Shown here piece by piece: positions 1-64,000 of a stretch of 64,000 bases of DNA. Every line of letters begins with the position of its first letter. The first letter of the stretch is position 1. Both the position numbers and the translations under genes were made by a program. Origin of the DNA: Salegentibacter sp. (GTDB lineage Bacteria > Bacteroidota > Bacteroidia > Flavobacteriales > Flavobacteriaceae). The notes under the pieces are model-generated. The model saw only the letters and a list, made by a program, of their open reading frames with translations, was not told the DNA's origin and searched no databases. Location: the NCBI GenBank assembly GCA_017795085.1, contig CP051246.1:3598514-3662513 (forward strand), read 5' to 3'.

Positions 1-2129
1 GGTAAAATATGTACTGCTCCATCGTGGCTTTGCACCAACATTTCAGCTATTCCTGCAGTACAACCAAAATTACCGTCAATCTGAAACGGTGGGTGGGCAT
101 CAAACATATTGGGATAGGTTCCTCCATTTCCACTAGTTGCCAGCGAAAGTTGATTTTTTAATAATTTATGAGCACGGTCACCATCTAATAATCTTGCCCA
201 TAAATTTACCTTCCAGCCCATAGACCAACCGGTAGATTCATCTCCCCGATATTCAAGCACGGTTTTAGCTCCCTGAAAAAGCTCAGGGTTTCGCAATGGT
301 GAAATTTGATTGCTCGGAAACAAACCATATAAGTGAGAAACATGCCGATGATTATCTTCGGGATCATCCCAGTCTTCCAGCCATTCCTGAAGTTGACCAT
401 AGCGTCCAATGCGCATAGGTGCAATTTTTTCTTTTGCTTTTTTTAGCTTTTTTGCGAACTCAGCATCTTCATTTAAAACTTCTGAAGCCCTGATTACATT
501 GGAAAATAAATCGAAAACTAATTGATTATCTATAGTGGTCCCTGCTGCAATGGAAGCATTTCCCTCGCCACCTGCGTGTGAGTTTTCAGGCGAATTTGAA
601 GGTACTACCACAAGATAACCTTCCTCAGGGTGAGGAATCATAAAATCAAGGAAGAATTCCGCGGAACCTTTAATTACCGGATAAATTTCTTTTAAATAAT
701 CCTGGTCTGCTGTGTAGAGATAACGCTCCCATAAATCCTGGGAGAGCCAGGCGCCTCCCGCAGGCCACATTCCGGAATGTGCCAAATCTATCGGCCCGGA
801 AATTCGCCATATATCTGTATTGTGATGCAGTACCCAGCCATTGGCATCATACATTTTCCTGGCGGTTTCCCTTCCGGTTTCACTAACTTCTTTAGCAAGC
901 TGGATAAAGGGTTCGTGCATTTCGGAAAGGTTGGTATTTTCTGCAGGCCAGTAATTCATTTCCGCATTGATATTCATGGTGTATTTACTTTCCCAGGGCG
1001 GAAACAGCATATCGTTCCAAATTCCCTGTAAATTGGCTGGCTGACCTCCGGGCTGTGAACTTGAAATCAACAAATACCTTCCAAACTGAAAATACAGCGA
1101 AGCTAGTTGCGGATCGTCCTGATTTGAAAAATCCGCAATACGTTCATCGGTAGGTTGATTTACTGCCTCGGTAGTACCCAAATCTAAAGAAACGCGGTCA
1201 AAGAAATTTTTATAATATTTAGTATGCCGTGATTTAATTGATTCAAAATCACTTCCCAGGGCTTCTGCTAAGTGTTTTTTACTCTTTTTAACCTGATCAT
1301 CTTCCAGCGCTGCATAGTTTGTAAAATTGGTAGCTATAGAAATATATAGCGTAGCTTCATCAGCCCCATCAATAGATAACACCCCGTTTTCTGAAGTGAT
1401 TTTTCCTCCTTTAGTTTTTGCGGCGACACGTCCATCAAATTTCACACCTCCACGTTGACCTTCGTGGTTACTACTAATCCCGTCTAACCGAATTAGATTT
1501 TCTTCCGAAACAGCAGTAGTTTTATCAAAAGGACTTTCCAAAAGGATATTACAGGTAATTTTGCCCGGTTGATCTGCCGAAAGTTTTACCACTATAACCT
1601 CATCTTCAAAAGCAGAAAGCATTTCACGTTTATAATTCACCCCATCAACTGTATAACTTACCGATGATATAGCTTTTCCAATATTCAAGTCTCGGTAATA
1701 ATTGGAATAGTCACTATGTCCGGGAAATGAAATATATAGATTTCCGAAAGTCTGATAGGGCATCCCGTTATTGGTTTGAGAACGGATATCGCTGGTAGCC
1801 AAACCCTGTGCTTCCTTATATTTTCCTTCAAAAATAAGCTTGCGCACCTTAGGAAGCGCTTTTAGCGCTTTATCGTGCGCAATACTGTTTGGAGAACCCG
1901 CCCAAATGGTTTCTTCGTTTAGTTGGAGTCTTTCTACAGCAGGATTTCCGAAAACCATTGCTCCCAACCTGCCATTTCCAAGTGGTAGTGATTCATTCCA
2001 GTTGGCAGCCGGTTCTTCATACCATAATTTCAACAAATCCTCCTGTTCTGATTTTTGTCCAAACAGCGTGCTTCCGCTTATTAAAAGCAATAAGAAAAAG
2101 TAATATTGTAAAGGAGTTTTATTTTTCAT
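1..2129 (-). CDS. GH95 family glycosidase (alpha-L-fucosidase / alpha-L-galactosidase type), C-terminus cut by window edge
   Basis: The reading frame opens at 2129 and stays open to the window edge (about 709 codons; the family is usually about 780-830 aa), so only the C-terminal part is missing. The start is followed by a hydrophobic signal peptide ([14 protein letters not shown]). The family hallmark near the N-terminus is [18 protein letters not shown]. Later come NLQGIWN (about residue 365), NINAEMNYW (about 385), SNSPENS with the probable general-acid Glu (about 511), and [11 protein letters not shown] with the probable Asp that activates water through the Asn pair (about 683). These match the catalytic set described for GH95 AfcA. 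The family hydrolyses alpha-1,2-L-fucose or alpha-L-galactose; which one cannot be read from sequence. It is the last visible gene of the pectin operon and overlaps the preceding esterase by 11 bp. In a pectin context L-galactose or fucose of rhamnogalacturonan side chains is plausible (inference). Confidence 0.93.
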
Positions 2130-3567
2130 TCTTCCTTTTATTTTTTTCACCGAACATGGCATATAGCTTATCAATATTTTTTAATGCATTTTTAGGTAGA
2201 TTTTCTCCATTATCCCCAAAAACCTTCAGCTCGTTTTCCGATTCAATTTCCACATTATTCTCAACAATTTCCCCTGAATTATCTTGTACGTTCTTCAAGT
2301 CAAGCTCTAAATGTTTGGCCATAAAGGGATACATAGCCATTCTTTTTGAGACTCCATAGTCGTGGCCTTCTTCAGGAAAATGGGTATTTTTTACCAATTC
2401 ACCTTTTCCGAAGAATTCATAAATATTTTTTATAAAAGGATATTCTACCTCCGGCACATTTTGTGTCCAGTCTCCGCCATCAGAAATAATTAATTGTGGA
2501 CGTGGCGCCGCCAGGGCTGCAATTTCAGGATTGTTCGTTCCATTACCACACAGGTGAATGGGCTGCCCGCTCTCACAGGGGCAGCCCCCCGAATGATGCG
2601 CAGAAACCATTACGGCAGGAACTGAAACTTTTATCCGCTCATCAATAGCAGTTAAAAATAAAGTAGAAGAAGCCCCTCCGGAACCTCCGGTAACCCCCAC
2701 TCTATCGGCATCGGTTTCGGGTAATTGCTCCAAATAATCCAACAATCTAAGTCCGTTTAATATTTGGATGGTTTGTGAAATACTATTACGATGTGTTTTT
2801 GAAGAAAACTGAAGTTGTGATTCTCCCCAGGCAAATAAATCGTAACTCACCACTACTGCCCCCATTTTGGCCAATGTTGCACACCGAAATTGCTGACTTT
2901 CACGGTATCTTCCGTCACCAAAATGCCCATTTGGTGTTAGTATAATTGCTAAATTATCTTCCAGGGGATAAGGTTTATATACTGAACCGGTAGTATAAAC
3001 CCCGGGTAATATTTCCAGTGCAATATTTTCTACCGAATAGCCTTTATAAGTCCTTTTTTTGGTTAAAATGGGTTCTGAATCGGGTTTCTCAGGGGCTTTA
3101 TCTAAAAGTAAAGCCTGTTTCATACAAGATTGTAGTTCTTGTTTTCTAACTTTCCAACTTTCTAAATCATTATACCTGTTAGATAAAAATGCAAGGCGCT
3201 GAGCCCCAATTTCCTGAGGAATTTTATGATATTGGAATTTTTTAATATTATAAACCGAATCTGATTCTTTGGAAAAACTTAAATCAAATGGAGAAAGTAA
3301 ATTCGATAAAGAGACCTCCAAATTACCAGGGTATATTCTCCAATCAGCATATTCCAGCTCTTTTCCCGCTAATAATTGCCTTTCATCTTTAATATCGATT
3401 TTAAAAAATTCTTCGACTTTCTTTAAGCTCTCAGCAACTGATGTTCTGTAATTGGTGTCAGCGTTCTGGCTATTACCAACAGGGCAAACTAATAACATCC
3501 CGGAAATAGTTAGAAAACCAATTCCCTTTTGAAAAATAGATTTTATTTGTTGCTTTTTATAATTCAC
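2119..3567 (-). CDS. Secreted alpha/beta-hydrolase esterase with N-terminal STN-like domain (pectin/acetyl esterase type)
   Basis: A 482-residue secreted protein. After the signal peptide, residues about 35-105 resemble a secretin/TonB short N-terminal (STN) fold. The alpha/beta-hydrolase domain then carries a nucleophile elbow [10 protein letters not shown] (Ser about 292), an acidic candidate in LIISDGGDW (about 350) and the catalytic His in EGHDYG (about 402). A Cys-rich loop GGCPCESGQ lies between them. Esterases of this fold occur in Bacteroidota pectin loci; BT1017 (CE19 pectin methylesterase) is the nearest analogue I can name, but membership in CE19 rather than an acetyl-esterase family is not proven. 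The C-terminal about 70 residues are acidic and asparagine-rich, without a recognised domain. It overlaps the GH78 gene by 4 bp and the GH95 gene by 11 bp, so it is part of one transcript. The likely role is removing methyl or acetyl groups from pectin so that the glycosidases can act. Confidence 0.8.
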
Positions 3568-6350
3568 AGTTTTCCTTTAATCAAATATTTCCCTGAACCT
3601 AATTTGAAATCGACACCTTCTTTTAATTCCAAAGTTAATTCCGAATCCTCCAGCTCCTTGCCGTTAATGCTAATTTCCTTTACTTCTTCTGGTAATTGGA
3701 GCGTGGCGGTAGTATTTCCTGGAATTTCAACTTCATAGGAAAATTCACCTTCTTCTGCTCTCCAGTTGGAAATAATCTTTCCATACAGGGATTCATAAGA
3801 ACTATTAACAAATTCAAGGTCTCCGGCCATTTTTGGTTTTAAATAAAAATGTTTAAACCCTGGATTTTCTTTATCGGGTACAATTCCTCCCAAGCTACGA
3901 TAAAACCATTCTTCAATTTGCCCCATCATAAAATGGTTCAATGAATTTCCTTTTCTGGGATCCCATTGTTCGGTGAGGGTCGTTAATCCAAATTTAATCT
4001 GAAATCCGTAACCCGGAGTGTCATAGTGATTATGCATTTTAAACAACACATCATTCGCTCCGTTTCGTGCCAGGGTTTGATATAAATAACGGTTTCCCAC
4101 ATCGCCTGTGGTGAGTCTGAAACCTTTTTCTTCTATGTCTTCGAGTAAGTTTTCAAAAACAGCATCCTTATTTTCCGGGGCAACCAAATCCATAAATAGA
4201 GGTACAGCGTTACTAAACTGGCTACCAGTGCCATATTCTGCCTTTTCAACCTTAAAAAATTCGTTATTAAAGTCCTGCTTTATCTGCTGACTTAACTCGG
4301 TATATTTTTGGGCATCTCCTTCTTTACCCAGGAAATCGGCTGCCTTTGCAAGCAAACTGGTTCCAAAATAATAATGACTTGTAGCCGATAAAGCTATGGG
4401 ACTGTTTTTTGAATACCCCGCAGCATGATCACCAAAATCGTACCAATCGCCCAAACCGTGATCTACAATCCCGTTTTCGGCCGTTTTAGTAAGATAATCA
4501 ACGTAAGCTTTCATCACCTCGTAATATTCTTCAATAAGGCTGGAATCGCCGTAATATTCGTAATACATCCAGGGAAGTACTACGCCTGCTACACCCCACT
4601 CGGGCGAATCGGTGAAATCTCCGCCAAATACAATATATTCCGGGGCAATGTTTGGAATTAATCCATTTTCTCTTTGAGCATCAGCAATATCCTGCATAAT
4701 TTTTGGAACCATGGCTTGTAGGTTGTAATTAAAAAACAATCCGGGTCCATTTAAATGAGTTTCTTCTAACCACCCTAATTTTTCACGATGCGGGCAGTCG
4801 GTAAAAACACTATGAAAATTGCTTTTGATGGCGTTATTAATAAGGAGATGAGTTTGATTGAAAATTTCGTTTGAACTTTCAAACGACCCTGCTTCCCCGG
4901 CAGAATTATAAACAAACTGAGAAGTTATATCGGTTACCAAAGGCAATTCTTTATTCTTTGTTTCCTGATAATTCGCTCCTTCAATTTGCACATATTGATA
5001 GCCGTAATAGCTAAACCTGGGTTGCCACTCTTCTTCACCGTCTCCTTTAAGGGTATATTCAAAATAATAAGGCTTTCCTGAACCGCCCTGATCTATTTTA
5101 CCGTCATCATTTAATTTCTCACCAACCCAAAATTTTACTTTTTGACCTTTTTCTCCTTTAACTTTTATCTTTGGAAAACCGGAAAGATTTTGCCCCATAT
5201 CAAGTACATAAATATCTTCTTCCGGCTCGTTAATTTTCTGAACTTTGTACTCTTTTTCTATTTTAACCGGCGGTGCGGTTTGAGTACGCAATTCACCTTT
5301 TGGTGCCTCTTGCACGACAACAGACTTCCAGTGTTCTGTATCAAAACCGGGTTTATCCCAGCCTTCCTGCTCTAAACGGGCATCATAATCTTCCCCGCCA
5401 AAAATAGTATTAAAAGTTATCGGGCTTTTATCATACTTCCAGCTGGAATCTGATTTCACCACCTGGGTTGAACCATCTTCATATTCCACATGAAGATTAA
5501 AAAATAAGGTTGGCGGGCCAAAACTCACATAAAATTTAGAATAACGCTCTCCAATAACATTATACATTCCATTACCCAACATTACCCCAATTGCGTTCTC
5601 TTCCTGAAGTAGTTTGGTGACATCATAAATATTATAAAAAACGGTTTTATCATAATCTGACCAGAGCGGAGCAAACTCGCTATTTCCGATTTTCTCTCCG
5701 TTAATGGTCAGTTCATAATGCCCCAGGCCACTGATAAAAACCTGTGCATTTTTAATATCCTTTTCAGGCTTAAATTCTTTCCGCAGCATAATACTACGGG
5801 TGGCCAGAGAATCTACAGCATCGATTAATTCCTGTCTTTTCTCTTTTTTTATGGTTGGGGTATGGAAATCACGACTTTCCGGTAAATTACTTTTCTCCCG
5901 GGTTATCGCCCCTATCCATTCGGCCTGAAAATCTTCTGAAGAAGGTGCAGTGAAAAAAGTTTCTGGTTCACTCCAGACAGAAACTTTATGTTCATCTTTA
6001 ATCCAGCTTCTTACTTTCCAGAAATATTCTTTCCCGGCCTGAAGATCTTTGCCTTCATAAGTAACATGTTGACTTTGGGAAGAACTAACTTTGCCGCTAT
6101 CCCATATAAATTCATCATTTTCAAGCTCTTCTTCAGAAGGAGCCACTACTATTTGATAGCTGCCTTGGGTAAGGTTATAAGCCTCTGAAACCAGCTTCCA
6201 TCCAAACCTAATTTTCTCAGGCATAACGCCAACCGGATCTTCCATCATATTAACGGTTAATCCTTCGATATTCACCCCTGTTTCACTTTTTTCATTACAG
6301 CTAATGAAAAAGAAACCAACTATTGCGATAATGAAACAGTTTCTAAGCAT
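3564..6350 (-). CDS. GH78 alpha-L-rhamnosidase, lipoprotein
   Basis: A 928-residue lipoprotein (lipobox FFFISCNEK), so probably anchored in the outer membrane or periplasm. It has the full bacterial rhamnosidase architecture: N-terminal Ig-like and beta-sandwich domains (about 25-400), the (alpha/alpha)6 catalytic barrel (about 480-830) and a C-terminal beta-sandwich. Catalytic-region motifs are DCPHREKLGWLEETHLNG (about residues 513-530), which holds the general-acid region, and LTEQWDPRKGNSLNH (about 793), where the Glu matches the general base of GH78. The enzyme cleaves terminal alpha-L-rhamnose, here probably from rhamnogalacturonan fragments generated by PL1 and GH28. It lies 3 bp downstream of the sialidase-like gene and overlaps the esterase by 4 bp. 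Length is normal, with no disrupted motif. Confidence 0.93.
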   Translation of the reverse strand: MLRNCFIIAIVGFFFISCNEKSETGVNIEGLTVNMMEDPVGVMPEKIRFGWKLVSEAYNLTQGSYQIVVAPSEEELENDEFIWDSGKVSSSQSQHVTYEGKDLQAGKEYFWKVRSWIKDEHKVSVWSEPETFFTAPSSEDFQAEWIGAITREKSNLPESRDFHTPTIKKEKRQELIDAVDSLATRSIMLRKEFKPEKDIKNAQVFISGLGHYELTINGEKIGNSEFAPLWSDYDKTVFYNIYDVTKLLQEENAIGVMLGNGMYNVIGERYSKFYVSFGPPTLFFNLHVEYEDGSTQVVKSDSSWKYDKSPITFNTIFGGEDYDARLEQEGWDKPGFDTEHWKSVVVQEAPKGELRTQTAPPVKIEKEYKVQKINEPEEDIYVLDMGQNLSGFPKIKVKGEKGQKVKFWVGEKLNDDGKIDQGGSGKPYYFEYTLKGDGEEEWQPRFSYYGYQYVQIEGANYQETKNKELPLVTDITSQFVYNSAGEAGSFESSNEIFNQTHLLINNAIKSNFHSVFTDCPHREKLGWLEETHLNGPGLFFNYNLQAMVPKIMQDIADAQRENGLIPNIAPEYIVFGGDFTDSPEWGVAGVVLPWMYYEYYGDSSLIEEYYEVMKAYVDYLTKTAENGIVDHGLGDWYDFGDHAAGYSKNSPIALSATSHYYFGTSLLAKAADFLGKEGDAQKYTELSQQIKQDFNNEFFKVEKAEYGTGSQFSNAVPLFMDLVAPENKDAVFENLLEDIEEKGFRLTTGDVGNRYLYQTLARNGANDVLFKMHNHYDTPGYGFQIKFGLTTLTEQWDPRKGNSLNHFMMGQIEEWFYRSLGGIVPDKENPGFKHFYLKPKMAGDLEFVNSSYESLYGKIISNWRAEEGEFSYEVEIPGNTTATLQLPEEVKEISINGKELEDSELTLELKEGVDFKLGSGKYLIKGKL

Positions 6351-6353
6351 TTA

Positions 6354-8198
6354 TTAAAGTTTATCGGTATGCAGTGATTTTATGTAAAATGCCGCTTCAG
6401 GTATAGTTTTACCCGGATTTTCCAGATCTTCGTGATTTGCAGCAGGCGAATCGGGAGTTGGGTGATAACGCTGTTCACCGGTTCTAAACATAATCCGGTT
6501 AAATTCATGGACCGGTGCATAAAATATAAGCCTCTTTTCATCCCCTCCATTTACACTCACCCTGTAGGTTCTAATAGCGGGTTCCAGTTTTACAGTAATG
6601 GTATATTCTTTTCCCGCTTCATAATCAGTTAATTTTCTATAGCGATAACCCGCTTTTGCTTTTAATTCCCCATTTTCATCAAAAACCAGTTGTACAGCAG
6701 GCTGGCCTTTTTTATTCTGAAATTCTATCTGCAACATTCCGTGATCATTTTGATCTGCTTTCACGGTAAATTCGGTTTCCAGATCTTCGGTTACCGGAAT
6801 CACCCTTTCTGCACGGGCGTAATCAAACGGATCTTCATCTTTTAACGACAGCCATTTTTCGCCATCTACATTTTCTATTCCTACCGGTGCTTGCTGTAAA
6901 TCGTAAAAATTCCATTTTTTTAATTCTTCTCCATCAGCAAGTTTAGAGAATTCCTCGTTTGCGTGGCCCGCAGCTTCGGCAGTAATTGGCAAGGGAGTTG
7001 AAGCCACCCAAATATCTTCTTTATTCATACTGTAGGTCACCCACATATTTCCATCATCGGGATTCCCATTTCCTTCTAAAATTCCTCTTACATACTGTGG
7101 TCCGTAAGATTTATAATTCCCCCCATATCGCATTGTGCTAATTTCACCATGAATCAAGAGCAAATCGTCATAAACAAGTCCGTCTTCACTGGTTGAAACA
7201 GCCAATGGCCAACGGAATTCAGAAGGGTTATAAACCGTTGCATACTTTCCGTCATTCGTTTTTTGTCCCCAAATTTTAGCATTGGCATTTACAAATCCGG
7301 GCGCGCGAACAGGATTATATTCCCAGCTTTCACCACCATCATTACTAATGCTGGTAAGCGCGTGCTTCCAGAATCCTACCACACGATCATCGGGCAGGTG
7401 ATAATAACTAAATGCTTTATATTGTTTCTGAAGTGGAATAAGCGGGTCATCCCGATCGGCTTCTTCAACCCATTGTTGCATCATCAACGGATCGTCCATT
7501 AATTCATTACAAGCAGCTATAAATTCACTGTCATCACTTTCTTCATAAAAAGGATATTCAGAATCTGCTTCATCCCAGGTCTTGTTGTACCTGATAAAAT
7601 AAATAGGCCCGTAACTTCCATCTTTATAGATTTCTCTTACCACACGACCAATTCCTTTACCATCGTTGGGAGAATCCCTTTCGTCCATAGTAATTCCATA
7701 ATAACCCACCCCGAGAAATTCACCGTTTTCAGCTTTATAAAAGCCCATACGCTGATGCATTACCGCATCTAAGTCTTTAGCCGGTTCTTCAAAGCCTTCT
7801 TTTTTATATCCGTCTGGAATTCGGTAAGGAGGAAAAAGCACTTTAGGCTTGCTCCACTCTTCTCCGTCTTTAGAAGTTATTACAAAACTTTGTCCCGGCG
7901 CAATATGTTCGCCCACCGGGTTACTTAAATATTGTACAAAAAAGGTATCGTTCCAATAAGCAATATTAGGCCCATGATTATAGGTCCATCCAAAATAGTC
8001 GGCGGTTTCGGGGTGTTCTCTACTGGCTCGAAGTATTTGCCTGGCGTGTACCCCTACCGCAGGTTGCAATTGCCCGTCATGATAGTCGATATTGGAAAGT
8101 GTTTCTCCTACATACTTTGCTGTATCCTGTGCCGTAACAGGTAATAAAATACTAAGACTACAAAGTATTACTAAACTTAATTTTTTATTTAATTTCAT
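6354..8198 (-). CDS. Secreted sialidase-fold beta-propeller enzyme with C-terminal concanavalin-like domain, specificity unknown
   Basis: A 614-residue secreted protein with a cleavable signal peptide (ILLPVTAQ) and no lipobox. Asp-box-like repeats are visible (ITSKDGEEWS, ISNDGGESWE, STSEDGLVYD), indicating a beta-propeller of the sialidase superfamily. The motif YNHGPNIAYW (residues 73-82) puts a His where the propeller enzymes of GH145/PL-type families use catalytic histidines; this is analogy, not a family assignment. Residues about 430-600 form a jelly-roll like the LamG/concanavalin type (EVEFTVK-like strands, ending FYIKSL). It sits in mid-operon between the GH43-like and GH78 genes with 3-bp gaps. 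Its position suggests action on an oligosaccharide released from rhamnogalacturonan, for example an exo-lyase or exo-glycosidase step. I cannot tell hydrolase from lyase. Confidence 0.7.
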   Translation of the reverse strand: MKLNKKLSLVILCSLSILLPVTAQDTAKYVGETLSNIDYHDGQLQPAVGVHARQILRASREHPETADYFGWTYNHGPNIAYWNDTFFVQYLSNPVGEHIAPGQSFVITSKDGEEWSKPKVLFPPYRIPDGYKKEGFEEPAKDLDAVMHQRMGFYKAENGEFLGVGYYGITMDERDSPNDGKGIGRVVREIYKDGSYGPIYFIRYNKTWDEADSEYPFYEESDDSEFIAACNELMDDPLMMQQWVEEADRDDPLIPLQKQYKAFSYYHLPDDRVVGFWKHALTSISNDGGESWEYNPVRAPGFVNANAKIWGQKTNDGKYATVYNPSEFRWPLAVSTSEDGLVYDDLLLIHGEISTMRYGGNYKSYGPQYVRGILEGNGNPDDGNMWVTYSMNKEDIWVASTPLPITAEAAGHANEEFSKLADGEELKKWNFYDLQQAPVGIENVDGEKWLSLKDEDPFDYARAERVIPVTEDLETEFTVKADQNDHGMLQIEFQNKKGQPAVQLVFDENGELKAKAGYRYRKLTDYEAGKEYTITVKLEPAIRTYRVSVNGGDEKRLIFYAPVHEFNRIMFRTGEQRYHPTPDSPAANHEDLENPGKTIPEAAFYIKSLHTDKL

Positions 8199-8201
8199 TT
8201 T

Positions 8202-9170
8202 CTAGTTCTCTTTTTCCTCCTGGGTTTCTTTCTTTTTACTCTCTTGCTTTAAAACTGCCAGATCTTTTGCAGAAATTTTAGCAATCGTTCCATGTTTATG
8301 GCCTTCGGGAAGACTTATTTTATCAGATATATCTTCAAATTCTTTAAAATCACTTGTTTTTTTAGCTTTATAGTTATCGTGACCGTAATTATCGTAATAA
8401 ATTATCCATTCTCCATCCTGTTCAATCACGGTTGGCCCTTCACTTAGATGGCCGGTAAAAGGTTCCGAATAATCTTTCCAGGGGCCCAGCGGGTTATTAC
8501 CAAAGGCCACACTAATATTTCGGTTAGGCCGGGTATTATCTTTTAATACCAGCACATAATCATCAGAATCCCTTTTCACAATCACACAATCTATTACACT
8601 AAAGCCCGGATCTAAAAATAATTTTGTTTCTGAAAATGTTTTAAAATCTTTGGTAGTGGTATAGTACATACGATGATTATTGTCTTCAGCCTCCTCTCCT
8701 TTTTCAAATCTGTGCGGAATAGTCGAAGCCCAGAAAATTATAAATTCTTCCTTCTTATCGTCATAATATAGTTCGGGTGCCCATACATTTACCACATCGG
8801 GCTCGTGTTGCATGGCAGGAATAAATTTCTGTTCAGACCAGTGTATTAAATCTTTTGATTTGGCATACCCAAAACCATTTCCGCCTTTCCAATCGGTGGT
8901 CCAAACCATATGATATACCCCGTCCGGACTTTTTATCAATGATGGATCGCGCATTATTTTACTCTCCCCGGCTTCAGGTTTAAGGTAGGGGCCTTTTAGA
9001 TCTTCCCAATTATAACCATCCTCGCTATAGGCCAGGTATAGGCCATCTGTTGCGGGTTCCCGAAAGCTGGAAAAAATGTAATGTTCATCTTCTTCTGTCT
9101 TATTTTCATTACAGCTAACAAAACTGAAAACGACAGCTAATATTAATAAATTCAATAAATTATGTTTCAT
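8202..9170 (-). CDS. GH43-like five-bladed beta-propeller glycosidase, lipoprotein
   Basis: A 322-residue lipoprotein (FSFVSCNEN). The three acidic residues expected of clan GH-F are present in order: MRDPSLI (catalytic-base Asp, about residue 75), NVWAPELYYD (about 128) and the probable general-acid Glu in LSEGPTVI (about 242). Length equals a bare five-bladed propeller with no accessory module. GH43 enzymes usually remove arabinofuranose, xylose or galactofuranose; the RG-II locus of B. thetaiotaomicron also contains a GH43 member. No subfamily can be assigned by eye. The C-terminus ends in a charged Lys/Glu tail (KQESKKKETQEEKEN). It lies 11 bp after GH28 and 3 bp before the next gene, so it is co-transcribed with the pectin operon. 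Confidence 0.82.
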   Translation of the reverse strand: MKHNLLNLLILAVVFSFVSCNENKTEEDEHYIFSSFREPATDGLYLAYSEDGYNWEDLKGPYLKPEAGESKIMRDPSLIKSPDGVYHMVWTTDWKGGNGFGYAKSKDLIHWSEQKFIPAMQHEPDVVNVWAPELYYDDKKEEFIIFWASTIPHRFEKGEEAEDNNHRMYYTTTKDFKTFSETKLFLDPGFSVIDCVIVKRDSDDYVLVLKDNTRPNRNISVAFGNNPLGPWKDYSEPFTGHLSEGPTVIEQDGEWIIYYDNYGHDNYKAKKTSDFKEFEDISDKISLPEGHKHGTIAKISAKDLAVLKQESKKKETQEEKEN

Positions 9171-9181
9171 GGTCTTCGTAA

Positions 9182-10777
9182 TTAATCTTGTTCTAAAATT
9201 GCATTATTTTGCATGTTTTCACCCTTTTCCACAGGAGTTTTTACATTTCTGAAAACATTATTTTTAAGAACTACATTTTGTGTTTTTTCACCTTCAACTT
9301 TTATAAATGTTCCAGCCTCTACCATTTGAAAAATATTGGTAATAAAAGCATTGGAAACATTATTTAGCTGAAGAATAGGTTCCCCATCAACCGGTTTATC
9401 GGTTTTAATATTATCTATAATTAAATCTTTGGTTTCTTCTATGGTAAAAGAAGGCCCCGACTCAGCATCAATTTTGAAATCATGTAATTCAACATTTTTT
9501 GCCGTGTGAATTTTAAAACCGGTTTCGGCCTGCATATTAATATTTGAAAAGCTGATATTTTGAACCGGCATTTCTTCTATCCCGTGAATATATCCCGCTT
9601 CCTTCACATTTGTTGCTGTAAGGTTACTAATATGAATATTTCTAAAAACAGGAGTACGTTCGGTTACCGGCTCGGGTTTGGTATCGGGATCATAAAACAA
9701 ATTCATAACAATAGCCTGATCCTGGATATTGTTCATTACAATATTATCAATCCGAATTTCTTCTACGGTTCCCCCACGGCCTCGGGCAGATTTTAATCGA
9801 ATCCCGCGATCAGTTCCATCAAAAACACAGTTGGAAATCGTGATTTTTTTTATTCCTCCGGAAGTTTCACTACCCATTACCACTCCCCCATGGCCATCTT
9901 GCATGGTACAGTTGGTAATAGTAACGTTTTCGGTAGGTGTATCCCATTTCCGGCCATTAATATCTCGGCCAGATTTTATGGTAATACAATCATCGCCCAC
10001 ACTAATATTGCAATTTGAAATACGTACATTTTTACAGGAAGTAGGATTAATTCCGTCTGTATTGGGAGACGGCGGATTACGAATAGTTACTCCATCTATG
10101 GTAATATTTTCACTAAAAGCAGGGTTTATAGTCCAAAAAGGAGAATTGACAAATATCACACCTTCAATCATGATATTTTTACTTTCAAAGGCCTGAAAGA
10201 AGGGTGGTCGAAAAAATTTGATGTTCATCGTTCCCTGATAGTATTCTTCAGTTTCAAGGCCTTCATTTTGTTCATCCCACATCTTTTGATACTTATTCAA
10301 AGGTAATTCCTCATCACCCTCAGGATATTTAATTTCGTACATTTTTTTCCACCATGCTTTGCCCTGGCCATCTAATTTTCCTCTACCTGTTATTGCGATA
10401 TTTTCTACATTATTGGCGTAAATGAGCGGTGAAAAATTTTGCATTACGGTACCTTCCCAACGAGATTGCACAAACGGCAGGAAATCATCAAAATCAGTGG
10501 AGAACTTTATAACTGCTCCGGCATCTATATGAAGCGTAATATTGCTCTTCAATTTAATAGCCCCGGTAAGGTATTCTCCTGCCGGAAAATAAATGGTTCC
10601 CTCGCCTTCTTCAGCAGCTTCTTCAATAGCTGAATTTATTATTTCGGTACTTTTTTCTCCTTTGTTGCTCGCTCCCTTTTCAACAATATTTATCCAGTTA
10701 TTTCCGGCAAAACCATACAATGGAAATAACATAGCTAAAAAAAGAACTACCCTAATTCTTTTGATTTTTTCCTGCAT
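9182..10777 (-). CDS. GH28 polygalacturonase-family enzyme (exo/rhamnogalacturonan type)
   Basis: A 531-residue secreted right-handed beta-helix. All four GH28 signature motifs are present in order: NTDGINP (about residue 242), SVGDDCITIKSG (about 262), DGHGGVVMGSE (about 296) and RGIRLKSARG (about 327). The three catalytic Asp residues and the substrate-binding Arg-Leu-Lys are therefore intact. The N-terminus is a signal peptide (LFLAMLFPLYGFAG) with no lipobox. The family hydrolyses alpha-1,4-linked galacturonic acid or the GalA-Rha bond of rhamnogalacturonan. The long insert before the first motif and the absence of a secondary module fit exo-acting Bacteroidota members (inference). It is flanked by the GH140-like gene (8 bp) and GH43-like gene (11 bp). 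Confidence 0.94.
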   Translation of the reverse strand: MQEKIKRIRVVLFLAMLFPLYGFAGNNWINIVEKGASNKGEKSTEIINSAIEEAAEEGEGTIYFPAGEYLTGAIKLKSNITLHIDAGAVIKFSTDFDDFLPFVQSRWEGTVMQNFSPLIYANNVENIAITGRGKLDGQGKAWWKKMYEIKYPEGDEELPLNKYQKMWDEQNEGLETEEYYQGTMNIKFFRPPFFQAFESKNIMIEGVIFVNSPFWTINPAFSENITIDGVTIRNPPSPNTDGINPTSCKNVRISNCNISVGDDCITIKSGRDINGRKWDTPTENVTITNCTMQDGHGGVVMGSETSGGIKKITISNCVFDGTDRGIRLKSARGRGGTVEEIRIDNIVMNNIQDQAIVMNLFYDPDTKPEPVTERTPVFRNIHISNLTATNVKEAGYIHGIEEMPVQNISFSNINMQAETGFKIHTAKNVELHDFKIDAESGPSFTIEETKDLIIDNIKTDKPVDGEPILQLNNVSNAFITNIFQMVEAGTFIKVEGEKTQNVVLKNNVFRNVKTPVEKGENMQNNAILEQD

Positions 10778-10785
10778 AATTCAAG

Positions 10786-12210
10786 CTATTTAGCTTCTAA
10801 AATCAACACCCAGTCATTTCCTTCTTCCTCATCTCCCGGAGGATTAAATGTATAGGGAGCTCCTTCTACTGTATCGATAGTTTCTTTTTCGCCATTTCTA
10901 GGGTTAAACCAGAAAGCTTCAACGGTATCGCCTATTTTGCTAAAGTCAACTTCTATTTCCCTACCGGTATAGGTGTAAATAAGGGCATAATCTTCTCCCC
11001 GGGTAGCAACAATATAATCATAACGCTCCCCAGAATTTAAAACCAAAGATTGATCGGGTACTCTTTCGAAATACGGGAAATCAAGCATTAGTTGTTTTAG
11101 ATACTTCATTTGGGTAGCTCCCGGGTCGTCAAGAGCTTCAGTCCATAGTTTTTCATTGCCATACGCACCAACTTCTCCTTCTTCTTTATGCATCTGCATA
11201 ATCGCACTATGCCCATAAGTATACCCGGCAGCACCGGCAAAAACTGACCAGTACCCGTAACGTCTTACCGCATCATCATCCCAAAAACCTTCTTCGGGAT
11301 CGTGAAGTCCTTCCGGTATCCCTTCATAAGAAGGTTCGGTATCAACAGTAGGTTTTATGGGCTTCATATTATAATCTACTTTTACATAACGCCAGTTATC
11401 CTCTCCGTAATTTTTTTCTGTATCGTCCTGATCGTACCTGCGATGGCCAGATTGAAAAGAATTAAAGTCTAACCAGTCTTCGTTATGAAACCAATCGGAC
11501 GATTGCGTTCTTCCCCTCGGATGAAAAGTCACAAGCTTATCGGGATTGTTTTCTTTTAAGGTCTTTCCCAGGGCATTCCAAACTTCAGTATATTCATTTC
11601 CAAAGGTATCTCCACCGTTAAACCATATAATGTGATCGGAATCCTTATAACGTTCGGTTAAAAAATCTCCGTATTGGATCACCTGTTCTTCGGAAACTTT
11701 CTCTATGTTAGAACCCCAAACCGGAACCAGGGCCATATACAATCCCATCTCTTCTGCTTTTTTAACTATATAATCTACGTGGTCCCAATAGTCATAAGCT
11801 TCCTCATTTTCAAAATCACTTCCTTCTGTTATAACAGGTTGGGCTACATTTTCCTCTTTCAGAGCCTTGTCCCCATAGGCGTTTTCAACATCCAAAGAAT
11901 GCAGAACCATCGCCTGGATAACATTATAGCCTTTTTCTTTTCTATCCTCTAAATATTTAACCGCTTCTTTACGGTCTAATCTTCTAAATAGCAACCAGCC
12001 GGTATCTCCCAACCAAAAGAAGGGTTCTCCGTTTTCAGTTTGAAAGAACCTGTTGTTTTCACTAATCTCAAGTTTAGAAATACCTGTAGCTTCTTCTGCT
12101 TCCTGCCCGGTATTATCTGCTTCCTTTTTTTCGTTTCCGTTTTTACAAGCAGTAAAGACTAATGCAGCTGCAAAAATTAAAAACAGGTAATTCAACTTTA
12201 CGTTTTTCAT
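10786..12210 (-). CDS. GH140-like (DUF4038) apiosidase-type glycosidase, lipoprotein
   Basis: A 474-residue lipoprotein (LVFTACKNG). Residues about 45-370 form a TIM barrel starting ENGEPFFWLGDTGWLLFRR, the typical opening of DUF4038/GH140 proteins. Candidate catalytic acids lie in WFNGGDTFGN (end of strand 4) and VDTEPSYEGIPEG (strand 7), matching the Asp/Glu pair known for the B. thetaiotaomicron apiosidase BT1012. The C-terminal about 90 residues form the small beta-sandwich (collagen-binding-like domain) that accompanies this family. Characterised GH140 enzymes cleave the bond between apiose and galacturonic acid in rhamnogalacturonan II, which fits the neighbouring PL1, GH28 and GH95 genes. 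DUF4038 is broader than apiosidases, so exact substrate is uncertain. Gaps to neighbours are 3 and 8 bp. Confidence 0.8.
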   Translation of the reverse strand: MKNVKLNYLFLIFAAALVFTACKNGNEKKEADNTGQEAEEATGISKLEISENNRFFQTENGEPFFWLGDTGWLLFRRLDRKEAVKYLEDRKEKGYNVIQAMVLHSLDVENAYGDKALKEENVAQPVITEGSDFENEEAYDYWDHVDYIVKKAEEMGLYMALVPVWGSNIEKVSEEQVIQYGDFLTERYKDSDHIIWFNGGDTFGNEYTEVWNALGKTLKENNPDKLVTFHPRGRTQSSDWFHNEDWLDFNSFQSGHRRYDQDDTEKNYGEDNWRYVKVDYNMKPIKPTVDTEPSYEGIPEGLHDPEEGFWDDDAVRRYGYWSVFAGAAGYTYGHSAIMQMHKEEGEVGAYGNEKLWTEALDDPGATQMKYLKQLMLDFPYFERVPDQSLVLNSGERYDYIVATRGEDYALIYTYTGREIEVDFSKIGDTVEAFWFNPRNGEKETIDTVEGAPYTFNPPGDEEEGNDWVLILEAK

Positions 12211-12213
12211 AAT

Positions 12214-15200
12214 TTAGATTTTCTTTTGAAGAAATATTGGATTTCCGTCTAATTGGAAGTTTGTTTGTTCACCACCCGGAACACTTCCTTTCTCATCAAT
12301 TTTTCCGGTGTCTTTATTAATTTCAAGTATTTTATAAGTGCCTTTATATCCTTTCAGGTTAATCTCCGCTTCCTGAGTTTCTTCAGCATAAATTAGAACA
12401 CTTTTATTTTTATTGGCCAGCGCCCAAATATCATTTCCATTAGATACCAGCTTATTTGCAAATTCCATTTTGCTCAATTCAGTATAAAATTCTTCTATAT
12501 CAACGTCGAGAATCGGAACCAAAGAAGCCCCTGCCATTAATTGAGACCAGGGAAACCGAGGTCCGGCATTAGTGGTATAAATCACTGCTTTTTCTGGATA
12601 CTTTTCACGATATTCCCTAACCGCCTTATACACTTCTGTTGCGGTTTCTTTACCGCCGCTCATTTGGCGACCGTGTTGTCTTGGCGCCATATTCTTACCA
12701 CCTTCCGGGGCATAAACACCACCCCCTTTTTTATAATGCCAATACCTGATATTGATAACATCCACTGTTTTTGCCCTTTTTTTATCTTTTAAAATGGCAT
12801 CCTGCACATCTTTGGTGGCACTTAGCCCGATAAGCGGATCTTTCCCTGAATTTTCACTCCAATTTTCAACTTCATCTAACCAAAACTCCACAAAATGAAG
12901 TGGGCCGGTGTATTCCTTACTGGTTAAATGCAAGACATTTTGATGGTTTTCAAAACTCTCTAATGATTTTTGAATATATTTTTGATGTAATTTTCTACGG
13001 TTTTTATGGGTTATATCATAAAATATTTCGGCTACAAAAATTCGTTTATCTCCGGCATAAGGAGCGGGTTCGGGAAAACCGGTCTCATTAATATTATTGG
13101 CCGGCCTCCAGGGAGAGCTTGACCAATGTGCGCCCGCCTCTAAAATATTATGCTGAAAATATTGTTGGTGAATTAATAATTTACCCTCTTTTGCCGCCTT
13201 TTTTGCAAATTTATTTAAGCGATACCAATACCAATCATTATAATCTTCCAAGTTATATTTGCTTAAATGATCCCAGGCAATTTCCTTTCCACTCCTGTTA
13301 AAAGGTTGCTCATAAAAAGGAGGCCAAACATCGGCATCATAACGGCGCACTCTTTCGTGGTCATCCATACGGCGATCATACCACAATCCGTAATTATGCT
13401 CAAAAGCTACATAATCGTTCTCCTGCATATAATCAATCACATCTTCCAACCTATCGGTTACTCCTTTCCCGAATTTTCCCGGTGCAAACCGAGTTATATG
13501 CGGCGTATTTTTTTCAATATCATCGGGACGTAAACTACCACGCCACCACATATTTCTGAAAATATTTCCGGTCAGTAATTTGCCATCGCGTACCAGCAAA
13601 CCATTTTTTAATTCAATTTTCGAATAATTTACTTCTGAATCTGAAGTTTGAATATCTCGTATTTCGGTAATTTCTTGTAAGCCTTCAGCAGAAGTTTGGA
13701 TGTTATTTTCTTCGGAAACTATCTCAATCCAATCTGAAAGGGTTACCAATCCTTCTTTGGCAAGTTGGGTTAAGCGTTCGGCTTGCTCTAAACTCGGGCT
13801 GGTAGAGGCTTCCGCATTTAATGGTTGCACATAGGCCTTAAACGGTACTTGTTCGAGACGTTTTTCTAACTGTACATAAAACAAACTTCTGGGACTAATA
13901 TGTGAGTTTGAACTCTTCCACTCAGCATTTCCTGCAAATTGTCCCCAGGTTCCAAAGGCCCAGTTAAATTTTCCCGGCGGAGCATAATTTTCAACTCTGG
14001 AAGCAGAACTCTCCCACATTACACTATTAATAGCAGTCCAACCCGCACCTCTCCCGTCCTGTCCCCGGTTTTTAAAGCTTAAGGCATCCCCATCAATATT
14101 TACAATATCAAATAGCACCCCTGAAGCATAACTACCAATAGCACCACTAAAGCTATAAGGATTGCGAGCCTCACATTGCACAAAAGCGTTTGGGCCAGTT
14201 GTACCATAGCCTCCTACTGCAAAAGAATGGTAAGCATTTTCAGAATAACAACGTTGAAAAAGTGTTTGCTGCCCTTCGGTATAAAAAGCGTGTCTTCTAA
14301 AAGCAGCTATTTCGGAAACCGGTGACAGATATTTACAATCTTCAACGGTTATTTTTTTTGAAGTACTTAAAATATTTACGCCACTCCCGGCCAGATGCTT
14401 GAAATTAACCTGGCGTACCCAGGCATTTTGTGCATTTTCAATGCTTATCGCACCCCATCTATGCTGTTCATCTTTGGGGTTTTCCTTATCAAAAGTAGAT
14501 TCAACAGTAAGGTTTTCAACTCCGATTTTATTAATTCTTCCCGGCCAATTATATTTAAAAATTTTCAGGGAGTCTTTTTCGATGGAAAGCATATCGGTTA
14601 ATGGAGCATCTAATTGAATTTCATTATCATTTATAGCCTGAACCTCACGATCCCAGGAAAGGTGCCAATCTTCAGGTTGCCAGCCAACCCAATCGCTTTC
14701 TCCGCCAAACTCACGCATTCCTAGTTTTAAAACAAAATCCTTTGTTAGATATTTATGAATAACAAGCTGATCCTCAACTTCTATATTTTGATTTTCCAAG
14801 CTGATTTTTTTAGTGCCAAGCGGAAAATAAGAATTGGAAAACTGAAGCGTATCTGTTATTTCCCGGTCGTTTTTTCCTAAAATCCTAAAAATGGGTTCAC
14901 GTTTAAGCCCGGTACCTAAAACTGTGGTTTTATCTTTCCCGCTTCCGCGAATAACCACTCCTGAAGTTTTAATATAAATTGTCCCTTCAACTTTGAAAAT
15001 TCCTTCATCTAATAAAACCGTCCCTCTAAATCCGTCATCATTAGGATTTAAAGAAGAAATATAATCTACAGCTTCCTGGATTTTTACAGTTGCATCCTCT
15101 TCTGAGACAGTAACTTTTACCTTAGCCTTTACTACAGGTATTGGGTTTTGAGAGCTTTGATATCCGCTATAAGAAAAGTCTGGAATTTTATTTCCCAGAC

Positions 15201-15324
15201 TATCTGAAACATAAGTTATTTCCTCTCCATTGGTTTCAATATCAGGGTAAATTTCTTGCCCCAGCATAAAAAAAGGAAAAAAACATACCACTAAAAATAA
15301 AACTCCAAACCTCACTTTATACAT
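12214..15324 (-). CDS. Large secreted fusion: pectate-lyase-like beta-helix plus TIM-barrel-like domain (DUF6298 type)
   Basis: A 1036-residue secreted protein (signal peptide LFLVVCFFPFFMLGQ). Residues about 75-500 are a right-handed parallel beta-helix: it begins IQEAVDYISSL and GTVLLDEGIFKVEGTIYI and continues with repeated short strands such as ISIENAQNAWVRQVNFKH. Residues about 600-960 form a second, alpha/beta domain rich in aromatic residues (HNYGLWYDRRMDD, HFVEFWLDEVENW, IRYWHYKKGGG), consistent with a TIM-barrel hydrolase and a short C-terminal beta domain. I recognise the general pattern of proteins annotated DUF6298 but know of no demonstrated activity. It is the second gene of the pectin operon, 18 bp after PL1 and 3 bp before the GH140-like gene. 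The context implies a pectin-linked substrate; which of the two domains is catalytic is unknown. Confidence 0.65.
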   Translation of the reverse strand: MYKVRFGVLFLVVCFFPFFMLGQEIYPDIETNGEEITYVSDSLGNKIPDFSYSGYQSSQNPIPVVKAKVKVTVSEEDATVKIQEAVDYISSLNPNDDGFRGTVLLDEGIFKVEGTIYIKTSGVVIRGSGKDKTTVLGTGLKREPIFRILGKNDREITDTLQFSNSYFPLGTKKISLENQNIEVEDQLVIHKYLTKDFVLKLGMREFGGESDWVGWQPEDWHLSWDREVQAINDNEIQLDAPLTDMLSIEKDSLKIFKYNWPGRINKIGVENLTVESTFDKENPKDEQHRWGAISIENAQNAWVRQVNFKHLAGSGVNILSTSKKITVEDCKYLSPVSEIAAFRRHAFYTEGQQTLFQRCYSENAYHSFAVGGYGTTGPNAFVQCEARNPYSFSGAIGSYASGVLFDIVNIDGDALSFKNRGQDGRGAGWTAINSVMWESSASRVENYAPPGKFNWAFGTWGQFAGNAEWKSSNSHISPRSLFYVQLEKRLEQVPFKAYVQPLNAEASTSPSLEQAERLTQLAKEGLVTLSDWIEIVSEENNIQTSAEGLQEITEIRDIQTSDSEVNYSKIELKNGLLVRDGKLLTGNIFRNMWWRGSLRPDDIEKNTPHITRFAPGKFGKGVTDRLEDVIDYMQENDYVAFEHNYGLWYDRRMDDHERVRRYDADVWPPFYEQPFNRSGKEIAWDHLSKYNLEDYNDWYWYRLNKFAKKAAKEGKLLIHQQYFQHNILEAGAHWSSSPWRPANNINETGFPEPAPYAGDKRIFVAEIFYDITHKNRRKLHQKYIQKSLESFENHQNVLHLTSKEYTGPLHFVEFWLDEVENWSENSGKDPLIGLSATKDVQDAILKDKKRAKTVDVINIRYWHYKKGGGVYAPEGGKNMAPRQHGRQMSGGKETATEVYKAVREYREKYPEKAVIYTTNAGPRFPWSQLMAGASLVPILDVDIEEFYTELSKMEFANKLVSNGNDIWALANKNKSVLIYAEETQEAEINLKGYKGTYKILEINKDTGKIDEKGSVPGGEQTNFQLDGNPIFLQKKI

Positions 15325-15342
15325 TCTAATAAACTTATCTAA

Positions 15343-17046
15343 TTATCGTTGTAATAGACTTCCCTGGTTTTTGGCAAGTTCTAAAAGGGTATCTCTATTA
15401 TTACCGCTTTTGCTCCAATCTACCTTTTTAGTTGGATCAATCCCGTTAAAGTAGGTTTCAATATTGGTATAACCATCTCCGTTCATATCTTCTGTAGCGT
15501 CAGAAGCATCTTGTGGATTTAGTCCGTATTTCTCTTCCCAGGCATCAGGAATTCCATCTTTATCAGCATCCTGATAAGGCTCTCCATTATATTCCGGATA
15601 GCCTCCTACCTGTTCAATATCTACAATAATTCCATTTTTGTAGGAATCTTCAGGCATTCTGCGTTTTACATACTCTTTACCGGTATCCATTTCCAATCCA
15701 TCAGGATAATTAATTTCACCGGTACGCACCTGGTTAATCACCCGCTCGTCTACCGGATCTCTTTTAGGAAGAATGGCACCTCCATAATCCAAAACAAAAT
15801 GATAGGCTTCTTTAGCAGACATTAAATTAAAATCTGCAGTTCTAAATGGCTCGTCTTGTTTCATGTAAGCAAAATGATCTTTCTTTTCTTCTTCTGAAAG
15901 TCCTTCAATTTGAACACCGCCGTTCCAATTATCCAGAGAGACTTTAGGGTTACCTTCAACAAAATTTCCTGCTACATAGGCACGGCCATAAGTCCTTGGT
16001 TTTAACCATCCCGATTCCGGTTTTAAAATCCGATGTCTTACGTCGTCCTCTGGAGTTACCGGTCCTGGTTTAAAATAATTATTGATAATATTATACATGG
16101 AGCCGTAATCCCCGCCATCTACCGAGCGGTTCCACCAATTAAATAAAACATTATTAGCGAATGTGAAATCACCATGCATTCCGATAGAAGGATTTCTCCC
16201 TACATTATTTGCCCATAAATTTCTTATAAACGTGCTATTATGACCACCAATCGTACTTCCGAAGGCGTGGTTATAAGTATCTAAACCTTCAGCTGAAATT
16301 GTATTTTGGATAGTAATATTTGAGGTTGGTAATTTTTTACGATCAGAATCTTCATTGGGTCGGAACATATTTCTGTACATAGACATATTTTCATCCAGCC
16401 CCCAACTAACAGAGCAATGATCTACAATTATATTTCCCATTGGATCACCGCTTAAAGCATCATCACGTCGGGTGACCTCAGTTTCACCTCTTCTAAACCG
16501 CATATGCCTAATGATAACATCGTGCGTATCAACCGAAAAAGTTTCTCCTGCTACAACCACACCATCTCCAGGTGCGGTTTGCCCCGCAATTGTGATGTAA
16601 GGAGCACGAAGACTAATTGGAGTCTTCAACCTGATAATTCCTGAAACATTAAAAACAACCGTTCTGGCACCACCGGCTTCACAAGCCTCCCGAAGCGTTC
16701 CGGGGCCACTATCAGCTAAACTGGTTACTACATAAATATCACCACCACGACCTCCCGGCGTATAGGCTCCGCCCCCTTCTGCACCGGGAAATGCAGGAAT
16801 ATCTGCTCTAACAAAATCATTAGGGTTACCTCCCCAGGGAATATAAGGCCGTCCTTCCTTTCTTTCCTCAACGATTACAGGATAAACTTCCTGCTCCCAT
16901 TTCTTTTCTAATCGTTGTTCTTCAAGATTCATTAAAGAATCTGTCTTTGCTTGCTCTTCTTCCGGAATCTCGGGATATTGCGCATAAGCCTGAAAGCAGC
17001 CAATTATCACGAAAACAACTCCAATTATCACCTTTTCCAATTTCAT
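15343..17046 (-). CDS. PL1 family pectate lyase with C-terminal calcium-binding type repeats
   Basis: A 567-residue secreted protein (signal peptide IGVVFVIIGCFQAYAQ). The PL1 beta-helix starts FPGAEGGGAYTPGGRGG and contains the diagnostic VVTSLADSGPGTLREA, ITIAGQTAPGDGV and VDHCSVSWGLDENMS (about residue 212) segments. It cleaves de-esterified polygalacturonate by calcium-dependent beta-elimination. Residues about 488-540 carry DxDxDG-type loops (DADKDGIPDAWEEKYG, DMNGDGYTNIETY), the thrombospondin-3/dockerin-like calcium loops often found at the end of Bacteroidota pectate lyases. It is the first gene of the nine-gene pectin operon, with 224 bp upstream before the SusC stub. It is expected to start pectin backbone breakdown at the cell surface or in the periplasm. 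B. thetaiotaomicron has a PL1 (BT1023) in its RG-II locus. Confidence 0.93.
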   Translation of the reverse strand: MKLEKVIIGVVFVIIGCFQAYAQYPEIPEEEQAKTDSLMNLEEQRLEKKWEQEVYPVIVEERKEGRPYIPWGGNPNDFVRADIPAFPGAEGGGAYTPGGRGGDIYVVTSLADSGPGTLREACEAGGARTVVFNVSGIIRLKTPISLRAPYITIAGQTAPGDGVVVAGETFSVDTHDVIIRHMRFRRGETEVTRRDDALSGDPMGNIIVDHCSVSWGLDENMSMYRNMFRPNEDSDRKKLPTSNITIQNTISAEGLDTYNHAFGSTIGGHNSTFIRNLWANNVGRNPSIGMHGDFTFANNVLFNWWNRSVDGGDYGSMYNIINNYFKPGPVTPEDDVRHRILKPESGWLKPRTYGRAYVAGNFVEGNPKVSLDNWNGGVQIEGLSEEEKKDHFAYMKQDEPFRTADFNLMSAKEAYHFVLDYGGAILPKRDPVDERVINQVRTGEINYPDGLEMDTGKEYVKRRMPEDSYKNGIIVDIEQVGGYPEYNGEPYQDADKDGIPDAWEEKYGLNPQDASDATEDMNGDGYTNIETYFNGIDPTKKVDWSKSGNNRDTLLELAKNQGSLLQR

Positions 17047-17270
17047 ATTTCCAAATTTAAAATGAGAGGCATGCTATAAATCAACCTGTTTCCCACCCGA
17101 TTTTTTTAAAATAATCATTAACAGCCTCATCGCTACCCCCGGCAAGTAGAATAAGCTTACAATGTTTTCGATATCTGTAATTTCAGGATGATACTTTTCT
17201 ACCTACCACCTGGCTTTACGGTTTTTTAAAAACAAGCTACAATAAAGCCATCTCCTTAAACCACTAACCT

Positions 17271-17636
17271 TTATAAGGTTTTTTGCCCGGTTTCATTATA
17301 ACCAATTTTCACAATTTCTTCCAATGGCTGGTCCTCAACCTCCATCTTTACATTGATTTTGTTTTGATCATCTACCTTAATTTTGGTTGTTTTATACTTT
17401 AAAAAGACAAATACCAAAACATCGTCTTCAGATTCCACATCAATAGAGTATTGCCCATACATATTAGTTACCGCCCCCTGGTTGGTTCCTTTAATTACCA
17501 CATTAACGCCAGCAATAGGCAATTCATCATCTTCTCCCGTAACCGTACCACTAATATTTCTTTCCTGAGCCATTAAGATTCCGGAGAAAGAAAACAATAT
17601 CAAAAAGCTAAATAGAATAATTTTTTTTGAAATCAT
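17271..17636 (-). pseudogene. Truncated SusC-type TonB-dependent receptor (only the N-terminal CarboxypepD-like domain remains)
   Basis: 121 codons. A signal peptide (LILFSFSGILMAQ) is followed by one CarboxypepD-regulatory-like domain (ISGTVTGEDDELPIAGVNV to INVKMEVEDQ). It then ends in PLEEIVKIGYNETGQKTL, a degraded form of the SusC junction LDEVVVVGYGTQKKxxLTGA, exactly where the plug domain should begin. The stop follows an A-rich run, and the 224 bp downstream hold no recognisable plug or barrel sequence in any frame. This is what remains of the importer that should head the pectin operon, or a decayed duplicate. A functional free-standing domain is possible but less likely. Intact relatives in the window (24736, 37572, 55022) keep about 900-1000 further residues. 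Confidence 0.75.
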
Positions 17637-18062
17637 ATCTGCATGTTTAATTCGTTCATTTCAAATGTGTAGCTCACATTTATCCCAATCCAAATCAAAC
17701 ATATTAACTTAATTTTAGTAATGTATCCTGCACTATACTGCCTGAACATCCAAAAATTAACCCTTATTTAATTAAAAAATAAATTTATCATCATAAAAAT
17801 TTGAATATTAACGCTTTAACATCTCCAAATTGTCACACCCACAATTCATAAGAAATCATTTTTTGGCAATATTTTTGAAAAAATTCACCCTTTTTATAAA
17901 GCCACTATTACATAATGCTGAAGCCTATTTAAAAAACTCATTATTTCTTTATAGTTTTGGAAATCTAAATTTTTGATTTACCAGATTTAATTTATTGAGA
18001 TTTAGAAGTTTTAGGTGGGTCAATTTTTAGCGAAATCTATCTTTATACATAAAAAGTTACTC
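17637..18062. promoter_or_regulatory. Divergent intergenic region (426 bp) between the SusC stub and the BNR lipoprotein
   Basis: Strongly AT-rich and non-coding. It must hold promoters for both directions. Two matches to the Bacteroidota -7 consensus TAnnTTTG are visible: TATGTTTG on the minus strand (17696-17703), about 60 bp before the stub, and TAGTTTTG on the plus strand (17952-17959), about 100 bp before the lipoprotein start. Neither has a convincing TTTG at -33, so both are weak calls. No operator-like palindrome was seen. Confidence 0.3.
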
Positions 18063-19253
18063 ATGAAATCACTAAAACTATTATTACTCATATTCAGTAT
18101 TTCTATAATTCAATCCTGTAAATATTCAAATTCAGAATCAGATTCAAAAGCTAATACTTCAAAAGATTCCACCGAGACACAGAAAGAACACAAGGCAGGA
18201 ATTGTTTTAGAAGAATTTGTTTACAAAGAAGCTGATTTCCCGCAATGCCATTCAGCAACACTCCTGGAACTTGATAACGGTGAACTTTTATGCGCATTTT
18301 TTGGAGGAACTCACGAACGACATCCCGATGTGGAAATTCGTTTAACCAGAAAGAAAAATGGAGAGTGGTCTGCCCCCAGGAGTATTGCAGACGGTGTTCA
18401 ATCTGAAGATAAGCGCCTCCCAACCTGGAACCCGGTTTTATATCAAATTCCCGGGGGAGATATTAAATTATATTATAAAGTTGGGCCAAGCCCAAGTGAA
18501 TGGTGGGGCATGGAAAAGACTTCAAAAGATAACGGAAAAACCTGGAGCGAAGCTAAACCTTTAGGCGATAAAATTATAGGCCCGGTAAAAAACAAGCCTA
18601 TTCAACTTGAAGATGGCAGCATACTTTCAGGATCCAGTACCGAAGATGAAGGCTGGAGAGTTCATTTTGAGCGAAGCACAGATAATGGTGAAAGCTGGGA
18701 TTATATAGAATCTATTAACGATCCTGACGAAGTTGGTATTATTCAACCAACCCTATTAACACATCCTGACGAAAGTATTCAAATGCTCGCAAGAACCCGT
18801 ACTGAGAATATGTATATTGCTGAAAGCTGGTCTAAAGATGGCGGGCGTAGCTGGTCTAAGGTTGAAAAAACCGAACTCCCAAATAACAATTCCGGTATTG
18901 ATGCTGTTACCCTTAAAGATGGGCGGCACCTTCTTGTTTACAATCACTCTACAAGGAAACAACCTGATATGGGACACAAAGGAAGAGGGGTATTAAATGT
19001 AGCCATTAGCGACGACGGTAAAAACTGGGATGCCGCTTTGGTTCTTGACTATCTAAAAGAGAAAGACGGAAAACAATTTTCTTACCCTGCTGTAATTCAA
19101 ACTTCTGATGGATTAGTCCACATCGCTTACACTTGGCATCGAAAAAGAATCAAGCACATAGTTATTGATCCTGATAAATTGGAAACCACACCAATTAAAG
19201 ATGGAGAGTGGCCTAAAAAAAATATTCCTCTTGTTATAAGTACTGATAAATAA
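18063..19253 (+). CDS. BNR/Asp-box sialidase-like lipoprotein, specificity unknown
   Basis: About 396 residues. I chose the ATG at 18063 over an in-frame ATG at 18015 because it places a clean lipoprotein signal (KLLLLIFSISIIQSC) at the N-terminus. Asp-box repeats are visible (TSKDNGKTWSEA, STDNGESWDYIE, WSKDGGRSWSKV, ISDDGKNWDAA), giving a six-bladed propeller of the BNR_2 type. An N-terminal motif FPQCHSATLLEL and FGGTHERHPDVEIRL provide His, Glu and Arg candidates for the active site. The classical N-terminal RIP motif of sialidases was not seen. The RG-II locus of B. thetaiotaomicron includes a GH33 enzyme acting on an acidic keto-sugar (Dha), so action on Dha- or Kdo-like sugars is one hypothesis. 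It is the only PUL-type enzyme in this part on the plus strand, divergent from the pectin operon. Confidence 0.7.
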   Translation: MKSLKLLLLIFSISIIQSCKYSNSESDSKANTSKDSTETQKEHKAGIVLEEFVYKEADFPQCHSATLLELDNGELLCAFFGGTHERHPDVEIRLTRKKNGEWSAPRSIADGVQSEDKRLPTWNPVLYQIPGGDIKLYYKVGPSPSEWWGMEKTSKDNGKTWSEAKPLGDKIIGPVKNKPIQLEDGSILSGSSTEDEGWRVHFERSTDNGESWDYIESINDPDEVGIIQPTLLTHPDESIQMLARTRTENMYIAESWSKDGGRSWSKVEKTELPNNNSGIDAVTLKDGRHLLVYNHSTRKQPDMGHKGRGVLNVAISDDGKNWDAALVLDYLKEKDGKQFSYPAVIQTSDGLVHIAYTWHRKRIKHIVIDPDKLETTPIKDGEWPKKNIPLVISTDK

Positions 19254-19442
19254 CCCGTTTTTAATAGTAAAAGCCACCTACCCCAAAGAGGAAACTCACC
19301 TGTGAAAACATCCCAGGGCATTTAGCCTGCGAGTTTTCGGATTTTTTCTCCCTGTGGCAAGATCACAGAGCGTAATATTTAGTAAACTAATTTCGAGGCA
19401 AGCTTCGGCGCATTTAAATCTCGATTATCAAATAAACCAAGA

Positions 19443-19476
19443 ACCCTTTCAATAATCTGAAGGGGCTTCTTTTTTC
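19443..19476 (+). terminator. Probable intrinsic terminator
   Basis: CCCTTTCA (19444-19451) pairs with TGAAGGGG (19458-19465) with one G-T wobble and a 6-nt loop, followed by a T-rich tract. It is about 190 bp downstream of the BNR lipoprotein and in the same orientation. Confidence 0.5.
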
Positions 19477-19494
19477 TTGATCTTTAATAGGCTT

Positions 19495-19514
19495 GTGCCT
19501 CACCAGGAATCGAA
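19495..19514 (-). other. tRNA 3'-end-like fragment, possible attachment-site remnant
   Basis: On the minus strand this reads as a T-loop (TTCGATT) followed by CCTGG and an acceptor-like GTGAGGCAC. The bases that should form the other half of the T-stem (CTTAG) pair poorly with CCTGG, and no D-arm or anticodon arm is present, so it is not a complete tRNA. Preserving only the 3' end of a tRNA is typical of integrase att sites. It lies about 290 bp from a tyrosine-recombinase fragment. Confidence 0.35.
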
Positions 19515-19798
19515 CTAAGACCCCAAACCCCTTATTTTTAAAGGGTTAAGACTTTTTTAGGGTACTTATGTTGACGATTTGTGAACACTAACTGCTAACT
19601 TTTCCTTTCGAACTTTAAATATAATCATTTAACCTCAATTGAATTTGAAGTTAATTAATTAGGGTATCTAAGCATTGATTTTTTGAAAAAATCAACTCCG
19701 TTATGTGGAGAAGAATCAGATGAGGTTTACGAATTGGTTTGTTATTTTCTATTACACCCATTTATCCTTTTCACAGTTTGTAAAGCAGTCCGTGCCGT

Positions 19799-20269
19799 TT
19801 GCTTAATCCCATTCATAATCAAACATTAGAGCTAGTTAATAAACGTATTATAACTACAGAGGGTAGCCTTTTTCTAAAAGAAAACAAAGATTTTTCGAAA
19901 CCGGCCAGGGAAATTCCCTTATATCGGATCGCAGCAGATATTTTAAATAAATATAATTATCAATTACCATTAAATAGTAATCAGGAACAAAATCGAGCTA
20001 TTAAATCTATTTTACGAAAATTGGGTTTTGTACAGGAGGTAGAATTCTCACGAACTAAAGGAGTGGATCAAACAAGATTTATAAAGCCATTTTGTGATCG
20101 TGTCACTACACATACCGCCAGAAGGACTTTTGTCACGATACTTCGTAATGCTGGAGTAACAGATAAAATAATTATGAGCATAACTGATCATAAAGATATT
20201 AAGACTTTTAATGTCTATCATCAAGTAAGCTCATCTGCAAACATCAATTGCCGTAAACAAAGTATTTAG
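19799..20269 (+). pseudogene. Tyrosine recombinase (phage-type integrase), C-terminal fragment
   Basis: About 156 codons beginning at a non-ATG codon. They match the C-terminal half of a Bacteroidota site-specific integrase: the KPAREIPLYRIAADIL strand region, then THTARRTFVTILRNAGV with the catalytic His-x-x-Arg, TDHKDIKTFNVYHQV with the second His and the nucleophilic Tyr. The SAM-like arm-binding and core-binding domains and the first catalytic Arg (the usual TGxR segment) are missing upstream, so it cannot recombine DNA by itself. Its position between a tRNA-like end and the HipBST genes marks a decayed integrative element. Confidence 0.75.
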
Positions 20270-20280
20270 TGAATTATAGG

Positions 20281-20380
20281 TTATATGCAAATGCATATAA
20301 ATAATAAATAGAGGATAATTTTATATGTATTTACATATAAATAACTATATTTGATTGATAATATACGTTTAAGCATATAA
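20281..20380 (+). promoter_or_regulatory. Three phased operator-like palindromes in the hipB promoter
   Basis: A perfect 20-bp palindrome TTATATGCAAATGCATATAA occupies 20281-20300. A second, TTATATGTATTTACATATAA, occupies 20321-20340, exactly 40 bp on. A third, degenerate site at 20361-20380 keeps the half-site GCATATAA and touches the hipB start codon. The spacing is about four helical turns. HipB-type repressors autoregulate through such repeats, so these are the probable binding sites of the adjacent HTH protein. Confidence 0.7.
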
Positions 20381-20601
20381 TGGAAGAATTAGCAGATTTT
20401 GTAAAATCACGAAGAAAAGAAGTAAACCTTACGCAAGAAGAGTTCGCGGAACGGGCTGGCGTAGCTCTAACCGTGATAAGAAAAATTGAACAGAACCAAA
20501 CAAATTTGAATCTGGAAAAAGTAAATCAGGTTTTAAAAATGTTTGGCCATAAACTTATTCCTGTAAGTTTTAAAGATATAGAAGATAATGAGGCAGGCTA
20601 A
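20380..20601 (+). CDS. hipB: HipB-type HTH antitoxin/repressor
   Basis: A 73-residue XRE-family protein. The helix-turn-helix covers residues about 5-55 (VKSRRKEVNLTQEEFAERAG, ALTVIRKIEQNQTN), and a short C-terminal strand follows. The length matches minimal HipB/y4mF-type proteins. It overlaps the next gene by 14 bp, which indicates translational coupling, and its start codon adjoins the third operator-like repeat. In HipBST systems HipB is the DNA-binding autorepressor; the neutralising function often lies with HipS. Its symbol is given from family and gene order. Confidence 0.85.
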   Translation: MEELADFVKSRRKEVNLTQEEFAERAGVALTVIRKIEQNQTNLNLEKVNQVLKMFGHKLIPVSFKDIEDNEAG

Positions 20602-20920
20602 GATTTTATACGACTCCATATTCTGCGGAATATTGACAGAAACCAATGATGGCGAATTTAGTTTTAAATACGATGAAGAGTATGTTCGCGAATATCCCGA
20701 TCAGTTTATAACCTTTACCATGCCAGTTCGGAACGAAGAATATAAAGATAAACGTTTATTTGCGTTTTTTGAGGGGTTAATCCCGGAAGGCTGGTTACTG
20801 GATATTGCTTCTAAAAACTGGAAGATCAATCCAAATGATCGTATGGGATTATTATTAGCCTGTTGCCAAAACTGTATAGGGACTGTAAGTGTTCAACCAA
20901 TGCCGGAGCAAAATGAGTAA
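20588..20920 (+). CDS. hipS: HipS-like protein (stand-alone HipA N-terminal domain)
   Basis: A 110-residue protein corresponding to the HipA N-terminal subdomain (couple_hipA): KILYDSIFCGILTETNDGEFSF, then the conserved ITFTMPVRN and LFAFFEGLIPEGWLLDIA. In classical HipA these residues are the first about 100 of a single kinase chain. Here they form their own gene, overlapping hipB by 14 bp and the kinase gene by 8 bp. This split is the defining feature of the HipBST type characterised in enteropathogenic E. coli, where HipS acts as the antitoxin for the kinase HipT. No frameshift explanation is needed, because both halves have good starts and the overlap is ATGA-like. Confidence 0.82.
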   Translation: MRQAKILYDSIFCGILTETNDGEFSFKYDEEYVREYPDQFITFTMPVRNEEYKDKRLFAFFEGLIPEGWLLDIASKNWKINPNDRMGLLLACCQNCIGTVSVQPMPEQNE

Positions 20921-21848
20921 ATGTCTATATTGCTATGGAGGAGTCTCCACTGGAGAAGATTTTCACGAAAAATGCAGTTTGAAATTCTTTGGAACAAAAT
21001 CCCCACCTAAAATAGCATATTCTATTCAGGAAATGGGAGAACTAGCTAAGCAGGTGGTTGAGCGTAGAATATCTGTGCCAGGAATTCAGCCAAAATTATC
21101 GATGTCAGTTTTAGAAGATAATAGAAAAGATCAGCGCCTAACAGTAGTTGGTGCCTTAGGCGGGAACTATATATTTAAACCACCTTCTGAAGATTATCCA
21201 GAAATGCCGGCCAATGAGCACGTTACTATGAAAATGGCCGGAGTATTTAATATTGATGTTGTTCCTCATTCTTTGATTCGGCTTTCTTCAGGAGAGTTAT
21301 CTTATATTACCAAGCGAATAGACCGTACAGAAGAAGGTTCTAAAATTCATATGCTCGATATGTTCCAGGTCGTAGAAGCTTTTGATAAATATCGAGGTTC
21401 TATGGAGCGTGTTGGGAAAGCTGTGCTTAAATATGCAGAAAATACGCTATTGGACATTGTACGGCTTTTTGAATTAACCGTTTTCAGCTACCTAACGGGG
21501 AATAACGATATGCATTTAAAGAACTTTTCTTTGATAAAAGCACCTTATGGTTGGACGCTAGCTCCGGCTTATGATTTATTAAATGTTTCGATTGTAAATC
21601 CGGACGACCAGGAGGAATTAGCATTAACCCTTGCTGGGAAAAAGAAAAAGATAAGTGGGGAATTATTAAGTGATTTTGGGATTGGCTTAGGGTTAACAAA
21701 AAAGCAGGTTAATGGTGTTTTTAAAAGATTTCACAAATCGAAAAGTGATGCTGTGGCATTACTTAAAAATTCATTTCTAAGTGAAGAAATGCAACAAGAT
21801 TATATCAAAATGCTAGAAAAGAGATATGTAATGCTCCTTGATGAATAA
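20913..21848 (+). CDS. hipT: HipT-like Ser/Thr kinase toxin (HipA C-terminal kinase domain)
   Basis: About 311 residues from the ATG at 20913, chosen because it overlaps the hipS stop by 8 bp; an in-frame ATG exists at 20889 inside hipS. The N-terminus carries a Cys cluster (Cys4, Cys7, Cys21: CLYCYGG...HEKCSLKFFG), probably a small zinc knuckle common in Bacteroidota members. The Gly-rich loop RRISVPGIQPKLS holds the Ser (about 54) at the autophosphorylation position. TGNNDMHLKNFS (about residue 196) is the catalytic loop, and APAYDLL (about 219) the metal-binding Asp. All kinase motifs are intact. Characterised HipA/HipT toxins phosphorylate aminoacyl-tRNA synthetases (GltX, TrpS); the target here is unknown. 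It is the last gene of the module. Confidence 0.85.
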   Translation: MSKCLYCYGGVSTGEDFHEKCSLKFFGTKSPPKIAYSIQEMGELAKQVVERRISVPGIQPKLSMSVLEDNRKDQRLTVVGALGGNYIFKPPSEDYPEMPANEHVTMKMAGVFNIDVVPHSLIRLSSGELSYITKRIDRTEEGSKIHMLDMFQVVEAFDKYRGSMERVGKAVLKYAENTLLDIVRLFELTVFSYLTGNNDMHLKNFSLIKAPYGWTLAPAYDLLNVSIVNPDDQEELALTLAGKKKKISGELLSDFGIGLGLTKKQVNGVFKRFHKSKSDAVALLKNSFLSEEMQQDYIKMLEKRYVMLLDE

Positions 21849-21900
21849 AATACAAAAACCGCCTTTTGAGCAGTTCTTTGAGATATTGGATGTATTACCC

Positions 21901-22050
21901 TTAGTTAAACAACTTGTCAATTACCTGCGTTTCATTAGAACTCCCAATGGTTTTCAATAACTTCGATTTGCCATCAACCTTAGAAATTACCTGAACACTG
22001 ATGATACCGCTTTTATTTTTCTTCTTTCGTACAAACACGCCTAAAAATAG
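21901..22050 (-). pseudogene. IS1634-type transposase, N-terminal remnant
   Basis: On the minus strand a frame reads FVRKKKNKSGIISVQVISK followed by VDGKSKLLKTIGSS and NETQVIDKLFN, then a stop at 21901. This matches the first about 45 residues of IS1634/IS4-type transposases (xxVRKxKNKSGxTSVQ...KTIGSS). The remaining several hundred residues are absent; the fragment stops about 50 bp from the hipT stop. A short palindrome TGGGTCACCCA lies just upstream (near 22064) and could be an IS end, which I cannot confirm. It is further evidence that the hip module sits in mobile DNA. Confidence 0.6.
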
Positions 22051-22151
22051 TAAAATAAAGTACTGGGTCACCCAAAATTATAAATTTGAAACACTTATAA
22101 ACCTAATATATAATAAGTTATGATTTTTACGGGAAAATTATGTCGAAGTCA

Positions 22152-22188
22152 GGAAAAAGGCCGCCCGGGGAAATTACCGAACGACCTT
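22152..22188 (-). terminator. Intrinsic terminator after the EEP phosphatase gene
   Basis: On the minus strand a 12-bp stem (22188-22177 with 22168-22157, three G-T wobbles, 8-nt loop) is followed by TTTTT. It lies 25 bp downstream of the stop codon at 22213 and ends the SusCD/EEP transcript. Confidence 0.75.
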
Positions 22189-22212
22189 ACTACAAACAAA
22201 TACAAACTAAAT

Positions 22213-23070
22213 TTATTTTTCTACAACTATTTCTGCAAAAACAGGAAGATGGTCAGAAGCATATTTTTCATCTATAACTTTATGAAATTTCACATTAAAC
22301 CTATTTTCGGGATGCTTGTAAAAAACAAAATCAATAGTTTGATTAAGCTCATTTACCGGAATAGTAGGAGGACAGGTTCTACAAGTTCTTTCAAACTCAG
22401 AATCCATTAAATCAATTGTTTCCGAATCGGGGCTATCATTGAAGTCTCCTCCTATAATCAGCGGCAGTTCTTTACCATTTGAAAACTCAATAAGCTCCTT
22501 TACTTGCAAAATTCTACTTTTTGAATCTTTTCTATAATCCAGGTGTGTGCTTCCAAAAATAAGCTCAACATCTTCTATTTCAATCTCTGCTATGGCCAGC
22601 ACTCTTTTTTCGGTATTTTCATCAGGATTATTTGGCAGTTTGTGGGTTTCAGGATTGTTTAGAGGATATTTTGATAAAATTGCATTTCCATATTGCCCGT
22701 TATCGTAGTCAATGGCTTTTGCAAAATAATATTGCATATCCAGGGCTTCTGCAATCAACTCTGCCTGATTCTCTTCCCCCGACCTTTCGGTATCAAAATC
22801 AACTTCCTGCAAAGCCACCAAATCAGGTTTCTCTGCTTCTATAACTTTAACGATAGCATCAATATTAATTTTATCTTCTTCGGAAGGTGGATTGGCGTGA
22901 TGAATATTATAGGTCATAACCTTTATGGTTAATTCCTTGTTTTCTTCATGCACTTCCTGATCAGGATGATTTCCCAACTCTTCCTTTGTGCTTTTATTAT
23001 TTTCACAACTACTAAGGAAGGAAACCGCCATACAGACGGCTCCCATTAAATACATTAAATTTTTCATCAT
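22213..23070 (-). CDS. Endonuclease/exonuclease/phosphatase (EEP) family lipoprotein
   Basis: About 285 residues from the ATG at 23070; an upstream in-frame ATG (23085) would overlap susD. The N-terminus is a lipoprotein signal (MGAVCMAVSFLSSCENN). EEP-fold motifs appear in order: VMTYNIHHANP, LVALQEVDFD (metal-binding Glu), NAILSKYPL, FGSTHLDYR (catalytic His region), IIGGDFNDSPDS (Asp and Asn) and ASDHLPVFAEI (final Asp-His). The fold covers nucleases and phospho- or sphingomyelinase-type phosphatases. A secreted lipoprotein attached to a SusCD operon is more likely to act on a phosphorylated or phosphodiester substrate outside the cytoplasm than on DNA repair (inference). It is 9 bp after susD and ends at a strong terminator. 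Confidence 0.82.
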   Translation of the reverse strand: MMKNLMYLMGAVCMAVSFLSSCENNKSTKEELGNHPDQEVHEENKELTIKVMTYNIHHANPPSEEDKINIDAIVKVIEAEKPDLVALQEVDFDTERSGEENQAELIAEALDMQYYFAKAIDYDNGQYGNAILSKYPLNNPETHKLPNNPDENTEKRVLAIAEIEIEDVELIFGSTHLDYRKDSKSRILQVKELIEFSNGKELPLIIGGDFNDSPDSETIDLMDSEFERTCRTCPPTIPVNELNQTIDFVFYKHPENRFNVKFHKVIDEKYASDHLPVFAEIVVEK

Positions 23071-23078
23071 CCTTATCG

Positions 23079-24731
23079 CTACCATCCTGGATTTTGTTCA
23101 AGGTCAGGATTTCTCTCCAATTGAGGTAATGGCACAGGCCACAAGTAATGTCTTTCCGGATCAAAAACTCTGTCAGTTAGTGCAATAATAAAACCTTCTT
23201 CATCTGTTCTTAAGTTATTGGCTATCTCCGGATTGGGCAACCAGCTCACATTGGCACCTTTTACATCTTTTGCTAATAATTCTCCCTTCCTCCATCGCTT
23301 AATATCGAAATACCTCTGACCTTCCAAAGCCAATTCAACTCTACGTTCTCTTCGAATTTCTTCTCTTATATCAAGTCCATTAGCTGTTAATTCAGCCAAA
23401 TTCATATGTTTCATACCTACCCGATCTCGCAACAAATTAATGGTAACATCAAGATCTTCCTGGGTTAATTCACCCTGCTCAAACCTGGCTTCGGCATAGG
23501 TTAATAAAACTTCCGCATAACGTAATAGGTGGAAATCGTTAAAATCACGGTTATATGTGGGAACTGCACTAGGTTCTACATATTTCGTAAAGTAATAACC
23601 AGTCAGGCTCACAGCTCCTCTTCCATCAGATTGAAATTTAGGAACCTGGAAAGTATCTGGATTTTCATTATTTTCCCTTCCATCATATCTACCTCCCCAT
23701 TCCGATCCAGGCTCTAAAATAGTTTGTACCATCCTAGGGTCTCGATTTGCAAAAACATCTTCATAATTCTCAACGTTATAAAGGGGGGATTTATCAATTG
23801 GCAAGCCGTCTTCCATTAAATATGTATCTACTAAAGATTTTGTAGGGTTCCATCTTATGACCTGGTCTGGCACCTGAACTTCCCTACTCATATTATGCAT
23901 AGCTTCATCTTCTAAAGATAATCTCGCTATAATGGTTTCTTTATTATTACCATTAGCCAGTTTTCCGGCATAAGTAAATAAATCTTTATAATCGCTTTCC
24001 GGGTTTCCTGTGGAATATAGTTCATACACCCCCATATCCATCACTCTTTTTGCTGCATCTTCTGCTACATCATAGCGTTCATTATATAAAGCGATACGGG
24101 CTTTTAAAGCTAAAGCTGCCCCTTTATTCATCCGACCTAAGTTTTCACCAGTTGGTATTTCTTCCGGTAAATATTGAGCCGCATCTTCTAAATCATTTAA
24201 AACAAAATCAACAACTTCCTCTTTAGGATCACGAGGTATCATCAATTCATCAATATTAAGAGGCTCAGTAACCAGAGGCATATCTCCCCAGAATTCCGTT
24301 AAATAAAGATACATTAACCCTCTTATAACTCTTACTTCAGCAGCATACTTTTCTGCAATCATCGGATCATCCACATCAGCTTTCTGATAATTCTTTAAAA
24401 AAGAATTGGCTTGACGTATACCACGGTATTGGGTAGTCCATTCTGTATTCAAGGTATTTAAATCGGAATTATAATTCCCGCTTCCAATTCTTTGGTACAT
24501 TGTAGTTGAAGGCCAAAGGGTGTTATCACCCATGTTCTCCATATCCACAGTATTTTTAGCTTTAACATTTGCATATAAAGCATTTGCAGCAAGCCTTAAA
24601 TGTTCTTCATTTTCCCAGAAGGTTTCATCTGTTAATTCATCATTGGGAGCACGGTCTAAAAAATCCTTTTGACAAGCACCTAATAAAAAGACACTTAGAA
24701 TTAAACTATATGTAATTATTCTTTTCATCAC
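23079..24731 (-). CDS. SusD/RagB-family glycan-binding lipoprotein
   Basis: A 550-residue lipoprotein (FLLGACQKDFLDRAPND) of the outer surface. It has the SusD start (LTDETFWENEEHLRLAANALYANV), TPR helices (PEEIPTGENLGRMNKGAALALKAR), the late motif EVLLTYAEARFEQG, RRERRVELALEGQRYFDIKRW and the terminal LERNPDLEQNPGW. It caps the SusC channel and captures ligand. It follows its SusC by 4 bp. The pair's ligand cannot be read from sequence; it may serve the pectin operon, whose own SusC is only a stub, or the phosphatase that follows. Confidence 0.94.
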   Translation of the reverse strand: MMKRIITYSLILSVFLLGACQKDFLDRAPNDELTDETFWENEEHLRLAANALYANVKAKNTVDMENMGDNTLWPSTTMYQRIGSGNYNSDLNTLNTEWTTQYRGIRQANSFLKNYQKADVDDPMIAEKYAAEVRVIRGLMYLYLTEFWGDMPLVTEPLNIDELMIPRDPKEEVVDFVLNDLEDAAQYLPEEIPTGENLGRMNKGAALALKARIALYNERYDVAEDAAKRVMDMGVYELYSTGNPESDYKDLFTYAGKLANGNNKETIIARLSLEDEAMHNMSREVQVPDQVIRWNPTKSLVDTYLMEDGLPIDKSPLYNVENYEDVFANRDPRMVQTILEPGSEWGGRYDGRENNENPDTFQVPKFQSDGRGAVSLTGYYFTKYVEPSAVPTYNRDFNDFHLLRYAEVLLTYAEARFEQGELTQEDLDVTINLLRDRVGMKHMNLAELTANGLDIREEIRRERRVELALEGQRYFDIKRWRKGELLAKDVKGANVSWLPNPEIANNLRTDEEGFIIALTDRVFDPERHYLWPVPLPQLERNPDLEQNPGW

Positions 24732-24735
24732 TTTT

Positions 24736-27700
24736 TTACTTTAAATTTATGTTTAAGCCTACAGTAAATGTTTTTATTTGTGGGTAAAAGCTTCCGCTAC
24801 TTACTGGGGATTCGGGATCATAACCTTCAAAATAATCTGTAATTGTATATAAATTTTCCCCCGAGACATAAGCTCTTAAACGATCTACTCTAAACTTCTT
24901 TGTAAATTTTTCAGGAAGGGTATAACCTACCTGAACATTTTTTAACCGGATATACGAAGCGTCCTCAAGCCAATATGTAGACAATCTCTGGTTATAGGAT
25001 TGCTGATAAGTTAATCTTGGATATGAAGCATCAGTATTTTCCGGCGTCCATCGGTCTAAATGCACAGCCTGGGGCATGGCACTTTCAGAAGTTAAGGCAT
25101 GTCGTGCAGTACCTGTTAATAAACCGTTTACTTTTCCCACTCCCTGGATAAAAAGATTCAAATCAAAACCTTTGTAAGCAAAATCACCTCTAAATCCATA
25201 GGTATATCTAGGGATATGGCTTCCAATTACTTTTCTGTCATTTACAAGATCAACTTCCCCGTCGCCATTCAAATCTTTATATATCATATCTCCTGGCTGT
25301 ACAGGATCACCTTCAATGTATGGAAAATTAGGCGTATATGTATCGGTTTCTGCATCATAGGTAAAGTCTGATTCCTGGGCAATACCTTCAGCCACCAACC
25401 CATAAAAAGCATCTAAAGGCTGACCTTCCATTCGCACTCTATCATCAATCGTAGGTTCAGTACCTCCTAGGTCTGTAACTTCATTTCGAACATCTGAAAT
25501 ATTAAAATTTAAATTATACGTAAAATCATCAATATCATCTCTCCAACCCATTTCAAGTTCCCATCCTGTATTTTCCACAGATCCGGCATTTTGATAAGGA
25601 TAAGAAGGTCCACCAAATACATCGGGAATAGGTAATCTTAAAAGAATGTTATCTGTTGAATTTTCAAAATAATCTGCACTTAAATTCAAGCGGTTATCCA
25701 GAAAAGCAAGATCCAATCCAATATTCATCTTTTCTGCAGACTCCCAGGTTAATAATTCATTTCCTACAGCCGTCTGTCTGTACCCTATAGTTACATCATT
25801 TCCAATTGGCATCGTGCTTACGGGCCCTAAGACATCCATAAATGCCCAATCAGCTATTCTGTCGTTGCCCTGGGTCCCATAAGAAGCTCTTATTTTTCCG
25901 AAGTCCAGAATATCGTTTTCAAGAAATTCTTCTTTTGAAAAAACCCAGCCTAAAGAAGCTGATGAAAATAAGTTCCATCGAACATCTTTAGCAAATCTTG
26001 ATGATCCATCATATCTGAAATTAGCCTCCACTAAATATTTATCGTTGAAGGCATAGTTCACCCTTCCAAATACTGATTGTAAAGCGTTTTGAGCATTACT
26101 TCCGCTATTGCGCTGGTTTTCTGTTCCTAAATTAATATGGCCAACTGAAGTAGAGGCCACATCAGTTCTTGAAGCAGATAAGTCATCATTTATAGTTTCT
26201 TCTTGAGAAGCACCCAAAAGAGCCTGAACACTATGTACATCATTAAAGGTTCTATCAAATTCTGCTGTTCCCACAAATGTCTGATAAGTTCCCTTATAGC
26301 TACTGGTTGTTATTTGACTTGGGTTATTGATTTGCCACACCAAATTTCCGGTATCGGCATCATAATAGTTTACGGTCCTGTCAAAAACATTTCTCCGAGA
26401 GTTATATTTTACCAAACCGTATCTACCGCGAATTTTTAATCCTTCAAAAATTTTAATCGCAGCATCAACATTTCCTGTAAACTCTTCAGAAGTAAAATCA
26501 TTAGTTCCAGCTTCGTAAGCAGTAGCAACGGGATTACTTGAACCTCCTATGTACCCCCAGCCTCCGTTAGTGTTTCTAACCGGAACCAATGGTCTTACAG
26601 TTAATGCCTGATAAAGTGGTGCAGTTCCTTCTGAAGAACCAGTATAATTTCTGTCAATGTAACCAATGTTGGTATTTAATTCTATTCGGTCTAAAAGCTT
26701 TGTACTTACTTTAGCCCTAATATTATTTCGCTTGGATTCGAAATTATCCCCGACTACCAGTCCTCCTTCTTTTATCAAACCATAGGAAAGATAGTAATTG
26801 AAATCTTTCTCACCTCCATTTACACTTAAGTTATGACTTTCTTGAGGTGCATAGTCCTTGTAAACTTCATCTACCCAATTGGTATTTGCATAATAATTTG
26901 GGTCCGATCCTTCTCTGGCTATTTGTATTTCTTCTTCTGAATAGGTGGGATTCCTACCCACATTTACCTGAGATTCATTTAATAACTGCATGTATTCCGG
27001 GGAGCCCAGTTTCTCTGGCACCGCTGTAGGCCGCTGCATACCATAATAGGTATTATATGATAAGGAAGGTGCTCCTCCCTCTCCACTTTTTGTTGTTACA
27101 ACAATAACACCATTTGCACCCCGAACTCCGTAAATAGAGGAAGATGCTGCATCTTTTAGCACAGATATACTCTCAATATCACTAGGATTTAAAATATCCA
27201 AATTCCCTCCAGGAACTCCATCAATAACGACTAGAGGGGAAGAATTCCCCCAGGTTCCTATTCCGCGAATCCTGATATCACCTCCATTATTACCCGGTGC
27301 TCCGGAAGCACCGGTGACAGTAACACCAGCCATAGATCCTTGTAACCCAGAGCTAACATTTGTTATAGGGCGATTTTCAAGCGTTTCAGAATCTACCTGA
27401 CTTACAGCTCCGGTTAAGTTTGTTTTTTTCTGAGTTCCATATCCAACTACAATTACTTCGTCCAGCCCTTCAGAACTTTCTTCCATTGTAATTTCAAATT
27501 CTGATTGGTTACCTACATTTACTTCCTGGGTTTGAAACCCCAAAAAAGAAAATATCAGGATGGCGTCTTCATCATTAGATATATCTAAATCAAATTCACC
27601 ATCCATATTAGTAACAGCTCCATTGGAGGTACCCTCTTCAGAAATGGAAACTCCAGGCAAAGGCAAACCTTCCTCATCAATTACTTTACCTGTGACTTCC

Positions 27701-27774
27701 CGGTCTTGGGCAAAACCAACCCAGGTAAACAAGCTGAGCAGAATAAACAGTCCGTTTTTTATTCGTTTTGTCAT
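24736..27774 (-). CDS. SusC/RagA-family TonB-dependent transporter
   Basis: A 1012-residue outer-membrane receptor: signal peptide, CarboxypepD-like domain (EVTGKVIDEEGLPLPGVSI), the SusC junction LDEVIVVGYGTQKKTNLTGA, plug (VRGANGVIVVTTKSG) and a 22-strand barrel that ends in a hydrophobic aromatic strand (TFTVGLNINLK). There is no N-terminal STN domain, so it is unlikely to signal through a FecR anti-sigma factor. Immediately downstream is its SusD (4 bp). A 138-bp gap upstream separates it from the frameshifted DUF1080 gene and probably holds its promoter. It imports oligosaccharides or similar ligands using TonB energy. Confidence 0.95.
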   Translation of the reverse strand: MTKRIKNGLFILLSLFTWVGFAQDREVTGKVIDEEGLPLPGVSISEEGTSNGAVTNMDGEFDLDISNDEDAILIFSFLGFQTQEVNVGNQSEFEITMEESSEGLDEVIVVGYGTQKKTNLTGAVSQVDSETLENRPITNVSSGLQGSMAGVTVTGASGAPGNNGGDIRIRGIGTWGNSSPLVVIDGVPGGNLDILNPSDIESISVLKDAASSSIYGVRGANGVIVVTTKSGEGGAPSLSYNTYYGMQRPTAVPEKLGSPEYMQLLNESQVNVGRNPTYSEEEIQIAREGSDPNYYANTNWVDEVYKDYAPQESHNLSVNGGEKDFNYYLSYGLIKEGGLVVGDNFESKRNNIRAKVSTKLLDRIELNTNIGYIDRNYTGSSEGTAPLYQALTVRPLVPVRNTNGGWGYIGGSSNPVATAYEAGTNDFTSEEFTGNVDAAIKIFEGLKIRGRYGLVKYNSRRNVFDRTVNYYDADTGNLVWQINNPSQITTSSYKGTYQTFVGTAEFDRTFNDVHSVQALLGASQEETINDDLSASRTDVASTSVGHINLGTENQRNSGSNAQNALQSVFGRVNYAFNDKYLVEANFRYDGSSRFAKDVRWNLFSSASLGWVFSKEEFLENDILDFGKIRASYGTQGNDRIADWAFMDVLGPVSTMPIGNDVTIGYRQTAVGNELLTWESAEKMNIGLDLAFLDNRLNLSADYFENSTDNILLRLPIPDVFGGPSYPYQNAGSVENTGWELEMGWRDDIDDFTYNLNFNISDVRNEVTDLGGTEPTIDDRVRMEGQPLDAFYGLVAEGIAQESDFTYDAETDTYTPNFPYIEGDPVQPGDMIYKDLNGDGEVDLVNDRKVIGSHIPRYTYGFRGDFAYKGFDLNLFIQGVGKVNGLLTGTARHALTSESAMPQAVHLDRWTPENTDASYPRLTYQQSYNQRLSTYWLEDASYIRLKNVQVGYTLPEKFTKKFRVDRLRAYVSGENLYTITDYFEGYDPESPVSSGSFYPQIKTFTVGLNINLK

Positions 27775-27912
27775 AATTTAATTTTAATAGTTACTTTAAA
27801 TTTTCAGTTATTAACAAACAGTTTTTAAAATTTTCAAATATCGTCAACCACTTCACCTATTTATTATAGTTATCTTTAAATAATTTTAAATAAATCTTTT
27901 TGTATTGGTTAA

Positions 27913-28498
27913 TTACAGAAGCCGTATGTTAATATTTCTCCAATACACTTTAATTCCACCACCATCATGGATTTGCAAAGCAATTTTGCCATTGGCCTTT
28001 CCAATTTTCTCCTCTGAAAGGTTTACCATCTTTTTACCGTTTAACCATGTTTACTTTATTGTTCTTAACCCTGATTTTCATAGTATTCCATTCGCCGTAT
28101 TTTAAAACTTTTTCCTGTTTTGGGTCGGGTTTAATTAACCAACCCCGACCATACGATTCATAAATGCCGCCGGTATGTAAATCAGGCGGAGCTACTTCTA
28201 CCTGCCAGCCGGAAATTTTAGTTCCTTCAATGTCTGAACGGAAGAACACACCGCTGTTACCATCGGCCTCCTGTTTAAATTCTAATTCCAATTCAAAATT
28301 CTGGTAATTCTTATCGGTAGCTAAATAACCATATTCTGCATCCGGACCACTTTCTGAAACTAATAGCCCGTCTTCTACGTACCATTTTTCAGTACCATGA
28401 ATTTTCCATCCTTCAAGGTTTTTCCCGTTGAAGAGGCTAGTTTGACAAATACCGGAAGCGGTAGTTAAAAACAGGGAAAATGCAAGTAAAACTTTCAT
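27913..28498 (-). pseudogene. DUF1080 (3-keto-disaccharide hydrolase fold) protein, frameshifted
   Basis: The intact upstream part has 154 codons: a signal peptide (LLAFSLFLTTASGICQ), SLFNGKNLEGWKIHG, FKQEADGNSGVFFRSD and YGEWNTMKIRVKNNKV. It then falls out of frame near 28050-28055, where GTAAACATGG carries one base more than the expected GTAACATGG. In the next frame the family's C-terminus continues perfectly: WLNGKKMVNLSEEKIGKANG and IALQIHDGGGIKVYWRN, to a stop at 27913. The whole would be about 194 residues. A recent single-base insertion or an assembly error explains this. It lies 1 bp after an intact DUF1080 paralogue. The DUF1080 family includes the 3-keto-glycoside hydrolases and lyases described from B. 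thetaiotaomicron. Confidence 0.85.
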
Positions 28499-28499
28499 C

Positions 28500-29261
28500 T
28501 TAAAGTTTCTTGATTTTAATATTTCTAAACCAGGTATAGGTGCCGTGATCCTGAAGACCTATTAGCCCAGATTTAGCTTTTCCGTAATCAGGAAAATCTT
28601 TCCATTTTCCTTCATTTTTACGCTTTTCCCATTCTTCCGTCCAGGGTTCAAATTCTACTGTTTTCTTATCATTAAGCCAATAGGTAACTTTATCTTTTGT
28701 GAATCTAATTCGAGTAGAATTCCATTCTCCCACCTCTTTTAAATCATCTTCAGCATAATCCGGATCATACATACCATAATCGGCACCTATAGACTGCCAG
28801 GGTTCTAATTCATGGGGGAATCCTTGCTGATCAATGATTTGATATTCCGGGGCTGCGAAATAAGGGGAGTCATATTCTTCATCCTCTATTACGTGGTAAA
28901 AAACACCGCTATTTCCTTCGGAAGAAATTTTCCATTCCAGGTACAGTTCAAATTCATCAAATTCTTCCTCGCCATACACTATATCACCTCCAATGTCACC
29001 CCCTTCGCCAAGAGATTTCAGGGTCCCTTCTTCAATTATCCAGCCTTCAGGTAAGCTCTCGGCATCCTTTTCGTTATAGGCTCGCCAGCCATCGGCATTT
29101 TCCCCGTCGAATAAATATTGCCAGCCATCTTCTTCCTGAGCTGTAGTTCCAGCAACATTTTCAGAAGATTTATCAGTTTCTTCTTTTTCTGAATTTTGAT
29201 TTCCGTTCTTACAGGCCATTAAGCTGGCAACAGTAAATAGGCCTACTATTAGTTTTTTCAT
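28500..29261 (-). CDS. DUF1080 (3-keto-disaccharide hydrolase fold) lipoprotein
   Basis: A 253-residue lipoprotein (VASLMACKNGN) with one concanavalin-like DUF1080 domain: WQYLFDGENADGWRAYNEK, LYLEWKISSEGNSGVFYHV, YQIIDQQGFPH, GEWNSTRIRFTKDKVTYWLN and the final LQDHGTYTWFRNIKIK. DUF1080 proteins act on 3-keto sugars made by a Gfo/Idh/MocA-type glycoside 3-oxidoreductase, cleaving the glycosidic bond by elimination or hydrolysis. That oxidoreductase type is encoded directly upstream (16 bp). Both are exported, so the pathway would run in the periplasm. The specific residues needed for activity cannot be checked by eye. Confidence 0.82.
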   Translation of the reverse strand: MKKLIVGLFTVASLMACKNGNQNSEKEETDKSSENVAGTTAQEEDGWQYLFDGENADGWRAYNEKDAESLPEGWIIEEGTLKSLGEGGDIGGDIVYGEEEFDEFELYLEWKISSEGNSGVFYHVIEDEEYDSPYFAAPEYQIIDQQGFPHELEPWQSIGADYGMYDPDYAEDDLKEVGEWNSTRIRFTKDKVTYWLNDKKTVEFEPWTEEWEKRKNEGKWKDFPDYGKAKSGLIGLQDHGTYTWFRNIKIKKL

Positions 29262-29277
29262 TTTTTTAATTTTAAGA

Positions 29278-30624
29278 TTAGACTATTTTCATCGCTTTTG
29301 GATCCCACTCAATAAATTCATTCTTTCTATAGCTTTCATTACATAACAGTGCCGGGGCAGCAGCCCTAAAGCCAAATACCGGATCTTCTACCACGGTTCC
29401 TCCTGTTCTAATGGCATGGAAGAAATTTGCAAAATGATCGTAGTGAGCTCCTTTGTATCCTTTTTCTGCTTCAAAGAATGTATCGGAGGGAGGAAGAATT
29501 TTTTTGCGATCGCGACGAGACTTATTCTCTTCCGAAGCTTTCTCAGCTAAAAACGGGTCGTCATTTTCGCCAGCGCTATTCTGCTTTAACAACACATCGT
29601 CCCAAGTCACATCCATTGAACCTTTACTCCCCACAATTTTTAGATAAGTGCTGCCACTGGTGCCATCGACAAAATTGCAACGTAGCGAGAGGTTAAATGC
29701 CGGATGAGATTCGGTATCGGGATAATCGAACATCCCAAGTAACACATCGGGAACCTCGCGACCGTCTTCCCAATACCTAAGCCCCCCTGTGGAAGCAATT
29801 TTATTGGGACCCTTAGAGCTGGTAATGAAATGGAGACTGGAGAAAAGATGCACAAATAAATCTCCAGACATCCCGGTTCCGTAATCGGTATAATTCCGCC
29901 ATCTAAAAAAACGTTTTTCATCAAAAGGTCTTTTTTCTGCGGGTTGGATAAACTTTTTCCAATCTATAGTTTCTGGGGAGGCATCTTCGGGAATTGGATA
30001 CTGCCAGGCGCCAAGGGGCGAATTACGAGCCCAAAAACCTTCTGCATAATTTATTTCTCCTATCGCACCTGCCTCCAGTAATTGTTTCGCTTTCTCATTA
30101 CCAAGCGAGGATAAGCCCTGGCTACCTACCATATAAACTTTTCCAGATTTCTTCCAGGTATCTATAATGTTCTGACCTTCTTCAACAGAGTGGATCATTG
30201 GTTTTTCACAATACACATGTTTTCCTGCTTTAAGTGCATCGATACTTATTTGTTTGTGCCAATGATCGGGGGTGCCAATTATTACCGCATCAATATCATC
30301 CCGCTTTAGGATGTCCTTATAATCTTTGGTAAGATAAATGTCGCTGCCCCATCGCGCTTTTGCTTCCTCTAAACGACCATCATATAAATCGCAAACAGCC
30401 AGCATATTAATATTTTCGTGCTTCAGGGCGGTTTTGGCATCAGCCACACCCATTCCTCCCGCACCGATTAAGGCAATTCCAAGAGGATCATTCTTTGATT
30501 TGTTTTCGTTTCTTTTCAGAAAGTGTAGAGGTTTTGTCTCCGAGGCAAAAACCGAAGGAATTATTGCAGCAGTTGCTCCTGCCACTCCCAATTTTTTGAG
30601 AAAAGATCGGCGGTTATTCTCCAT
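29278..30624 (-). CDS. Tat-exported Gfo/Idh/MocA-family oxidoreductase
   Basis: A 448-residue protein beginning with a twin-arginine signal (NRRSFLKKLGVAGATAAIIPSVFA), so it is exported folded with its nicotinamide cofactor. The Rossmann motif is GIALIGAGGMGVADAKTAL; the second hallmark is VIIGTPDHWHKQISIDALKAGKHVYCEKPM, with the EKP catalytic Lys. The C-terminal domain includes GDLFVHLFSSLHFITSSKGP and ends FRAAAPALLCNESY. Members paired with DUF1080 oxidise the C3 hydroxyl of glycosides. The neighbours (two DUF1080 genes, one frameshifted) fit a 3-keto-glycoside route for breaking glycosidic bonds like the BT2156-BT2160 type locus (known from B. thetaiotaomicron; applied here by inference). 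Confidence 0.88.
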   Translation of the reverse strand: MENNRRSFLKKLGVAGATAAIIPSVFASETKPLHFLKRNENKSKNDPLGIALIGAGGMGVADAKTALKHENINMLAVCDLYDGRLEEAKARWGSDIYLTKDYKDILKRDDIDAVIIGTPDHWHKQISIDALKAGKHVYCEKPMIHSVEEGQNIIDTWKKSGKVYMVGSQGLSSLGNEKAKQLLEAGAIGEINYAEGFWARNSPLGAWQYPIPEDASPETIDWKKFIQPAEKRPFDEKRFFRWRNYTDYGTGMSGDLFVHLFSSLHFITSSKGPNKIASTGGLRYWEDGREVPDVLLGMFDYPDTESHPAFNLSLRCNFVDGTSGSTYLKIVGSKGSMDVTWDDVLLKQNSAGENDDPFLAEKASEENKSRRDRKKILPPSDTFFEAEKGYKGAHYDHFANFFHAIRTGGTVVEDPVFGFRAAAPALLCNESYRKNEFIEWDPKAMKIV

Positions 30625-30723
30625 AGTAATTAGATAGATTATTAAATTAACTGCGTAAATCTAATTACCGGGGATGTAGTATTTGGGGTAATAAATGGGG
30701 TAAAAAACTAAATAAATTGAGAT

Positions 30724-32958
30724 TTATTTAACTAATTTCAGAAACTCCCGATCAATTGTTTCATTGTAGTAACTTTCGTAAAGTTTTTTATAGTTTTCAA
30801 CTACTTTCTTTGCAGAACCATATTTACCATCTCGTAATAAACAAGAAACTTTTTTCTTTACAGCAGTTTCAAAAAGTGGATCTACCGCTAAAATAGCTTC
30901 TATAATTTCCAGTTTTTCACTATTGTTCAGCAATTCGTTTTCAAGAAATGGCGTCAATAAATCTAAAACCCGTGAATTGTATTCAGATTTTATAGCATCA
31001 AGCCACTCTTCCTCAACTTGAGGCAATAAGGCGCCCCTGGAAACCACTCGTGCAAAATCAGTAACTTCAGTTTCAGAAAGCGAGGCCTTTTTAGACGCTA
31101 AAAAATCAGGAAGAATGGTATCCAAACTGAATACATCTATGCTGGCCGATTCCGAGATTTGAAGTTGCCATTTTTTATCTTCAAAAATAATTTCTGCGGA
31201 AACCTGCTCATTAAAGATTTTTCTAATTTCCTTGATTTGAGTACTTCTATTGTTTTTCTTGTTTTTGGGGGTAAATCCCGGCCAGAGAATATCACTAAGC
31301 TTTTTGGAAGTTATTCCCCCATCTCTTATTGTAAACAGCAAAATCAAAATGAGTAACTCCCTCCTTCTAGGAGAAAATTTATACGTAATATCCTCACCGT
31401 TATGGTTCCAAACCTTAAAACCGTTTAAAACCGTAATACTGTTCCTGCTAAAGTCTTTTTGAAAAACAGGTGCGGATTTCTCAGAAGCTTTTGCCTTTAA
31501 CTGCGGATTTCTTTTTTTAGTAAAATAAAATATGCCTATCCCAAAAAGCCCCAAACCAAGTGCAAACACCCACCAATTGCCCGGAGCTAGAAAACCACTG
31601 TCTTCTTTATTTTCCTTTTCCAGATAAACATTTTCAATTTCTTCATCGCTTAAAGCACGGTCCCAAATTTTGAGCTTACTCATCGCACCCGAATAATATT
31701 GTCCCCATAAGTTTGTACCAATAAGCAAAGCGTGATCGGTTTGCCTGATATCTGATGCGGGGATTTCTTCTATAAGGTTGCCGTTAAGATAGAAATAGAG
31801 TTTTTGCCGCGGAACATATACGAAACCCACATGGTTCCATTTTTCTTTTTCAATTATGCTTTCTGAAGTGGCGTGGTCTTCAATTCCCGTAGCCGTAAAT
31901 TGTAACCTTCCGTTATAAATTTTTGCAGAAAAAGCTTCTCCTTTGCCTACCAGACTAAGGCTTCCGTCTACTTCATCGGGTTTTACCCAGGCCGTGATAC
32001 TTATTTCTTCTAATTTATTTTCCTCTTCGCTTCTAATATCGATATATGAGGAACTACCGTTAAAATAAGCCACTTCATCTCTTTCAATATCCTTAATGAA
32101 TTCTACATCGGTGGCTGTAGATTTGCTCTCGGGATTAGCCAAATTGGAAAAACCATCCTTTAAAGGCAAAGAATAACTTAGCTCTTCATCAAGTTCATAT
32201 TTTATAGCCCTAAAATTTTTTGGCCCTGAAATCTTGGTATTTTTATCGGTAAAATTGTAGATGTCGGGTGAAAACATATAGCCTCTTTTTTGAGGAGAAA
32301 GGGTAGAATCGCTGGTCCTGAAAACCCCGCAGGTTTCAAGATGAGGGAATTCTTTCCAGCTTATTTTTCGCAATTCTTCCCCATTGTATGTTACCCTGGC
32401 CTTATAAATTGGCTTTTTACAGTACTGCGATTTTAAATAGGGAATATCATCAATAAATGGCGAACCAATCACATCGGGCACAATTCCTCTCTCATAAAGC
32501 AAATGATCAAAAAAATCATCAATTTCCTTTTTACTCTTGAGGCTATCGGCAGTAATTAGGTTATAATCCTTACAAATACTATTTGACGAAAGGAAAACTC
32601 TGTCAGGCTTTAGATAATTGAACTGACTTTCACTAAGATGATAAGCTTGTATTTCTTCAGAGTTTTCAGAAAGATTATTGGAAATTTTAAGGGAGTCAGG
32701 AAAAAATTCCTTTGCCACCTTTTCTTTTCCCCCGATAAATAAGATTTTCTGGTTATTTATTAATTGCTGCCGGAAACTTTCTTTTGCAGTATCTGAACTC
32801 GCTAAAGAATCCAGGTAAAAGGCATTATATCCCTGTTGAAAATCTGAAATTAAATTGGGCCTCCCAGACTGCAAAACCCATAAAGAATCGCGTGATTTGT
32901 TTTGTCCTACACCACCTATACTCCATAAAGCAAATAGTAAGATGAAGAGATTCTTCAT
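30724..32958 (-). CDS. Membrane-spanning one-component regulator: periplasmic LamG sensor, TM helix, cytoplasmic winged-helix plus BTAD (SARP-like)
   Basis: A 744-residue protein with a signal peptide (LFALWSIGGVGQ). Residues about 25-285 are an unrecognised periplasmic domain. Residues about 296-440 are a LamG/concanavalin domain (VAYFNGSSSYIDIRSEEENK, ISITAWVKPDEVDGSLSLVG, LYFYLNGNLIEEIP, MSKLKIWDRALSDEEIENVY). A single transmembrane helix (about 461-480: WWVFALGLGLFGIGIFYF) is followed by a basic stop-transfer. Residues about 506-609 look like a winged helix (VLNGFKVWNHNGEDITY, FSPRRRELLILILL, LSDILWPGFTPKNKKNN), and about 612-742 a BTAD helical domain (IDVFSLDTILPDFL, AILAVDPLFETAVKKKV). 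The layout puts ligand binding outside and DNA binding inside without phosphotransfer. It is downstream of GDPD and probably regulates that PUL or the neighbouring keto-sugar genes. The winged-helix/BTAD assignment is by pattern and should be confirmed. Confidence 0.72.
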   Translation of the reverse strand: MKNLFILLFALWSIGGVGQNKSRDSLWVLQSGRPNLISDFQQGYNAFYLDSLASSDTAKESFRQQLINNQKILFIGGKEKVAKEFFPDSLKISNNLSENSEEIQAYHLSESQFNYLKPDRVFLSSNSICKDYNLITADSLKSKKEIDDFFDHLLYERGIVPDVIGSPFIDDIPYLKSQYCKKPIYKARVTYNGEELRKISWKEFPHLETCGVFRTSDSTLSPQKRGYMFSPDIYNFTDKNTKISGPKNFRAIKYELDEELSYSLPLKDGFSNLANPESKSTATDVEFIKDIERDEVAYFNGSSSYIDIRSEEENKLEEISITAWVKPDEVDGSLSLVGKGEAFSAKIYNGRLQFTATGIEDHATSESIIEKEKWNHVGFVYVPRQKLYFYLNGNLIEEIPASDIRQTDHALLIGTNLWGQYYSGAMSKLKIWDRALSDEEIENVYLEKENKEDSGFLAPGNWWVFALGLGLFGIGIFYFTKKRNPQLKAKASEKSAPVFQKDFSRNSITVLNGFKVWNHNGEDITYKFSPRRRELLILILLFTIRDGGITSKKLSDILWPGFTPKNKKNNRSTQIKEIRKIFNEQVSAEIIFEDKKWQLQISESASIDVFSLDTILPDFLASKKASLSETEVTDFARVVSRGALLPQVEEEWLDAIKSEYNSRVLDLLTPFLENELLNNSEKLEIIEAILAVDPLFETAVKKKVSCLLRDGKYGSAKKVVENYKKLYESYYNETIDREFLKLVK

Positions 32959-33087
32959 AGATCATAAGAAGCTTTAATAAAGGTGGAAGTTAGCAAAAAT
33001 AGGTTACTTTTTTCCTTTTTTTGAACAGTCTTCAAATCTTTGTTTATTCGGTTATTAAGGTTTAAGATTTAGACTTCACACACTTCA

Positions 33088-34002
33088 TTACAATGCTTTA
33101 ATTACACGTTCGGGAAAATCGGTAATAATGCCATCAACCTCCAACTCAACCATTCTTTTAATATCGCTTTTCCGGTTAACTGTCCAGGGAATTAATTTCA
33201 TTTCCTTGTTTTTAACCGAATCTACAAAAGCTTTATTTTTCACAAGTTTGAAGTTAGGATTATAATTATCGGGATGAAAATCCAGTTTTTCCAGGTTTTT
33301 TTCAATGCCTTCATTTGAGACAAGATATCCCAATTCTACTTCGGGATATTTTTCATTTGCAATATTCAGGATGTTTACATCAAAAGACTGAAGGTTAAAA
33401 GGCACCTCATATTCTTCCATAACCTCCATTACCAAATCGACAACCACTTCAGGTTTCGGCTGGTATTTTTCGTAATTATTTTCAGAAGATTTTATTTCAA
33501 TATTATACTTTACCGCCTCCAGTTCTTTTTCAGCAATATAATTTTCAACCGAATCAACTACTTCGCTCAAAAGTGGTTTATAGGTTTTTTGTTTCTTTTG
33601 GTCTGGAAAGAGTTTATTTCCTTTTGAACCTGCATCAAAAGCCCGTATGCTGTCATACTCCATCTCGTAAAAATTATAGCTTTTTTGTCTTTCTTCAGAA
33701 ATACTATCTCCTTCGGGAGTTAGCATATATAAGTTGTGCATATACGGCTCGTGGGACACCACTACCTTTTTATCTTTTGAAATCACCACGTCCAGCTCCA
33801 GGACATCAGCGCCTTTTTTTACCGCATTTATAAATGCAGGCAATGAATTTTCCGGGAAATTACCGCGATCGCCCCGGTGGCCCTGCACTTCAACCTGATT
33901 GAAAGCTTCCATATTCGCATCAGGTTCATTTTTTTCTGAAGTTTCATTTTTACAGGCTGTAAGCATTAAAACAGCAAACACTAAAATTTGAATTATTTTC
34001 AT
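33088..34002 (-). CDS. Glycerophosphodiester phosphodiesterase (GDPD) family lipoprotein
   Basis: About 304 residues from the ATG at 34002, preferred over the upstream in-frame ATG at 34059 because it gives a lipoprotein signal (ILVFAVLMLTACKNE) and because a terminator hairpin overlaps the upstream alternative. GDPD motifs: QGHRGDRGNFPENSLPAF (catalytic His, then Glu-Asn), ADVLELDVVISKDKKVVVSHEP (metal-binding Glu-Asp and second His), KYNIEIKSSE, and the final IPWTVNRKSDIKRM and DGIITDFPERV. The family hydrolyses glycerophosphodiesters to glycerol-3-phosphate and an alcohol. A secreted member next to a calcineurin-type phosphoesterase and a SusCD pair suggests use of phosphodiester-containing ligands. 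It is separated from the upstream phosphoesterase by a terminator, so it may have its own promoter. Confidence 0.9.
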   Translation of the reverse strand: MKIIQILVFAVLMLTACKNETSEKNEPDANMEAFNQVEVQGHRGDRGNFPENSLPAFINAVKKGADVLELDVVISKDKKVVVSHEPYMHNLYMLTPEGDSISEERQKSYNFYEMEYDSIRAFDAGSKGNKLFPDQKKQKTYKPLLSEVVDSVENYIAEKELEAVKYNIEIKSSENNYEKYQPKPEVVVDLVMEVMEEYEVPFNLQSFDVNILNIANEKYPEVELGYLVSNEGIEKNLEKLDFHPDNYNPNFKLVKNKAFVDSVKNKEMKLIPWTVNRKSDIKRMVELEVDGIITDFPERVIKAL

Positions 34003-34014
34003 TTTTAAAATTTT

Positions 34015-34056
34015 AAAAAAGCCCACCCAAATAACAAAGAGAACAAGGCGGGCTTT
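34015..34056 (-). terminator. Intrinsic terminator between the phosphoesterase and GDPD genes
   Basis: On the minus strand AAAGCCCGCC (34056-34047) pairs with GGTGGGCTTT (one G-T wobble) and runs into TTTTTT. It lies 46 bp after the phosphoesterase stop and closes the sigma-controlled SusCD transcript. Confidence 0.8.
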
Positions 34057-34101
34057 CACAAACTAAACACAAATTATCCCAAATCAGTGGGGTTTCAGAA
34101 A

Positions 34102-35676
34102 TTATTTTGCCGGTTCTTCCAGCCTATAAGAAGTTTCTGCGGTATGGGTTTTCCCGAACATATCGATAGCTTTTATTTCAATGCTGTGTTCCCCGACATC
34201 AAGTTTATACGGGATATTCCCTCGCCATAAATGTTGGCTTTTTATAGGGTTTGATGACCTCCTGCCGGGCATAAGTTCATCTGTTGCGTCCCATTCGTAA
34301 ACCAGCTCTGCATAAGAAGGATCTGGCGCTTCTATATAGCTCATTTCTTTCCATTCACCATTATCAATTCGATATAAAACTTCATTTCCTTCGGCCCCCA
34401 TAAAGAAATTCACGAAAATCCCCGCCTGGGTTCTTCGGTTATTGGCCACCACTTTAGGTGCGAAGACCTGCATTTGGTAATCTTTGGGTTTTCCGGCGAC
34501 TTTATAGTCTATGTCATACTGGTTTCCGTTGAAATTGATAAAAGCATACCCTTTTGGGGTGCCGTCCCTCATAGTTGAAATCGGGATCCCTTCTTCATCA
34601 AGTTTCCCCGAATACCAATCACCTGAGGTAGTACCAACATTATAATGGTGATGTGGTTCTTTGCCTTTCCAACCATCTTCGGTTGTAAAGAAATCTTGTT
34701 TCTGAATGTGGGTATGTGCAGAAAGGGATAAGGTATTCGGAAAATCTTTTAGTAAGTTAAATAAAGCCTGTCGGTCTTCATCTATAAAAGCATCGCCATT
34801 TGGTTCGCTTAATGGGATATGAAAAGCCAAAACGATAAGATGGTCTTTCGGTACAAGTTCCAAATCGTTTTTAATAAACTGGAGCTGGTCTTTCCTAAAG
34901 CCGCCCCAGTATCCTTTATCATCCCGCGGATCGGGATAAATGACATCATCCAAAACTATAAAATGGACTTTCCCGTAATTAAAGGCATAGTTGGCCGGGC
35001 CAAAATGGGCTTCAAAGGTTTCATCAGACAATTCATCGGTCTCTGCATCAAAGTTAAGGTCGTGGTTCCCCAGGAGGTTGTACCAGGGAATTCCCACTCT
35101 TTTTACTGCATTGATATACGGGTTGAACAAATCAAGGTCATTGCCCACTAAATCTCCTAAACTGAGGCCGAAGGAAACATTTTTGATGCCTTCAACTTCA
35201 GCAACAATTCCCTTTGCAAAATAATCAACTTCTTGTTGGGTGTAAGGCTGCGGATCTCCAAAAATAAGGGCCGTGAATGCTTCATTTTCTTCAGAAGAAG
35301 TCAGACCAAAATCCACCGATTTCGGAAGTTTCCCGGTAGGGACAACTCCTTTAAATTCTGATTCAGGAGAGCCTTCTGGTTTATGAATATAGAAAAACTG
35401 AGGTAAATTATCCTCATTCTTCCCAATACTATACCCGGAAGGTTTTATGACTGAAATAATGTTATCCTGCCCAATAGGCAGTTCATATTTTCCGGCGGCA
35501 TTGGTAAGTACCACTTCCTGCCCATTGGTTACCGCAACTTGGGGGATTCCTTTTTCCCTACGGTCTTTTTTACCATTTTGGTTAATGTCTTCAAACACGT
35601 AGCCTTTAACTGACGATTGTGCAGATAAGAATATTGAAAACAATATAACACTACCTGTAATAATATATTTTCTCAT
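34102..35676 (-). CDS. Secreted calcineurin-like metallophosphoesterase with N- and C-terminal beta domains
   Basis: A 524-residue secreted protein (signal peptide ILFSIFLSAQ). An N-terminal SdrD/MetallophosN-type beta-sandwich (residues about 25-115: GYVFEDINQNGKKDRREKGI) precedes the metallophosphoesterase domain. Its metal motifs run FGDPQPYTQQE (about 137), LSLGDLVGNDLD, LLGNHDLNFD, VLAFHIPLSEP and LSAHTHIQKQDF, so the Asp, Asn and His ligands are complete. The C-terminal about 150 residues form a MetallophosC-type beta domain. The family removes phosphate from monoesters or cleaves phosphodiesters; the substrate is unknown. It is 99 bp after susD and precedes a terminator, making it the last gene of the ECF-sigma controlled operon. 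Confidence 0.88.
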   Translation of the reverse strand: MRKYIITGSVILFSIFLSAQSSVKGYVFEDINQNGKKDRREKGIPQVAVTNGQEVVLTNAAGKYELPIGQDNIISVIKPSGYSIGKNEDNLPQFFYIHKPEGSPESEFKGVVPTGKLPKSVDFGLTSSEENEAFTALIFGDPQPYTQQEVDYFAKGIVAEVEGIKNVSFGLSLGDLVGNDLDLFNPYINAVKRVGIPWYNLLGNHDLNFDAETDELSDETFEAHFGPANYAFNYGKVHFIVLDDVIYPDPRDDKGYWGGFRKDQLQFIKNDLELVPKDHLIVLAFHIPLSEPNGDAFIDEDRQALFNLLKDFPNTLSLSAHTHIQKQDFFTTEDGWKGKEPHHHYNVGTTSGDWYSGKLDEEGIPISTMRDGTPKGYAFINFNGNQYDIDYKVAGKPKDYQMQVFAPKVVANNRRTQAGIFVNFFMGAEGNEVLYRIDNGEWKEMSYIEAPDPSYAELVYEWDATDELMPGRRSSNPIKSQHLWRGNIPYKLDVGEHSIEIKAIDMFGKTHTAETSYRLEEPAK

Positions 35677-35775
35677 TTTTTAAGTTTAGTTTGACGCAAA
35701 TTGCATATTCAAATTTTTATTATTTCCCTGGTCTTCCAATTTTGATTGTCCAGTAAATTTTGTATGACTTTTTTA

Positions 35776-37551
35776 TTACCAACCGGGATTCTGTTCTAAT
35801 TGTGGATTCAATACAAGTTGGTCTGAAGGAATGGGCCATAGATAGTAATGTTCCGGAAATTCAGCAGGTGGTTGACCATAATAATCTATGTATCCTTCAC
35901 TTTCTCCGTTCAGAATAGGAACATTGTTCACCTCAGATCGCTTAATCCATCTACCAAGTTTCCGTTCTGTAACATAATCCATTCTTTTCCACCTTCTAAG
36001 ATCATCAGGTCTATATCCTTCACCCATTAATTCAATAGCCCTTTCTCTTCTGATTTCCCATAAAACAGGATCAACGGTAGCGTCGCGGGTAGGATCATCA
36101 GGAATGTTGCCCACGTCCAGGCTAGCGACATGCCCACGTTCTCGTAGCCTATTAATGGTTTGATCGGCGATACTTTGGTCAAATTCCCCCAATTCAAATT
36201 TAGCTTCTGCATAGTTTACCAATACTTCACCCATTCTGAATATCGGGGCATCGGCTATATCTACCCAATTAACACCATTTAATATCACGTTGTAATTTTT
36301 CCAGTAGTAATAACCCGTATAGGTAATAATAAAGGCCTGACCTCGCCTATCGTCTACAAAATGTGGTACTTGTTGCAGTACTGTTCCCTGCCAATTAAGC
36401 TGAGGGAGTGTTTTATGTGCCGGATCTGAAATTTCATTCATAAGGTCAATATATTCTCTATGAATTGGTTCTTCGGTAAAGGACCAGTCATTACTGGTTG
36501 AGTTAGGAGTGTTTACGCTATAAGGAGGGGTTACCGTGTAATAAAAACGTCTGTCCCTATTGCGAAACTCTGTATAGGGGCTTTTATCTCCTTCAAAAAG
36601 AGGACTGGTCCATCTTGTTTGCCCATCCTTCATAAGATACATGTCTGCGGCTTTTTTTGTTAAGTCATATCGTCCTGAGCTACTTCTGGCTCTAGTGGTT
36701 TGCCCGTGGGTATATTGGTTGGGTTCATATGGCTTAAATAAAATAATTCCTGCAACTCCTGCTAATGACTCACTGTTAAACACTTCATCGAAGTTGGGAT
36801 GCAAATCAGGAAAGGACGATATAAGCTTTTCGGATGCATCTGCACTGGCTCTTAAATAAAGCTCTTCTTCCCCGAGATTATGGTATTTTCTCCAAGTACC
36901 TTCAAAAAGTCCAAAACGAGAGATTAGCGCCCTTACAGCATGTATATCAATTGTATTGGGCCCATCTCCCTCAGGTTTGATATGCTCCTCTGCCCACTGA
37001 AGTTGTTCCAACATTGTTCTGGTGACCTCATCACGAGGAGTTCGAGGAGCATAAATTATATCCTCATCATCATCTCCTACTTTATGCTCTATCCATGGAA
37101 CAGCTCCATATTTTTTTACAAGTTCTAAGTAATTGTATGTTCTAAAGAAATAGCCTACACTTCTCCAATGATCTATGTTTTCCTGAGTCATTCCAGAATC
37201 ATCCAGATTATCCAACATAATATTGACACGTCGAATGTTGGAATAGGGGTCGTTCCAATCCGTAGAAGAACTAGGGACTGTAATTCGTTGCCATATCCAG
37301 TCAGATTCTGCATTTGCAGCTGCCCTTAAAAACAAATCTCCATTTCGTTCTGAAGTCGGAATACTGGGAACGAATCCCAGGAAGACATCATAGAAACTCC
37401 AGGAATAGGTTAAAATATTATCATAACTGGTAAAGGTTGTGGCTTCGGTCAATTCGTCTTTAGGTTCGAGATTGAGGAATTCCTCTTGTTGGCACGAGGT
37501 GAGCAACAACAGCAAGGAAAAAAAGAAAAATTTATTTTTAAAATATTTCAT
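35776..37551 (-). CDS. SusD/RagB-family ligand-binding lipoprotein
   Basis: A 591-residue lipoprotein (SLLLLLTSCQQEEFLNLEPKD). SusD features: LTEATTFTSYDNILTYSWSF at the N-terminus, the TPR segment (YAPRTPRDEVTRTMLEQLQWA), FRMGEVLVNYAEAKFELGEF, WEIRREREAIEL-like RRERAIELMGEGYRPDDLRRW and the terminal LVLNPQLEQNPGW. It follows its SusC by 20 bp. The length is slightly above the usual 500-560. It binds the ligand handed to the transporter, presumably a phosphorylated compound given the two phosphoesterases downstream. Confidence 0.93.
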   Translation of the reverse strand: MKYFKNKFFFFSLLLLLTSCQQEEFLNLEPKDELTEATTFTSYDNILTYSWSFYDVFLGFVPSIPTSERNGDLFLRAAANAESDWIWQRITVPSSSTDWNDPYSNIRRVNIMLDNLDDSGMTQENIDHWRSVGYFFRTYNYLELVKKYGAVPWIEHKVGDDDEDIIYAPRTPRDEVTRTMLEQLQWAEEHIKPEGDGPNTIDIHAVRALISRFGLFEGTWRKYHNLGEEELYLRASADASEKLISSFPDLHPNFDEVFNSESLAGVAGIILFKPYEPNQYTHGQTTRARSSSGRYDLTKKAADMYLMKDGQTRWTSPLFEGDKSPYTEFRNRDRRFYYTVTPPYSVNTPNSTSNDWSFTEEPIHREYIDLMNEISDPAHKTLPQLNWQGTVLQQVPHFVDDRRGQAFIITYTGYYYWKNYNVILNGVNWVDIADAPIFRMGEVLVNYAEAKFELGEFDQSIADQTINRLRERGHVASLDVGNIPDDPTRDATVDPVLWEIRRERAIELMGEGYRPDDLRRWKRMDYVTERKLGRWIKRSEVNNVPILNGESEGYIDYYGQPPAEFPEHYYLWPIPSDQLVLNPQLEQNPGW

Positions 37552-37571
37552 AACCGTAATGTTCTTGTTAA

Positions 37572-40500
37572 TTAAAATGAAAGGTTAATACCAAAACTGA
37601 ATTTCTTCAAAAAAGGATAATATCCCCCGGAAGTAATGTTCTGTGCCTCTGCGTTTAGGCCTTCCGGTAAATCATCGAAAGTGAATAAGTTTTCTCCTGA
37701 AAAAAAGATTCGGGCTTTAGTAATATTAATGGAGTTTAAGAAACTGGAAGGTAAGGAATAGCCGGCTGTGATATTTTTTACCCGAAGATATGCCCCATTT
37801 AATAAATATTTGGTTTGAAGGTTTCTGCTGATCTCAGTATTACCTGATGATTCAGGGTAGTATCGAGGATAATAGGCATCCGTGTTTTCAGGTGTCCAGT
37901 AATCTAACTGATTGGCAAATATTTCCTGAAATTCACTTCGGTACGGCCAAAACAAGGCTGTATTTATCCACCGGTCTCTTTTCCCTACTCCTTGAAGGTA
38001 AAAGGAGAAGTCGAAATTTTTATAGCTAGCACTTCCATTAATACCAAATTGGTACCTTCTGTTACCTTGATTTCCAATAATTGTCCTATCTCCAGGATTA
38101 TCCAAAGTATTATCACCATTCGTTATTACTCCATCTCCATCCAGGTCCACAAAACGAATATCACCCGGGTTTTGCCTTTCTTCATAACCTTCAAAAGCAG
38201 CTATACCCTCTTTTAAGGTTCCTCCTGTTAAATCTTCATTCAAGCTTCCCTCTACAAAATCGTCTACTGTAAAGAATCCGTGGGTAACATAGCCCCACAA
38301 TTCACCTATTTCCTGCCCTTCATAATAATCACTTAATAAGCCGGCCTCGTTTTTAAACCTTGTGATGAAAGACCTATTATCTGAAAGGTTTAATCCCAAC
38401 GAATAATTAAAGCTTTTTATATTATCCTCCCAGTTAATTTCTAAATCCCATCCTTCTGTTTCCAGGTCTGCCACATTTTGTAGAGGGGCCGAAGCACCTA
38501 CAACAGCAGGTAATTCAGATCCCGGGGCTAACATATCTAATGTTTTTCTACGGAATACATCAAAACTGCCGTTGAATTTATCATTAAACAGGCCTAAATC
38601 TATTCCTAGGTTAAATGATTGTACGGTTTCCCAAGTGAAATTATCACTAACCAGGGAAGGTGTTCCTAAGCTCACATATCTCAAATTGGTATTTGGATCG
38701 ATCCATTGGGCATTATAGGGTGCCATTCCAGGAATATATGGATAATCATTTCCTGTTACCTGATTACCAACTTCACCCCAGGACCCCCTCAATTTTAAAA
38801 GGGATATCAACTGCTGGATTGGTTTCATAAAGCGCTCTTCTGATAGTACCCATCCTGCTGATACCGAAGGAAAAAAACCAAAACGATGTCCTGGAGGAAA
38901 ACGAGAAGACCCATCATACCTGGCATTTGCTTCCAGCAAATATTTTTCTTCATAATTATAGTTAATTCGTCCGAAATAACCTGAAACAGCGTATTCGTTG
39001 AAATCATCACTTGCCGATATGGTACCGGTACTTGTAGAAATTGAAGGTACCTCACCGCTAATTAAATCTGCCCTTCTTACATTAAAATATTCATACTTAC
39101 TACTTTCCTGATTGGTACCTATAAGTAAACCGAAATTGTGCCCGCCAAAACTTTTGTCATAGTTGGCGTAGAGATTTACAGCATGATAATCTGTGTTTCC
39201 ACTAGATCTTCTGTAAAAAGTTTCATCACTAAGAAAATCCAGGTCATCAGTATCAGCCGATAAATATCGGTTTCTCAATGCCACCTCTCGAGCGTTGTCT
39301 TTAGACTTGTCAAAAGTATACTCTCCAGTAATTTTTAGGTCTTTAAGGGGTTTATATTCCAGTTTTCCATACAAGCGTATATCGTCCCCAAAATGTTCTG
39401 TAGCAGGCTCATATTCCAATATATTGTTTGAAGTTAAATAAGGTAATTCTTCTCCTTCCGGGGTTAAACCTGTACCTGTTGGGGCAAAAGAACTTAAATT
39501 TACAGCCCTTCCTATAATATTGCTAAAGCCTCCGGGCGTAGTTCTGAATTCATTTTTATAGAATACATTCACTGTTCCGGTTAAATCCCTGGTTAAATCT
39601 GTGTTCAAAAAAGCATTTAAATTAATTTTGCGGTAGCTATCTTTATCGGTAATCATAATTCCATCTGCGTCATTATAACCAACTGAAACCCTGTAAGAAG
39701 TTTTCTCAGATCCACCGCTAAAGGATAAATTATGAAGTTGTTCGAAACCTTTTTGAAAAAATTTCCCATACAGATCCGAATCAGCCAAAGGATAATTCAT
39801 GCCATCTATGTCTGCGTAGCCCTCGGGATACGCTCCGGGATTTTGTTGGTATTCATTTAATAACGAAAGCCAGGTCGAAATCTCCTGTCCTGTCCAGGCA
39901 TATTCGTTTCCAAAATCAGCTAAAGCTTGGACGTGTTGTAACGGAGAGGCTTTTACCGGCAGTTCTGTAGCGTTACTTACTGTAATATTAGAAGAGTAAT
40001 TAAAACTAATCGGTTGTTTTCTTCTTCCTTTTTTAGTAGTAACCAGAATAACACCAAAGGCTGCCCGGGCTCCATAAATAGAAGCTGCAGCAGCATCTTT
40101 CAAGATGGTAACATCTTCAATGTCTCGTGGGTTAACATCAGCAATATTCATGGGAACATTATCTACTAAAACCAAAGGCTGCCCACCATTAATAGATTCA
40201 AAACCTCGTATCCTCATACTTAGTCCCTGAGCTCCGGGTTGTCCCGAATTAGAGGTCACCTGAAGCCCTGGTGCCGCACCTTGTAATGCCTCTGCTGCGT
40301 TGGCAACGGGACGATCGGCAACTCGTTCCCTCATATTTACGGTACTTACGGCTCCTGTTAAATTTGCCTTTTTCTGGGTTCCATAACCAACAACAACTAC
40401 TTCATTCAATGCCTGGGCATCTTCTTCAAGGGTAATGACAAATTCTGTTTGAGAACCAATCGATTTTTCCTGAGGTTTAAAACCTAAATAAGAGAAAACA

Positions 40501-41015
40501 AGAATCGCTTCCCGGTCTGGCACCTCCATAGTAAATTCTCCTTCAAAATTAGTTACTGTTCCTATGGAAGAGTCTTTTATTTGTACTGTTACACCCGGCA
40601 ACGGCATACCCTTTTTATCTATAACCTTTCCGCGAATAGCCTGTTGAATATCAGTTTTAGTGTTTTCAACTTTAACTACCGTAATGGTATTATTAAGTTG
40701 TTTAAATATAAAGCCGCCTTGTGAGGCTAAATGGTCTAAAAGGCTTTTCAAGTCCTTATTTTTCGCTTTTATAGAGAAAAGTTGTTTTGTTTGTGAAACG
40801 GAATTATTAAAAACAAAGGTGAAATTGGTTTGCTTTTCCAGCGCCGAAAAAACTTCGATGATGGTAGCGTCTTCCAGTGTAATAGAAATTTGAACACCTT
40901 CTAAATTCTGGTGGTATGCATTAGAAGCATAAGCTTTAGGTATAACTAGAAGCAAGCACAAAAATATCTGCTTTTTTAAGAAATTTGTATGTTTAGTTAT
41001 TATTTTTGTATTCAT
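37572..41015 (-). CDS. SusC/RagA-family TonB-dependent transducer with N-terminal STN domain
   Basis: A 1147-residue receptor. After the signal peptide, an STN domain (residues about 40-110: ISITLEDATIIEVFSALEKQ to NNTITVVKV) is followed by a CarboxypepD-like domain (IRGKVIDKKGMPLPGVTVQI), the junction LNEVVVVGYGTQKKANLTGA, plug and barrel ending FSFGINLSF. The STN domain is what links such transporters to a FecR-type anti-sigma factor, encoded just upstream together with its sigma factor. Ligand binding therefore probably activates transcription of this operon (trans-envelope signalling; known mechanism, inferred here). An inverted repeat lies in the 84-bp gap to fecR. Confidence 0.95.
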   Translation of the reverse strand: MNTKIITKHTNFLKKQIFLCLLLVIPKAYASNAYHQNLEGVQISITLEDATIIEVFSALEKQTNFTFVFNNSVSQTKQLFSIKAKNKDLKSLLDHLASQGGFIFKQLNNTITVVKVENTKTDIQQAIRGKVIDKKGMPLPGVTVQIKDSSIGTVTNFEGEFTMEVPDREAILVFSYLGFKPQEKSIGSQTEFVITLEEDAQALNEVVVVGYGTQKKANLTGAVSTVNMRERVADRPVANAAEALQGAAPGLQVTSNSGQPGAQGLSMRIRGFESINGGQPLVLVDNVPMNIADVNPRDIEDVTILKDAAAASIYGARAAFGVILVTTKKGRRKQPISFNYSSNITVSNATELPVKASPLQHVQALADFGNEYAWTGQEISTWLSLLNEYQQNPGAYPEGYADIDGMNYPLADSDLYGKFFQKGFEQLHNLSFSGGSEKTSYRVSVGYNDADGIMITDKDSYRKINLNAFLNTDLTRDLTGTVNVFYKNEFRTTPGGFSNIIGRAVNLSSFAPTGTGLTPEGEELPYLTSNNILEYEPATEHFGDDIRLYGKLEYKPLKDLKITGEYTFDKSKDNAREVALRNRYLSADTDDLDFLSDETFYRRSSGNTDYHAVNLYANYDKSFGGHNFGLLIGTNQESSKYEYFNVRRADLISGEVPSISTSTGTISASDDFNEYAVSGYFGRINYNYEEKYLLEANARYDGSSRFPPGHRFGFFPSVSAGWVLSEERFMKPIQQLISLLKLRGSWGEVGNQVTGNDYPYIPGMAPYNAQWIDPNTNLRYVSLGTPSLVSDNFTWETVQSFNLGIDLGLFNDKFNGSFDVFRRKTLDMLAPGSELPAVVGASAPLQNVADLETEGWDLEINWEDNIKSFNYSLGLNLSDNRSFITRFKNEAGLLSDYYEGQEIGELWGYVTHGFFTVDDFVEGSLNEDLTGGTLKEGIAAFEGYEERQNPGDIRFVDLDGDGVITNGDNTLDNPGDRTIIGNQGNRRYQFGINGSASYKNFDFSFYLQGVGKRDRWINTALFWPYRSEFQEIFANQLDYWTPENTDAYYPRYYPESSGNTEISRNLQTKYLLNGAYLRVKNITAGYSLPSSFLNSINITKARIFFSGENLFTFDDLPEGLNAEAQNITSGGYYPFLKKFSFGINLSF

Positions 41016-41062
41016 TACAATTAGAGTATGGATTAATTTTTTGTAATCTTAACTTGATTAAG

Positions 41063-41089
41063 CCCATCTCTGGTTCCAGCAGAGATGGG
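41063..41089. other. Perfect inverted repeat in the fecR-susC gap
   Basis: CCCATCTCT (41063-41071) and AGAGATGGG (41081-41089) form a 9-bp perfect stem with a 9-nt loop. A T-rich run follows on the plus strand, where there is no gene to terminate; on the minus strand transcript it would be an RNA hairpin between fecR and susC. It could act as an attenuator or an mRNA-stability element that sets different levels of regulator and transporter. Confidence 0.6.
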
Positions 41090-41099
41090 TTGTTTTTGG

Positions 41100-42071
41100 C
41101 TAATTCGAATTTTCGGGTTTTCTTCTTATAAGAATTTGTTTTTTGTTTATGTATTCAATTTCTACCTGGTTTATTATAGAAATACTTTCCAGTACATTTT
41201 CCAGCTTTTCATCTTTAAATTTTCCTGAAATGCCGAGCTCTTTCAGCTCCTCCCTGTCAAATTCAATTTGAACGTCGTACCAGTTTTCCAGAATTTTCGC
41301 AGTTTTGCCTAAGCTGGTATTGTTAAGGATAATGATGTTTTCTTTCCAGGCGTTAAACTCATCTGAATTCCCGGAACTAACTAGAGGAGGTAAATTATCT
41401 TTAAAATGAGCCTGCTGGTTCTTTTTCAGGATTACTTTTTCAGCTCTTTTTTTTCTACTAACTTCAACTTTTCCGGTGTTAACACTTACCTCAATATTGT
41501 TGCTTTTATAAGCATGAATATTAAAAGAAGTTCCCAATACCGTGGTTTGTACTTCTCCAGTGGTTATAGTAAAAGGTTTATCAGGATTCCGTTTTACATT
41601 AAAAAAAGCTTCTCCTTTTAATTGAAGGTTTCTTTGTTCCTGAAAATTTTCAGGATAAGTAATGCTGCTATTGGAATTAAGAAATACCGTACTGCCGTCT
41701 TGTAGGTAAATTTCCCTTTTTTCACCTTTTGCAGTTGCCTGCGTAACCATCTTTTCTTGATTAACAAGAAAGAGGGAACTAAAAAAGGCGATACCTATAA
41801 TACCAATGAAGGCAGCAGCAATAGATGCAGTTTTGTAGAACAGTTTTTTCTTTTTCCTAACCGGACCATTAACATTGTGGTATATCTTTTTGAGGATCCG
41901 GTCCTTTTTTTCTTCCGGTAATTCGGACGAAAGCTCCTTGTTGATGTCCTGCATATTGAAGAAAAAGTTTTCCACGGCTTCTTTTTCCTGAGGGGTGCAT
42001 TTATTTTCTGAATATTTTAAGGCTAATTGAATGAGTTCTTCTTTCTTCAAAATATGATTGTTTGCCGGCAA
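41100..42071 (-). CDS. FecR-family anti-sigma factor
   Basis: A 323-residue inner-membrane protein. The cytoplasmic N-terminus (residues 1-80: EELIQLALKYSENKCTPQE) is the sigma-binding region. A single TM helix (about residues 85-108: TASIAAAFIGIIGIAFFSSL) precedes the periplasmic FecR domain (AKGEKREIYLQDGSTVFLNS, GEAFFNVKRNPDKPFTI, TTVLGTSFNIHAY) and the C-terminal STN-like domain (LGKTAKILENWYDVQIEFD to NKKQILIRR) that contacts the STN of SusC. It is 78 bp downstream of the sigma gene, the classical order. It holds the sigma factor inactive until the transporter senses ligand. Confidence 0.93.
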   Translation of the reverse strand: MPANNHILKKEELIQLALKYSENKCTPQEKEAVENFFFNMQDINKELSSELPEEKKDRILKKIYHNVNGPVRKKKKLFYKTASIAAAFIGIIGIAFFSSLFLVNQEKMVTQATAKGEKREIYLQDGSTVFLNSNSSITYPENFQEQRNLQLKGEAFFNVKRNPDKPFTITTGEVQTTVLGTSFNIHAYKSNNIEVSVNTGKVEVSRKKRAEKVILKKNQQAHFKDNLPPLVSSGNSDEFNAWKENIIILNNTSLGKTAKILENWYDVQIEFDREELKELGISGKFKDEKLENVLESISIINQVEIEYINKKQILIRRKPENSN

Positions 42072-42149
42072 GTCACATTTCTTGTAAGAAACACGTAGTG
42101 GGATTTTTAGTGTTAACGCTTTATTAAAGAATAGGAGATGATATTAACT

Positions 42150-42746
42150 TTAAAGAAACATTCCCACAACAATCAATGAGAATTGAAAGAAATCGAGTTG
42201 TGATTTTAACTGTTTTAGAGCCATGCTAATATGGGTTTCTACTGTTCTTATGGAAATATTCAGTTTTTCGGCAATTTCTGTATTGCTAAGATGCTCAAAC
42301 CGGCTCAGTAAAAATACTTCTTTGCTCCTGGGGGGTAATTTCTCTATTTCGCTGAAAATTTTGCTTTCAAACTCCTGATATTCGAGAGGCTTTTCTGTTG
42401 TGGAAGGGGAGGGGATATAAAGAAGAGCGTCTATATGTGTTTGATTGAATTTAAGGTCTCTAATGTAGTTGGCTATTTTGTATTTAACCGCTCTTAAAAG
42501 ATAAGCTTCCAGGTTCAGGATATGTGAATCTGAAGCTTTTTCCCAGAGGCTTATAAAAACCTCCTGAACAATGTCTTCACAAATTTTTTCTTCGGCATAT
42601 ATTCGAAAAGCGTAAGAATAGAGTCTTTTCCAATATCTGTCAAAAATCACCTCAAAAGCATCCTGTTTTCCTTTTTTTAAAAGGTTTAGGAGGTGGCTGT
42701 CTGGTAAATTAGATAAAGTCGGTTTCATTTGGCTGTAAGAAGACAA
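42150..42746 (-). CDS. ECF RNA polymerase sigma factor
   Basis: A 198-residue sigma-70 family protein of the FecI-like group typical of Bacteroidota PULs. Region 2 is at about residues 25-95 (AFEVIFDRYWKRLYSYAFRI, DIVQEVFISLWEKA) and region 4 at about 125-185 (IEKLPPRSKEVFLLSRFEHL, NTEIAEKLNISIRTVETHIS). It should direct RNA polymerase to the promoter of the downstream SusCD operon when released by the FecR protein. It is the first gene of the operon; upstream are 566 bp without genes. No promoter of adequate quality could be identified there. Confidence 0.94.
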   Translation of the reverse strand: MSSYSQMKPTLSNLPDSHLLNLLKKGKQDAFEVIFDRYWKRLYSYAFRIYAEEKICEDIVQEVFISLWEKASDSHILNLEAYLLRAVKYKIANYIRDLKFNQTHIDALLYIPSPSTTEKPLEYQEFESKIFSEIEKLPPRSKEVFLLSRFEHLSNTEIAEKLNISIRTVETHISMALKQLKSQLDFFQFSLIVVGMFL

Positions 42747-43312
42747 ATGAAAATATTTCTTTTCTGAATTAGCTGAATTTAATTTTAAGACTTGTTTATT
42801 TAAAGTTTAAATCTGGAAACTTTCATTTCAGCTTAAAATCTGAATACATTCAAAATTTCAATCCAGCTGTTGAATTCTTTTAATTTCTCGAAATGATCAA
42901 GGTCTACTTTTTATATTAAAGGGATAAATTTGAAATGCCTTCCCCTATAGTTTTCCCGATGTAAATATAAAAGCAGGCTAAGGGAAACGTAAGCCTGCAC
43001 AATCCAAACCGAAATAACTTTACATATAGGCAAACAGTAGAACTTAGTTGAGGTTGGGCATGTTAGGCGTTCTTAGATATTGATGTGAAACCGGCAGGAT
43101 ACAAAAAAGTGCCGAAACCCCTGTAAATTCAATACGTAATTTTATAATATTAACGCTTTTGAACTGGTTTGTTTTTATCGTTATAAAAATTATTGATAAA
43201 AGATCTTTTATCCCTTGACATATAAGAAAAATAATTTTTAAGCTATTGGTTTGGATTAAACATAAAGTAAAATATGGATAACTTTTTTAAAAAAATAGCA
43301 TTAGAATTAAAA
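42747..43312. other. Intergenic region (566 bp) between two PULs
   Basis: It holds no gene on either strand. The only clear element is the terminator at 42966-42998 facing the minus direction. The part next to the sigma gene must contain its promoter; I saw no strong TAnnTTTG with a -33 element. The 315 bp between the terminator and the GH172 stop are AT-rich, with no recognisable coding remnant. Confidence 0.5.
42966..42998 (-). terminator. Intrinsic terminator of the sulfatase/GH172 PUL
   Basis: On the minus strand GCAGGCT (42998-42992) pairs with AGCCTGC (42979-42973) with a 12-nt loop, followed by TTTTATATTT. It is the first terminator downstream of the GH172 gene. Confidence 0.6.
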
Positions 43313-45364
43313 TCAAATATCTTTAAAATCTAAATAGTCCAACTTCAAATTTTTGCCATCTTCTTTCTCTCCCTCCCAAGTGATTTTCAAAGTTTGAGTG
43401 CCGGATTCTAAAGTTACTGTTCCCAGAGTGCTTTTTTCAGTTTCCTGTTCTTCGGAATCGGTATAGAAATTCACCGATTGCAAATTGGTTTCATTTATTT
43501 GAAAGCTAAATTCCCCGCCATTGTTGGATTTTATAATATTGGCTTCTATTTCATAAGTACCGTCTTTAGGCCATTCGAAAGTGGTAATAAGCTCATTTTC
43601 ATTTTCAGGGTTGGCATTCCAGATAAGGATTTTATGCCCGCTTACTACTTCAAACAAATCTTCGTGAGCCCAGACTTCAGTTGAGGCCCAACCACCTGAG
43701 TTTTCTTCAATATCCAAATTTTCTCCTTCTACCACCCCTTCTTCACGATATACTTCAAATTCGATTTCGTAATCGTAACGATCTTCCACAGAAACCGGTT
43801 CCAAAGGATCGTTACCGCCCGGTTCTAAATACCAATACACCACCGTAGAGTACTGCGTAGGCCATTCGTTAGGAAAATATTTTTCCATATAACCATCAAA
43901 AGATTCCTGAAAAGGAATATTATCAATAATATGCCAACGATTCATAGGCTGATATCCCATATTGTCCTGGTCAAGTGACTGACTGTGGAAGGGGTGTTCA
44001 AACACCGAAGGATCACACCAGGCATAACCAAAATAATCTTCGGTACCCGTTCCGAAAGTGGAAGGAAATAACTCCCCATCTATAAAAAACTTTTCATCGC
44101 CTTCTCCCCACCAATGCTGGCCGGGGCCTCCCAGGCTACAACTACCACCTTTAGGACTCCAGACATTTAAATGTGTACCCACAAAACGACCTTTCCCTTC
44201 GGTTTCCAATAAAGTCCAATCGGGCCAGCGTTCTTTTTCAAGGGGTTCAAGATCGCGATGCCATTTGGCGTGAAATCGGGCATATCCATCCGCATTTTCC
44301 AAAGATTTATGATCTACTTCCATAGACAATTGAATAGGTTCTTCATATTCGTTATGAATGATGATTTCAGCTCCCTCAGAAAAAGGCATAAACCAGTGGC
44401 TGTACATCCAATCTTCAGTCATACCCATCGTGAAGGTCTTATATTCGTTCCATCCGGGAGAAGTGCCGAAGAAATCTCCCAAAGGCGACCAAACGGAAGC
44501 TTCTTCTTCCCCATCCCACTTAATTTGCAAAGTGGTTTTTCGTAAAATCTCGGCAACTTTTGCACTGTCCTTTTCTGCAATAGAAGCTTTTAAAGAAGTA
44601 ATGGCCCCGGCATCTTCGAGTTTTAAAACCTGTTTTTCTTCGCCAGCTTCAATAGTTTCTTTTATTTCTGAATTTTCTTCGGAAAGTTCCTGGGGATGTT
44701 CGCCCATTTCTTTAGCAAAAAAATCATTAACCTCAGCAAGGGCATCTAATCCGTTATCATCTAAATCGGGAGTAAATTTTGGAACTTTTGTATTTTCCGG
44801 AAAGGTGATATAATTGAAATGATAGTACTGTCCCCAACCCGGTTCAGCCACTATTTTACAGGATTCCTGATAAGTTATCGGAATATAATTATTAAACCCG
44901 CGGGCGTTGGTTTCGTAAACCAGTTCAGAGAATTCAAAAGCGGCCACACTGGGTTTAAAATAATCGATAAAACTTAAATCTAAAACCGATTCTTCCTCTC
45001 CGTCGATATAAATTTTCACCTTTCCATCGGCAGGACTGGCCGACCAAATTCGAACTATGGCACCTGGGCCTTCCATTTCAGCTAGGACTTCATTTTCATC
45101 TTCTTTTCGAATAAACTGGGGATTTAAACCATCATCATTCGCATCCCAATTGATAAATTCTCCGGTAGCCGAATCGACTTTACTTTCGCGATCATAACTG
45201 GACCACATTGCACTTTTCTCGCCTTCTTCAGGTAATTTGGCTAATGCTTCCAAATCGGTTAAACGGTTTACAATCTCAGGATAAGTAAGCTCTTTTTCTT
45301 GTTTTTCACAGGAGATAAGTAATAGTGATAAAACAAATCCTACGGTTATACGCTTTATAAACAT
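43313..45364 (-). CDS. GH172 (DUF2961) family lipoprotein with long insertion and C-terminal jelly-roll
   Basis: About 683 residues from the ATG at 45364, which gives a lipoprotein signal (VGFVLSLLLISCEKQ); an in-frame ATG also lies at 45388. GH172 motifs: LPEEGEKSAMWSSYDRESK, GPGAIVRIWSASPADGKVKI, and GEGDEKFFIDGELFP followed by GTGTEDYFGYAW. The two Glu residues (in GEGDE and GTEDY) are 21 residues apart, the spacing of the acid/base and nucleophile of difructose-anhydride-I synthase (recalled from the characterised family). GH172 enzymes act on alpha-D-fructofuranosides or alpha-D-arabinofuranosides. Unlike its shorter neighbour it has an acidic insertion (about 210-300) and a C-terminal about 130-residue jelly-roll, perhaps a carbohydrate-binding module. 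It is the last gene of the PUL. Confidence 0.88.
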   Translation of the reverse strand: MFIKRITVGFVLSLLLISCEKQEKELTYPEIVNRLTDLEALAKLPEEGEKSAMWSSYDRESKVDSATGEFINWDANDDGLNPQFIRKEDENEVLAEMEGPGAIVRIWSASPADGKVKIYIDGEEESVLDLSFIDYFKPSVAAFEFSELVYETNARGFNNYIPITYQESCKIVAEPGWGQYYHFNYITFPENTKVPKFTPDLDDNGLDALAEVNDFFAKEMGEHPQELSEENSEIKETIEAGEEKQVLKLEDAGAITSLKASIAEKDSAKVAEILRKTTLQIKWDGEEEASVWSPLGDFFGTSPGWNEYKTFTMGMTEDWMYSHWFMPFSEGAEIIIHNEYEEPIQLSMEVDHKSLENADGYARFHAKWHRDLEPLEKERWPDWTLLETEGKGRFVGTHLNVWSPKGGSCSLGGPGQHWWGEGDEKFFIDGELFPSTFGTGTEDYFGYAWCDPSVFEHPFHSQSLDQDNMGYQPMNRWHIIDNIPFQESFDGYMEKYFPNEWPTQYSTVVYWYLEPGGNDPLEPVSVEDRYDYEIEFEVYREEGVVEGENLDIEENSGGWASTEVWAHEDLFEVVSGHKILIWNANPENENELITTFEWPKDGTYEIEANIIKSNNGGEFSFQINETNLQSVNFYTDSEEQETEKSTLGTVTLESGTQTLKITWEGEKEDGKNLKLDYLDFKDI

Positions 45365-45391
45365 AATTTTTTTAATTTTTATTTTCAAAGT

Positions 45392-46948
45392 TTAAGGTCT
45401 GGTTTTATCAGAATTCCTTAATATATTTAAATCGGCTTTCATTTCTTTTACAACTTCAGGATAGTCATTATAAACATTTATATTCTGAGTAGGATCTTCT
45501 TTTAAATTGTATAGTTGAGCCGGTGGTGCATCTGGTTTAATTTCTCCGTTTTCAATATCGCTATTTTTCTGACCAGTAAAAGGAAGCGTTGCTGCCCCTC
45601 CAAAATCATGCATTCCTACATGCTCACCTCCAAAACCTCCACTGTTTTGAGCTGAGATATACATCCAATCTCCTTTTCTAAGGGAAATATTATTTAAATC
45701 TCCCGGGCTCACAATTAAATGTGGCCTTATTTGTTCTGAAGGATTATCCAATAACGCTGGAAGCAGGTTAAAGCTATCTATAGCCTCATCGTCTTGTAAG
45801 TCCCTTTCAAAAAGCGCAGCGAGGGTAGCAGTTAAATCAACATTGCTAATTAATTGATCAGAAACAGAGCTAGCTTCGATCTTTCCAGGCCAGCGCGCAA
45901 TAAAAGGAACTCGATGCCCACCTTCCCAGGCACCAAACTTAAAACCGAATAAATCGCCGTTTATACGATGACCAAAACTATAAGCATCCTGGCCACCCTG
46001 GTTTAACATTCCGCCGTTATCGCTGGTGAAAATCACAAGGGTGCTTTCAGTGAGATTTTCTTCTTCAAGTGTGTTCATCAGTTCTCCTACCATCCAATCA
46101 AGTTCGTGGATAAAATCGCCATATCGGCCGGCATCGCTGGAGCCTATAAAGCGTTTGGCGGGAGTAAAAGGGTGGTGGATATTAGTAGGTGCAAAATATA
46201 AGAAAAATGGGTTCTCTTTATTTTTCCGAATATATTCTACTGCTTTATTTTTTAGGGTGGTTCCTACCAAACTATCTACATACAACTCGTGGGCAGCATC
46301 GGCACCACCAATTTTTTGATGTCCCCGATTCCATTTTTCAGGATAAGGTGCGGTTTTAGCGTCTTTTCCATACTCCATAGGATCGTCTTCTGTTAACCCA
46401 ACAACTTTATGATTTTTAACATACACAAAAGGCGGATGGCTATTAAGTACCGGCACTCCATAATAGTAATCGAAGCCTAGTTCCAAAGGCCCGGGATTTA
46501 GTTCTTCGTTCCAGTTTATAGGGTTTTTATCTCCAAAACCTAAATGCCATTTTCCGATAATTGCCGTCGCGTAATCCTGTTCTTTCATCACATCGGCAAT
46601 TGAAAGTTTGTCAGGGTCAATAATTAAAGAATCGCGGGAGAAAACTGGGTAGGAATTATTTACACGAAAAGCATATTCGCCGGTAATTAAAGCATAGCGG
46701 GAAGGGGTACAAACCGCAGAGGCAGAATGCCCGTCTGTAAATCTTTTGCCTTCAGCAGCAAGTTTATCAATATTCGGGGTTTGTACTTTAGTAGCCCCGT
46801 AAACGCCGGTGTCTCCATATCCTAAATCGTCGGCATTTATGATAATTACGTTCGGCTTTTCAGGATTTTGGGCAAAACTGTTTATACTGAAAAACAAAAG
46901 TAAGACCAGAAAAAATAATGGTAATTGCATATTTGATATAGATTTCAT
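45392..46948 (-). CDS. S1-family sulfatase (secreted)
   Basis: A 518-residue secreted sulfatase (signal peptide LLLFFSINSFAQ). The formylglycine signature is CTPSRYALITG with Cys80, preceded by the metal-binding pair Asp40-Asp41 (NADDLGYGD). IGKWHLGFG and VIFTSDNGGML supply further active-site residues. All core S1 motifs are intact, so it should be active after oxidation by a formylglycine-generating enzyme (not in the window). It removes sulfate esters from a polysaccharide fragment; the subfamily cannot be told by eye. The gaps are 10 bp to the upstream GH172 gene and 27 bp to the downstream one. Confidence 0.93.
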   Translation of the reverse strand: MKSISNMQLPLFFLVLLLFFSINSFAQNPEKPNVIIINADDLGYGDTGVYGATKVQTPNIDKLAAEGKRFTDGHSASAVCTPSRYALITGEYAFRVNNSYPVFSRDSLIIDPDKLSIADVMKEQDYATAIIGKWHLGFGDKNPINWNEELNPGPLELGFDYYYGVPVLNSHPPFVYVKNHKVVGLTEDDPMEYGKDAKTAPYPEKWNRGHQKIGGADAAHELYVDSLVGTTLKNKAVEYIRKNKENPFFLYFAPTNIHHPFTPAKRFIGSSDAGRYGDFIHELDWMVGELMNTLEEENLTESTLVIFTSDNGGMLNQGGQDAYSFGHRINGDLFGFKFGAWEGGHRVPFIARWPGKIEASSVSDQLISNVDLTATLAALFERDLQDDEAIDSFNLLPALLDNPSEQIRPHLIVSPGDLNNISLRKGDWMYISAQNSGGFGGEHVGMHDFGGAATLPFTGQKNSDIENGEIKPDAPPAQLYNLKEDPTQNINVYNDYPEVVKEMKADLNILRNSDKTRP

Positions 46949-46958
46949 AGCATTTATT

Positions 46959-48170
46959 TTAATTACTTTCTGAAAGGTTTTTAGTTCTTACCTCTACTTC
47001 CTGCAAAGCAGATAAATTACTGCTGGGTTTATCCAGGTAAAAATAGGCCGTTGCTGACACATCATCGCTACGATAGAAATTTGTCCAGCCATTCGGAAAA
47101 TCCTGATCGTTTAAATCCGGTGAATTAGGAAGTTCCAACAACTTTGTAAATTCCGGGGCGTAGTCTATAGTAATGGGTATCAACTCGGCGCCATTGGCAA
47201 CCAGGTCTCTTACCTTATCTCTTGGCGCACCGCCAATTTGTTGAATATCAACCTGAATCTCTTCATAAAAATAAACCGGATCCGGAATATGATATCGATA
47301 GAAGGCAAATTCCCCTTTTTCGGAATTGGCAATTAGTGAACCTTGTGTTTGATGATCGTAAGTTCCCTGTCCGTAGGCAGCACCCACGTAATCTTCGGTT
47401 CCTGATCCTACCAAGCTGGGAAATTCCGTATCCTGATCTAAATAGATTTTAACCTCACCTTCTCCCCACCAGGTATCTTCGTATTTTTCATTAGTGATTA
47501 TACCCATATTTGTTCCTAAAAACCGGCCCTTACCCTGGATTTTAGGAAGGATTTTAAAGTCCTCTTTTAGTTCGGTAGCGAGATTTCTGCTCCAGTAAGT
47601 ATGGAAATACAATATTTCCTCGGGATGTTCTTTTTGAACCAAATTTACATCATAGAAAAGAGCATTCAGATCATTATCAGATTCATTGGTAATTCTAATT
47701 ATGGCCTCTTCTTTAAAAGGCATCGGAATAAAGCTATTGAATGATCTGCCTTCGGGATCGCTAAACAGTTCGCTTTCAAAAGGAACTTTTTTACCCAGGC
47801 CCACACCGAAAAAATCCCCGAGTGGTGCGGAAACTGCCGGCTTTTCTTCACCTTCCCAAAACATCTCAATTTTAAGGGAGCGAAGCATTTCCGGGCTTCG
47901 GTCACTCACCGTAAGCCATATACGCTGAATTATACCGCTACCTTCAATGGAAACCAAGTCAATGCTTTCTCCTGCGGGAAGTCGGTTAAAAGCGTGGCCT
48001 TTAGCGCCCTTATTTTCCTTACCGCCAACACCTTTTTCTCCTTTAGGATTTTCAAAGCTTGTCCAGGTGGTTTGTGTTTTTTGTTGAGGAAGCTCATATA
48101 AGGAGTTTTGACCAAAGCTGTTTATAGATAGTAATACGCCTAAAGCAATTATTAATTTTTTACAAATCAT
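46959..48170 (-). CDS. GH172 (DUF2961) family protein, short form
   Basis: A 403-residue secreted protein (signal peptide IALGVLLSINSFGQ), close to the basic GH172 length. Motifs: KTQTTWTSFENPKGEKG, EGSGIIQRIWLTVSDRSPEM, GDFFGVGLGKKVPFES, WWGEGEVKIYLDQDTEFP and GSGTEDYVGAAYG. The two Glu residues in GEGEV and GTEDY are 22 residues apart, close to the known catalytic spacing. It lacks the insertion and C-terminal jelly-roll of the second copy at 43313, so the two probably act on different linkages or stages. GH172 covers fructofuranosidase and D-arabinofuranosidase activities. It is 61 bp downstream of the barrel enzyme and 10 bp upstream of the sulfatase. Confidence 0.9.
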   Translation of the reverse strand: MICKKLIIALGVLLSINSFGQNSLYELPQQKTQTTWTSFENPKGEKGVGGKENKGAKGHAFNRLPAGESIDLVSIEGSGIIQRIWLTVSDRSPEMLRSLKIEMFWEGEEKPAVSAPLGDFFGVGLGKKVPFESELFSDPEGRSFNSFIPMPFKEEAIIRITNESDNDLNALFYDVNLVQKEHPEEILYFHTYWSRNLATELKEDFKILPKIQGKGRFLGTNMGIITNEKYEDTWWGEGEVKIYLDQDTEFPSLVGSGTEDYVGAAYGQGTYDHQTQGSLIANSEKGEFAFYRYHIPDPVYFYEEIQVDIQQIGGAPRDKVRDLVANGAELIPITIDYAPEFTKLLELPNSPDLNDQDFPNGWTNFYRSDDVSATAYFYLDKPSSNLSALQEVEVRTKNLSESN

Positions 48171-48231
48171 AAATTATAGTTACACGATTAAATTTAAAAA
48201 TAAACAATTTAAAGAAATTAAAAATCATATA

Positions 48232-50307
48232 TTAAAAATTAGAATCTAAATACTCCTTTCCATAATGATCCAATATTCGATTATAGGCTTCTGAAGCTGC
48301 TCCATTTCCCCAATCATAAATAGTGAATTCACCAATACCCAGGCCCTCCTTATTTGTAGTTCCATTATGCCCATAATTCTCCATCATAAACCCATAATCT
48401 TCTTTTGCGAAAAAAGGATATTTAGTTTCCCATTGTTTTTTAGTTATTTCATTTTCCGGTGCATACATCATAGAAAATGATGCCTTTAATGCTGCCAAAC
48501 CACGCTGGATATATTCTTCTTTATTTAGTAGTTCTCCATAGTCAAGTATTAATTCTGAAAACAAGCTTTGTCTTGAATCATTCCATTCCGCATCGGCATT
48601 CATAACCCCAAACCCTCCTAAAACCGGCACGTGCATAAATGGGGGTTGCCATACGGCCTGGGTCATTAACAGCTCATCTATTGTACGCTTTCCATAATCC
48701 AAATATTCCTGTTCTTCTGTGATTTTGTAGCTAGCCAAAAGTGCCTGGGCAGTCCAAAAAATTGAAAAGTTATTCTGTTTATACATATTATTCCTGACTA
48801 CTTTTTGATCCACTAAATCTTCTGAACCATACCTGCTGCATGACCAGTATGTTTCAAAATCTTCCCATTTTCCTATAGGAATAATTTCTGCGATGATCAC
48901 ATCCATAGCTTTTATAGCAGATAGGCGATATTTCTCCTCCCCTGTTAATTCATACAATTTGAGTAAAAATGTTACCGACATAGCCGTTTCTGGGGACTGA
49001 TTGAGATGTTTCATCGGCTCTAATATTTCAACAGACAACCAGCCCGGAAAGAACCCGCTTTTATCCTGAACTTCAATAAGTGCATCTCCATATTTCTGGG
49101 CATAATTTAATAATCGCGGATCTTCTTCCAGTTCTTCAAACCAAATTAACATTTGGTAAGCGGTAAAACTCATATCTAGAATATGAAAGGGCGATTGTTT
49201 AGGATCGCCGGTATATGGATTCCTATTTGAATTACCAAAGTAGACCTCTTTCCAGGGAGCACCTGGTTTAGTTTTTTTTGTAGGTCCCACAACACTATAA
49301 AAGAATCCATTTTTTTGAGGAAAAGAAAGTGCGAGTTCTTTAGTTTTTCTTGCGTGGTCCAGTAGCTCCCTATCATTAACACGTTGAGCATACCGGAATA
49401 GGCCTGAAGCAGATCTTAAAGAGTTAAACCACGCCTGATTCCACACTGAAGTAAATTCACGTTCCGTCGGTTCTTCCGGAAAATTTGGGCTCTTTGTCAC
49501 ATTCACTATGAAAATTGGAGCTCCCACTTCATTCCCTTCAGTGTTTTTGTAATATTGCCAAACCTGATCTTTCCAATATTTAAAAGCCCAATTATAAGTA
49601 TGTTTTACGTAGGGCTCCAAATCGTCCTGGGGTAAAGGATCTCCTTTTTTATATAATTGCTTGCCCCATTTGTTCCAAAAAAAAGCATTTAATTCCCTCC
49701 ATGGATTGCCCATTCCTTCCTGTTTTTTCTTGGTCATGATATAAAAACCGAACACCAATTCTCCCGGAGGATAGAAAGCTCCGGATTCACGGGTATATAA
49801 AACGTGCTCTTTTATTTTTGACTGGCTTAAACCTAAGGTAAGTTCATTTTCAGGAGCATTCATATCCATGTACCATTCCACTGGAAATTCTTCATCTAAT
49901 AAATCTATATCCGGCACAATGCTGAGCTGTTTTGTATCTGAAGCTACAATCAAGGCCGGTGACCTAAAAACGTGTTGCGGAATTATATGATCCTTAGTTG
50001 GAGTTAAATGTGGAGACCAGTGAAAATTGGCGTCAAATTCAGGTGAGATTTTTAGCCGCCAGTCATCCTGAAAAACTGTATCTTTTAAATTCCAAGTTAA
50101 AGACACCTTAGTTAAGTTCGAATCTATTACTTCATATTTAACAATTGGTGCTATTTCCCCTAAAGGCTCATATTCGATTGCCTTTATAAACTCCTTTACT
50201 TCTTCAGGATAATCATCTTTATCCTTTTTACAGCTAAACATTGATAATAAATATATTATGGATAAGGAATATTTTATACAGACAATTAAAATTCTTTTAT
50301 GTTTCAT
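48232..50307 (-). CDS. Unclassified lipoprotein with (alpha/alpha)-barrel-like catalytic domain
   Basis: About 691 residues from the ATG at 50307, chosen over an upstream in-frame ATG (50346) because it gives a lipoprotein signal (YLLSMFSCKKDKDD). Residues about 30-270 are a beta-rich domain (YEPLGEIAPIVKYEVID). Residues about 300-690 show paired helices with the repeat style of (alpha/alpha)6 toroids (SFTAYQMLIWFEELEEDPRL, SPETAMSVTFLLKLYELTGE, NNFSIFWTAQALLASYKITE, LFSELILDYGELLNK). I do not recognise a CAZy family. Candidate acidic and aromatic residues include VRNNMYKQN and YDWGNGAASEAYNRIL. Its neighbours are a sulfatase and GH172, so a glycoside hydrolase, lyase or epimerase role on the same glycan is likely (inference). 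It has about 80-bp upstream and 61-bp downstream gaps. Confidence 0.6.
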   Translation of the reverse strand: MKHKRILIVCIKYSLSIIYLLSMFSCKKDKDDYPEEVKEFIKAIEYEPLGEIAPIVKYEVIDSNLTKVSLTWNLKDTVFQDDWRLKISPEFDANFHWSPHLTPTKDHIIPQHVFRSPALIVASDTKQLSIVPDIDLLDEEFPVEWYMDMNAPENELTLGLSQSKIKEHVLYTRESGAFYPPGELVFGFYIMTKKKQEGMGNPWRELNAFFWNKWGKQLYKKGDPLPQDDLEPYVKHTYNWAFKYWKDQVWQYYKNTEGNEVGAPIFIVNVTKSPNFPEEPTEREFTSVWNQAWFNSLRSASGLFRYAQRVNDRELLDHARKTKELALSFPQKNGFFYSVVGPTKKTKPGAPWKEVYFGNSNRNPYTGDPKQSPFHILDMSFTAYQMLIWFEELEEDPRLLNYAQKYGDALIEVQDKSGFFPGWLSVEILEPMKHLNQSPETAMSVTFLLKLYELTGEEKYRLSAIKAMDVIIAEIIPIGKWEDFETYWSCSRYGSEDLVDQKVVRNNMYKQNNFSIFWTAQALLASYKITEEQEYLDYGKRTIDELLMTQAVWQPPFMHVPVLGGFGVMNADAEWNDSRQSLFSELILDYGELLNKEEYIQRGLAALKASFSMMYAPENEITKKQWETKYPFFAKEDYGFMMENYGHNGTTNKEGLGIGEFTIYDWGNGAASEAYNRILDHYGKEYLDSNF

Positions 50308-50390
50308 TTTATAAAACCTTTCTTTAATCATGGCTATCAAAAGCACCTAAAATTGAGGGGAATCCTTACATATTTTGACTTATACCAAAA

Positions 50391-51791
50391 TTATATTTTT
50401 TTGATCATCTGATTTTCACCCGGGTGTACATTCTTTTGATGCTCTTTCAAGAGTTTTTTAATTTCCTTTACCACTTCAGGAAATTCTTCAATAATATTGA
50501 ACCGCTCAGATGGATCCTTCTGAATGTTAAATAATTTTAGCTCATCCAGTTTTCCAAGTTTTTCAGGATATCCATTTGGGTTATTTTCATAAAAATATAA
50601 TTTATAATCACCCTTCCTTGCTGCAAAAACGTTAGTACCGTGGTAATAAAACATTTCCTCTCTGGAACTCTTTTTATTCTCAATTAAAGTAGCTGATAAA
50701 TCATAGCCATCATAATTTCTATCTTGCGATAAAGATGCCCCTGAAATTTTTGAAATGGTGGGCAATAAATCTAAAGTACTTCCAATATCCATAATTACAT
50801 CAGGTTCTATTTTTCCGGGCCACCAAAAGATAGCAGGTACTCGCATACCGCCTTCGTAAGAAGTAGCTTTTGCTCCATATAATGGCCCCGGGCTTCCTCC
50901 ATTTACATTTAAAACTGTCCAGGGACCATTATCAGAAGTAAATACCACCATTGTATTTTTTTCCAAATCATATTCTTTTACGGTTTTTAAAACTTCTCCA
51001 ACACTCCAATCCAACTCTTCAACAACATCACCATACAAACCCCGTTTACTGGTTCCCAGAAAATCATCGGAAGCAAACAAAGGAACATGGGGCATATTGT
51101 GAGCCAGATAAATAAAGAAGGGATTTTCTTTATTTTCAACAATAAATTTTTGAGCTTCCTCCGTATATCTTTTAGTGATCGTATTTTGTTGAGCCGGTCT
51201 TTCAATTATTTCTTCATTTCTCATAAGAGGGACATTAAAATATTCGATTTTTGGATCAGCATTAGCCTCGGCATGAGTGAGATTTGTGGTAGGATTCATA
51301 TCATTACTGTAGGGTATCCCAAAATAGGAATCAAATCCCTGGTTAGTAGGCAAAAACTCAGGTAAATGTCCTAAATGCCATTTCCCAATAGCTGCTGTTT
51401 TATATCCCTTCTTTTTCAATATTTCTGCTATAGTAATTTCTTCAGGTGGTAAACCTCCAGCTGAATTTGGAAAAAATACACGTGCACCCTCGTTAGTATC
51501 GGTTCCACTTCTAATGGGCAATCTCCCAGTTAGTAATGCGGCTCTGGACGGTGTACAAACATTTGCCGCAACATAAAAATTAGTCCATCGTTGACCTTCC
51601 CTGGCCATTTGATCGATATAGGGTGTTTGTATACTTGGATGCCCCTGAATTCCTAAATCTCCATATCCTAAATCGTCAGTAAAAATGATTATTATATTAG
51701 GTGTCTTCTCTTGCTGGCAGTACAAACATTCAAAGAGACTATAAACAGCTATGAAGAAACTTATTAAGCTTGATTTGAAATGTATTTTCAT
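50391..51791 (-). CDS. S1-family sulfatase
   Basis: A 466-residue sulfatase with an N-terminal hydrophobic export signal (SLISFFIAVYSLFECLYC, possibly a lipobox). Metal ligands Asp39-Asp40 occur in FTDDLGYGDLG, and the formylglycine Cys79 is in NVCTPSRAALLTGRLP. IGKWHLGHLPEF and VVFTSDNGPW complete the core. It is intact, with the length of a single-domain S1 enzyme. It differs clearly from the sulfatase at 45392 around the substrate pocket (RLPIRSGTDTNEG versus EYAFRVNNSYP), so it should remove a different sulfate group. It is 7 bp after the DUF4185-like gene. Confidence 0.92.
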   Translation of the reverse strand: MKIHFKSSLISFFIAVYSLFECLYCQQEKTPNIIIIFTDDLGYGDLGIQGHPSIQTPYIDQMAREGQRWTNFYVAANVCTPSRAALLTGRLPIRSGTDTNEGARVFFPNSAGGLPPEEITIAEILKKKGYKTAAIGKWHLGHLPEFLPTNQGFDSYFGIPYSNDMNPTTNLTHAEANADPKIEYFNVPLMRNEEIIERPAQQNTITKRYTEEAQKFIVENKENPFFIYLAHNMPHVPLFASDDFLGTSKRGLYGDVVEELDWSVGEVLKTVKEYDLEKNTMVVFTSDNGPWTVLNVNGGSPGPLYGAKATSYEGGMRVPAIFWWPGKIEPDVIMDIGSTLDLLPTISKISGASLSQDRNYDGYDLSATLIENKKSSREEMFYYHGTNVFAARKGDYKLYFYENNPNGYPEKLGKLDELKLFNIQKDPSERFNIIEEFPEVVKEIKKLLKEHQKNVHPGENQMIKKI

Positions 51792-51798
51792 ACTGAAT

Positions 51799-53475
51799 TT
51801 ATTTATAAAATACTTCTAATTCCCTAATTGAAGTAAATGATGTTGATCCTCCGGGGATACCGATTATTCTTATTCCATCACCCCATATTTCATCAAACCT
51901 TAATTTATATTCTGCATCACTTTCAACTTCCAAATCATATGAATAGTCGGGAGAAATTTGAGTGTTTTTCACATCAATCCATTCAAAATCCTGTCTTACC
52001 TGAACCCTTAAATTTTTAAACCAGCCACCATTGGATGAAATTTCCCCGGTATGATAAATCACCTCATTAAAGTTATACGGCTTTGCAAAAGTGTAACCCC
52101 AATAATCATTTACCCGATTACCTGCTCTTTTACTACAAATATCCTGATCTAATCCATTATCATTAATTATAGTCAAATCAGCATTTTCTACCCCACCTGC
52201 TGTAATAGGAGAAACCTCTTCCAGGTTTATGGAAGAAGCCAGGTTCTGATTGTTTTTATTATTTTCGGGAGATTGGTTTGCATCATATAAACTTACCCAC
52301 AATTTTCTAAATGACATATTATAATATTCTACTCCCCCGGTAAATGTACTTGAGGAAACCCACATCTTTTGTCCATCGTTGGAAATGAATTTAGAGGGAA
52401 TTGTGGTTGCATAGCCCCCAAAATTCGTATCTGTCCATGGATAAGGTCCGAAATCTTTAGATAAAAATAACTTCCAGGGACCCCATGGTTTAGGCGCTTC
52501 ATAGAATTCAAATGTAAATTCAGTCCAGGAAGTATAAATGTATCTGTCTAGAGGCTTATTATAGACAACACTACCTTGCGAAATAACACTAAAGTTATTG
52601 GAACTACTATATCGTCTTTCTTCATCTACCAAAACAGGTTGACGTTCTTCCATCACTCCAGGCGCTGACCACGAATCTGAACCCTCTAAATTACCCGTGT
52701 AAAACTCCCATTTGGATTCATCCAACATTTCACCTTTTGGAATGCGGGCTAAATAAAGTTTAGTGGGATCAGGAACTACATCACTAAAAGAATCCCGCCA
52801 GTTGTTATCCATTCCATAGGCATAGACATATCCATCAAAAACATTGTTTTCTCCTCCTTTCCCATAATCTAAGAAGAAAATTGTTGTAAAGTTATGATTG
52901 GTAAACATGGGTTTGTTTCGATCCCATTGCCAGGTTTTACCTTTGTTATCGGACTTTACAATTGTTGCAGATGGAACTTCATTAAATATATTAGGTCCCT
53001 CTCTCACTAAATCCTGAACAGCCATATAAAGGGTTCCATCCACAGCCGTAAGACCTGTAGGTTTTCGATTAAAAAAAGCAGGATCGTTCCAAATCTGTCC
53101 TAATTCATTACCACTTGCTATTCTCTCTCCTGAAATATTCTCATTTTCTGGATTACCGCTAATTTTGTTGAAAACAATATCGGACCACTCCGAATTTAAA
53201 TTAAATCCTTTTCCATCGCCGTTGGCCGAATATAAAATATCATCATTTGCCCAGGCAGAAGGCCATAGATCTCCATCACTCGCGGGATCATAAGACGACT
53301 TTTGTTCAATATAGGTGGTTGCAAAAAAAGTGCTTTCTATGGGTGAATGTTCTGCTACCGCATCTGGTCGCGTTATTGTATCTTTTTCCTTTTTCTCTTC
53401 CTCTATCTCCTTTTTGTTACAGCCAAAGGCAATTAAAAAGGAGAAAAAAATAATATATATATTGAAAGTTTTCAC
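51799..53475 (-). CDS. DUF4185-like beta-propeller lipoprotein with C-terminal F5/8-type domain
   Basis: A 558-residue lipoprotein (FFSFLIAFGCNKKE). The propeller (about residues 45-410) opens with SDGDLWPSAWANDDILYSAN and GDGKGF, the pattern I associate with DUF4185, and includes ATIVKSDNKGKTWQWD and YTSWTEFTFEFYEAPKPWG. DUF4185 contains the GH183 endo-D-arabinanases; membership here is by resemblance, not proven. Residues about 430-558 form a discoidin-type (F5/8) jelly-roll (YHTGEISSNGGWFKNLRVQV, GDGIRIIGIPGG), a likely carbohydrate-binding module. It is the first enzyme gene after SusD, across a hairpin-containing 76-bp gap. With the GH172 genes it suggests a furanoside polymer. Confidence 0.6.
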   Translation of the reverse strand: MKTFNIYIIFFSFLIAFGCNKKEIEEEKKEKDTITRPDAVAEHSPIESTFFATTYIEQKSSYDPASDGDLWPSAWANDDILYSANGDGKGFNLNSEWSDIVFNKISGNPENENISGERIASGNELGQIWNDPAFFNRKPTGLTAVDGTLYMAVQDLVREGPNIFNEVPSATIVKSDNKGKTWQWDRNKPMFTNHNFTTIFFLDYGKGGENNVFDGYVYAYGMDNNWRDSFSDVVPDPTKLYLARIPKGEMLDESKWEFYTGNLEGSDSWSAPGVMEERQPVLVDEERRYSSSNNFSVISQGSVVYNKPLDRYIYTSWTEFTFEFYEAPKPWGPWKLFLSKDFGPYPWTDTNFGGYATTIPSKFISNDGQKMWVSSSTFTGGVEYYNMSFRKLWVSLYDANQSPENNKNNQNLASSINLEEVSPITAGGVENADLTIINDNGLDQDICSKRAGNRVNDYWGYTFAKPYNFNEVIYHTGEISSNGGWFKNLRVQVRQDFEWIDVKNTQISPDYSYDLEVESDAEYKLRFDEIWGDGIRIIGIPGGSTSFTSIRELEVFYK

Positions 53476-53505
53476 TAATTATTAATTTATTTTGGTGAAT
53501 AATAT

Positions 53506-53539
53506 AAAAGGGCCTAACTATAAAAAGCAAGACCCTTTT
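53506..53539 (-). terminator. Hairpin after susD (terminator or attenuator)
   Basis: On the minus strand AAAAGGGTCT (53539-53530) pairs with AGGCCCTTTT (53515-53506), a 10-bp stem with one wobble and a 14-nt loop. The tail is only moderately T-rich (ATATT), so read-through to the enzyme genes is likely. Such a hairpin could keep SusCD expression above that of the enzymes. Confidence 0.6.
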
Positions 53540-53551
53540 CTTCAAACAAAC

Positions 53552-55003
53552 CTAGTAGCCTGGATTCTGTTCCATTTCATAATCGGTTTGGCGGATTTGC
53601 TCAGCCGGAATTGGATACAATTCATTTTTACCAGCATCAAAACCTTGTGGAGCAAGCACTTCATTGGCTTGGCCAGTTCTCACCAGGTCATAGAACCTAT
53701 CTTGCTCTCCGGCGAGTTCCAAACGCCTTTCAAACCAAATATCTTCAAAAGTTGGGTTTTCAATAGGAGGCAGATTAACCCTCTCTCGAACTCTGTTTAA
53801 GGGAGTGGCAGCATCACCCCCCACGTGCAAAGCAGCTTCAGCATTTATAAGTAAGATTTCTGAAAATCTCAGTAACCTAATATTTCGTTGGGGACCAAAA
53901 TTTCCTAATCCATCAAACCTGTTAGGAGTAGGCACATAAGCCTTTCCATTGTACCGTGGTGTACCATCAATACCATCTAACCTTTCAGCTCCTTGAATGG
54001 TGTCCCCATCAGGAGTTACTTCACCTCTATAGATAATAGTAACCGCTTTTCGAATTGAATCCCCGGCCTGATCAAAAGCATTTGCCAAATCATCTGAAGG
54101 TACCATTGCTCCTTGCCCCCATTGGTCTAACACTCCTTGAAGATTAGAGGAAAAATTATTAGAGATATCTGGATTATTCGGTATCGCAGAAGCTGGCACT
54201 TCCAGTAAGGACTCTTCATTATATTCCTGTTCTTCCTTAAATTGCTCGTAAAAATCTGGATGTAGGTCAAAAGGCTCTCCCTTCATACTCAATCCATTAT
54301 TTATTATTTCATCTGTAACAGCTTTGGCTTCTTCCCAATTTTCCTGGTACATCAGAGCTTTAGCTAATAATCCCATGGCACTCCACTTCGTTACACGTCC
54401 TAAATTTTCTGTATCATGAAAATCAGGTAATAACTCTACGGCTTCTCTCAAATCCTGGATTACAAATTCCAGGGTTTCTTCTTTTGTAGTTCGAATATTA
54501 GCTTCCGGCCCTACAGGAATTTGATTTACGATGGGCACCCCTCCCCAAATCCGATATAAATCAAAGTAATTCCAGGCCCGCCAAACTTTAGCCTCCCCTA
54601 TTACCCTATCTTGAAGATTTGGATCCATATCGATACCGGGAACGTTTGTGGTCACCTGATTGCACATATTAATGGCCCAGTAACAAGCTCTCCAGTGAGC
54701 ATCTAAAAGACCATCATCAGGAGAAACAGTGAAATTTTTATAATTGAACCATTCGGTAAAGCATCCTACACAAGAGCCTTTTTCAAGATTATCGGAAGCT
54801 AATTCTCCCGTAGCGATTAATGGCGACTCCACATGCACCCAAACGCGCATTTCTGCATAAATAGCTGTAGAAGCTTGCACTGCATCTTCTGCAGTTTCAA
54901 AAAATTCTTCTGCCGGCATAGAAGCTTCAGTAGGAAAATCCATATCCTCACTGCACCCAAGAATTGTAACAGAAAGAAAAATAATTAATATATATTTTTT
55001 CAT
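53552..55003 (-). CDS. SusD/RagB-family glycan-binding lipoprotein
   Basis: A 483-residue lipoprotein (LSVTILGCSEDMDFP). It shows the SusD N-terminus (SMPAEEFFETAEDAVQASTA), the TPR segment (IRTTKEETLEFVIQDLREAV, NLGRVTKWSAMGLLAKALMY), LRFSEILLINAEAALHVGG, WFERRLELAGEQDRFYDLVR and the end YEMEQNPGY. It follows its SusC by 18 bp. It caps the transporter and binds the PUL substrate, presumably the sulfated glycan handled by the downstream sulfatases and GH172 enzymes. Confidence 0.93.
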   Translation of the reverse strand: MKKYILIIFLSVTILGCSEDMDFPTEASMPAEEFFETAEDAVQASTAIYAEMRVWVHVESPLIATGELASDNLEKGSCVGCFTEWFNYKNFTVSPDDGLLDAHWRACYWAINMCNQVTTNVPGIDMDPNLQDRVIGEAKVWRAWNYFDLYRIWGGVPIVNQIPVGPEANIRTTKEETLEFVIQDLREAVELLPDFHDTENLGRVTKWSAMGLLAKALMYQENWEEAKAVTDEIINNGLSMKGEPFDLHPDFYEQFKEEQEYNEESLLEVPASAIPNNPDISNNFSSNLQGVLDQWGQGAMVPSDDLANAFDQAGDSIRKAVTIIYRGEVTPDGDTIQGAERLDGIDGTPRYNGKAYVPTPNRFDGLGNFGPQRNIRLLRFSEILLINAEAALHVGGDAATPLNRVRERVNLPPIENPTFEDIWFERRLELAGEQDRFYDLVRTGQANEVLAPQGFDAGKNELYPIPAEQIRQTDYEMEQNPGY

Positions 55004-55021
55004 AACTTAAGATTTTAAAAA

Positions 55022-58000
55022 TTATAAATTGATATTTAATCCTATCAGGTAAGTTGCCGATATTGGATAAACGCCATTATCATATCCTCTATTGGTAGGG
55101 TTCCCTCCTGATATTTCCGGAGTATAACCGTTATAACTATGGAAAGTCAGAGGATTAGTAGCGGAAGCATAGATCCTGAACCGGGATAAGGCATTTCCGA
55201 AAAATGAATCCTCATTAAAAGTATAGCCTAATGTTATATTTCTTATCCTGAAATAATCTCCAGATTCTACGTTAAAAGTATTGGGGTCAGGATTTCTTCC
55301 TCCTAGTACGTCTCCGGAAGGATAGGTATTTGAAGTTCCCGGACCCTGCCACATATTATCATAAAAATTCTGATCTATGTTTTGGTTCCCACTCCTATCA
55401 ATTCGTTTCACATTGAACACGCTCACTCCTTCGACACCCTGACCTTGAATGGAAAAGTCAATGTTTTTATATTCCATATTGAAATTTATTCCATACAGAA
55501 AAGAAGGAAGATAATTTCCGGCTGATATTTTATCCTGATCGTCAAGTCTACCATCGCCATTATTATCTGCATATTTAAAATCGCCGGGAACTGCATTTGG
55601 CATAATTAAATCACCATCATCATCGACGTAATTATCAATCTCTTCCTGATCCTGAAAAATACCATCAACTTCATATACATAAAATTCCCCTATTGGGCGT
55701 CCGACCTGGCTTATGGATGAACTCCTGTATCCGTTGTATAAGGCAATAGTCCCTGTTTGCAATGAGGATATTTCATTTTGTTGAAAGGTTGCGTTTGCGC
55801 TTAAATTATAATTAAAATTGTCATTAACCTGCTTGTTCCAGCCCATCAAAATTTCCAACCCGCTATTTAATATATCAGCATTATTATCCAGATACGCACG
55901 GTCATTACCACCACTCGGGGTAGACACTCCGGAAGTGGCACTGAGGATTACAGGAAAAATAGCATCCTTTGTGGACCTATAGAAATAATCCATTTCCAAG
56001 GACAACTGATTATCAATCCAGTTCGAATCGAAACCAAAGTTATATTCTTCTACTACCTCCCAGGTTAAATCGGGCTGTACTGCTGTAGTAATTGTTGCTC
56101 CCTGACTAATATTCGTGCTATCATATGGCCCAAAAACTGCCGAAAGATATGGGCGGTTATCTACCGGTAAGATATAAGTACCCTGTGGAATATCACTATT
56201 CCCCAACATACCATAACTAGCTCTTATTTTTAAATAATCCAGCACCTCCGATTCATTAAAAAAACTTTCTTCAGAAGCTACCCATCCCAATCCAAGTGAA
56301 GGGAAGGTCCCCCAGCGATTATCTTCCGGAAATGAAGATGAACCATCGGTTCTTAGCGTAGCATTTAACATGTATTTGTCATCAAAAGTATAAGATAACC
56401 TACCAAAATAAGATTGGTTCACCCTTTTCGACCCACCATCCGATGCTTGCTGCTCTGTAGTTTCATCCCCATTTACCAAATACAGGGAGGCGTCTGAAAA
56501 ATACTCAACCCCGGTATTAAACCCATTTAAAAACTGACTGAAATAAGACGTATATGCAGAACCTGCCAGAACAGTAAAACGATGCTTATCTATTTCCTTT
56601 TCATAGGTAATTGTATTGTCCCAAACATAATTGAATTGTCTCCCATATTGACGGGTCAAAGCATTCGAATCATCAGTTTGGATAATTGAGACATTCCAAG
56701 CTCTTGCGTAATTTCTTGTGCTATAATTACTGATGTCTGCAGAAAAACTTGTTTTCAGGGTTAGGCCTTCTATAGGCATAAGTTCAAAATATACATTGGA
56801 GATATTTCGCGTGGTAAAAGGTTCTATATTATTCCACCGGTCTAAAGTTGCAGCGGGATTAGCATATTGCCCAAGTCCTAAATTATCCGGATTTGTAAAA
56901 TCACCATCTTCATTTCTAGGTGAATATACTGGAGGATTACTATATGCTTGTCCTAATAAACCACCAGCCAGGTGGTCTATTTTTGTTACCGACATATCGG
57001 TACTTATTCCAGCCCTAAAATAGTCACTAAACTCAATATCATCGGTAATCCTTACATTAACCCGCTCATAATTATTCTTTTTTACAACTCCCTCTTGTTC
57101 AAAATAGTTTAATCCAACAAAATATTTATTATTTTCTGATCCTCCCGAGAGGTTTAAACTATGTTTTTGTGTAAATGCAGTCCTTAATATCTCATCAAAC
57201 CAATTCGTATTATCCGGATAGTCATTAGGATCAAAAGGCACGAAAGTAGAATTATTTCTATCTGCGTTTGCTTCCAGTTTATTATTTGTAAAAGCAATAT
57301 AATCTTGATTATTTAACAAAGAAAAATCACCGGGTGTAGCCTGCTGTATCCCTGCATAACCTTCATAAGAAATACTTGGTTTTCCCGTTTTACCTCTTTT
57401 GGTCTCGATAATTATTACTCCGTTTGCAGCCCTTACACCATAAATAGCAGCGGAGGAAGCATCCTTTAAAACTGACATACTTTCTATGCTATTCATATCC
57501 AAAAAACCGATATCCTTTGTAACAACGCCATCTACAACATATAATGGAGAAAAATCGCCTCTTACGGATCCTAATCCCCTAATCTGTACACTTGGCGTTG
57601 CTCCGGGCGCTCCATTATTGGAAACCGTAACTCCAGAAACCTGTCCTTGTAAAGCCTCGGTTGGTGATGCAGTAGGAATCTTTTTTAATACTTCATCGTC
57701 CACCACTTGTATTGGAGCAATTAAGTCTACCTTTTGTTGTTGACCATACCCCACTACTACAATCTCATCAAGCTCACCAACATTTTCAGTTAAGGTAATT
57801 TGTAAATCCTCCTCACCACCTACTTCAATTTCTTGGGAATTAAATCCCAAAAAGGAAATTAACAGAACCTCATCTTCAGAAGCCTCTATTGAAAAATTAC
57901 CATCCATATCAGTGGTTACTCCTCTTGAAGTACCTTCTACCTGTATAGTCACACCTGGGAGGGGCATCCCCGAATCATCCACAACAGTCCCAGTAATGGT

Positions 58001-58069
58001 TTGCTGTTGAAAAGCAAATCCTGTTTGGTAAATTAACAGAAAAAGCAAAAAGGTCAAAGTTCGTTTCAT
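55022..58069 (-). CDS. SusC/RagA-family TonB-dependent transporter
   Basis: About 1015 residues from the ATG at 58069, chosen over an in-frame ATG at 58120 because it begins a proper signal peptide (MKRTLTFLLFLLIYQTGFAF). It has a CarboxypepD-like domain (ITGTVVDDSGMPLPGVTIQV), the junction LDEIVVVGYGQQQKVDLIAP, plug (YGVRAANGVIIIETKRG) and barrel to TYLIGLNINL. There is no STN domain, so regulation is not by ECF sigma. Its upstream region carries three TTAATCGATTAA palindromes, pointing to control by a LacI-family repressor. It imports fragments of the PUL substrate together with the SusD encoded 18 bp downstream. Confidence 0.95.
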   Translation of the reverse strand: MKRTLTFLLFLLIYQTGFAFQQQTITGTVVDDSGMPLPGVTIQVEGTSRGVTTDMDGNFSIEASEDEVLLISFLGFNSQEIEVGGEEDLQITLTENVGELDEIVVVGYGQQQKVDLIAPIQVVDDEVLKKIPTASPTEALQGQVSGVTVSNNGAPGATPSVQIRGLGSVRGDFSPLYVVDGVVTKDIGFLDMNSIESMSVLKDASSAAIYGVRAANGVIIIETKRGKTGKPSISYEGYAGIQQATPGDFSLLNNQDYIAFTNNKLEANADRNNSTFVPFDPNDYPDNTNWFDEILRTAFTQKHSLNLSGGSENNKYFVGLNYFEQEGVVKKNNYERVNVRITDDIEFSDYFRAGISTDMSVTKIDHLAGGLLGQAYSNPPVYSPRNEDGDFTNPDNLGLGQYANPAATLDRWNNIEPFTTRNISNVYFELMPIEGLTLKTSFSADISNYSTRNYARAWNVSIIQTDDSNALTRQYGRQFNYVWDNTITYEKEIDKHRFTVLAGSAYTSYFSQFLNGFNTGVEYFSDASLYLVNGDETTEQQASDGGSKRVNQSYFGRLSYTFDDKYMLNATLRTDGSSSFPEDNRWGTFPSLGLGWVASEESFFNESEVLDYLKIRASYGMLGNSDIPQGTYILPVDNRPYLSAVFGPYDSTNISQGATITTAVQPDLTWEVVEEYNFGFDSNWIDNQLSLEMDYFYRSTKDAIFPVILSATSGVSTPSGGNDRAYLDNNADILNSGLEILMGWNKQVNDNFNYNLSANATFQQNEISSLQTGTIALYNGYRSSSISQVGRPIGEFYVYEVDGIFQDQEEIDNYVDDDGDLIMPNAVPGDFKYADNNGDGRLDDQDKISAGNYLPSFLYGINFNMEYKNIDFSIQGQGVEGVSVFNVKRIDRSGNQNIDQNFYDNMWQGPGTSNTYPSGDVLGGRNPDPNTFNVESGDYFRIRNITLGYTFNEDSFFGNALSRFRIYASATNPLTFHSYNGYTPEISGGNPTNRGYDNGVYPISATYLIGLNINL

Positions 58070-58132
58070 TAAACGAAAATCCAATTGACAGTCTAATTTG
58101 TAATAGTTGTTTTTCATCATATTTTAATTTTT

Positions 58133-58256
58133 GTTAATCGATTAACCAAATCTGCAGAAATATTTTAGTTAATCGATTAAATTTTCTATGTTAATTAAAT
58201 CTTTAACAAGACTAAGATAATCAACATTTATATATTAACAAATTTAATCGATTAAA
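58133..58256 (-). promoter_or_regulatory. Three LacI-type operator palindromes upstream of susC
   Basis: The 12-bp palindrome TTAATCGATTAA occurs at 58134-58145, 58169-58180 and 58244-58255; the first extends to 14 bp (GTTAATCGATTAAC) and the third to TTTAATCGATTAAA. Centres are 35 and 75 bp apart. A -7-like TAAATTTG on the minus strand (58239-58246) overlaps the third site, so a bound repressor could block polymerase there and loop to the two downstream sites. The central CG dyad is typical of LacI-family operators. No LacI-family gene is in the window. Confidence 0.75.
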
Positions 58257-58360
58257 AATATCAATAAAATAAAATTTTAATTGATGCATTGATATATTAT
58301 AGATAAGATATCCTTTAGGTACCATTTGTGAATATGGCCGTACTGCCCTATAGATGAAGA

Positions 58361-58540
58361 TTAGTTAATAATATTACGGTTTTTCCTAAGATTTTTTCCT
58401 TTTAAGTATAATATCATATCAGCTTCCCACCGCAACTGACTGGCAATAGTAATAGATGATTTGTTATACCTGCTCTCTATAATTTCACTCAAATCCGAAT
58501 ATAGCGAAAATAGAACATCAAAACCATAGATCTGCTCTTC
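58361..58540 (-). pseudogene. IS21-family IstB ATPase remnant
   Basis: On the minus strand a frame reads DLSEIIESRYNKSSITIASQ, matching the IstB helper-ATPase segment (DLLEIIEDRYGRKSTIITSQLPV). It is preceded by an in-frame stop, and no Walker A region or IstA is nearby. Only about 40 recognisable codons remain. Confidence 0.5.
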
Positions 58541-58828
58541 TCAATCATTGAATGTACCAATGCCTGGATGAAAATTTACTGCTCATTGCTCAACAGGTTA
58601 GACGCCCTCTAAGCAAGTCGCAAAGGGTTAACCCGCTTTATTCAAGAGTGTAATTTAGGTGGAGTAATTTTTTTCGGTTATCTCAGTAGTTTTGATCATA
58701 CTTTATCCTTTTCAAATCATCAGAGGATCATTTTGATACAATTTCATGGGTTTTATAACATAAATTGGAAGAAATTTTACAATAAGGCACACCTATCCAA
58801 TAGAGATAAATTAGCAGGTGTTTTTCAG

Positions 58829-60129
58829 TTAACCGGAGAGCAGTTCAATCAATAGATTCTGATGTACAAAACCCTTGGAGAGTAAGTAATAAATTCTTTT
58901 TTTGGTTATTTTTATGGTAGCACCTATTTGAGAAGAAGGGTTCTAATGCTGCTAATCTGCCATTTCCTAGCCTTTTCAAAAGAAGTTCTTTGGATGTTGT
59001 TCTTTAAAATAAGAAACAGTTCATAGGCCGGATTAATGATCAGTAGCCTAAAGAAATTTGCCCAGAATCCTTGGTTGGATAACCGGTCAGAAAAACACAC
59101 GTTTTTTACTTCTTGATGCGATTCTCGCTGGCTTCTCCTCACTTTACATAAAAGCCAAAATAAATCTCCCTGGCATCCCGCTCTTCCAGATTGCTCACTA
59201 TATGGCGGATGTTCATGCCAAGGCCGGTACTTTCGATTTTGGAATAACACCGCTGGGGTTTGTGCCAGCTACCGGCTTTATAGTCAAAGCAGATAAAGTG
59301 TTGGTGCTTTTTTCCCCTACTTTGATAAAGATATTTTACCACGCGTGCTGCTCTTTTCACCCTTCTTTTGAGCACCTCATTACTGGGAAGACCAATGGCA
59401 TACTTTAGATGGTGGCCATCTGCCAATTTATAAAAGGGAGCACAAGAGAACCCGCTATCAGCTCTTATAATGATCATCATCTCTGGGTAAACCCTACGGA
59501 TTTTGGTAATGATCCTTTTTAAAATGCCGACATACCACTTATTGGAATGACTGTTTCCGGGCCGAAGCACAGGTACGATAATTTGGCCGGTCTCTCCATC
59601 ATGGAAGAAAGGTTCATTATACATAAACTGCCCGTAGTATCCATTGAACGTGGCCAATTGTTGTTTTCCATGAGTGGAATCATCGGTTCCATCGATATCT
59701 ATAATAATATGCTTTTTCCCCTTCAAACTGGAAACATACCGGTCTATCCAGCCGTAGCACAATCCAAATATAGCCTCCTTGCTCAAACTATTCTCAAAGC
59801 GGGAGATGGTATACTGGGAAGCCAGGTACCCCTCTAGGGTATCTTTATATAAAGGATCATGCTGAAGGTGGTGGACATCATTGGCATGTATCCTCATAGC
59901 CCTGCATCAACATAAATACCCGTTGCTTCAAAAGTTTTTCCACGCTATGGGAAACTCGAAGTGGGTTATGGTGATTGGGAAGAAATGTGCTAAAATAACG
60001 AATCAACTTGTGTTTCCGTTCCAGTTTCTCTAAAAGAACAAGGGAACCATCGGAACTAATTCCTTCAGCAGAAAAACTTACTGAAATTGATTTTTCACCT
60101 CGGTAGAAAACTGTGTTTTCAGCACTCAA
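58829..60129 (-). pseudogene. IS1380-family DDE transposase, multiply disrupted
   Basis: The N-terminus starts at 60129 (ISVSFSAEGISSDGSLVLLE, RVSHSVEKLLKQRVFMLMQG) and reads to YEDT, where a 4-bp insertion shifts the frame near 59890. The next frame carries ANDVHHLQHDPLYKDTLEGY, the catalytic-type IIIDIDGTDDSTHGKQQ and MIIIRADSGFSCAPF. CGA has become TGA at 59139-59141 (RGEASENRIK continues after it), a base is lost near 59110-59117, and another near 58926 before KIGATIKITKKRIYYLLSKG. With four lesions it cannot be active. It sits between the SusC operators and the DeoR gene. Confidence 0.85.
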
Positions 60130-60424
60130 AATTGGGTGGTTTTAATGTTGTTAAAGATTCCTGTCGGCCCTTTAAATATAATACTTTACACCCAATTTTA
60201 CTTTCTATTCCCTGAATTTTCCGGGTTAAATCACCTCACTTTTATCGTCTTTGTATTAAAGAGTTTAAAAAAAAGTTAAAACCATCTCAATAATAAGAAA
60301 TTGAAATTGGCAGGCATGGTTAAAAATATAGAACTTATTCCCAGATTATCTCCATACGATGATTTGAGTTATCATTCATATACCAAAGCAATTTCGGAGC
60401 ACTTGAAATACTAATAATTTTTTA
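60130..60424. other. Region downstream of deoR with a possible short remnant
   Basis: A plus-strand frame at 60316-60414 encodes 32 residues, VKNIELIPRLSPYDDLSYHS, then YTKAISEHLKY and a stop; its style suggests the end of a lost gene but I recognise no family. The rest is AT-rich and may include the outer end of the IS1380 copy. Confidence 0.25.
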
Positions 60425-61186
60425 TTATTCGGCTATAATTACTTCAATATTATTTTTTTCGAGCATTTCATAATTTTCTTTGCTAATATTTACATCAGTA
60501 ATGACCTTATTTATTTTCTGAAAACCTTCAATAAAGGCTAAACCGGTTTTTTTAAATTTAGAAGAATCAGCAACTATAATAACTTGTTCTGCTATTTCTA
60601 TCATAATCTGATTTAAATATGCCTCCTCCATATGATGTGTAAAAATACCTACATTTGGTCGGATACAATCTACACCCAAAAATAATTTATTACAATAAAG
60701 CTGACGTAAATTTCTTTCAGCCATTGGACCTACAAGTGACATAGAGAATTCTTTTAAAAAGCCGCCGGGCATAAAAACCTGAAGATTAGTATATTTAGAT
60801 ATATTATTTACAATATCTAACGCATTGGTAATTACTGTAATGTTATCTAACTTTCCCAAGTTGTTGGAGATCTCAAAAGTGGTTGTCCCTGAATCCAGTA
60901 TGATAGAATCATTTTTCTCAATTAGTTCTATAGCCTTTTTACCAATGAGACGTTTATATTCCAAATTGAGGCTCTTCTTCTCACTTACCGCTAAGGCTAT
61001 ATTATTGGTTTTAAAAGCACCTCCATGTGTTCTTATTAAGAAATTATTTTTTTCAAGTTTATCCAAATCATTCCGGATAGTAACTTCACTCACCCCCATT
61101 TCTTCACTTAATGTATTCACGTTCACCTGTCCCATTTCATCCAATAATTTTATGATTTGAGATCTACGTGCTGCTGCTTTTTTCAT
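60425..61186 (-). CDS. DeoR/GlpR-family transcriptional regulator
   Basis: A 253-residue regulator. The N-terminal winged helix is typical (RRSQIIKLLDEMGQVNVNTL, EEMGVSEVTIRNDLDKLEKN, LIRTHGGAF). The C-terminal sugar-phosphate sensor domain has KAIELIEKNDSIILDSGTTT, ITVITNALDIVNNIS, FMPGGFLKEFSMSLVGPMAE and VIIVADSSKFKKTGLAFI. All DeoR hallmarks are intact. Family members respond to phosphorylated sugars and repress catabolic operons. Its neighbours are IS remnants, so its targets are not evident; the sugar permease at 61961 is the nearest transport gene. It is transcribed alone. Confidence 0.92.
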   Translation of the reverse strand: MKKAAARRSQIIKLLDEMGQVNVNTLSEEMGVSEVTIRNDLDKLEKNNFLIRTHGGAFKTNNIALAVSEKKSLNLEYKRLIGKKAIELIEKNDSIILDSGTTTFEISNNLGKLDNITVITNALDIVNNISKYTNLQVFMPGGFLKEFSMSLVGPMAERNLRQLYCNKLFLGVDCIRPNVGIFTHHMEEAYLNQIMIEIAEQVIIVADSSKFKKTGLAFIEGFQKINKVITDVNISKENYEMLEKNNIEVIIAE

Positions 61187-61320
61187 ATTACCAATTAAAA
61201 AAGTTATATTTAATACAAGATATAAATCTATAATGAGAAGTAATTAAACCTTCAAAAAAATTATTGCACTAGTTTAAAAATGTATTTACTTAAATATAAT
61301 TAATTTTACTAAACTACTAT

Positions 61321-61332
61321 CGGCTAAAGCCG
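61321..61332. repeat. IS200-type right-end hairpin
   Basis: CGGCTAAAGCCG forms a 4-bp stem with flanking bases just beyond the decayed Y1 transposase C-terminus. IS200/IS605 elements have subterminal hairpins instead of inverted repeats. Confidence 0.5.
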
Positions 61333-61339
61333 ACTAAAG

Positions 61340-61760
61340 TCAAACCACCGTCGTGAACTCTTCATTTCCTCCTTTATCAATATCTTGATTTTCGATATAT
61401 TCTAAAATAACATCAATCGGTGATGTTTCCTTATATGGCTACAAAATATCCCTGAGCTCAAATATGTCTACGCAAAATTGAGGACAAATGCTTGTTCTCT
61501 TGCATCAATTTATATGAACTCTTCCCTTTCAGGTACTGGTACTGCACAAACTTACTCACAGCCAGATGTGGTGGGAGATAAACGAACAAGTGGACGTAGA
61601 CCTTTGAAATATGCCCCTTCAATAGTTCCACCTCATTTCGTCTACAGATTTCGGCTACAAGCTCTCGAATCCGTCTGCCACCGCACCTGCAAGGACTTTT
61701 TTCCTTTATTTGGAAATCCACACTATATGATATTTACAATCATAGGTAGTACATAGGTAG
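61340..61760 (-). pseudogene. IS200/IS605-family Y1 transposase (TnpA), disrupted
   Basis: Pieces of TnpA lie in consecutive frames. The N-terminal YDCKYHIVWISK is followed by TAA where Tyr is expected, then RKKVLAG. After a frame change come RRIRELVAEICRRNEVELLK and YVHLFVYLPPHLAVSKFVQ (the His-x-His motif appears as His-Leu-Phe). The frame stops at TGA in place of the Trp of HLWAQGYF, and continues GNITDDVILEYIENQD to a stop at 61340. At least three disabling changes are present. Total length is near the normal about 140 residues. Confidence 0.75.
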
Positions 61761-61762
61761 TA
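61741..61762. repeat. 11-bp tandem duplication at the tnpA start
   Basis: CATAGGTAGTA is repeated exactly twice in tandem (61741-61751 and 61752-61762). It covers the first codons of the IS200 transposase and probably adds to its inactivation. Confidence 0.7.
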
Positions 61763-61818
61763 TGGGAGGTCTTTCGATAATTCTGAATATAGCCAAAACT
61801 AAAGTCTTCGCCTAAAGG

Positions 61819-61835
61819 TGGGGGATTTTCCCCCA
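61819..61835. repeat. IS200-type left-end hairpin
   Basis: TGGGGG and CCCCCA are separated by ATTTT, a perfect 6-bp stem upstream of the transposase remnant. It fits a left-end hairpin of an IS200 element. Confidence 0.5.
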
Positions 61836-61960
61836 GATCGATGCATTAAACTAGGAATTCCAGTCGATAAGAAACTCTTAGCGACTATTTAGTCAATAGC
61901 GCGCTTCCTGAAAATAACAGGAGTAAAAATAAAAGTCTAAAATAAGCTCCCTTAGGTGAA

Positions 61961-63262
61961 TTATCCAAGCATTAAGCTTTTAGAATATTTGATTGATTCA
62001 GTCCAGAATTTTTTAAAGTATCTAATCTTATGACCTTTAGAAGCAAAAAACCAAATATACAGGTAACAGGGAATTACAATCCAATAGGCCTTTTGCGGGT
62101 TAAACGCATCGGCAAGCCCCCCGTAAACCAATGGTAAAATAGCACCACCGGCCAAAGCCATTATTAAAAAAGATGAACCCATTTTTGTAAATCTACCTAA
62201 TCCGTTCAAAGCCAGGGGCCAGATTGCCGGAAAAACCAGGGCATTGGCCAATCCCAGTAAAGATACACATAACACCGAGACAAATCCTTCGGTAAAGATG
62301 GCTGCAAGGCCTAAAACTATACCTAAAACTCCCGAAACCTGCATAGCTTTCTCCTGACTGATAAACCTCGGAATGGTTACTGTTCCAATTAAGTAACCCA
62401 CGATCATGGAGATTAAAGTGTAGGTGGTAAAAAACTTGGCAACATCCGTGGCGATATTTTGGCCATCGCGGGCGTAACTAATAACCGTATCGCCGGCAAT
62501 TACCTCGACACCCACATATAAGAACATCGCTAAAGTTCCCAAAAGTAAATTCGGAAATTGTAAAACACTGGTTTTATTTTTATTGGCCGCGGCTACGGTT
62601 TCATCTTCGCTGTCGGTTTCTATTTCCGGCAGGGAAGAATAGTAAATCAATACCGCAAGACCGCAGAGAATTGCGGCCATTACAATATAGGGGGTGATTA
62701 CCCTAGCAGAAAGCGCATCGAGTTCGGCAGCTTTTTCTGCGGTATTCATGCCGGTCAGGCTGGCTTCCACCTTGTCCATATTTTTCAGCAAAATCGCACC
62801 AAAAATTATGGGAGCCAGTGCTCCCGCCAGTTTATTGCAAATCCCCATAATGCTGATTCGTTTGGCCGCACTTTCAATTGGTCCTAAAATTGTAATATAT
62901 GGATTGGCAGCCGATTGTAATAAAGCAAGGCCGGTTCCCTGAACAAATAATCCGAAGAGAAAGAAGGCATAATTTCTAACCAGGGCGGCAGGGATGAAAA
63001 CCAAGGCTCCTATCGCCATAACTACCAGCCCGAGAGACATTCCCTTTTTAAAGCCGGTATTTTTTAAAACCCATGCGGAAGGAATGGCCATCACCAAATA
63101 AGAAATATAGGAAGCAAAGGCAACCAGGTAAGATTGAAAGTTATTGAGTTCATTAGCGATTTTCAGGTAAGGAATAAGTACCGAATTCAACCAGGTAACG
63201 AAGCCAAAAATAAAAAACAATACCCCGATGATTATGATTGGCTTATTATTATTTTTTAACAT
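61961..63262 (-). CDS. Sugar MFS permease, FucP/GlcP type
   Basis: A 433-residue inner-membrane protein with about 12 transmembrane helices (IIIIGVLFFIFGFVTWLNSV at the N-terminus, YAFFLFGLFVQGTGLALLQS, LLLGTLAMFLYVGVEVIAGD, IWPLALNGLGRFTKMGSSFL). AANPYITILGP and FGFVTWLN are hallmarks of the L-fucose/glucose-galactose:H+ symporter group. It would move a monosaccharide released in the periplasm into the cytoplasm. The sugar is not determined; the visible neighbours are a DeoR regulator downstream and a GH3 enzyme upstream (137-bp gap). A poorly conserved, charged loop sits mid-protein (EIETDSEDETVAAANKNK). Confidence 0.92.
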   Translation of the reverse strand: MLKNNNKPIIIIGVLFFIFGFVTWLNSVLIPYLKIANELNNFQSYLVAFASYISYLVMAIPSAWVLKNTGFKKGMSLGLVVMAIGALVFIPAALVRNYAFFLFGLFVQGTGLALLQSAANPYITILGPIESAAKRISIMGICNKLAGALAPIIFGAILLKNMDKVEASLTGMNTAEKAAELDALSARVITPYIVMAAILCGLAVLIYYSSLPEIETDSEDETVAAANKNKTSVLQFPNLLLGTLAMFLYVGVEVIAGDTVISYARDGQNIATDVAKFFTTYTLISMIVGYLIGTVTIPRFISQEKAMQVSGVLGIVLGLAAIFTEGFVSVLCVSLLGLANALVFPAIWPLALNGLGRFTKMGSSFLIMALAGGAILPLVYGGLADAFNPQKAYWIVIPCYLYIWFFASKGHKIRYFKKFWTESIKYSKSLMLG

Positions 63263-63399
63263 TAGGCTATAATTTATTAATATTTAATATAAGCATTTGA
63301 AGACCACAGCTTCAATTATTAACTTAACTGTTTGGAAATTTCAATTTTATTTATATCAATAGATTTAAATCTTTTATAAATGATTCATACCTATTGATT

Positions 63400-64000
63400 C
63401 TAATTATGTTTATAATTTAGTCGAATATTGATATTAATTTGCTCATTGACCTCAACGATTTTCTCTTCATAACCAGGAGCAGAAAAAATAAGAGTGTCAT
63501 CAGTAAAAGCTTTGATGGCATATTCGCCATTTTTATCAACTTTTACTCTCTTTCCCATTCTAACAGCCTGAATATTTGCATTAGTAACTGGTGTGGCTTG
63601 TACATCTCTTATTTCTCCTGTGATTACAATACTTTTTTGAGAGACTGTTTTGTTTTTTTCTTTTTCCTTTTGTTTTTCAATAATTTCATTTAAATCTTTA
63701 GCATATTGATTCTTATCTATAATCGTAATATTTTTTTTAAGATGAATATTATCAGAGGCACTACCAATTTGAATTTCGAATTTTCCAGGTTCTACAACTT
63801 TTTTCATTTTTAGATTATATAAGGCAAGTTCGGAAATTGGTAATTTCAATATTACTGTAGCCGTATCTGCAGCTTGAATTGATGGCTTATCAAAAGCTTT
63901 TAACTCTTTTACCGGAGTTACTACAGAGCTTACCAGATCTCTTACATAAAGTTGCACTACTTCTTTTCCTTTTTTTGTCCCTGAATTATGTATTCTAATC
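63400..64000 (-). CDS. GH3-family glycosidase, C-terminal part with appended CarboxypepD-like domain (cut by window edge)
   Basis: The frame is open to the window edge and continues upstream outside it. The visible start IRIHNSGTKKGKEVVQLYVR, then PVKELKAFDKPSIQAADT and VVEPGKFEIQIGSASDNI, is the fibronectin-III-like domain that ends GH3 beta-glucosidases and beta-xylosidases. Instead of stopping there, the protein has a Lys/Glu-rich linker (EIIEKQKEKEKNK) and then a CarboxypepD-regulatory-like domain (IVITGEIRDVQATPVTNANI to EVNEQININIRLNYK). That module normally sits at the N-terminus of SusC transporters. The catalytic part is not in the window, so substrate cannot be judged. Confidence 0.8.
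   Translation of the reverse strand, partial: IRIHNSGTKKGKEVVQLYVRDLVSSVVTPVKELKAFDKPSIQAADTATVILKLPISELALYNLKMKKVVEPGKFEIQIGSASDNIHLKKNITIIDKNQYAKDLNEIIEKQKEKEKNKTVSQKSIVITGEIRDVQATPVTNANIQAVRMGKRVKVDKNGEYAIKAFTDDTLIFSAPGYEEKIVEVNEQININIRLNYKHN

Follow-up and report, generated by a model that had tools for sequence, protein, structure and literature searches.

In ToxR and CadC, the winged helix-turn-helix (wHTH) is cytosolic and lies at the N-terminus, the periplasmic domain is C-terminal and a BTAD is not known. For PULs, the accessible text of PMC3878776 names SusR-like proteins, HTCS and ECF sigma/anti-sigma systems as the regulators in print. One of the SusR-like proteins, BT2160, is given in the available part of PMC11879859 as controlling BT2156-BT2159, an operon of B. 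thetaiotaomicron; it is termed SusR4, a SusR paralog, in the accessible text of PMC3878776, on which its SusR kinship rests, and the SusR sites predicted there are direct repeats whose centres are separated by 67 or 77 bp. SARP regulators, such as AfsR, ActII-ORF4, DnrI, PimR and the mycobacterial EmbR, are recognised by an OmpR-type winged helix followed by a BTAD fold. Their operators are described as heptameric direct repeats with spacers of 4-15 nt that overlap the -35 (accessible sections of PMC10972967), and their binding as cooperative, involving at least two monomers (accessible sections of PMC5930380).

We analysed a window of 64,000 nucleotides from Salegentibacter sp., and we hold it highly probable that one gene in it, taken together with its surroundings as one whole reading, encodes a SARP activator that is tethered to the membrane, lacks a kinase and controls a 3-keto-glycoside operon. 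The gene (30724..32958, minus strand) is a real, ATG-started ORF of 744 aa with one match across the 4.73-Mb Salegentibacter sp. genome; internal stops are absent from most of its homologs, and one listed whole-chain relative (G121/L017) carries a single TAA stop. From N- to C-terminus, all on the minus strand, the protein comprises a signal peptide (residues 1-19, 32902..32958, assigned by eye, with an AF2 helix at 2-15), an N-terminal periplasmic beta/alpha region (residues 20-205, 32344..32901, strands and helices alternating in AF2), a LamG / concanavalin-like domain (residues about 290-447, 31618..32091), a single transmembrane (TM) helix (residues 462-482, 31513..31575, from AF2), a linker of low AF2 confidence behind it (482-502) and a C-terminal module of 240 residues. 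The LamG domain is matched by PF13385 in the Pfam scan of the regulator (residues 300-441, E 4.9e-22), and its fold is common to domain 4 of the GH43 arabinanase AbnA, to pentraxins and to clostridial toxin binding domains. Acidic residues flank the TM helix on its N-terminal side and the positive-inside stretch KKRNPQLKAK on its C-terminal side, which suggests an N-out/C-in topology. The original prediction, made for this DNA from its letters alone, had put a LamG domain, a single TM helix and a SARP-like C-terminus into one chain and had seen no kinase in it; PF13385, AF2 and Foldseek agree on that layout, and the Pfam scan of the regulator gave no match to a kinase domain. With ToxR/CadC-like proteins, as far as the accessible literature describes them, the regulator shares a wHTH, a TM helix and periplasmic input in one kinase-less protein, but the order is reversed to sensor, TM helix and wHTH, and no cytosolic wHTH stands at its N-terminus. 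Like HTCS, it is linked to a PUL and would sense carbohydrate in the periplasm and signal across the inner membrane (accessible text of PMC3878776), whereas none of the histidine kinase, receiver and AraC domains was matched in it by the Pfam scan.

The C-terminus of the regulator is predicted to fold as a SARP-type winged helix followed by a BTAD. The model of the module, a prediction built from 21 related sequences, has a mean pLDDT of 91.6 and consists of a beta hairpin, three helices and a wing, plus six more helices. On the minus strand, the AF2 models, Foldseek and VIA-align place a predicted winged-helix DNA-binding domain at residues 507-602 (31153..31440), within which the AF2 models put the predicted recognition helix at residues 564-585 (31204..31269) with R571-S572-T573, and the module model, Foldseek and VIA-align place a predicted BTAD-like helical domain at residues 608-740 (30739..31137); the predicted model thus has the OmpR-type winged helix and then the BTAD fold of a SARP. 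Foldseek against the PDB at E <= 1e-3 returned six chains, all of them AfsR or EmbR, with query TM-scores of 0.48-0.56. In VIA-align, AfsR/EmbR reached Z 13.8/13.8/13.6/13.2 over 226-230 residues with an rmsd of 6.2-6.7 A across the whole module, the next row had 8.6, and TPR chains occupied the lower ranks. A C-terminus that does not fold as a winged helix plus BTAD had been named in advance as refuting the original prediction; the prediction came through this test, with AfsR/EmbR as the sole matches of the predicted model at E <= 1e-3.

A search with Trans_reg_C and BTAD, also proposed beforehand, was negative on the regulator itself in Pfam, including at the curated cut-off, and weakly positive in its relatives: when 35 module homologs were scanned one by one at E <= 1, BTAD was matched in 9 (best E 4.9e-4) and Trans_reg_C in 7 (best 1.5e-3), these being the two most frequent Pfam families among them. 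NCBIfam gave no SARP-type domain in the C-terminus, and a BTAD scan of the Salegentibacter sp. genome gave none above cut-off. The profile of the 35 homologs picked up a winged helix of the PhoB family at E 1e-4 and, at a weak E of 0.086, AfsR over both domains; designed TPR proteins ranked higher in the same search (E 1.3e-6), because BTAD is itself TPR-like. The weak scores of individual members, together with TPR chains in the lower VIA ranks and at the top of the profile search, are what one would see if the SARP-like fold were a modelling by-product of the common wHTH plus TPR arrangement and not the mark of a SARP-type regulator; we regard this as very improbable, in view of the gap of about 5 Z units to the next row at near full-length coverage, the agreement of two independent Pfam models (BTAD and Trans_reg_C) and the presence of tandem heptamer operators. 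As a SARP-type protein, the regulator shares with the family the predicted winged helix plus BTAD and the tandem heptamers in the promoter region, and it differs in being membrane-tethered, in carrying the module C-terminal to a periplasmic sensor, in belonging to Bacteroidota and in staying below the Pfam cut-offs.

Next to the regulator and on the same minus strand lies the predicted target, a Gfo/Idh/MocA oxidoreductase gene (29278..30624; PF01408, E 2.7e-23) with a twin-arginine leader, RRSFLKK, recognised by eye. It is followed on that strand by a 3-keto-disaccharide hydrolase gene (28500..29261; PF06439, DUF1080, E 5.3e-45) and a second, shortened PF06439 protein of 154 aa (28034..28498), in which the profile ends at 140 of 187. 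A SusC-like TonB-dependent transporter (24736..27774, minus) is separated from the last PF06439 gene by about 260 bp and, given this gap, perhaps has its own promoter; then come, also on the minus strand, a SusD-like protein (23079..24731) and an endonuclease/exonuclease/phosphatase-family protein (22213..23085; PF03372, E 1.7e-27). Ten window genes were named by Pfam and others, for instance the sulfatases and a second SusCD pair, by eye. A co-directional Gfo/Idh gene is directly next to the regulator in the window and in 18 of the 20 loci L031-L050, the other two having a DUF1080 gene next (L048) or Gfo/Idh-DUF1080-type genes on the other side (L049). It is also next in 12 of the 16 loci L138-L153, which were called LamG-type by alignment through LamG and not all by Pfam scan; the next gene is DUF1080 in L140, SusC in L146 and an opposite-strand gene in L147 and L153. 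The double-LamG members L155 (the region of L019) and L168 precede sulfatase genes, the adjoining gene of L105, which is the same gene as L168, being a sulfatase by Pfam. In the non-LamG rows L154, L157, L159, L162 and L172, a same-strand SusC-like gene lies within the next five ORFs. The gene labels in these loci are BLAST matches to window genes, and most non-LamG neighbours are unclassified.

This kind of operon raises the question of SusR. BT2157, a 3-ketotrehalose hydrolase, belongs to DUF1080 (available text of PMC9007349), and BT2160 adjoins a comparable 3-keto-glycoside operon, BT2156-BT2159 (PMC3878776 and PMC9007349, in their accessible parts). SusR and SusR-like proteins (BT3705, BT2160) also have in common with the regulator a periplasmic sensor, a TM helix, a C-terminal cytosolic DNA-binding part and PUL regulation. 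A membrane regulator of this known type would therefore fit the equal topology, the equal class of target operon with its DUF1080 hydrolase (PMC9007349, accessible text) and the description of BT2160 as SusR4, a SusR paralog (PMC3878776, accessible text), but the comparison with an actual SusR makes it exceedingly improbable here. A SusR recognised by synteny (L114 in G517, found via GH97 genes) is a membrane protein of 531 aa beside GH13, GH97, SusC and SusD genes that combines a TM segment near 325 with TPR-like repeats and DUF6377 (E 2e-89), whereas the regulator is built of a beta/alpha region, LamG and the SARP module. Its comparison with the regulator module gave 0.1% in hhalign and no significant match in BLASTP, and the Pfam scan of the regulator gave no match to DUF6377; membership in SusR was rejected on the lack of homology to L114. 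Among 19 stretches around DUF1080 matches in family f24, no SusR-like neighbour was seen by eye. Together with the published SusR kinship of BT2160, as far as the accessible text goes, the SARP-type reading suggests that 3-keto-glycoside-type operons stand under unrelated regulators in different Bacteroidota.

The gap of about 100 bp between the regulator and the Gfo/Idh gene reads TTACCCC-N5-TTACCCC-N5-CTACATC and then TAGATTTA (minus strand, 30703 to 30656). The promoter consensus of Bacteroidota is TAnnTTTG, and TAGATTTA (30656..30663, minus) resembles a -7 element. The predicted operator consists, on the minus strand, of heptamer 1, TTACCCC (30697..30703), heptamer 2, again TTACCCC, 12 bp on (30685..30691), and the less conserved heptamer 3, CTACATC, a further 12 bp on (30673..30679). 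With TAGATTTA taken as the -7, heptamer 2 falls at about -33 and the repeats overlap the promoter, which is usual for SARP operators (accessible parts of PMC10972967 and PMC5930380). As in a SARP operator, two or more heptamers are directly repeated within a promoter at a distance of roughly one helical turn, with a period of 12 bp here (11 in the kelch-type L157 and L159) against the classical 11 bp. We infer from these sequence patterns that the repeats beside the regulator are its cognate operator, which in turn points to DNA binding.

The arrangement is conserved. Two TACCC cores exactly 12 bp apart are present in all 20 regulator-to-next-gene regions, a set made of the window and 19 loci, several closely related, with L049 left out since its next gene is opposite. 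Downstream of the second core, 18 of the 20 have a TA(A/G)(A/G)TTT or TAGATTA element (L034 and L048 are without), at a spacing of 27 bp in 15 regions and 26 bp in 3. Across 49 regions behind regulators, distant subfamilies included, a GC-rich exact 6-mer repeat of period 12 occurs in 31, where dinucleotide shuffles would give 0.8, and the other periods from 7 to 30 never rise above 5; in front of regulators it occurs in 1 of 34 regions. Repeats of a similar kind thus stand behind many distant relatives whose sensors are kelch repeats or two LamG domains. A score for three heptamers (period 11 or 12), with p taken per region from 100 shuffles, reached p <= 0.05 in 34 of 61 regions, among them L155, which passes on a repeat unlike the operator kind, and failed (p > 0.05) in the other 27, namely 13 LamG-type and 14 others. 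Some of those 13 LamG-type regions show two clear repeats only. L032 belongs to the 20-region set and is absent from the 49-region scan, the 61-row table and the three-heptamer test.

TTACCCN6TTACCC occurs exactly once in the 4.73-Mb genome, and among genomes with TTACCC-type regulators the exact double site stands just behind the regulator in 13 of 15; elsewhere it numbers 0-6 per genome over 30 genomes, like the reversed control, and 15 genomes not selected for the regulator gave 7 exact-site matches, again with the reversed control alike. Double sites of the TTAACCC kind were found in 4 of 18 genomes, at the regulators in G588 and G669 and elsewhere once each in G002 and G203. No larger regulon emerged in the own genome, where sites with at most one mismatch number 34 (33 of them inexact) against 39 in the reversed control; inexact sites being no more frequent than in the control, further targets are not claimed. 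With up to 2 mismatches within the window there were 9 against 6.55, a chance level.

The 61 regulator rows link the repeats to the protein; as in all row counts for operator and helix, close relatives are among them, and a few genomes contribute two paralogs each. An operator was recognised in 36 of them, in a few cases a degenerate one, and in all 36 the heptamer type tracks a residue of the recognition helix: TTACCC goes with R-[SG]-T (25 of 25 rows), TTCACCC with R-[SN]-G (5 of 5) and TTAACCC with R-[NG]-V (6 of 6). The 25 rows without a recognised operator comprise 6 with T, 18 with V and 1 with neither. Among V-type helices, the kelch-type L157 and L159 have TTAAGG-like repeats of period 11 and L162 has a weaker TTAATCC/TTAACCC/TTAATAC set, exceptions which mean that a single helix residue is not enough to determine the heptamer. 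Placing the three labels on a tree of 60 modules takes 3 changes, against a shuffled mean of 10.4; the co-variation of helix and heptamer is thus a pattern over few independent events and not proof of a code.

Of the 36 rows in which an operator was recognised, 35 have a co-directional next gene, compared with 9 of the other 25, as expected if the site serves the next gene. These 25 rows lacking a recognised operator behind the regulator, and the cited literature, whose accessible parts show no SARP-fold activator from beyond Actinobacteria, leave some room for the operator serving another factor, with the regulator being a repressor or acting on distant genes or on its own promoter. We judge that quite unlikely: the repeats stand directly behind the regulator in distant subfamilies despite differing next genes (Gfo/Idh, sulfatase and others), their type changes along with the recognition helix of the regulator, and upstream of the regulators the period-12 excess is absent (1/34).

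As an activator tethered to the membrane, the regulator would most likely work as follows. Its periplasmic part, with LamG and an N-terminal domain that several relatives have lost, would bind a glycan or glycoside, at best guess one that is processed by the oxidation and 3-keto-cleavage enzymes, and this ligand would probably be imported by the downstream SusCD pair. Binding may rearrange subunits across the single TM helix, so that two or three cytosolic SARP modules would gather on the TTACCCC heptamers at their 12-bp period; since two or more monomers must sit on neighbouring repeats of a SARP operator (accessible text of PMC5930380), dimerisation outside could switch DNA binding inside. 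The sites occupy the place expected for the -33 of the Gfo/Idh promoter, so that, to judge by the fold, the BTAD would bring RNA polymerase to it in the manner of AfsR. The output, going by Pfam and published relatives, would be periplasmic C3 oxidation of the glycoside and then cleavage by the DUF1080 / 3-keto-disaccharide hydrolase. A different transmission, in which ligand binding makes the TM region accessible to a protease and the SARP module, once released, acts as a soluble factor, would suit the low-confidence linker 482-502 behind the TM helix and the untethered modules of the phylum (L065 and the soluble second gene in L163). We consider it unlikely, a recurrent protease gene beside the regulator having not been noticed, though most neighbours are unclassified.

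Tethered modules are scattered over the phylum. Among the matches listed, 24 of 299 family genomes have a match that extends to residue 600 or beyond. The module profile at E <= 0.001 matched 18 of 395 genomes drawn phylum-wide, 4 of them only via TPR-like helices, and 6 of 395 drawn class-wide, 1 of them likewise; both draws include the genome of the window, and the TPR-only matches lie near profile positions 180-235. In the class-wide draw no strong match was assignable to a Bacteroides. Relatives with LamG, TM helix and module occur in Salegentibacter, Sinomicrobium, Galbibacter, Joostella, Snuella, Aestuariibaculum, Aestuariivivens, Cellulophaga, Zhouia, Splendidivirga and Labilibaculum. 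The sensor varies: of ten distant or divergent members scanned, seven carry kelch repeats (L055, L057-L060, L062, L063), two carry two LamG domains (L019, L105) and L072 gave no match, and kelch repeats are found additionally in L020, L022 and L023. Untethered SARP modules are present in L065 and L067, and L163 has a second, soluble module gene. The original prediction of a class with a LamG sensor is therefore borne out in that several genera share the layout and needs widening in that LamG is one of several sensors; the Bacteroidota survey that it proposed yielded a scattered class with its neighbours, but also SARP modules without a tether. Its statement that no description of the architecture was known agrees with our searches of the open-access literature, in which no paper came up that links a SARP module to LamG or kelch repeats, and none on the membrane tethering, the order reversed relative to ToxR/CadC or the spread in Bacteroidota.

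By that same literature, the SARP-type DNA module and its operator logic are of an already known kind, and the tethering to periplasmic sensors seems new; there is a fair chance that the scattered Bacteroidota class, of which no description came up in open-access papers, merits a class name. With moderate confidence we propose that this class joins swappable sensors and a TM helix to a SARP module that reads heptamers behind its own gene, the recognition helix (with T, G or V at the second position behind the conserved Arg, and further residues) setting the heptamer as TTACCC, TTCACCC, TTAACCC and variants. If so, sequence alone would suffice to read off the target genes in orphan PULs. If the activator reading is true, the PUL field gains a further regulator class whose DNA module is that of the antibiotic activators of actinobacteria, and the SARP field is extended to kinase-less transmembrane activation; operator and helix pattern together make the predicted targets directly testable.

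The original prediction had called 260 N-terminal residues unrecognised, which holds for about 185 residues, for which profile and sequence searches gave no convincing match. PI-PLC was considered as a candidate, for which profile searches were negative or weak: the N-terminal domain of the regulator has no Pfam match to the PI-PLC-X family, hhalign against PI-PLC gave a weak match of 1.8% centred on an FLxxxPxEV stretch, and PI-PLC is absent among the matches listed by VIA on the full model, but LamG fills that list. PI-PLC-X is present in 1 of 60 relatives, and a motif suggestive of PI-PLC was seen by eye in L010 and L048 only. Several short orthologs of about 580-600 aa are almost without the N-terminal domain, which is thus not essential to the design.

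Repeats with a different period were found in two kelch-type members among the relatives of the regulator in other Bacteroidota genomes: at the loci L159 and L157, TTAAGG(G/T)-type repeats lie 3' of the regulator with an 11-bp period, which matches the classical SARP spacing. Salegentibacter agarivorans has two regulator paralogs (L031 and L032), each of which is accompanied by its own putative operator and its own Gfo/Idh-DUF1080 genes. At a further locus (L163:2849-6570), a membrane-bound regulator is followed by three copies of TTAACCC and then by the gene of a soluble 271-aa SARP module; for the sensor part of this membrane-bound regulator, the Pfam scan gave no Pfam match. The phylum also holds SARP modules in other settings, with layouts read by eye, namely a receiver-type N-terminus followed by the SARP module (L067), helical repeats with the SARP module (L065), and the SARP module with a TM helix and helical repeats (L066).

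Upstream of the regulator, a 5S rRNA gene, the end of an rRNA operon, was found in 4 of the 12 loci scanned. It stands immediately before the regulator at L050:174-281, L039:181-288 and L044:1-73, and at L037:1-77 a 595-aa ORF separates the two. That many contigs end near the regulator may be due to this upstream end of an rRNA operon.

Within the predicted target operon, the second 3-keto-disaccharide hydrolase gene (window 28034-28498) encodes 154 aa, with a profile match ending at position 140 of 187; its relatives are mostly of about 200 aa, copies with an intact frame are present among the loci, and the reading frame in the window looks broken. Adjoining the regulator locus, window 33088-42746 holds a second SusCD set, the pair being identified by eye, with its own ECF sigma/FecR pair, and also a metallophosphoesterase and a GDPD-family phosphodiesterase. 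At two Salegentibacter loci (L032 and L033), GDPD and metallophosphoesterase genes are likewise found no more than 10 kb away from the regulator gene.
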